From IMG/VR virus record IMGVR_UViG_3300009008_001351, positions 1 through 20,225 of that record: 20,225 bases of DNA; one strand, written 5' to 3'. This document shows positions 1-20,225 of this stretch, in pieces; within the stretch, counting starts at the first letter, position 1; the number at the start of each line of letters is the position of its first letter. Position numbers and translations under genes: made by a program. The stretch comes from a virus. The notes beneath the pieces are model-generated. The model searched no databases, was not told the DNA's origin, and worked only from the letters and a program-made list of their open reading frames with translations.

Positions 1-3
1 CCC

Positions 4-1461
4 ATGCCCGACGACACCAAGAAGTCCGCCGACCCCCTCGACATGCTCAAGGGGCGGGTCAAGCTCGACCCGGAGCCGCTGGAGAAGGCGCGCGGCTACA
101 CCGTGGGGACCATCCGCCAGTGGAAGGGCGGGAGCTACCAGAAGCAGGCAGATGGAAGCTGGAAGCCGGCACCGGGGGCCAAGCCGAAGGCCAAGGGCGG
201 CGGCTCGCCGGAGCGTGGACCCGCCAGCCGGAGGCTCCGCGAAGCCAAGCGGTCGCCCGCCGACGAGAAGGCCAGCCACACCGCTGTCCAGGCCCACAAG
301 GAGGCCCCGGAGGCGCTGGCGACCGTCGCGGCTGAGTTCAACGCCACTGGCGACTTGCCTGGAAGCGCCTTCTTGTGGTGGGAGGACAGCGGCTTGCCCT
401 TGGTGCGCCGTGGCTCGCTGACCAGCGCCCAGATGTCGGAGGTGCTGGCGATGGAGATGCTGGGCGAGGACTACAGCGAGAGGGGCTGGTCCGCGATCCG
501 TGAGCAGCCCACCGACACCATCAAGCGCATGGCCGCGCACATCAACAAGCTGAAGCAGACCAAGAAGTCCGAAGCGCCGACCTTCCGCATCGGCGGGGTG
601 ACCTACGCGCGGGAGAGCTACGTCGAGCCGCCTCACCTCAGCGGCAACCCCGGCATGAAGCTGCGCGGGGGCAAGAAGAAGGGCAAGTTCGGGAAGCAGT
701 CGGAGGCGGAGGCGTACGCGGACAACGCGGACAAGTCCCTGGAGCCGATGGAGAAGGCCAAGGGCTACCCCACCGGCACGATCCGCCAGTGGAGGGGCGG
801 CCCCCACCAGAAGCAGGCGGACGGAAGCTGGAAGCCGGTGAAGGGGGGCAAGGGCAAGACCGCCAAGCCGAAGAAGAAGCTCGCGAAGCTGGCGTTCTCT
901 GCTGACCCGCCCGCGAAGGTGGCTGCGGCGGTGGCTCAGGTCGAGGGCGGCAAGAAGATGGACAAGCTCATCGATGGGTGGTGGGTGGTCTCCAACCACC
1001 CCGATTGGATCGAGGTCCAGGCGGGGGAGGCCAACATCGAGTTTACTGCGGGGCAGGCTCGCGCGTTCCACGGCGAGTACGATCCGGTGGAGTGGGCCAG
1101 GGAGGGCTACGTTCCTCCGCACTTCACGTTCGGGCGCGACAAGGGGACTTGGTTTGCCGACTACGGCGAGGAAGGGTTCACCAACACCTTCGCTCACGGC
1201 AACAGCTTTGCTGAGGTGTGGCGCGCGGCCCACGCCAAGTACAGCAGCGCCACGAAGTCGCAGCGTCCCCCTGCTCGCATCGGGTCTGTGACCTACGTGC
1301 GGGAGGAGTACGCCGAGCCGCCTCACCTCAGCGGCAACCCCGGCATGAAGCTGGCGAACGTCGTTGAGGGCCACGTCACCGTCGAGGACGGCGGGCCTGC
1401 TACGGTGGGTGGCGTGCGGCGCATGGCCCCCGGACTGGAAGCCTGGGCCAACAAGGAGTAG
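4..1461 (+). CDS. Two-unit GTVRxW-module protein of unknown function (5' end uncertain)
   Basis: A 485-residue hydrophilic, Lys/Gly-rich protein built as two similar halves. Each half opens with the module seen in two other proteins here (residues 28-55 and 251-279: G-Y-x-x-G-T-I-R-Q-W, then Q-K-Q-A-D-G-S-W-K-P). Each half ends with a second motif, V-T-Y-x-R-E-x-Y followed by E-P-P-H-L-S-G-N-P-G-M-K-L (residues 208-220 and 438-450). The parts between differ: the first is helical and charged, the second richer in aromatic residues (around residues 322-400). I recognise no enzyme family. It sits directly upstream of the portal gene, and its terminal bases carry the portal ribosome binding site, so it belongs to the head operon. 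Shared modules with the giant proteins downstream suggest a virion-associated or packaged accessory protein (inference). The ATG begins 3 bases into the window, so the true start could be upstream. Confidence 0.75.
   Translation: MPDDTKKSADPLDMLKGRVKLDPEPLEKARGYTVGTIRQWKGGSYQKQADGSWKPAPGAKPKAKGGGSPERGPASRRLREAKRSPADEKASHTAVQAHKEAPEALATVAAEFNATGDLPGSAFLWWEDSGLPLVRRGSLTSAQMSEVLAMEMLGEDYSERGWSAIREQPTDTIKRMAAHINKLKQTKKSEAPTFRIGGVTYARESYVEPPHLSGNPGMKLRGGKKKGKFGKQSEAEAYADNADKSLEPMEKAKGYPTGTIRQWRGGPHQKQADGSWKPVKGGKGKTAKPKKKLAKLAFSADPPAKVAAAVAQVEGGKKMDKLIDGWWVVSNHPDWIEVQAGEANIEFTAGQARAFHGEYDPVEWAREGYVPPHFTFGRDKGTWFADYGEEGFTNTFAHGNSFAEVWRAAHAKYSSATKSQRPPARIGSVTYVREEYAEPPHLSGNPGMKLANVVEGHVTVEDGGPATVGGVRRMAPGLEAWANKE
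624..663 (+). repeat. 40-bp direct repeat, copy 1 (inside the first CDS)
   Basis: This 40-base stretch is identical to 1314-1353. The copies are 690 bases (230 codons) apart, so they are in frame and encode the same E-P-P-H-L-S-G-N-P-G-M-K-L motif. Identity at the third codon positions as well suggests a recent duplication or gene conversion. Confidence 0.9.
1314..1353 (+). repeat. 40-bp direct repeat, copy 2 (inside the first CDS)
   Basis: Exact copy of 624-663. Identity breaks off on both sides: one mismatch just upstream, and the sequences diverge completely after the shared Leu codon. Protein similarity continues upstream through the V-T-Y-x-R-E motif. Confidence 0.9.
1453..1458 (+). promoter_or_regulatory. 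Ribosome binding site of the portal gene
   Basis: AAGGAG lies 9 bases before the GTG at 1468 and overlaps the last codons of the upstream gene. It supports the GTG start and shows that portal translation is tied to the preceding reading frame. Confidence 0.7.
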
Positions 1462-1467
1462 CAGCCC

Positions 1468-3186
1468 GTGGCGATCCGTGACGACCTCCGGCGAATCGGT
1501 GAAGCAGCGCGCGTCGCGGCCACCGCCCGTGTTCGGGCTGGGCTCGATGCCGCTGCGGTTCGCGTGGAGCAGTTCGCGGACGGGCAGCGGGTCCGCGAGG
1601 TGGACAACCGCCTAGAGAAGGCAGCCGCCCAGGCGATCCGCTCTGGCAACGACGGCAACCACGACTTCGATGACCCGAAGGGGATCAGGTTCGACCCCTT
1701 CGACCTCGTCGCCGTGATGGGGTACCGCGACCGACCCTCCGCCATGACCTTCGCCGCCATGGAGACCGTGGGGACCACCGTCCCCGTGGTCGCTGACATC
1801 ATCCGCACCCGCGTCAATCAGGTGTGCATGTTCGTGCAGCGCCCAGAGAACCGGCACGGGTCGGGCTTTGAAGTCCGCCTCCGCGACCGTGGCAAGAAGA
1901 TGAGCAAGGCGGCGGAGAAGAAGGCGGAGGAGCTTCAGCGCCAGATGCTGAACTGCGGGCTGCCCGACCCCAACCGGGGCGGCTACCCCAACGACCCGCT
2001 GCTCACCTTCGCCAAGAAGTCCATCGCGGACACCCTGACCTTCGACCAGTGGTGCTGGGAGATCGTCCCCGACCGCAAGGGCAACCCCGCCTACTTCTGC
2101 ACCCTGGACCCGTCCACCATCAGGCTGGTGGACCCTGGCCTGCGCGCCCCCGACGACCCGTTCGCCGTACAGGTGGTCCACGGCTCCATCGTGTCCGACT
2201 TCACCCAGGACGAGTTGGCCTTCTGCGTCCGCAACCCGCGCTCCGGCATCCGCTCCTTCGGGTACGGGCTGTCGGAGACTGAGTCGCTGGTGCGCGAGGT
2301 CACCGGGATGCTCTGGGGCATCGAGTACAACCGCTCCTTCTTCAAGAACGGAGCGGCGAGCAAGGGCATCCTCAACTTCAAGGGCACGATCCCCGACCGC
2401 CACCTCCAGGCGTTCCGCCGCCAGTGGTACGCCATGGTCTCCGGCGTCCACAACGCTTGGCGCACGCCCATCACGAACGCGGAGGAGTTGCAATGGATCA
2501 ACATGCAGCTTTCCAACCGCGACATGGAGTACAGCGCGTGGCTGGACTGGCTCATCAAGGTGGCCTGCGCCCGCTTCCAGATCGCCCCGGAGGAGGTCAA
2601 CTTCAGCTACGGCAACGCCGGCCAGTCCCAGGCGATGGGGCAGCCCTCCATCGAGGAGAAGCTGAAGGCGTCGCGTGACCTGGGCCTGCGCCCCCTGGTG
2701 CGGTTCTTCTTCGACCAGTTGAACCGCCACTACCTGTGGGCGGTGGACGAGGACTTTGAGTCGGTCCCGGTCGGGCTGGACGAGAAGGGCGAGCAGGCTG
2801 AGGCGGAACTCCTCCAGCAGTTGACCTCCTTCGCCATGACCATCAACGAGGCCCGCGAGGTGCTTGAGCTTGAGCCGCTGGACGAGGACAAGGGCGGCGA
2901 GGTCATCGCCAACCCGACGTGGCTCCAGTACGTCCAGGCCAAGGAGCAGGCTGCCATGATGGGTGGCATGGGCGGCGAGGGCATGGAGGAGGGCATGGGG
3001 GACGACGGTGGCTTCGGCTACGACGACGATGAAGATGCCGGAGAATCGCCCTTCTCCGTTGACGCCCCCGGCCAGGAGGGCGAAGATTCCTACGAGCCTG
3101 CTGCTGCGAAGTCGGTGACGGGCCTTGAAACACGCGGTCGGAAGCGAAAGCGACAAGTCCGCCGCCAATACGAGGTCATCACCTGA
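1468..3186 (+). CDS. Phage portal protein (HK97-type-like)
   Basis: A 572-residue portal protein, the dodecameric ring at one vertex of a phage head through which DNA is packaged and ejected. The core around residues 120-460 has the expected features: the F-x-x-W-C-W-E-I-V strand with a following L-D-P-S-T-I-R element, the D-E-L-A-F-C-V-R-N-P-R segment, a Y-G-x-S-E-T-E-S-L helix, the F-F-K-N-G-A-A-S-K-G-I-L strand, and a late helix (W-L-D-W-L-I-K-V-A-C-A-R-F) followed by I-A-P-E-E-V. The arrangement resembles the phage_portal family of HK97-like phages. The C-terminal tail (from about residue 490) is Met/Gly-rich, then strongly acidic, and ends in a basic patch (R-G-R-K-R-K-R). The GTG start is chosen for its AAGGAG site. 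No terminase gene precedes it in the window. Confidence 0.88.
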   Translation: MAIRDDLRRIGEAARVAATARVRAGLDAAAVRVEQFADGQRVREVDNRLEKAAAQAIRSGNDGNHDFDDPKGIRFDPFDLVAVMGYRDRPSAMTFAAMETVGTTVPVVADIIRTRVNQVCMFVQRPENRHGSGFEVRLRDRGKKMSKAAEKKAEELQRQMLNCGLPDPNRGGYPNDPLLTFAKKSIADTLTFDQWCWEIVPDRKGNPAYFCTLDPSTIRLVDPGLRAPDDPFAVQVVHGSIVSDFTQDELAFCVRNPRSGIRSFGYGLSETESLVREVTGMLWGIEYNRSFFKNGAASKGILNFKGTIPDRHLQAFRRQWYAMVSGVHNAWRTPITNAEELQWINMQLSNRDMEYSAWLDWLIKVACARFQIAPEEVNFSYGNAGQSQAMGQPSIEEKLKASRDLGLRPLVRFFFDQLNRHYLWAVDEDFESVPVGLDEKGEQAEAELLQQLTSFAMTINEAREVLELEPLDEDKGGEVIANPTWLQYVQAKEQAAMMGGMGGEGMEEGMGDDGGFGYDDDEDAGESPFSVDAPGQEGEDSYEPAAAKSVTGLETRGRKRKRQVRRQYEVIT

Positions 3187-3194
3187 CCGCCACT

Positions 3195-3198
3195 GGAG
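3195..3198 (+). promoter_or_regulatory. Ribosome binding site of the 191-residue protein gene
   Basis: GGAG lies 9 bases before the ATG at 3208, in the 21-base gap after the portal stop. It selects this ATG over the overlapping alternative frame that opens at 3201. Confidence 0.6.
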
Positions 3199-3207
3199 AG
3201 ATGCAAA

Positions 3208-3783
3208 ATGGGTGCTCCCGCGATTCTCGACGCCAACGCCGTCCCCGTCCTCGACATGCTCAACGAGCTTTCGACCTACTTCCGCAACCGCATCATCGGT
3301 GGCATCCCGGTGTTCAGCGACGGCGGCAACACCGCGCAGACCACGGGTGCCAACGGCGTCCCCGTCTTGGACATCGACGCCGCCGCGTCGTCGTTCAGCT
3401 TCCTCATCGACGGGCAGCTTCACCAGCTTTCCGACGCCGCTGCGAACATCGACTCCGACGCGGGTGCCGCCGTCCTGTTCGGCGCGACCTCCGGTGTCGG
3501 CATCATGGTGACCATCGTCGCGGAGTCGGGCACCGACAACGACACCCCGGCGTGGTTCATGGCGGTCGGTGGCGTGGGGACCCCCGCAAGCGCCGCCGTC
3601 CAGGCCACGGACGCCGCCATCACGGCTTCCCTGGGCCACAGCAACTGGCTGCGGGTCGCCAACTTCCTGTACAACCGCGACGGCGATGTGAGCTTCGTCA
3701 CCCTGTCCGACTTCGACACGTCCGTCCAGGCGATGCCCGACCCCCAGAAGTTCGGCGTCCAGTTCGCCCTGGCCGACGTGTAG
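3208..3783 (+). CDS. Unrecognised probable virion protein between portal and minor head genes
   Basis: A 191-residue, Ala/Gly/Val/Asp-rich protein with few lysines and no signal peptide or membrane helix. It looks beta-rich, alternating short hydrophobic strands (F-S-F-L-I-D-G, G-I-M-V-T-I-V-A-E, W-F-M-A-V-G-G-V-G) with small-residue turns, the composition common in phage surface or decoration proteins. An internal near-repeat occurs: A-N-A-V-P-V-L-D-M near the N terminus and A-N-G-V-P-V-L-D-I around residues 49-57. The position between portal and MuF genes supports a head role, for example decoration or fibre protein. It is short for a major capsid protein and lacks recognisable HK97-fold features. 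The family is not identified; a structural role is inferred from position and composition. Confidence 0.7.
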   Translation: MGAPAILDANAVPVLDMLNELSTYFRNRIIGGIPVFSDGGNTAQTTGANGVPVLDIDAAASSFSFLIDGQLHQLSDAAANIDSDAGAAVLFGATSGVGIMVTIVAESGTDNDTPAWFMAVGGVGTPASAAVQATDAAITASLGHSNWLRVANFLYNRDGDVSFVTLSDFDTSVQAMPDPQKFGVQFALADV

Positions 3784-3786
3784 CTG

Positions 3787-4080
3787 ATGCGGCTGCGGGT
3801 CGAAGGAGCGCCAGGAGAACTGGCCTCCCGACCGGCAGACGCCCTGGACGCGCTCGCCAAGGCAGCGCGTCTGGACGGTGCCGACGACGACTGGCTGGAG
3901 AAGGCCCGTGCGGGCCTCCCGGTCGATCACGATGCGCGGTACCCGTTCATCGAGGAACTGGTGGAGGAGGCGGTGGACACCTACCGCCTCCTCCTCGTTT
4001 CGCTCCAAGAGAAGGCTCTCGCGGTGCTCGACGCCCGCATCAAGCCTGCCGTAGCGGAGCAGCTTGACCAGCTTCCGTGA
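3787..4080 (+). CDS. Small unrecognised head-region protein
   Basis: A 97-residue protein with a mostly helical, acidic sequence (L-D-A-L-A-K-A-A-R-L, then F-I-E-E-L-V-E-E-A-V-D-T-Y-R-L-L-L and a C-terminal A-V-L-D-A-R-I-K-P-A-V-A-E-Q-L-D-Q-L). The ATG is the first start after the previous stop, only 3 bases downstream in the same frame. No ribosome binding site is visible, so translation is probably coupled. Its stop overlaps the next gene's GTG (GTGA). The size and location would suit a head assembly accessory protein, but no family can be named. Confidence 0.6.
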   Translation: MRLRVEGAPGELASRPADALDALAKAARLDGADDDWLEKARAGLPVDHDARYPFIEELVEEAVDTYRLLLVSLQEKALAVLDARIKPAVAEQLDQLP

Positions 4081-4280
4081 GCGACCGCGTCAAGGAGGGT
4101 GTGAAGCCACCTCCCCCTCCTCCTCCCCGCGCACTCGCTGAGTGCCCCTGCGGCTACGCCAGCCCCCCAGATGCAGCCCGCTGCCGCAAGTGCCGCCGCC
4201 CGTTCGGTGAGCCGCCTACGGCGAAGGCCGCACCCGCGCCCATGCTGTACGCTGACTGGTACTACGGCATCTACAGATGA
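4077..4280 (+). CDS. Small zinc-ribbon-like protein with polyproline stretch
   Basis: A 67-residue protein with seven consecutive prolines at residues 11-17. A four-cysteine cluster follows at C23, C25, C36 and C39 (C-x-C...C-x-x-C), which resembles a small zinc ribbon. The GTG start overlaps the upstream stop (GTGA), and the stop overlaps the next ATG (ATGA), so it is locked into a translationally coupled set with the minor head gene. The C-terminal tail is aromatic (Y-A-D-W-Y-Y-G-I-Y-R). Zinc binding is inferred from the cysteine spacing. It might be an adaptor for a head or packaged protein; no function can be assigned. Confidence 0.6.
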   Translation: MSDRVKEGVKPPPPPPPRALAECPCGYASPPDAARCRKCRRPFGEPPTAKAAPAPMLYADWYYGIYR

Positions 4281-5242
4281 TTCTCGACCCCACCACGGCG
4301 GCTGAACTCAACCAGCTTGCCGCCGACCACCACACCGCCCTGCTGGTGAACCTGTTCGGTGAGGACGTGGTCCCCAAGGCGACCGTGGACCGCTTGCGGG
4401 CTCTGGGGCTCCTGGGGGCCTCAGAGGGCTACCCAGGCACCCTGAAGGCCGCGCACTCCTTCGGACTCGTCCTGGCGGCTCTGGAGGACCCTCTGGGGGG
4501 CTCTAGCCTCAGCCTCGCGGAGGTCCGCGCCAAGCTCGCCGCCCACCCGGTCCCCAGGACCGCTGTCGAGGTGCTGTCGGCCCAGGATGCGGCGCTGCGC
4601 GGGGCCACCGCCATTCGGGGGCTGGGGAACAAGGTGGGGGCGCACCTCGACCACACGCTCATCGAGGCCGACGCCGGCCTCCGCCGCGATATGCGCGACC
4701 TGATCAGAGATGCCGTGGGGGCGAAGTACGGCGACGCCGACGCCCAGGCACGCCTCAGCGCCCGTGCGGGGGACCGTGGCCTGGACCCGGAGTTCTTCGA
4801 CGGCGCGTTCCGCAACACGGTGCGCGAGGTCGCCTCCGACATCGGCCACGCCTCCGGTGACTGGGCCCGTGACCTCCAGCGGATCGCTCAGACGGAGTCG
4901 CACAACGCGATGCAGCACGGCATGGCGGAGCACTTCAAGGAGCAACTGAAGGGACAGCCGGTCCTCGTCTACAAGTCGATCCGGCCCACCGCCTGCAAGC
5001 ATTGCGTCCGGTTCCACACTGATGCCGCCGGCAACCCCCGCATCTTCCTGCTGAGCGACTTGGAGGCCAACGGGACCAACGTGGGCCGCAAGACGGCGGC
5101 GTGGCAGCCCGTGGTCGGCTCCGTTCACCCCTGGTGCGCCTGCCAGCTTGTCCGCGTCCCCCGGTTCCTTGAGATGCCCGCTGCGTGGATGCCAGGGGAG
5201 TCCGCGCCCACCGTCGTCAACGCCGAAGGCGTGGTGGTGTGA
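4277..5242 (+). CDS. Phage minor head / head morphogenesis protein (Mu F / SPP1 gp7 type)
   Basis: A 321-residue protein whose C-terminal half carries the MuF signature: a helix with R-I-A-Q-T-E-S-H-N-A (around residues 208-217), then Y-K-S-I-R-P-T-A-C-K-H-C with two cysteines, and a terminal H-P-W-C-A-C-Q-L segment equivalent to the family's HPxCxC motif (near residue 285). MuF-type proteins are minor head components needed for head assembly and are thought to stay with the portal and DNA. The N-terminal half is helical and not diagnostic. The ATG overlaps the previous stop (ATGA). Unlike MuF-toxin fusions known in other phages, no toxin domain is attached here, but an ART-containing gene starts 28 bases downstream. 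The family call is strong. Confidence 0.85.
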   Translation: MILDPTTAAELNQLAADHHTALLVNLFGEDVVPKATVDRLRALGLLGASEGYPGTLKAAHSFGLVLAALEDPLGGSSLSLAEVRAKLAAHPVPRTAVEVLSAQDAALRGATAIRGLGNKVGAHLDHTLIEADAGLRRDMRDLIRDAVGAKYGDADAQARLSARAGDRGLDPEFFDGAFRNTVREVASDIGHASGDWARDLQRIAQTESHNAMQHGMAEHFKEQLKGQPVLVYKSIRPTACKHCVRFHTDAAGNPRIFLLSDLEANGTNVGRKTAAWQPVVGSVHPWCACQLVRVPRFLEMPAAWMPGESAPTVVNAEGVVV

Positions 5243-5270
5243 ACGCTGGGTGACCGCTAACCTACGGCGG

Positions 5271-8200
5271 ATGATCACCCACGAAGAAGTCGCCAAGGGG
5301 CGAGGCTACCCGGTCGGCACGGTGCGGAACTGGCGTACTGGGCCTCATCGCAAGCGAGCAGACGGCACGTGGGAGCCGGTGACCCCGGCGGTGCGTGTGT
5401 CGTCGCGCAAGCCCAAGCCCAACAAGCAGCCCAACGGCAAGTGGAAGCCCGTCAAGACGCCGTCCAAGCCCAAGCCCAAGGCGAAGTCCCTCCTGTTCGA
5501 CCCCCGCCGCGTGGCGGAACTGTCGCTGAAGCCGGTGGACCCCGACGCCCACTACGATCCGGCGGTGGGCGGAGAAGGCAATCAGGACTACGCCTCCTGG
5601 CCGGAGATCCCGATCAAGGCGCTGGAGAAGGCCCGCAAGGCGCTGGGGACGACCGGGAAGCACTTCGCCTCGCCCAAGAACAAGGTGGAACTGGCGCTGA
5701 TGACGGCGGTCACGCTGTGGACCAACGGTCACGTCGCCGCCGTCCGCGACCCCGACAACTACGACGCCACCAAGGCCGCTGAGTCCATCGTTGACGGAGC
5801 CGGGAGGTTCTTCCTGCCTCCGGGGATGCCCCGCGAAGCCTACGAGGCGGCGGGCCCGCTGCTGAGGCGACTCGCCGCCGCCTCCCCGAAGCAGGAGGTC
5901 TACCGGGGGCTCGTCGTCAAGAAGGCCAGGGAGGTGGAGGCGGTGGACCGCCTCATCGAAGCGGCCAAGGCCGGCTACAAGCCGGAGTTCGACGTGCGCG
6001 GGATCGCCTCCTTCACCCTCACACCGGCTATCGCAAATCGGTTCGCGTCCATCAGCATGGCTGAGAACCACGTCCAGCCCCAGGGTGGGGTGTGGCGGCG
6101 GCTGGTCCTGACCACGGAGGCCCCTGGCGTCTACGTGGGCGACCTCTCCCGCTACAACGCGGAGGCGGAGGTGGTGTGCGCGCTCGACAAGGTCCGGGTG
6201 ACCGGAGTCTCGACCAAGGGCGACGGCATCATCCTCCAGTGCGAGCCGGTGCTGGAGAAGGGCGAGTCCATGGCAGGCTTCCAGCGCATCCTCGACCGCG
6301 CCTTGAACGAGCGTCTGTCGCGCCGTGAGGACGACGCCGACCTCAACAAGGCCAAGGGCTTCCCGGTCGGCACCGTCCGCAAGTGGGGCGACGGCAAGAG
6401 CTACAAGAAGCAGGCGAACGGCAAGTGGAAGCCGGTCATCCAGCCCCCCAAGGCGACCCTGGTGAACTCCGTGGACCGCATCCTGTCGCTCATCGTCAAG
6501 GACGATGGCAGCGGCTGGGCGGGCACGGTGGCCCTGTATGGCGCTGACGTGGTCTACGAGCAGGACGGTGTCCTCATGGGGCTCCGGGTGACGCCTTCGG
6601 CCCACGTCGTCCGCAAGCCCGTCCAGCGCCTGCCACTCCGCGTTGCCAGCGGCGACCCCAAGAAGTGGGTCAAGGACTCGCTGGCTCCCAAGGGGCTCCT
6701 GTACAACGGTCGCATCACGCCTAGGGCGCAGGCGCTGGTGAAGAAGCTCGACTCCTTCGCCTACCCCGCGACCGTGGAGGAGTTGGGGAGGAAGCACGTC
6801 ACGGAGGCACAGCGCGGCATCAAGCACCTCGATGAGGCCATGACGGTCGGGCCCACCGCCATGACGGACGACGACCTCTCCAGCTTGAAGGTGGTCAACG
6901 GGCGCTTGATGCAGACCAGAACGAACTTCGACGGCGAGGCGGACCACTACCTCGTCACGGGGTCGCGGGACGTGCTCCTCCGCGTGCTGTCCTTCATGGA
7001 GAAGCGCTCAGGCGCTTTCCAGACCAAGGTCATCCTCAAGGGCTTCAAGGAGCTTGATGCGCTCGACCCGGACGGGCTGATGGAGGTGGCTGCCGCCACC
7101 CGCCGGGACCACCCCGACGAGATGTCTCCCGCTGAACTCGCGTTCCTGGCGGCTGCGACGCTGTGGACCAACGGCCACGTGGCAGCCGTCCGCGACCCCA
7201 GCATCTTCGACCCAGAGCGCGCCCGCGCCGTGATCGGGGTCAGTCAGTTCAAGGTGCGGGAGCCCACGCAGGCGATCTACAGCGCATCACGCAGGACCCT
7301 CCAGCGCCTCGCCCAGATCGAGGAGGTGCGCGAGCCCGTGTTCCGTGGCCTCCGCCTCCCCAAGGATGAGTACGACCGCCTCGTCGCCGCCGCCAAGAAG
7401 GGGGAGCAGCCGGAGTTCGATATGCGCGGGCTGGCGTCGTTCACCCTGCACGTGGAGAACGCCACCGACTTCGCCAGCTACGGCGCAAAGCCAGTTGGTC
7501 TATTCGCCCCCGTTGACGGGTCATCGGTCCCCGTCGTCCTGACCTCGCGCAAGCCGCTCAAGGGCTTCGACGTGCGCGACTTCTCGATTCACGATGAAGG
7601 CGAGGTGGTGACCGCCCTGGAGACCGTGAAGGTGGTCGTCGCGGCTCCCCCGCGCACCGTGAGTGATGCGCCGACGCTTCTCATCTTCGACCCGGTCAAG
7701 TACGCCCCCGTCAGCAAGGCCAAGATGCAGTTCCCCGGTATCCAGCGCGCCCTTGATGAAGCCTTCGACCAGCCCCTCCACAAGCCCAAGCCCAAGCCCA
7801 CCCTGAGCAAGGGGAAGAAGTTCCCTCCAGGCACGGTGCGCCAGTGGCAGGACGGCAAGCAGTACATCAAGCGCGCCAACGGCGACTGGGAGCCCGTCCA
7901 CCCCGGAGCACGCAAGCCCGCCGTCCCCCGCACCACCAAGCACGAAGGCACCCGCAAGGACGGCACCAAGTACACCTCGTACCGCCGCTCCCCGGAGCAG
8001 GTAGCCGAAGCATTACGCCGCAAGAACGAGCGGGTCGCGCATCTGGAGAAGCGCCTCCTGACCGTCCAGCGCAAGATGAAGGTGGACGGCCCCACCAACC
8101 AGTCCGCGCTGTGCCTGTGGGTGATGCAGGACACGGGGATGCGCGTGGGTGGAGGCAAGGACGGACACGGGAAAACGAAGGGCAAGCGCACCTACGGGAC

Positions 8201-8645
8201 GACCACGCTGCTGAAGCGGCACGTTCGCATCACGCCCGAAGGACAAGTTGTGATGACGTATCCCGGCAAGGGCGGCAAGCGCCAGTCCCACAAAGTGACG
8301 GACACGGCGCTGAACGCGCTGCTGAAGATGCGTCACGCATCAACCGCCAAGGCCAACGACCCGCTGTTCCCTGACGCCACTAGGAGGACGGTGAGCGCCT
8401 ACGTGAAGCAGTTTGACGCTCGCTACGTCCCGAAGGATCTGCGCTCAGCGGTTGCCAGGAGGACCGCACGCAGCAAGATTGATGCGCTGAAGAAGCGTCG
8501 CCCCCAGGACCCCAAGCGGGCCGTACACTTGATCGCGGCGCACGTGTCGAAGAAGCTGGGAAACACGGAGCGGGTGGCGCTCAGGGACTACCTGGGCCCC
8601 GCTTTCATCGAGGCCGCACTGAAGGAACTTGGCTATGACGACTGA
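5271..8645 (+). CDS. Giant fusion: two ADP-ribosyltransferase-like domains and a C-terminal type IB topoisomerase
   Basis: A 1124-residue multidomain protein. GTVRxW modules lie at residues 8-37, 360-389 and 847-876, with a half-module at 52-61. ART-like domain 1 has V-Y-R-G (R212), S247-F-T and E298-A-E300; ART-like domain 2 has V-F-R-G (R692), S723-F-T and E776-G-E778. Both show the R-S-E pattern with the E-x-E loop typical of arginine-modifying ADP-ribosyltransferases. Both are preceded by a shared T-L-W-T-N-G-H-V-A-A-V-R-D-P segment. An unrecognised domain lies at about 395-570. The C-terminal part matches type IB topoisomerase: R958 (M-R-V-G), the T-Y-G-T-T-T-L region, K1000 (G-K-G-G), R1058 (K-D-L-R), N1098 (L-G-N-T, as in bacterial family members) and nucleophile Y1107. 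The ATG at 5271 is preferred, since earlier in-frame starts lie within the minor head gene. Delivery with the phage DNA is inference. Confidence 0.82.
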   Translation: MITHEEVAKGRGYPVGTVRNWRTGPHRKRADGTWEPVTPAVRVSSRKPKPNKQPNGKWKPVKTPSKPKPKAKSLLFDPRRVAELSLKPVDPDAHYDPAVGGEGNQDYASWPEIPIKALEKARKALGTTGKHFASPKNKVELALMTAVTLWTNGHVAAVRDPDNYDATKAAESIVDGAGRFFLPPGMPREAYEAAGPLLRRLAAASPKQEVYRGLVVKKAREVEAVDRLIEAAKAGYKPEFDVRGIASFTLTPAIANRFASISMAENHVQPQGGVWRRLVLTTEAPGVYVGDLSRYNAEAEVVCALDKVRVTGVSTKGDGIILQCEPVLEKGESMAGFQRILDRALNERLSRREDDADLNKAKGFPVGTVRKWGDGKSYKKQANGKWKPVIQPPKATLVNSVDRILSLIVKDDGSGWAGTVALYGADVVYEQDGVLMGLRVTPSAHVVRKPVQRLPLRVASGDPKKWVKDSLAPKGLLYNGRITPRAQALVKKLDSFAYPATVEELGRKHVTEAQRGIKHLDEAMTVGPTAMTDDDLSSLKVVNGRLMQTRTNFDGEADHYLVTGSRDVLLRVLSFMEKRSGAFQTKVILKGFKELDALDPDGLMEVAAATRRDHPDEMSPAELAFLAAATLWTNGHVAAVRDPSIFDPERARAVIGVSQFKVREPTQAIYSASRRTLQRLAQIEEVREPVFRGLRLPKDEYDRLVAAAKKGEQPEFDMRGLASFTLHVENATDFASYGAKPVGLFAPVDGSSVPVVLTSRKPLKGFDVRDFSIHDEGEVVTALETVKVVVAAPPRTVSDAPTLLIFDPVKYAPVSKAKMQFPGIQRALDEAFDQPLHKPKPKPTLSKGKKFPPGTVRQWQDGKQYIKRANGDWEPVHPGARKPAVPRTTKHEGTRKDGTKYTSYRRSPEQVAEALRRKNERVAHLEKRLLTVQRKMKVDGPTNQSALCLWVMQDTGMRVGGGKDGHGKTKGKRTYGTTTLLKRHVRITPEGQVVMTYPGKGGKRQSHKVTDTALNALLKMRHASTAKANDPLFPDATRRTVSAYVKQFDARYVPKDLRSAVARRTARSKIDALKKRRPQDPKRAVHLIAAHVSKKLGNTERVALRDYLGPAFIEAALKELGYDD
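5712..5753 (+). repeat. Near-identical 42-bp repeat, copy 1 (ART domain duplication)
   Basis: These 42 bases differ from 7158-7199 at only three positions and encode the same 14-residue motif (T-L-W-T-N-G-H-V-A-A-V-R-D-P). They mark the start of the conserved part of each ART-like domain. Confidence 0.85.
7158..7199 (+). repeat. Near-identical 42-bp repeat, copy 2 (ART domain duplication)
   Basis: This is the second copy of 5712-5753. All three differences are synonymous third-base changes, whereas the catalytic regions downstream have diverged clearly at protein level. Confidence 0.85.
8622..8626 (+). promoter_or_regulatory. Ribosome binding site deciding the start of the ParB-sigma protein
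   Basis: AAGGA lies 8 bases before the ATG at 8635, inside the last codons of the upstream gene. It favours this ATG over the in-frame TTG at 8629, which is only 2 bases from the site. Confidence 0.6.
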
Positions 8646-11600
8646 CTACCCCCTGCTGCGCCGCTTCTACGGCAACCAGTACGTCGATGAGTGGCTGGAG
8701 GAGTTCCGCCGTGACCGGGAGGACCAGGGGGACGTGGTCGCCAAGTCGCACCGCCTCGCCAAGATGCTCCACGCCTCCCCGCAAGATGTGGAGGACTTCG
8801 TCATCAAGGGCCGGCGGTTCCCGGTGGGGACGGTCCGCACGTGGAAGGGCGGCAAGTTCCGCAAGGAGGCTGACGGGAAGTGGGTCGAACTGGCTGAGGG
8901 CGGCGACGGGCCCGACCACGATGAGGACGGCAAGCACACGCCCCGCGAGGAGGCCCGCGACCTCGACCCCACCCACGCGGAGGAGTTCTTCGACGTGCCC
9001 GGTCAGCATCTGCGGGTGATCGGCAAGGGCGGCGAGCCCGTGATGAAGGCGCTGGCGGAGGCCCTGGAGAAGTCGGACGACCTGTGTGCGGCCCGCCCCG
9101 GCGTCTGCCACGGCAACATGGGGATCTCCCGCTCCGTGATGCCTCAGTTGAGCGAGGACCCCATGGAGGAGTTCCTCATCAAGCTCGCCAAGGACGGCGT
9201 CAGGGTCACCCGTGGGCCCGCTGAGGTCGGCAAGCTCCGCGCCTCCCAGATGGAGATCCTGACCAGCAAGGTGCTGGGGATGAGCGGGTCGGTGAGAGGG
9301 GGCGGCTTCAGCGGCATCACCACGCCGATCATTGTCTCCAGCGACGGCTTCATCGTGGACGGCCACCACCGCTGGGCCACGCTGATGACGCTCGACCACG
9401 TCAACAAGATGGAGGTCTACCGCGTCGATATGCCGATCGACAAGCTGCTGGTGGCCTCCGCCCAGGCGGACGGCGTCGAGTTCCGCTCGCTGCATGATGA
9501 CGGCGGCGGCAAGGAGACCAACGAGCAGCGCGTCGAGATGCTGAAGAAGGCCATTGCCAAGTCCAACTACACCCCCGAAGGCAGCAAGACCGTCGAGTGG
9601 GCGAAGCAGGGCGGCAAGGCGCGCAAGTCGTTCCGGCCCGCGATCCTCATCAAGGGAGGCCCGTTCATCGGCCCCAGGGGCGGCAAGTGGGCTGATGCGA
9701 AGCACACGATCCCCTACAAGGCCCCCCGCGCGAAGAAGAAGGCCAAGCCGGCCCCGCGTCGCACGAAGAAGGACCCTGCTCCACCCTGGTGGGAAGATGA
9801 GAGCGAACTGGACTTCGGCATCGGCGCGACGGAGAAGGCGCTGAGCAAGGCCATGCAGAAGCCCCCCGGCCAGGGCTGGCAGCGCATCCCCGGCGGGCGC
9901 ATCGCCGGAGGTCGCCGTCGCCTCACGGGGCGCTCTGACCGTGCCTACGAGTACTGGTACCCCAACCAGCTTCGCGCCCAGTCGAAGTACGGGTGGGAGG
10001 TTGATGAGAAGGCCAAGCCGAAGGCCGGAGACCTCGTCTACGTGGGGAACGGCAAGACCGTGTACCGCGTGGTGCCGGAGCACGCCAAGAAGGACCGGAG
10101 CGAGACCTGGGTCCGCGCTGAAGCATCAGGGCGGTTCCGCCGCGTCAAGAAGTCGGCGCTGAAGAAGCTGAAGAAGGTCAAGCGCGGTCGCCCGAAGGTG
10201 CCGTCCAAGGTGCCCCCGAAGAAGGCCAGGGGGAAGAAGAAGCCGGCCAAGCAGCCGGCCCCGAAGCCGCCCAGCCGCCGCAAGGCGAAGGTGTTCAAGG
10301 ACAGCAAGGCCGACAAGGACCGCAACCCGGTCCTGTGGAACATCGAGAACGGCAAGTACTACCTCCAGCGCCACAAGGACGCCGACCGGAAGAAGCAACA
10401 GTGGGGCATCTACGTGCCCCCCGGCCATGAGAAGCAGTTCATCGAGGAGTTCCGGGGCCAGATCATTGGCGCGGCCAAGCGGACGGCGAAGTCGTTCGGG
10501 ATCGAGGTGGTGAACCGCGCCGTGCTGCCGACCAGCGACTACCCCGGACGCATCGTGGGCGAGTCCCCCACGGTGACCGCCACCACGGTCGCCTACGACA
10601 ACCTCATCAGCGCGGCCACTATGGGGCTGGTGATGGCGCTGTCCACGTACACCGGGGGACGCCCCTTCGCGCCCCGGTCCTGGGACTACTGCCTCGCCTA
10701 CGCCCAGGCGCAGGCCAGGACGGAGATGGGGGCCGGTGCGAACGTCACCACGCGCCAGATGGGGATGCTCAAGGGCTTCTTCGCGGCCAAGGCCCGCGCC
10801 TACGACCGCCTCAAGGGCCGCGCCCCGACCAACAAGGACATCGCCCGCGAGTGGACGGTCCTCAAGCGGGACGTGTTCAGCGGCAAGATGGGGACCTACA
10901 GCGGCCTTGATGAGGACGGCAAGAGGGTGACCCACCGCCAGGGGTCGCAGAAGATCCCGATGGACGAGTGGTACGTGAAGGACAGCGAGGGCAACCCCGT
11001 GGGGAAGCCCAAGCCGGGTCTCCTCAAGCTGGCAGACGTGATGCAGAACCTCGCCCAGGGCAACAAGGTGGCCGACAGCGAGTGGCTGATCCAGTACGGC
11101 TCCAGCGCGCCAGAGGTCGAAGCATCTACGCTCCCGCTGGGCGAGCAGCTTCGCCGCCGGGACGAGGTGGAGCGCGTGGTGGCCCGCATGGACAACATGC
11201 TGGGCGACGCGCTGTGGATGAAGCTGGGCCTGGACGACGTGGGCGGCAAGGGGGCCACCACGGTGGAGATCGCGGACGCCCTTGGCATCTTGCCGAAGTC
11301 GGCAGCCTCCACCCGGCGCAAGGCGGTGGGCGAAGTCCTCAAGCAGGCCCGCGTGCAGGCGTCGAGCATCGCCGCTGACTTGGGGATCGAGCGGACCCCC
11401 CGCGCACCCCTGGGGAGGCGCGAGGCGTTCATCAAGCAGGCGTGGATCAAGGACATCGAGGCGGACGCTCCCGCGCGCGTGGAGGTCGGCACCGGCCCGT
11501 CCTGGCGCGACTTGATGGAGCGGTTCGGAGGCTCCCAGGAGCGCGCCATGATCTACGCCGCCGCCGCCAAGGAAGGCCGCGCCGACGAGGTGGCTGCCAT

Positions 11601-12234
11601 CTTGGAGCGGGAGGCGAAGCAGAAGGCCAGTGCGGCGGAGTCCCACATGGTCCGCGAGCTACGCGCCGCCGTCGAGCGCAAGGCCGCTGTCCGCGAGTTC
11701 CACCGCATCTCGCGCCAGTACAAGCCGGTCGGGCCGGCGGCTGACGTGAACCCCTACCTCGACCTCGGCGTCGAGCGGGTCCCTGGAGGCCAGGGGACGG
11801 CCCGGTGGCCGGCGGTCGGTCCGCTGCCGAAGGACGGGCCCACCTCCCGCACGGTCAACGAGGGCCCCTCCTGGCAGCCCCAGGACGACGAGAACCCGCC
11901 GCACACGCCCTGGACGGGTGCGACCTACGACGTGGCTCTGAACGTCGCCCTGGACCCGGACCTGTCGCGCTTGCGGATGCTGCGCGCCATGTACCAGATC
12001 GAGCGCGCCGTGCCGCCTGATGCGACCCCGGAGCAGCGTGCGAAGATGTACGCCAGGGGGCCCCAGCCCAGGTCCACCTTCCGCAAGCCTGGGAAGCCGG
12101 TCCTCCGCAAGCCCGCGAAGCCCGCGAAGCAGGCCAGGAAGAAGAAGGCCAAGCGGGGCAAGGGCAAGACGCGCAAGACGCGCAAGGCCCTCCTCGCCGC
12201 GCTCCCCCTCCACGCGGCATCACCCGACACGTGA
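8635..12234 (+). CDS. Giant fusion: ParB-like domain and sigma-70-like region with lysine-rich tails
   Basis: A 1199-residue protein. A GTVRxW module lies at residues 58-86. A ParB-like domain follows (about 120-285), with the family core V-D-G-H-H-R-W (D242-W247) after a hydrophobic strand and before V-Y-R-V-D-M-P-I. Further short modules are I-G-P-R-G-G-K-W (within 339-362) and G-W-Q-R-I-P-G-G...Y-E-Y-W-Y-P (414-443). A Lys/Pro-rich stretch covers about 503-553. Residues 648-906 resemble a sigma-70 factor: region 2-like Y-D-N-L-I-S-A-A-T-M-G-L at 654, a region 3-like helix pair (703-742) and a region 4-like HTH (T-V-E-I-A-D-A-L-G...S-T-R-R-K-A-V, 875-903). The C terminus is a histone-like Lys-rich tail. 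The gene overlaps the previous one by 11 bases. ParB is well supported; sigma homology is by pattern only. Confidence 0.8.
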   Translation: MTTDYPLLRRFYGNQYVDEWLEEFRRDREDQGDVVAKSHRLAKMLHASPQDVEDFVIKGRRFPVGTVRTWKGGKFRKEADGKWVELAEGGDGPDHDEDGKHTPREEARDLDPTHAEEFFDVPGQHLRVIGKGGEPVMKALAEALEKSDDLCAARPGVCHGNMGISRSVMPQLSEDPMEEFLIKLAKDGVRVTRGPAEVGKLRASQMEILTSKVLGMSGSVRGGGFSGITTPIIVSSDGFIVDGHHRWATLMTLDHVNKMEVYRVDMPIDKLLVASAQADGVEFRSLHDDGGGKETNEQRVEMLKKAIAKSNYTPEGSKTVEWAKQGGKARKSFRPAILIKGGPFIGPRGGKWADAKHTIPYKAPRAKKKAKPAPRRTKKDPAPPWWEDESELDFGIGATEKALSKAMQKPPGQGWQRIPGGRIAGGRRRLTGRSDRAYEYWYPNQLRAQSKYGWEVDEKAKPKAGDLVYVGNGKTVYRVVPEHAKKDRSETWVRAEASGRFRRVKKSALKKLKKVKRGRPKVPSKVPPKKARGKKKPAKQPAPKPPSRRKAKVFKDSKADKDRNPVLWNIENGKYYLQRHKDADRKKQQWGIYVPPGHEKQFIEEFRGQIIGAAKRTAKSFGIEVVNRAVLPTSDYPGRIVGESPTVTATTVAYDNLISAATMGLVMALSTYTGGRPFAPRSWDYCLAYAQAQARTEMGAGANVTTRQMGMLKGFFAAKARAYDRLKGRAPTNKDIAREWTVLKRDVFSGKMGTYSGLDEDGKRVTHRQGSQKIPMDEWYVKDSEGNPVGKPKPGLLKLADVMQNLAQGNKVADSEWLIQYGSSAPEVEASTLPLGEQLRRRDEVERVVARMDNMLGDALWMKLGLDDVGGKGATTVEIADALGILPKSAASTRRKAVGEVLKQARVQASSIAADLGIERTPRAPLGRREAFIKQAWIKDIEADAPARVEVGTGPSWRDLMERFGGSQERAMIYAAAAKEGRADEVAAILEREAKQKASAAESHMVRELRAAVERKAAVREFHRISRQYKPVGPAADVNPYLDLGVERVPGGQGTARWPAVGPLPKDGPTSRTVNEGPSWQPQDDENPPHTPWTGATYDVALNVALDPDLSRLRMLRAMYQIERAVPPDATPEQRAKMYARGPQPRSTFRKPGKPVLRKPAKPAKQARKKKAKRGKGKTRKTRKALLAALPLHAASPDT

Positions 12235-12289
12235 GGATGAGGGGCGGCTGCCGTGTGCAGCCAAGGGGCCGGGTGGCGTCAGGCAGTAC

Positions 12290-12652
12290 ATGATCGAAGG
12301 CCCGTTCCTCTGTAGCCATGATGCACACCCCGCGCTGAACGTGCTCCGCAAGCTGACGGTGCCCGCCGTGGTGCTCTGCGAGCGCTGTGGCAAGCCGGAG
12401 GGCGCGCATTCGCAGGACAACTACTGCCGCACCGGCAAGGGGGGGTCATGGAAGCCGGGACTCACCACCGGGGGCGACCCCCACGCTGTCGAGGCGGCGA
12501 ACCGGTACGCCCCTGGCGTCGTCGGTGCCAACGCCACCGTCCTGCCGGGTCGGGCTGTTGGGGACTGGGCGGTCATCGGTGCCGGTGCCGTCGTCACCCA
12601 CGACGTGCCGCTTGGCGAGGTCTGGGTCGGCAACCCGGCGAGGCCGCTGTGA
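12290..12652 (+). CDS. Zinc-motif protein with a truncated hexapeptide-repeat (left-handed beta-helix) tail
   Basis: A 120-residue protein. The N-terminal half has a possible metal site (C30-x-x-C33, H40, C46). The C-terminal 43 residues (78-120) read like the final coils of a hexapeptide-repeat acyltransferase: V-G-A-N-A-T, L-P-G-R-A-V, V-G-D-W-A-V, I-G-A-G-A-V, then V-P-L-G-E-V-W-V-G-N-P-A-R-P-L, the usual end of NeuD/maltose acetyltransferase-type proteins. Such enzymes normally have many more coils and a catalytic His, so this is either a reused structural fragment or a remnant. The ATG at 12290 is the first plausible start after the previous stop; longer starts lie inside the upstream gene. 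No clear ribosome binding site is visible. The stop overlaps the next GTG. Confidence 0.6.
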   Translation: MIEGPFLCSHDAHPALNVLRKLTVPAVVLCERCGKPEGAHSQDNYCRTGKGGSWKPGLTTGGDPHAVEAANRYAPGVVGANATVLPGRAVGDWAVIGAGAVVTHDVPLGEVWVGNPARPL

Positions 12653-13029
12653 CGGGGTCCGTGGTCCTGAACCTGCATTGCCCGATGTGCGGTGGCGACA
12701 CTGGGATCGCCGGGAACGTGGACTGGGGGCGCGACCCCTTCACCCCTGAGGGGGAGATCCCACTGGAGGAGCCAGGGTACTTCCGCGCCGCCTGCTGCTT
12801 CGCCGTCCTGACTCCGCAGAGCGGGGGCTGGTCCGTTACTGCGGCCCCGAATAGCACAGCGGTTCGCGCCCAGGTCCGCGAGGCATTGAAGACCAGCACG
12901 CAGTCGGCGTTGGCGAAGCGTGTGGGCGTGACGCAGCCCTGGCTCTCAAAGTTCCTGGCCGGGGTGGGGGGCGAGCCCCGACCGAAGACGATTGAACGCC
13001 TTCGGAAAGCACTAGAGGAGGAGGCGTGA
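12649..13029 (+). CDS. Small zinc-ribbon / helix-turn-helix protein, likely DNA-binding
   Basis: A 126-residue protein starting at a GTG that overlaps the upstream stop (GTGA). It begins with C11-P-M-C14-G-G, a zinc-knuckle-like pair, and has a further Cys pair at C49-C50. The C-terminal part (about 86-123) is a Cro/C1-type helix-turn-helix: S-A-L-A-K-R-V-G-V-T-Q-P-W-L-S-K-F-L-A-G, followed by K-T-I-E-R-L-R-K-A-L. A role as a small transcriptional regulator is likely from the HTH; its target is unknown. Metal binding is uncertain because the second Cys pair is adjacent (CC) rather than CxxC. Its stop overlaps the next start. Confidence 0.65.
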   Translation: MTGSVVLNLHCPMCGGDTGIAGNVDWGRDPFTPEGEIPLEEPGYFRAACCFAVLTPQSGGWSVTAAPNSTAVRAQVREALKTSTQSALAKRVGVTQPWLSKFLAGVGGEPRPKTIERLRKALEEEA

Positions 13030-13253
13030 TCTCAGGCCGCTCCGTCCTCGCCCTCATCCCGGCTCGGGCTGGCAGCAAACGCCTAGACCCCCACACCCCG
13101 GCGTCCATCGACTCCTGGCCCCCGGACGCCCGCGCCACCGTCGAGGGGCTGTTGGGGGCGCTCCTGGCCGCTGATGCCCGTGCGACACGCAACGCCAAGG
13201 ACGCCACCACGCTGCGCCGGGTCCGCGCAGCGTTGGGGGCGGAAGATGCGTGA
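13026..13253 (+). CDS. Small unknown protein with a nucleotide-sugar cytidylyltransferase-like N-terminal motif
   Basis: A 75-residue protein starting at a GTG overlapping the upstream stop (GTGA). Residues 7-20 read V-L-A-L-I-P-A-R-A-G-S-K-R-L. This closely matches the nucleotide-binding start of CMP-sialate and CMP-KDO synthetases (NeuA/KdsB), where I-P-A-R-x-G-S-K-R-L is the hallmark. The rest (from residue 21) does not continue that fold and is a short, Ala/Arg-rich helical sequence, whereas real enzymes exceed 200 residues. It is therefore not a working transferase: either a remnant fused to another frame, or a chance match. The frame is accepted because of the tight overlaps on both sides. 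Confidence 0.45.
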   Translation: MISGRSVLALIPARAGSKRLDPHTPASIDSWPPDARATVEGLLGALLAADARATRNAKDATTLRRVRAALGAEDA

Positions 13254-13326
13254 CGCCTTGAGAGCTTGGCTCCGCAACCTCGTCCTGGGGCTGGTCCTGC
13301 TGGGGGTGGCGCTGCTGCTGGTGTGA
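13246..13326 (+). CDS. Possible 26-residue single-span membrane peptide
   Basis: A short frame overlapping the previous stop by 8 bases. It encodes a basic, amphipathic N terminus (M-R-D-A-L-R-A-W-L-R-N) followed by about 15 hydrophobic residues (L-V-L-G-L-V-L-L-G-V-A-L-L-L-V). The positive-then-hydrophobic layout is typical of small one-span membrane peptides. GGAAG directly precedes the ATG, too close for a good ribosome binding site, so expression would rely on coupling. A small phage membrane or lysis peptide is possible. A chance frame cannot be excluded. Confidence 0.35.
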   Translation: MRDALRAWLRNLVLGLVLLGVALLLV

Positions 13327-13404
13327 TGCCCCAACTTTCGGTTAGGGGATTTCCCGAATCCGGCTCTTGGCGGATGGTAAGACGGAGGTGAGGTCAGCTT
13401 CGCC
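13327..13404 (+). other. Intergenic gap, visibly less GC-rich than its surroundings
   Basis: This 78-base gap is the longest gene-free stretch in the window. It holds a short imperfect palindrome (GGGGATTTCCC, 13344-13354) and ends in a strong ribosome binding site. I could not find a convincing -35/-10 pair at normal spacing, nor a terminator hairpin with a T run. It may hold a promoter for the small membrane-protein genes, but this is only a guess. Confidence 0.3.
13384..13391 (+). promoter_or_regulatory. Strong ribosome binding site before the 71-residue frame
   Basis: GGAGGTGA is a near-perfect anti-16S match, but it ends 13 bases before the ATG at 13405, longer than ideal. No other in-frame start lies closer, so it is the best evidence that the 71-residue frame is translated. 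Confidence 0.5.
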
Positions 13405-13620
13405 ATGATCCGGGGACAGCAAAAGGATGCAACCACCGTGACACCCCCTCTCATCAAGCAAGTCGAGGAGTTGCGCGACGCGGCCCGGAAGTACACTGAT
13501 ACCCTGTCGAAGATAGGGAAGTACGGTGACGACGCCCCAGCAGCCCGACGAAGCCACCCCGACAACCAGCATCGAGATGATGCTGACGACGGCAATCGCG
13601 GAGGTCAGGGGGGCGGCTGA
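13405..13620 (+). CDS. Small helical protein overlapping the coiled-coil membrane gene
   Basis: A 71-residue frame with a strong upstream ribosome binding site. Residues 14-40 look like a genuine amphipathic helix (L-I-K-Q-V-E-E-L-R-D-A-A-R-K-Y-T-D-T-L-S-K-I). The last 30 residues, which overlap the next gene in another frame, are low-complexity and hydrophilic (D-D-A-D-D-G-N-R-G-G-Q-G-G-G) and look like an out-of-frame reading. It may be a short gene with a long 3' overlap (95 bases). Alternatively the two frames may be joined by a +1 shift, for instance at the G6 run near the stop. Function is unknown. Confidence 0.45.
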   Translation: MIRGQQKDATTVTPPLIKQVEELRDAARKYTDTLSKIGKYGDDAPAARRSHPDNQHRDDADDGNRGGQGGG

Positions 13621-13924
13621 GTTGGCGGAGCGGGTCCAGACCGGGCTCGACGCCATCTTGCGCGAGGAGCAGACCGCCCACGCTGCCATGGAGCAGATGG
13701 TGAAGGCCCAGGTGGGCGACCTCCGCGACGACCTCCAGAGCCTCACCGCCACCCTCGACACTTGGGTCGCCACCCAGGCAGATGCGATCCGCGCCAAGGA
13801 GGAGGAGGAGCGGCAGGCCCGGTCCTTCTGGCGCACCCAGGTGGGCGACGGGATGCGCGAAGTCCTCAAGTGGGGGACCCTCTTGATCGGCGCAGCGGCA
13901 GCCGCTTACTACGGGGCGTCCTGA
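13526..13924 (+). CDS. Coiled-coil protein with C-terminal membrane span (XhlA/holin-associated-like)
   Basis: A 132-residue protein starting at GTG, with AGGGAA 5 bases upstream. Residues 16-100 are predicted by eye as a long charged coiled coil (A-E-L-A-E-R-V-Q-T-G-L-D-A-I-L...L-R-D-D-L-Q-S-L-T-A-T-L). The C terminus has a single membrane span (about 113-130: V-L-K-W-G-T-L-L-I-G-A-A-A-A-A-Y-Y-G). The layout of soluble coiled coil, a tryptophan just before the helix and a C-terminal anchor resembles XhlA-type proteins that assist holins in phage lysis. That family call rests on architecture only; a structural or membrane-anchored head-ejection protein is also possible. Confidence 0.65.
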   Translation: MTTPQQPDEATPTTSIEMMLTTAIAEVRGAAELAERVQTGLDAILREEQTAHAAMEQMVKAQVGDLRDDLQSLTATLDTWVATQADAIRAKEEEERQARSFWRTQVGDGMREVLKWGTLLIGAAAAAYYGAS

Positions 13925-13942
13925 CCGGTGTAGGATTCGACC

Positions 13943-14251
13943 ATGCCCGCGTACAATCTGCTCAGATGCTCCCCGACGCCGCCCTACCGGCGTTACGCCT
14001 GCACGGTCCTCGCTGACGACGCCGCCCCTGATGGTTTCCGCGTGGTGGACGCGGACTCCGACGTGGTGGACGCGGAGTTCATGTACGGGCTCCGTGCGGC
14101 CCTCCGTCGCCCCGTCAAGGTGATGACGGGCGTCACCCTGGACCATGAGACCCAGGAGTCGGTGGACATCCGGCGACCCGGCGACGAGAACTACCTCGCG
14201 GCGGCTGTGCGGCAGGTACCTGGGACCCTGCTGGGAGGCATCAAGCTGTGA
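13943..14251 (+). CDS. Unrecognised 102-residue protein
   Basis: A 102-residue soluble protein with mixed composition. AGGA lies 7 bases before the ATG. Its stop overlaps the GTG of the giant downstream gene (GTGA), so translation of the two is probably coupled. Visible features are Y-R-R-Y-A-C-T-V-L near the N terminus and two V-V-D-A repeats (R-V-V-D-A-D-S-D-V-V-D-A). The C-terminal half suggests a beta strand (V-K-V-M-T-G-V-T-L) and a helix (E-N-Y-L-A-A-A-V-R-Q-V). No family or function can be assigned. Confidence 0.6.
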   Translation: MPAYNLLRCSPTPPYRRYACTVLADDAAPDGFRVVDADSDVVDAEFMYGLRAALRRPVKVMTGVTLDHETQESVDIRRPGDENYLAAAVRQVPGTLLGGIKL

Positions 14252-17200
14252 AGCTCGTCATCCTGCCCCCTGACGCCGACGACGACCTCGTCCGCAAGGC
14301 GCGCGTCGCCTGGAACCGTGGACGCATCAAGCCGGGTCACAAGTGGATTCGGCGCGTGCGGGTGTTCCGCAACGGCAAGGCGGACTGGAACCACTACTAC
14401 CCCGACGACGACCTCCCGAAGGTCCGCGCGAAGGCCCAGAAGAAGCTCGATGACCGCAAGAAGCGCGGGCTGAGCAACCTGGGGCTCCCGACGCCCGACG
14501 AGACCAACAAGCCCATCGGGGACTTCGACCGGGACTTCCCCAAGGTGGCCGGCAAGCGCCGCCCGCTCAAGCGCCTCACGCAGCCCTACATCGCCAGCCT
14601 CCTGCCTGGGGACTCCAAGAAGCCGCTCAAGCTGTCCATGAGCCCCACCGTGCTCGCGGAGTACCACCGTCAGGTTGCAGAGCATTACGGCGACGACGAG
14701 GACCCCAACCTCCTGGGGAAGCCGATCTCGCCTCTACGGGCGGCTGAGGTGGCTCTACAGCAGCTTCCGCCCGCCGCCAAGTCCCTCCTGGCGGGGCGGG
14801 TCAAGGAGTTGCGGTTCGTGGTCGCCGCTGATGACAAGCGGTTCGTGGACCACCCCAAGTCGTTCAGCTACGTGAACAACAGCACGGGCAAGATCACCAT
14901 CGCCGTGGACCGGGTCGGCTTCCTGCACCCGCACGGCGAGGCGAGGATGCGCGGCGGGCTGTTCCCCGTCGAGGCGATCGTCCACGCGCTGGGCCACCGG
15001 CTCCTGGCGACCATCAACCTCAAGAAGAAGCCCAAGGGCTACAAGGGCCCCTGGGGCGACGACTGGGCCCGCCTCGCGCACGGTGATGCGGGCCGGGAGC
15101 CGGGTGTGACCCTCAACGCGAAGTCGAGCCCCGCTGAGCGGTTCGCGGACAGCTTCGCGGCGGCGGTGCTGTTCCCCCAGCAGCTTGCTGCAAGCTCCCC
15201 CCGCACCTACGACTTCATGCGGCAGTTGCTGGACAACGCCATCCCGGCCCGCGAGAGCGACGACCGCGTCCCTGGCCTCCAGAAGGAGCGCATCGGGGAG
15301 TTGAAGAAGAAGAAGCCGTCCCAGAAGAAGCTCGATGCGCTCGACAAGGCGATCAAGGAGGGACGCGGCCTCGACCAGATGGCGGACGACGACCCGTCCC
15401 TGACGTGGTGGCGCAAGGATGCGGCGGAGAACCACGTCCAGCGGCTGCTCCGCACGGAGGAGGTCCAGCCGTCGTCCTTCACCCGCCTGGACCCGGCGAC
15501 CCTCGACGGGACCGGCAACAAGAAGCGGGACCGCTTCTTTGAGTGGTCCGTCAACGGGCGAACCATCTACATGCGCGTGGGCCCCGTGGGGAGCAACCAC
15601 CCCAAGTGGGACCCCGCCGACCCGGAGAACGCCCAGGACCGCCTGTCGGTCGCCAACTTCAAGGAGATGTGGACGGAGGAAGGCGAGCCCATCGACACGT
15701 GGCAGGCGTGGTGGTACCTGACCCAGGACGACCCGCCGGCTGAGGCCGACGAGTTGATCACCTTCACCGCCAAGCAGAACGTGGGCGGGCTCAACCGCAA
15801 CTACGCCGCCATCAACAAGTGGCGCGCGGCGACGGTCCTCAACCAGCTTGCGGCGGCTGCCTACGGCGGCAAGAAGAAGGGCAAGGACGCGAAGTTCCGC
15901 GATCCGCTGAAGGCGGCGGCGATGCTCCCGGCGGAGATTTCGCTGCGCGAGTACCGCCAGCGGAGCGGGGCCGTGACCCTCGACCGCTGGGAGATCAGCG
16001 GCGAGTCGGCGCTGAAGAAGCTGTCCAAGACGCCCCCGACCGACCCGGCCCGCAAGGGGCTCCTGCGCGAGATCGCGGCCCTCCAGCCGTTCACGGAGCG
16101 CCGGCAGGCCCGCCTCCCCACCGGCAGGTACGGCGTCACGAACTTCGTGATGTCAGCCCTGCCGCCGGGATCGGCGCGGAGCGGCTACGGCGAGTACCAG
16201 ATCCCGCACTTCCAGGCGCTGTTCTACGACAACCCCAACCCGGACGGCACCAGCACGCGCATCATGGTCTCCAAGGGCGAGGCCGGGAACTACTTCATCA
16301 CCGACCCGGTCCTCAAGGAGTTGCTGACGCCCAACGGCGAGGCGATCAACACCGCCGACGACTTGAAGAAGGCGAGCATCCTGGCCGCTCAGAGCCGTCG
16401 CACGGCGTGGGCCAACGTGGCGGTGCCGCCGACCAACAACTCCGACACCTTCCTGCGCTACCACGTCCACGTCATGTGGGACGGTCGCGGGTCGCCGCGC
16501 ATCCTGGGTGATGAGTGGCGCACCATCCTGGGGAAGGACGAGCCCCGGCTGGAGGACTTGCTGAACCGCGAGGGCAAGGTCAAGGGGCCCGTCGTCAAGT
16601 TCGACCGCACGGTCAAGACCCCCCAGGTGGGCCGCGTCCCCAAGGTGGGCGACCGCGTGATGCTGAAGGCCAAGGCCACTGAACTGGGCCGCAAGGACGA
16701 CACCGACGTGATGGTCGAACTGGTCCGCATCTCGCGCGACGACCGGGGCAACAAGAACTTCATCTTCTCCGCCGTGGCCGGCTCCGGGTTCGGTGGTCGG
16801 CGGTTCGTGCGGACGGGCGACCGGGCGGCGCGCATGGACACGCGGGTGATGATCCCGCCGTTTGAGCCGAAGCCGCTCGACCACCACCCGCTCATGTTCT
16901 CCCACTACGCCCTGGACCTCCGGTCGGGCAAGTTCACCAAGCCGCAACTGCGCCTCCTGCTCCCCAACGATGGGTCGGTGTCGCGGTTCGCGCTCACCCA
17001 GCGCCCCGGCGTGACGGTGAACGACGACGGCACCATCGACGTGGACCTCGCCAAGTTCCACCGGCTTCGCCAGGAGTTGCCGGCGCTGACGATGACGGCC
17101 GGCGCGGAGCGCCTGATCTCGCAGACCATGCGGAAGATGGTGGAGGACACCCCCAAGGCCGACCGCTGGCTGGAGCCCGACGACGTGGTGCCGGAGCACC

Positions 17201-20200
17201 TTCGCCAGCTTGGCGCGACGGGGGTCAAGGCGACCGCCCCGTGGGGCGACATTGCCTACGGCAACCACCAGCGCGAGTTCATCTCCGGCTTCTTCGCCGG
17301 CAAGTACCCCCAGCGCAAGCTGGTGTGGCACGGACCGGGCACCGGCAAGACCCCGGAGACCACGGTCGCCATGGAGGTCGCCATGGGGCGCAAGGACCCC
17401 GCCGACCCGTCGAAGCCGCATCCGCTGGCTCCCAAGCGGTGCTGTGTCGTCGTCCCCCCGCCGACGATGGAGAACTGGGGCGAGGAGATCGGGACCTTCG
17501 GGTCGGGAGCCGTCGTCATCGGCACGCACCCGCACGTGTCCATCGACAAGTACCTCGCCAACCCGGAGGACTACGACAGCAAGTTCGTAGTGATCGGCCA
17601 TGAGTACTGGACGGGCCACGCGCCGGCTCTGAAGAAGTCGGGCCTGTTCGACGCACTCATCGTGGACGAGATCCACAAGGGCACGAAGAAGGACTCCAAC
17701 GAGCGGCTGAAGGCTCTCCGCAAGTGGGCCCCCGACATGAAAGCCGTTGCGCTGCTGACGGGGACGCCGATCACCAAGGACACCAGCGACATCCTCCCCA
17801 TGGTCCAGTTGTTGACCAACAACGAGGTGTGGGGCTCGATGGACAAGAAGGATTTCGCGGACACCTTCCTGATGGAGACCCCGACCCTCCGCACGGTCGG
17901 CCAGACCGCCAAGGGCAAGGGCCCGAAGAACTTCATCAAGCCGGAGTACTTGGACGAGTTGGCCGGCAACATCGGCGCGGTGGCCGACATTGCCACGCCG
18001 GCTGACATCGTGGACAAGGTGCTCCCTGCCGTCCGCATTGGCGACACGGATCAGGCGGAGATCGTGGGCGTCGGTGCGGCGCTCTACAACTCCGTGATGT
18101 CACGGATGAGCGCCCACGACCGCGACCTGATCGTGTCGGGGTCGGTCGCCTCCCAGGAGGAGTTGGACCAGCTTGTCTCCAGCACGGGCCGGCAGGCGAT
18201 GACGACTGCCCGGTACTACACGAACACCCCCGCGTACAAGCCTGGGTCCATGGAGCGCACGGTGGGTGCGCCTGGGGCCCGCCGCACCATCGGCGCGGCG
18301 CAGTACGTGACCTTCACGAAGCGGGTCCCCGGCACGCGCCGGGGGACGTGGTCGGAGACCACGGAGAACCTCCGCACCCCCGACCCCAAGCAGTTGTTCG
18401 ACAAGCGCAAGCGCGGCAAGCGGGCCGGCAAGTGGCCGACCCTGGCGGAGCTTGGCGACGAGCAGGCGGCGCTGTACGGGCTGCACTTCGCGGACGTGAC
18501 CGGGACGTTCGACTACAGCACGATCGCGGACACGCGCATCACGCCGGCCCAGCGGAAGGCGATGAAGGACGCGGGTTGGCCCGCTGGCGCGGTCGCCAAC
18601 CCCGATGGGGGCCCGCCGGGGCTCCGCTGCCGGGGCTGGTCGGAGCCTGTCGGGCTCGCGGACACCGCCGTGGAGGCGCTGAAGTTCCAGCAGTTGTACG
18701 CCAGCCTCATCGACCAGAAGCTCCACCCGGAGGCCGCGCTCACGCGGGCTGCGACGGAGACCGGCATCTCGACGGAGGCGGGTGAGAAGCTGCTGTACAC
18801 CCACCCCAACGCCGTCAAGCACCACCGCGTCATCAAGGAAGGCGGCATCGAGGTCGAGGAGGGGTTCACCCTCTACGCCCACAAGGGCGACGGCTGGCGC
18901 TGCTACCTGCCGAAGGACTGGGACCCGCGCACCAACGCCCCCCTGCCGGGTGCGAAGTCCACCATGGACCCTGGGATGCGGAAGTGGCGCGACAAGCAGG
19001 ACTTGATGTGTACCAAGGGCGCAGCGAAGCCCGAAGCCGTCCGCAAGCGCCTGGAGCGGTTCTTCGACGCCGCCGGCCCCGGCCCTGACGGCGAGCGTCA
19101 GGTGGTCCTGTTCGCCAAGAACGTCTTGACGGGCACGGGCGTGCTCCAGAGCGTCCTCCGGCGCATGGGCCTGCAAGATGCCAACGAGGCGCTGCCTGGG
19201 TTCGCCAACTACGACCCCAAGGACCCCCGCGCCAAGACCGGCGCTCCGGCCAAGCGGTACTTCGTGACCTACGGCGGCTCGCAGGCGACGACGGGCGTGC
19301 GGGCGCTGAACTCCGAAATCTTCCGCAAGGTGAAGGACGGAGGCCGGGACACCCATGAGAGCCGCTTCGTGGGCCGCACCAAGCAGGGTGGCAAGAGTTG
19401 GCGCGTGTACGAGGGTGATGCGGCGGAGAAGGGCGTGACCATGGCCCAGTGGTCCGACAAGGAGCGCGACAAGATCAAGGCCCAGTTCAGCATCGAGGTG
19501 CCGGAGAGCTACGTGAAGGACGACGACGGCGTGCGGTACTTCTACGGGTCCCGCACCTCCCGCAAGATCCTCAACAAGATCGCGTCCTACCCCGACCCCA
19601 GCAAGGTGACCGACAAGGCCACGGCGGACAAGATCAAGGCCCAGATCGCGGAGCAGAAGGCCAAGTACATCATCGAGGCCCGCAAGAAGGCGATCACCAA
19701 GCCGCCGCTGACGGCGAAGCAGATCGAGGTGTTCAACAACGTGGTCGCCGTCGTCGCCTCCGACGCGGCCAAGGAGGGGCTGAACTGGGGCAACGCGGGC
19801 GAGTGCATCGAGTACGACGTGCCCCAGTCCCCGATGGACGAGTACCAGCGGATCGCCCGCTCTGCGCGGATGCTGCCGAAGGTGGTCGCGGACAAGCTGA
19901 TGGGGACGCCGAAGAACCCCGGCCCCTTCGCCAAGATCAGGGCCCAGGAGCGGGCCCTGTTCAAGACGGCGCGAGCCCACGGACCGGAGGGGTTCATCGC
20001 CAAGTCCACCGTGATGGGCGAGGCGTTCAAGCGCCCGATGGGCGTCGAGCAGGCGCTGGACATCGTCGCCCTTCGGGCGGCGGCGGGCGCGACGACGGCG
20101 ACCTCCCGCGAGGACATTCGGCTCTGGGACGCCATCCGGGGGCGGGCCGACTCCGCTCGCACGTTCGGAGCCCAGGAGGCCCTGGCCGCGTTGCAGGAGT

Positions 20201-20225
20201 TCCGCACCACGCGCTTCGCCAAGAG
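14248..20225 (+). CDS. Giant polyvalent protein: zincin-like domain (catalytic Glu missing) plus SNF2-type helicase, 3' end outside the window
   Basis: An open frame of 1992 codons with no stop before the window edge. It starts at a GTG overlapping the previous stop. An N-terminal tag-like segment (about 28-55) ends in W-N-H-Y-Y-P-D-D. Around 210-320 is a zincin-like domain: V-H246-A-L-G-H250 followed by S-P-A-E297-R-F-A-D-S-F-A and S-P-R-T-Y-D-F-M, the layout of phage-associated metallopeptidases, but the Glu of HExxH is Ala247, so peptidase activity is doubtful. Residues 350-1000 are unrecognised. From about 1005 there is a superfamily 2 helicase: H-Q-R-E-F, Walker A G1029-P-G-T-G-K-T1035, Walker B D1140-E-I-H, T1171-G-T-P, motif IV near 1619, motif V S1838-D-A-A-K-E-G-L-N-W and motif VI Q1867-R-I-A-R-S-A-R. 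The lobes are separated by a long insertion. SNF2-like DNA translocase activity is likely. Confidence 0.85.
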   Translation, partial: MKLVILPPDADDDLVRKARVAWNRGRIKPGHKWIRRVRVFRNGKADWNHYYPDDDLPKVRAKAQKKLDDRKKRGLSNLGLPTPDETNKPIGDFDRDFPKVAGKRRPLKRLTQPYIASLLPGDSKKPLKLSMSPTVLAEYHRQVAEHYGDDEDPNLLGKPISPLRAAEVALQQLPPAAKSLLAGRVKELRFVVAADDKRFVDHPKSFSYVNNSTGKITIAVDRVGFLHPHGEARMRGGLFPVEAIVHALGHRLLATINLKKKPKGYKGPWGDDWARLAHGDAGREPGVTLNAKSSPAERFADSFAAAVLFPQQLAASSPRTYDFMRQLLDNAIPARESDDRVPGLQKERIGELKKKKPSQKKLDALDKAIKEGRGLDQMADDDPSLTWWRKDAAENHVQRLLRTEEVQPSSFTRLDPATLDGTGNKKRDRFFEWSVNGRTIYMRVGPVGSNHPKWDPADPENAQDRLSVANFKEMWTEEGEPIDTWQAWWYLTQDDPPAEADELITFTAKQNVGGLNRNYAAINKWRAATVLNQLAAAAYGGKKKGKDAKFRDPLKAAAMLPAEISLREYRQRSGAVTLDRWEISGESALKKLSKTPPTDPARKGLLREIAALQPFTERRQARLPTGRYGVTNFVMSALPPGSARSGYGEYQIPHFQALFYDNPNPDGTSTRIMVSKGEAGNYFITDPVLKELLTPNGEAINTADDLKKASILAAQSRRTAWANVAVPPTNNSDTFLRYHVHVMWDGRGSPRILGDEWRTILGKDEPRLEDLLNREGKVKGPVVKFDRTVKTPQVGRVPKVGDRVMLKAKATELGRKDDTDVMVELVRISRDDRGNKNFIFSAVAGSGFGGRRFVRTGDRAARMDTRVMIPPFEPKPLDHHPLMFSHYALDLRSGKFTKPQLRLLLPNDGSVSRFALTQRPGVTVNDDGTIDVDLAKFHRLRQELPALTMTAGAERLISQTMRKMVEDTPKADRWLEPDDVVPEHLRQLGATGVKATAPWGDIAYGNHQREFISGFFAGKYPQRKLVWHGPGTGKTPETTVAMEVAMGRKDPADPSKPHPLAPKRCCVVVPPPTMENWGEEIGTFGSGAVVIGTHPHVSIDKYLANPEDYDSKFVVIGHEYWTGHAPALKKSGLFDALIVDEIHKGTKKDSNERLKALRKWAPDMKAVALLTGTPITKDTSDILPMVQLLTNNEVWGSMDKKDFADTFLMETPTLRTVGQTAKGKGPKNFIKPEYLDELAGNIGAVADIATPADIVDKVLPAVRIGDTDQAEIVGVGAALYNSVMSRMSAHDRDLIVSGSVASQEELDQLVSSTGRQAMTTARYYTNTPAYKPGSMERTVGAPGARRTIGAAQYVTFTKRVPGTRRGTWSETTENLRTPDPKQLFDKRKRGKRAGKWPTLAELGDEQAALYGLHFADVTGTFDYSTIADTRITPAQRKAMKDAGWPAGAVANPDGGPPGLRCRGWSEPVGLADTAVEALKFQQLYASLIDQKLHPEAALTRAATETGISTEAGEKLLYTHPNAVKHHRVIKEGGIEVEEGFTLYAHKGDGWRCYLPKDWDPRTNAPLPGAKSTMDPGMRKWRDKQDLMCTKGAAKPEAVRKRLERFFDAAGPGPDGERQVVLFAKNVLTGTGVLQSVLRRMGLQDANEALPGFANYDPKDPRAKTGAPAKRYFVTYGGSQATTGVRALNSEIFRKVKDGGRDTHESRFVGRTKQGGKSWRVYEGDAAEKGVTMAQWSDKERDKIKAQFSIEVPESYVKDDDGVRYFYGSRTSRKILNKIASYPDPSKVTDKATADKIKAQIAEQKAKYIIEARKKAITKPPLTAKQIEVFNNVVAVVASDAAKEGLNWGNAGECIEYDVPQSPMDEYQRIARSARMLPKVVADKLMGTPKNPGPFAKIRAQERALFKTARAHGPEGFIAKSTVMGEAFKRPMGVEQALDIVALRAAAGATTATSREDIRLWDAIRGRADSARTFGAQEALAALQEFRTTRFAK

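Follow-up and report, generated by a model that had tools for sequence, protein, structure and literature searches.

A phage protein that joins two ADP-ribosyltransferase-like domains to a type IB topoisomerase, and its probable role as polyvalent virion cargo

We report that a virus contig encodes a protein of 1124 amino acids in which two ADP-ribosyltransferase (ART)-like domains and a type IB topoisomerase (TopoIB) domain are joined in a single open frame, and that this protein belongs to an established class, the polyvalent proteins, in which its architecture is new. Comparison with related phages provides some insight into how such a fusion might be used. Specifically, our data suggest that the protein probably is a polyprotein carried as virion cargo by a tailed phage whose portal is of the SPO1 type, i.e. 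that it would be packaged, cut and ejected. If true, a topoisomerase would be a new item among the injected phage enzymes, adding control of DNA topology. Moreover, a possible rule consisting of a short tag and a cleavage site would make virion cargo predictable from sequence, and how multi-enzyme cargo is separated would be directly testable in this system.

Gene order and layout of the protein

The window, by which we mean the whole stretch of DNA analysed, is a 20.2-kb linear virus contig from an environmental sample, a one-contig fragment with a G+C content of 68%. All features for which positions are given here are located on the plus strand. The gene order is as follows: an ORF with two copies of the tag described below (positions 1-1461), the gene for an SPO1-like portal protein (1468-3186), small genes, a gene for a MuF-like minor head protein (4277-5242), the ART-ART-TopoIB gene (5271-8645), a gene for a ParB-like/sigma-like protein (8635-12234), small genes, and a gene for an SNF2 protein (14248-20225). 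The MuF-like gene lies directly upstream of the ART-TopoIB gene and is kept in related phages; it was recognised by its CxxC...HPxCxC motif and, because neither Pfam nor PHROG gave a match for its product, the MuF label applies at the motif level only. The ParB-like/sigma-like protein is a second multidomain protein, with a tag, a ParB-like domain, two more tags and a sigma-70 region-4-like C-terminal domain. A third multidomain protein, which is cut by the contig end, has an N-terminal tag-like segment, an SNF2-type helicase and a degenerate zincin-like HALGH. The window portal was also compared with genome contigs in search of a host, and no match was found.

The layout of the 5271-8645 protein is tag-ART1-tag-middle region-ART2-tag-TopoIB, and it carries every residue named in an earlier note on this DNA, at the positions given there. 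The N-terminus has a candidate cleavage motif, VAKG (residues 7-10, positions 5289-5300), 9 residues ahead of the GTVR of tag copy 1 (RGYPVGTVRNWRTGPHRKRADGTWEPV, residues ~11-37, 5301-5381), and this tag is followed by ART1 (5670-6212). A second candidate motif, LNKA (residues 358-361, 6342-6353), precedes tag copy 2 (KGFPVGTVRKWGDGKSYKKQANGKWKPV, residues 362-389, 6354-6437), after which come the middle region (6438-7103) and ART2 (7113-7700). The family of the middle region is not recognisable, and the segment 6306-7103 gave no Pfam matches up to E 10. The third candidate motif, LSKG (residues 845-848, 7803-7814), is followed by tag copy 3 (KKFPPGTVRQWQDGKQYIKRANGDWEPV, residues 849-876, 7815-7898) and the TopoIB catalytic domain (7956-8642).

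The topoisomerase IB domain

The C-terminus of the protein is a type IB topoisomerase. It matched Pfam PF01028 (Topoisom_I) beyond the curated cut-off (E 1.4e-12) and, among PDB sequences, variola/vaccinia topoisomerase (E 1e-5). An AF2 model was built on seven related phage sequences (pLDDT 86, pTM 0.83). In a Foldseek search variola topoisomerase was the best match (8e-9), and the nearest solved folds were variola, human and bacterial topoisomerase IB with Z about 17-21 (human Top1: Z 21, rmsd 3.0, 225 aligned). The full catalytic set claimed in the earlier note, R958, K1000, R1058, N1098 and Y1107, is present and invariant across seven aligned cargo TopoIBs, and Pfam and the fold agree with it; the structure prediction called for in that note likewise returned topoisomerase IB as the best folds. 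The N-terminal DNA-clamp domain of classical TopoIB was not recognisable in the 5271-8645 protein: the modelled part begins at variola residue ~61, with a short remnant (RKDGT...Y) upstream of the catalytic domain.

Tyrosine recombinases belong to the same superfamily as TopoIB, and Cre/Xer folds were next in rank for the model (Z about 13-14). It is, however, highly improbable that the C-terminus represents a tyrosine recombinase or telomere resolvase instead of a topoisomerase, given Foldseek E values of about 1e-8 for topoisomerases versus 0.04 for Cre, Z of about 20-21 for topoisomerases versus at most 14.4 for tyrosine recombinases, and the Topoisom_I match beyond the Pfam cut-off. A site-specific recombinase identity was dropped on this fold ranking (Foldseek, Z).

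The ADP-ribosyltransferase-like domains

Both ART-like domains are very likely R-S-E ARTs of the Alt/VIP2/Mod kind, judging from their residue pattern and from a profile match to ModA/ModB. ART1 (R212, S247, E298/E300) and ART2 (R692, S723, E776/E778) share 42% identity across 264 aligned positions (E 1e-45), and R, S-x-T/S and ExE are present in this order and with the usual spacing in both copies. No meaningful match to either was found in Pfam, PHROGs or PDB sequences. For profile-profile comparison (hhalign) we used ten T4-type ModA/ModB proteins, against which the two window ARTs scored 33.7 (P 2e-4), and the window ARTs together with a relative from contig L047 scored 43.2 (E 9e-6). Among the controls, 200 column shuffles reached a maximum of 19.5 (mean 11.6); the reversed profile scored 16.8, and alignments of unrelated families of the same phages gave 14-17. 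The alignment superposes R212 on ModA R72 and S247 on ModA S96, and it is local: it spans the surroundings of R and S (about 47 columns), with the ExE downstream of it. Thus the two domains with R, S-F-T and ExE proposed in the earlier note have all their residues in place, and the profile match points the same way.

A loose pattern, R...S[FTS][TSY]...A..F[AS]...ExE, which was composed with both groups already known, was run over 181,125 residues, where its sole matches were seven T4-type ModA/ModB proteins and the two ARTs of the window; none of 20,000 shuffles matched. AF2 modelling of the ART from a two-sequence alignment gave a pLDDT of 37.7. Searches with tblastn for ART relatives in viral contigs, genome contigs, plasmids and phages found none; the phage matches at E 0.2-0.6 were to DNA methylases and were rejected as chance. 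One relative (E 1e-7) was reached through the portal search, on contig L047, where an ART of the window type adjoins InPase and zincin-like domains and is cut by the contig end. In the ART family the ExE motif predicts arginine specificity, and the window ARTs are predicted to be arginine-specific and to modify host proteins.

TopoIB as a recurring module in related phages

Relatives were gathered by their portal, as contigs with an SPO1-type portal. Six related contigs have TopoIB near the portal, within the head-gene cluster, and in five of these the partners are other than ART: InPase-tag-TopoIB, located directly between the MuF-like gene and a homologue of the next window gene, 8635-12234 (L008); tag-TopoIB-InPase-tag (L048); InPase-tag-TopoIB-tag (L056); zincin-like-tag-TopoIB (L046); and RelA/SpoT-TopoIB (L072). 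In the sixth (L058) the TopoIB is cut by the contig end. Since most contigs are fragments, and several of them overlap or represent one and the same phage, the frequencies of these TopoIB fusions are without meaning. As the partners of TopoIB differ and swap order among relatives, co-delivery seems a better explanation of the fusion than a coupled reaction.

The same ART-ART-TopoIB order was found in no other protein among the sequences searched, portal-fetched relatives included, and a search of the open-access literature for topoisomerase IB, ADP-ribosyltransferase and phage gave nothing relevant, an earlier description elsewhere being possible. The novelty suggested in the earlier note therefore holds for the exact order within what was searched, but the fusion does not stand isolated, as it belongs to the polyvalent-protein class and has relatives with other TopoIB fusions.

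Standalone TopoIB genes were detected with Pfam in the jumbo phages PaBG, Lu11, Motura and NCTB (phrog_23460), while tblastn against INPHARED returned no TopoIB even at E 10. In the phylogenetic tree the cargo TopoIBs are placed apart from the jumbo-phage standalone TopoIBs with a support of 97/93.

Tags and a candidate cleavage motif

A tag of ~27 amino acids (GTVRxWxxGxxxKxxxGxWxPV) is present at the head of each unit of the 5271-8645 protein and also in neighbouring genes, and at least four further short tag types occur in related phages; the tag patterns were made partly by hand. The three copies in the 5271-8645 protein had been overlooked in the earlier note. The motif [LIVMF]xK[ASG] is positioned exactly 9 residues ahead of GT[VI]R in 6/6 family-A tags of the window, 4-6 residues ahead of most family-B tags and 10 residues ahead of most family-D tags. 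Over all loci it lies at most 22 residues upstream of 53 of the 63 tags, where its density in the ORFs concerned would predict about 9, and it precedes tags in loci fetched after the motif had been defined as well (27/33).

The motif is also carried, without a tag, by the N-termini of capsid and portal proteins. All 12 contigs with an identified major capsid protein have the form L[NKQR]K[AG] near its N-terminus, and the same capsid N-terminal motif is present in Lysinibacillus phage LysYB1. At the portal N-terminus the motif was seen in all eleven members of one set and in most of a further set read by eye. Prohead proteases commonly cut capsid and portal N-termini, and from this we infer that [LIVMF]xK[ASG] is a cleavage site and the 5271-8645 protein a polyprotein. 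In Listeria phage A511, cleavage of the capsid protein reportedly follows a Lys close to residue 23, which we did not count as evidence. A prohead protease was not identified in the window, and nothing usable was found in the literature on the prohead-protease cleavage site of SPO1-like phages. Polyvalent proteins are proposed to be processed, as a rule, by a zincin, and the 5271-8645 protein has none; a zincin-like HExxH is present in relatives (HEIAH in L006).

We tentatively raise the possibility of a general cargo code, in which the tag together with hydrophobic-x-Lys, cut ahead of Ala, Ser or Gly, would load any enzyme, as a segment of a polyprotein, into the procapsid, to be freed by the protease that matures capsid and portal. 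Given such a code, shared loading and release by one prohead protease would allow enzyme sets, TopoIB and ARTs included, to be swapped freely.

Proposed function and alternative explanations

Several features point to a role as virion cargo: the position beside the MuF-like and portal genes, the shuffling of partners, the presence of InPase and RelA/SpoT of the packaged type, the tags and the motif preceding them. The protein would be synthesised late, with the head proteins, and its glycine/aromatic tags would draw it into the procapsid, where a prohead protease would cut after hydrophobic-x-Lys ahead of the tags to give tag-ART1, tag-middle-ART2 and tag-TopoIB. Ejection with the DNA may follow, the analogues here being T4 Alt and the DarB class; T4 Alt is packaged in the head, injected, and acts on host RNA polymerase. 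In the new host the ARTs would modify host proteins, for which RNA polymerase is the precedent. TopoIB enzymes in general require neither ATP nor metal and, since ATP is not needed, this one could act once the DNA enters; from its intact catalytic residues it is predicted to relax the entering or newly transcribed genome. The earlier note had proposed that the fusion could link modification of a host target to DNA relaxation on the incoming genome. Judging from the genomic context, the most likely setting is action on the incoming genome or host at entry, but a single coupled enzyme is less likely, because the varied TopoIB partners, their occurrence in either order and the motif ahead of each unit fit a shared delivery vehicle and not a coupled reaction.

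The protein might also be packaged but remain uncut, with the ARTs and TopoIB acting jointly, e.g. with TopoIB as the anchor that keeps the ARTs on phage DNA, where they would modify arriving host RNA polymerase, and with LxK as part of the tag. It is one polypeptide, TopoIB binds DNA, and the motif usually accompanies tags and hence could belong to the tag fold. We nevertheless consider this unlikely, since the partners and order of TopoIB vary between relatives and the motif is found tagless at the capsid and portal N-termini. An ordinary intracellular enzyme, present among the head genes by chance and serving late replication or host alteration, also appears rather unlikely. Jumbo phages carry standalone TopoIB genes, that of Motura adjoining an SSB gene, and a phage TopoIB can thus be an intracellular replication enzyme; the cargo TopoIBs, however, are split from the jumbo-phage enzymes in the tree, lie beside MuF-like and portal genes in several contigs, are fused to InPase and RelA/SpoT of the packaged type and have tags in common with their neighbours. 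It is quite improbable that TopoIB serves DNA packaging or ejection, by relieving torsion in the packed genome, and not the host phase. Its proximity to the portal and MuF-like genes and its independence of ATP and metal would suit such a role, but the accompanying cargo (ART, InPase, RelA/SpoT, sigma-like and ParB-like) has host-phase functions and many relatives have no detected TopoIB, though most of these contigs are fragments.

Relation to known systems

Polyvalent proteins were defined by Iyer et al. 2017 (PMC5512222), in the main text of which they appear as large phage proteins encoded near head genes, with several unrelated enzymatic domains and a predicted injection with the DNA. The 5271-8645 protein likewise has disparate enzymatic domains in one polypeptide (ART x2 and TopoIB) and is adjoined by head genes and other polyvalent proteins (portal, MuF-like, SNF2, ParB-like), and its relatives contain the domains that are a hallmark of the class (InPase, RelA/SpoT, zincin-like, SNF2). 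InPase (PF18823) and RelA/SpoT are given in that text as phage-only polyvalent domains, predicted to be virion-packaged. Unlike the polyvalent proteins described there, the present protein has a TopoIB module, ARTs of the ModA/Alt type and, before each unit, a tag preceded by LxK; Alt-type R-S-E ARTs are said in that text to be absent from genuine polyvalent proteins, and topoisomerase occurs in the main text solely in a reference title.

With T4 Alt, ModA and ModB the window ARTs have the R / S-F-T / ExE signature in common, together with the ModA/ModB profile match, but they are arranged in tandem, fused to a topoisomerase and too divergent for Pfam. The active-site R, K, R and Y are common to the window TopoIB and the jumbo-phage enzymes (mentioned in PMC7824862), whereas the latter are encoded by separate genes of 544-580 aa with an N-terminal region of their own and the window TopoIB consists of the catalytic domain alone, joined to cargo enzymes. 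Finally, ARTs encoded near head genes have been predicted to be packaged (PMC9503650), and as in the MuF-fused ART effectors of that study, an ART of the Alt/VIP2-Mod kind is here tied to a MuF head module; in contrast to those fusions, the window ARTs are encoded in the next gene (5271-8645), separate from the MuF-like gene (4277-5242), and are joined to TopoIB.

Multidomain proteins in the window and in related phage contigs

The multidomain protein encoded at 8635-12234 has a ParB-like domain, which matches phrog_2859 at E 1.2e-24. Its C-terminal domain is conserved and weakly matches sigma-70 region 4 (SigA, E 0.003); this C-terminal domain is also present in the related phage contigs L006, L008, L045, L049, L053, L055, L057 and L059. 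This product is possibly an injected sigma-like factor. Further downstream, 14248-20225 encodes a huge SNF2-helicase protein, the ORF of which runs off the end of the contig; where the relative L006 has an intact zincin-like motif, HEIAH, the window protein has HALGH.

In L045, a polyvalent protein of 1652 aa (3263-8218) combines InPase, sigma-like and S-adenosylmethionine lyase (PF23780) domains, and the lyase domain might have an anti-restriction function. The polyvalent protein L019:9854-13612 bears a tag and, judged by eye, what look like ART (H-Y type) and GNAT domains.

L010:3195-6488 encodes a MuF-like protein to which InPase is fused, together with the head domain of a poly(A)-polymerase/tRNA nucleotidyltransferase, and the terminase-like ORF L011:2491-5652 contains an insert that by eye resembles an intein.

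Follow-up and report, generated by a model that had tools for sequence, protein, structure and literature searches.

A divergent sigma-70-family module in a tagged polyprotein of SPO1-like phages, probably delivered from the capsid

Phages are known to carry an RNA polymerase in the capsid, as N4 and phiKZ-like phages do, or to produce sigma factors once infection is under way. Whether a phage might instead bring a sigma factor into the host with its DNA is the question raised by a 20,225-nt stretch of viral DNA (IMG/VR virus record IMGVR_UViG_3300009008_001351, positions 1 to 20,225; here called the window), in which one open reading frame had been described, from the letters alone, as joining a ParB-like domain and a sigma-70-like region in a possibly injected protein. 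That frame (8635..12234; all coordinates given here are on the + strand) is open throughout, and its translation is, as the preliminary description stated, 1,199 residues long, a polyprotein consisting of tag A, a ParB-like module, tag B, and tag C with the sigma module. A Lys/Pro-rich linker is evident in the sequence at 10147..10293, and a family-specific helical domain near the C terminus (residues 954-1027; 11494..11715) is conserved in the homologue alignment and was modelled with a pLDDT of ~80-90. Ten further distinct homologues were found on related phage contigs, and the modules N-terminal of the sigma module vary among them: Pfam identified InPase in 4 homologues, one of which also has a SAM lyase module, and both are known domains of polyvalent proteins. 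At least two modules of unlike activity share one polypeptide beside virion genes (ParB-like and sigma; InPase and sigma; InPase, SAM lyase, and sigma), with the portal gene adjoining.

The segment from about residue 596 to about residue 916 is almost certainly homologous to the sigma-70 family, a relationship that is invisible with one sequence and became clear when 11 homologues were aligned. Single-sequence searches of Pfam, PHROGs, and the PDB with the window segment found no sigma family, and tblastn with the same segment found no match in phages or plasmids. One homologue (L024) likewise had no match in phages when used as the query, and another (L049) recovered only seven records, at E values of 2 to 10, the first being a cyanophage RpoD. 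Singly compared with Pfam, 1 of the 11 homologues matched Sigma70_r2 (E = 0.015) and 1 of the 11 matched Sigma70_r4 (E = 0.021). The profile built from the alignment of all 11, drawn from related phage contigs, had SigA as its top match in the PDB (E = 5.3e-7); sigma factors made up 44 of its 49 matches, which covered regions 2-3 and then region 4. When this profile was compared by hhalign with E. coli RpoD, RpoS, and FliA and a cyanophage sigma factor, the probability was 94.9, the E value 4.4e-8, and the score 64.5, set against a maximum of 28.1 over 100 column shuffles, 15.2 for the reversed profile, and 14.5 and 13.9 for two unrelated alignments. The segment picked out by eye beforehand (residues 648-906) is therefore real, and its regions do follow in the order proposed, but it extends further: a region 2-like domain (residues 596-697; 10420..10725) and region 3-like helices that close with PTNKDIAREW (residues 706-740; 10750..10854), both identified by profile matches, are followed by a region 4-like helix-turn-helix (HTH; residues 835-916; 11137..11382), with which region 4 of SigA and of RpoD aligns and which is predicted to be helical.

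Two AlphaFold2 models were made with different lead sequences, the window protein and a homologue (L007). Foldseek searches with either model gave sigma chains in all 50 matches listed, with no PDB match at E < 1e-3 for either; pTM was low (0.38 and 0.40), as were the whole-length TM-scores. The helices of region 2 are present in the predicted fold, and region 2 of the window model superposes on sigma-28 region 2 over 77 residues at 1.9 Å; for the homologue model, region 2 superposes over 75 residues at 1.7 Å. At the place of sigma region 3.2, both models contain a conserved insertion (residues 744-833; 10864..11133) of four strands, predicted to form two beta hairpins. Of the 30 columns invariant across the family, 10 fall in this insertion, which, and not the promoter-contact segments, holds their densest run. 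In region 2.2, D403, Q406, and E407 of the E. coli protein contact core polymerase (the beta' clamp helix); among the 11 homologues, the position of D403 is acidic in 9, that of Q406 is Q in 1, and that of E407 is E in none, and divergent sigma factors can differ in this region. Of the region 2.3 tryptophan pair, a single aromatic is largely retained in the family; also preserved are the HTH of region 4, the phenylalanine of region 2, and the "PTxExIA" that closes region 3.

The polyprotein belongs to a clade of lytic, SPO1-like phages. The window opens with a protein in which the tag search located two copies of tag A (4..1461; sites at 79 and 748), followed by a portal protein with SPO1-type relatives (1468..3186; PF04860, E = 2.3e-20; phrog_12, E = 1.5e-45). 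Immediately upstream of the sigma polyprotein, a tagged polyprotein with three copies of tag A (5271..8645; copies at 5289, 6342, and 7803) ends in a topoisomerase IB module (PF01028, E = 1.5e-12, or 9.2e-14 alone), and downstream an SNF2-type helicase polyprotein (14248..20223; PF00176, E = 1.8e-7; PF00271, E = 1.8e-5; phrog_62, E = 1.1e-26) continues past the window end. The head genes of the clade follow the SPO1-type order of portal, protease, scaffold, and capsid; a search for the terminase with PF03237 found no match in four contigs. The sigma polyprotein is present in all 10 loci recovered by the helicase scan. Among close portal relatives with 6 kb or more of downstream sequence, 8 of 8 have it, a count that includes two pairs of loci (L016 and L017; L024 and L026) whose sigma proteins score identically. 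The family surfaced only through these portal and helicase scans. When the window protein or its segment was used to scan directly for relatives, none appeared in viral contigs or in genome contigs, and one scan returned only the two contigs already known; the scan of the genome-contig collection (84,980 species), which was built on short peptide patterns, found no relatives.

Each tag in the window is preceded by a short motif, [LIVMF]xK[ASG], and this is probably the site at which the head maturation protease cuts, after the lysine. In the polyprotein (ranges span site and tag), a VIK|G site precedes tag A (GRRFPVGTVRTWKGGKFRKEADGKWVEL; 8800..8904), which occurs at 5 other places in the window, a LIK|G site precedes tag B (GGPFIGPRGGKWADAKHTIPYK; 9646..9720), and a LSK|A site precedes tag C (9841..9963), where the predicted cut would free residues 406-1199 with the sigma module. 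Because the tag and site expressions were picked after the sequences had been inspected, the tests are not blind: 28 of 32 tags are preceded by a site, compared with 9% of random positions (4 of the 32 are not); a site stands directly before the sigma module, ahead of tag C, in 11 of 11 homologues; and 12 sites were counted in a scaffold-like ORF (1.2 expected) and 12 in the window's sigma polyprotein (5.9 expected; P = 0.0135), the sigma polyproteins of two other contigs (G001 and G002) having no excess above expectation. The site also recurs in the capsid proteins and the protease, which have the sequence L[NA]KAL[TS]AG in common. Among phage isolates, neither tag B nor the tag C region had a match, and tag A matched only Leptospira phage LE1 and Chryseobacterium phage MA9V-3 (E = 3-8), matches that we retained since the tags of these phages likewise come after sites; the sigma profile had no match in the examined stretches of these two phages or of an Exiguobacterium phage. 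Cleavage of head proteins at a short motif by a prohead protease is described for phage SPN3US (PMC5694885 and PMC10052503); the putative site here has Lys, not Glu, at its end.

In seven clade records, including the window, we found neither a stand-alone sigma gene (PF04542, phrog_351) nor an RNA polymerase gene (PF00562), which in such incomplete contigs is weak evidence; since none was found, the phage probably depends on the host RNA polymerase. The PF00940 profile was silent everywhere, controls included, and carries no information. Stand-alone sigma ORFs do occur in a distant relative (G007; 217 amino acids) and in an SPO1-like isolate. A PF04545 match (E = 5.5e-9) in another contig (G012) was rejected as a sigma factor, being an HTH in a 298-residue minus-strand ORF that by eye is endonuclease-like. 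In the intergenic stretches of four contigs (7 to 36 per contig), k-mer counts did not rise above those of shuffles and TTGAC-N16-19-TANNNT did not occur, results of low power that speak neither for nor against a phage promoter motif.

What would such a module do beside the head genes? Our best explanation is that the polyprotein is synthesised in late infection and becomes part of the prohead, where the head maturation protease would cut it at [LIVMF]xK|[ASG] sites. One of the products would begin at residue 406 and contain a divergent sigma-70-family factor with region 2, a region 3-like part, the new insertion instead of region 3.2, and region 4. The mature piece would be packaged, enter the next host along with the DNA, bind host core RNA polymerase, and redirect this enzyme to phage promoters ahead of all phage gene expression. 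We infer cutting, packaging, ejection, core binding, and promoter choice, and the explanation as a whole seems to us as likely to be right as wrong. Its parts differ in strength. Packaging and ejection of the sigma module are probable, because its neighbours encode the portal, topoisomerase IB, and SNF2 helicase proteins, because tag modules are shared, and because a site precedes the module in every homologue; of the injected sigma-bearing protein first imagined, the sigma domain within a multi-module protein has thus been borne out, and these signs point to its packaging. That the module works as a sigma factor on early phage promoters is an evenly balanced proposition. Poxviruses pack a transcription factor, and a capsid-borne phage sigma would be the phage counterpart.

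Several other accounts have to be weighed against early programming of host polymerase. The ejected module might be a decoy, binding to core RNA polymerase or to promoter DNA and blocking or titrating host transcription without initiating at phage promoters, as may be suggested by the loss of the region 2.2 glutamine and glutamate and of one region 2.3 aromatic, by the large conserved insertion at the position of the sigma finger, and by the host-directed or counter-defence enzymes that make up the other modules of such polyproteins; SigN, described as a sigma factor toxic by itself (PMC10601692), offers a precedent. The retained HTH, phenylalanine, and "PTxExIA" exceed the needs of simple core binding, and we consider this reading rather unlikely. 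Less likely still is that the module serves late promoters in the producing cell, as stand-alone SPO1-type late sigmas do, its association with the capsid being incidental. The stand-alone ORFs in the distant relative and the SPO1-like isolate favour this idea, as does the phage sigma of Listeria phage CKA15, which rises at 15-25 min (PMC12282133), but the module is fused to changing N-terminal modules, is tagged like its neighbours, and has the protease site in front in all 11 cases, and prohead cleavage would be of no benefit to a late factor.

The concentration of invariant columns in the insertion could also mean that the sigma fold was retained merely for DNA binding or head assembly, with no role in transcription; all parts from region 2 to region 4 are nevertheless kept in order, which simple DNA binding would not need, and we regard such reuse as improbable. 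Finally, a chance match of helical sequence to sigma, for which the scarcity of Pfam sigma matches among single sequences might be cited, is contradicted by the profile comparisons, the shuffles, and the predicted structures and can hardly be entertained.

The closest known systems include the polyvalent proteins, exemplified by phage P1 DdrB and the N4 vRNAP and comprising 131 counted domains (PMC5512222; Iyer et al. 2017). These too are large, multi-module proteins encoded beside virion genes, include ParB/Srx-type, InPase, and SNF2 modules, and are proposed to enter the cell with the DNA, there to initiate transcription and oppose defence. The word "sigma" is absent from the main text of that paper, however, and transcription is assigned there to N4-like RNA polymerase modules or host-modifying enzymes. 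Processing is ascribed in the same source to zincin peptidase modules, whereas here the pattern suggests the head maturation protease; Pfam found no zincin-like metallopeptidase in the nine window proteins scanned, the contig being partial and the peptidase common but not universal in the class. The N4-like and phiKZ/SPN3US-like virion RNA polymerases are likewise packaged for early transcription, as is predicted here, but there a whole polymerase is brought and here just a specificity factor for the host enzyme. Profile and fold both give the module the same succession of regions 2, 3-like, and 4 as in SigA, RpoD, and FliA, but it is fused into a polyprotein, carries the conserved beta-hairpin insertion between region 3 and region 4 and an extra C-terminal domain, and has the region 2.2 Q/E and one region 2.3 tryptophan replaced. 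The stand-alone sigmas of SPO1-type phages (Herelleviridae) share its phage head type and protein superfamily; they are encoded by separate small genes, whereas this one lies in the head gene cluster with tags and protease sites. Literature searches covering few subscription papers turned up no phage sigma factor described as packaged or injected.

We therefore propose, tentatively and a little short of even confidence, that an SPO1-headed lytic clade carries in its capsid a sigma factor that is freed by protease from a tagged polyprotein, is ejected, and programmes host RNA polymerase from the first seconds, that the insertion replaces the sigma finger, and that one tag-and-site code loads exchangeable effectors (ParB-like, topoisomerase IB, InPase, SAM lyase, SNF2 helicase). 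If so, bringing the specificity factor alone would be a third, cheaper route to winning the first minutes of infection, the cut site and short N-terminal tag would be a readable code for finding packaged effectors in other dark phage genomes, and the unusual replacement of region 3.2 would make this sigma useful for studying how sigma factors set up initiation.

In the context of such effectors, the ParB-like module (residues 159-293; 9109..9513) is matched by phrog_2859, of unknown function (E = 1.2e-24), and, in the PHROGs search with the window polyprotein, by phrog_2159, "ParB-like partition protein" (E = 9.8e-5), and phrog_620 (E = 0.014); Pfam gave no ParB match. The ParB-like reading is backed by these PHROGs matches, and the motif noted earlier is present, one residue off the position given (VDGHHRW at residues 241-247, 9355..9375, where 242-247 had been stated). 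The module includes the conserved Arg of DGHHR, and its assignment to the ParB/Srx superfamily, as a ParB-like sequence with that Arg, is supported at the level of sequence. It is matched by 425 phage records, among them a stand-alone protein of Salmonella phage moki annotated as a "putative structural protein."

The head-gene cluster of the 20,225-base virus record lies on the plus strand. It includes a tagged protein, an ORF carrying the short recurring modules discussed below (4-1461), followed by a portal protein (1468-3186; PF04860, E 2.3e-20) whose closest relatives are the portals of SPO1-type phages, a protein that by eye is MuF-like, without convincing family match (4277-5242), and a tagged polyprotein in which one module is a topoisomerase IB (5271-8645; PF01028, E 1.5e-12). 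The protein considered here (8635-12234) comes next on the same strand, followed by an ORF with an HTH, a short conserved ORF at 13943-14251 and, extending beyond the window end, an SNF2-type helicase polyprotein. The longest ORF at 3201-4067 is arginine-rich, of implausible composition and without family match, and is probably a wrong-frame ORF. In the topoisomerase polyprotein (5289-7900), two modules, each with tag A ahead of it, resemble ADP-ribosyltransferases by eye, a resemblance for which Pfam gave no confirmation.

The preliminary description had seen in the protein encoded at 8635-12234 a ParB-like motif and, by eye, a sigma-70-like segment, and both have held up. VDGHHRW is found at residues 241-247, inside a module with a match to phrog_2859 (E 1.2e-24) and weak matches to ParB-like families. 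Related sequences occur in 425 phage records, and in Salmonella phage moki the relative stands alone as a protein annotated 'putative structural protein'. As a single sequence, the sigma segment (about residues 596-916) gave no sigma match in Pfam and PDB searches. Related contigs were obtained through a portal scan; in two of them a gene slightly downstream of the portal encodes a homologue of the protein (E 2e-66 and 6e-62), and a three-sequence profile searched against PDB already had SigA as its top match (E 8.6e-4). Wider portal and helicase scans enlarged the set to 11 distinct proteins, the window's own counted, and the resulting profile matched SigA with an E value of 5.3e-7; 44 of its 49 matches were sigma factors, the others being a dioxygenase, an RNA polymerase beta' chain, two translin entries and a chain named F4132-2. 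Against four sigma factors, hhalign gave an alignment of 241 columns that runs from region 2 through region 4, the two regions that the preliminary description had singled out for a profile comparison (probability 94.9, E 4.4e-8). Its score of 64.5 is far above the controls: 28.1 at most for 100 column shuffles, 15.2 for the reversed profile, 14.5 for the portal alignment and 13.9 for the helicase alignment. A trimmed alignment with a different homologue in the lead gave an E value of 2.3e-8. Homology of the segment to the sigma-70 family is, in our judgment, close to certain.

AlphaFold2 models were obtained for the window segment (pLDDT 70.0, pTM 0.38) and for its homologue in the related phage locus L007 (pLDDT 75.8, pTM 0.40). 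For both, all 50 Foldseek rows listed were sigma chains, as classed from title and chain (best E 1.3e-3 and 3.5e-3, respectively). The best VIA-align Z scores were 9.3 and 10.6, and region 2 alone superposed on that of Pseudomonas aeruginosa sigma-28, with 77 residues at 1.9 A (Z 8.7) for the window segment and 75 at 1.7 A (Z 10.6) for the L007 homologue, Z values of a size that helical models can attain from arrangement alone. The region 2 helices looked for in a predicted structure are thus present; on SigE, with a target of 74 residues, 72 were superposed at 2.3 A and 2.2 A. Here, the sequence profile and the order of regions point the same way as the sigma identity that all top rows share.

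The segment departs from E. coli sigma in several respects. In region 2.2, where D403, Q406 and E407 of E. coli sigma contact core polymerase, the position aligned with D403 is acidic in nine of the 11 homologues, that aligned with Q406 is Q in one and that aligned with E407 is E in none; in region 2.3 a phenylalanine is present in all 11, and one tryptophan position is mostly tyrosine. At the position expected for the sigma finger (region 3.2), between regions 3 and 4, the whole family carries an insertion in which two beta hairpins are predicted; this insertion contains the motif DQAxEQVPMExWQVxxPDG and accounts for 10 of the segment's 30 invariant columns. The family may therefore differ in core binding and melting. 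Behind region 4, positions 11494-11715 encode a well-conserved, family-specific helical domain.

From the sequence pattern we infer a Lys-type cut motif, [LIVMF]xK|[ASG], for the head protease. In the related contig G001, the ORF in the scaffold position, between protease and capsid protein, has 12 such sites, a number reached by none of 2,000 shuffles, which give 1.2, and both G001 and a second contig, G002, have L[NA]KAL[TS]AG in their capsid proteins and in their proteases. Replication-region controls, with 10, 7, 7 and 6 sites against 16.3, 10.0, 5.7 and 5.6 expected, were close to or under expectation. An Exiguobacterium phage gives a like picture, with 14 sites in its scaffold-type protein where 1.3 are expected and ALNKALEAG in its capsid protein. 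In contrast to this Lys-type motif, T4 and giant phages have prohead proteases that cleave after Glu, at short motifs, and many prohead-protease-cut proteins, among them an RNA polymerase, are packaged in SPN3US, according to PMC5694885 and PMC10052503.

The tags follow three consensus sequences: A, PxGTVRxW...GxW; B, GGPFIGPRGGKWADxxHTIPWK; and C, GWxxIPxGKxGGYRK...YWYP. Of 32 distinct tags in the polyproteins, 28 follow such a site; among random positions in these proteins, 9% do. All 11 sigma homologues have one just ahead of tag C (in locus L020, a related tag in its place); for random windows of equal length the share is 6-33%. The modules N-terminal of this site vary, being ParB-like in the window and InPase in loci L007, L024, L017 and L020, with an additional SAM lyase in L017, and in locus L047 only a few residues separate the reading-frame start from the site. 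Such a site behind varying partners would be expected of a sigma module that the head protease releases inside the prohead, and we consider it probable that the module is packaged. In the L017 homologue (6644-11599), a single protein of 1652 residues, InPase and a SAM lyase family module (PF23780, E 9.3e-9) are combined with the sigma module and with several sites and tags.

The sigma module is present in all eight close portal relatives (at least 53% identity) with at least 6 kb downstream, a count that leaves aside nine whose downstream sequence is too short to judge; L024, with 5.2 kb, has it too. It is found in 0 of 10 distant portal relatives with at least 6 kb downstream and in 10 of 10 helicase-scan loci. 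G001 is a myophage contig with tail sheath, baseplate, head protease, DnaB-type helicase, primase and DNA polymerase exonuclease families; since no lysogeny family is among its matches, there is a slight indication that the phage is lytic. PF04542, phrog_351 and the RNA polymerase family PF00562 had no match in seven clade records, fragmentary contigs that include the window, and stand-alone sigma ORFs are present in an SPO1-like isolate and in one distant relative. The minus strand of locus L049 (2728-3621) holds a 298-residue ORF whose HTH matches Sigma70_r4 (E 5.5e-9); by eye it resembles an endonuclease lying across the preceding gene.

We place the protein in the polyvalent class, with whose members, as described in PMC5512222, it shares a multi-module build, proximity to virion genes and ParB/Srx, InPase and SNF2 modules. 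According to the authors of that paper, early transcription is served among phage polyvalent proteins by N4-like RNA polymerase and host-modifying enzymes. Because the word 'sigma' is absent from its main text and our literature searches turned up no account of a phage sigma factor that is packaged, a sigma-bearing polyvalent protein appears to be new; head-protease processing, suggested by the site pattern, would be a second new feature.

In the reading that we favour, the polyprotein would be synthesized late in infection, as the gene cluster suggests, would enter the prohead and, in keeping with the site pattern, would be cleaved at LSK|A ahead of tag C; the freed module would be released into the host together with the DNA, where regions 2 and 4, by homology, would bind host core RNA polymerase and start transcription at phage promoters earlier than any reading of phage genes. 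The whole chain, from late synthesis to early-promoter initiation, has in our estimate about an even chance of being correct. Its main rival, that the ejected protein is a decoy blocking host transcription, seems rather unlikely.

Beyond the sigma module, the tag-and-site pattern may serve more generally as a code for effectors that are packaged. Tags behind [LIVMF]xK[ASG] sites occur at window positions 79, 748, 5289, 6342, 7803, 8800, 9646 and 9841, and they recur in related loci. In Leptospira phage LE1 (locus L071, 10879-16188), like tags, again behind [LIVMF]xK[ASG] sites, occur in a protein annotated as a tail protein and in one with a ParB domain, so the system extends to a temperate phage that has been isolated.
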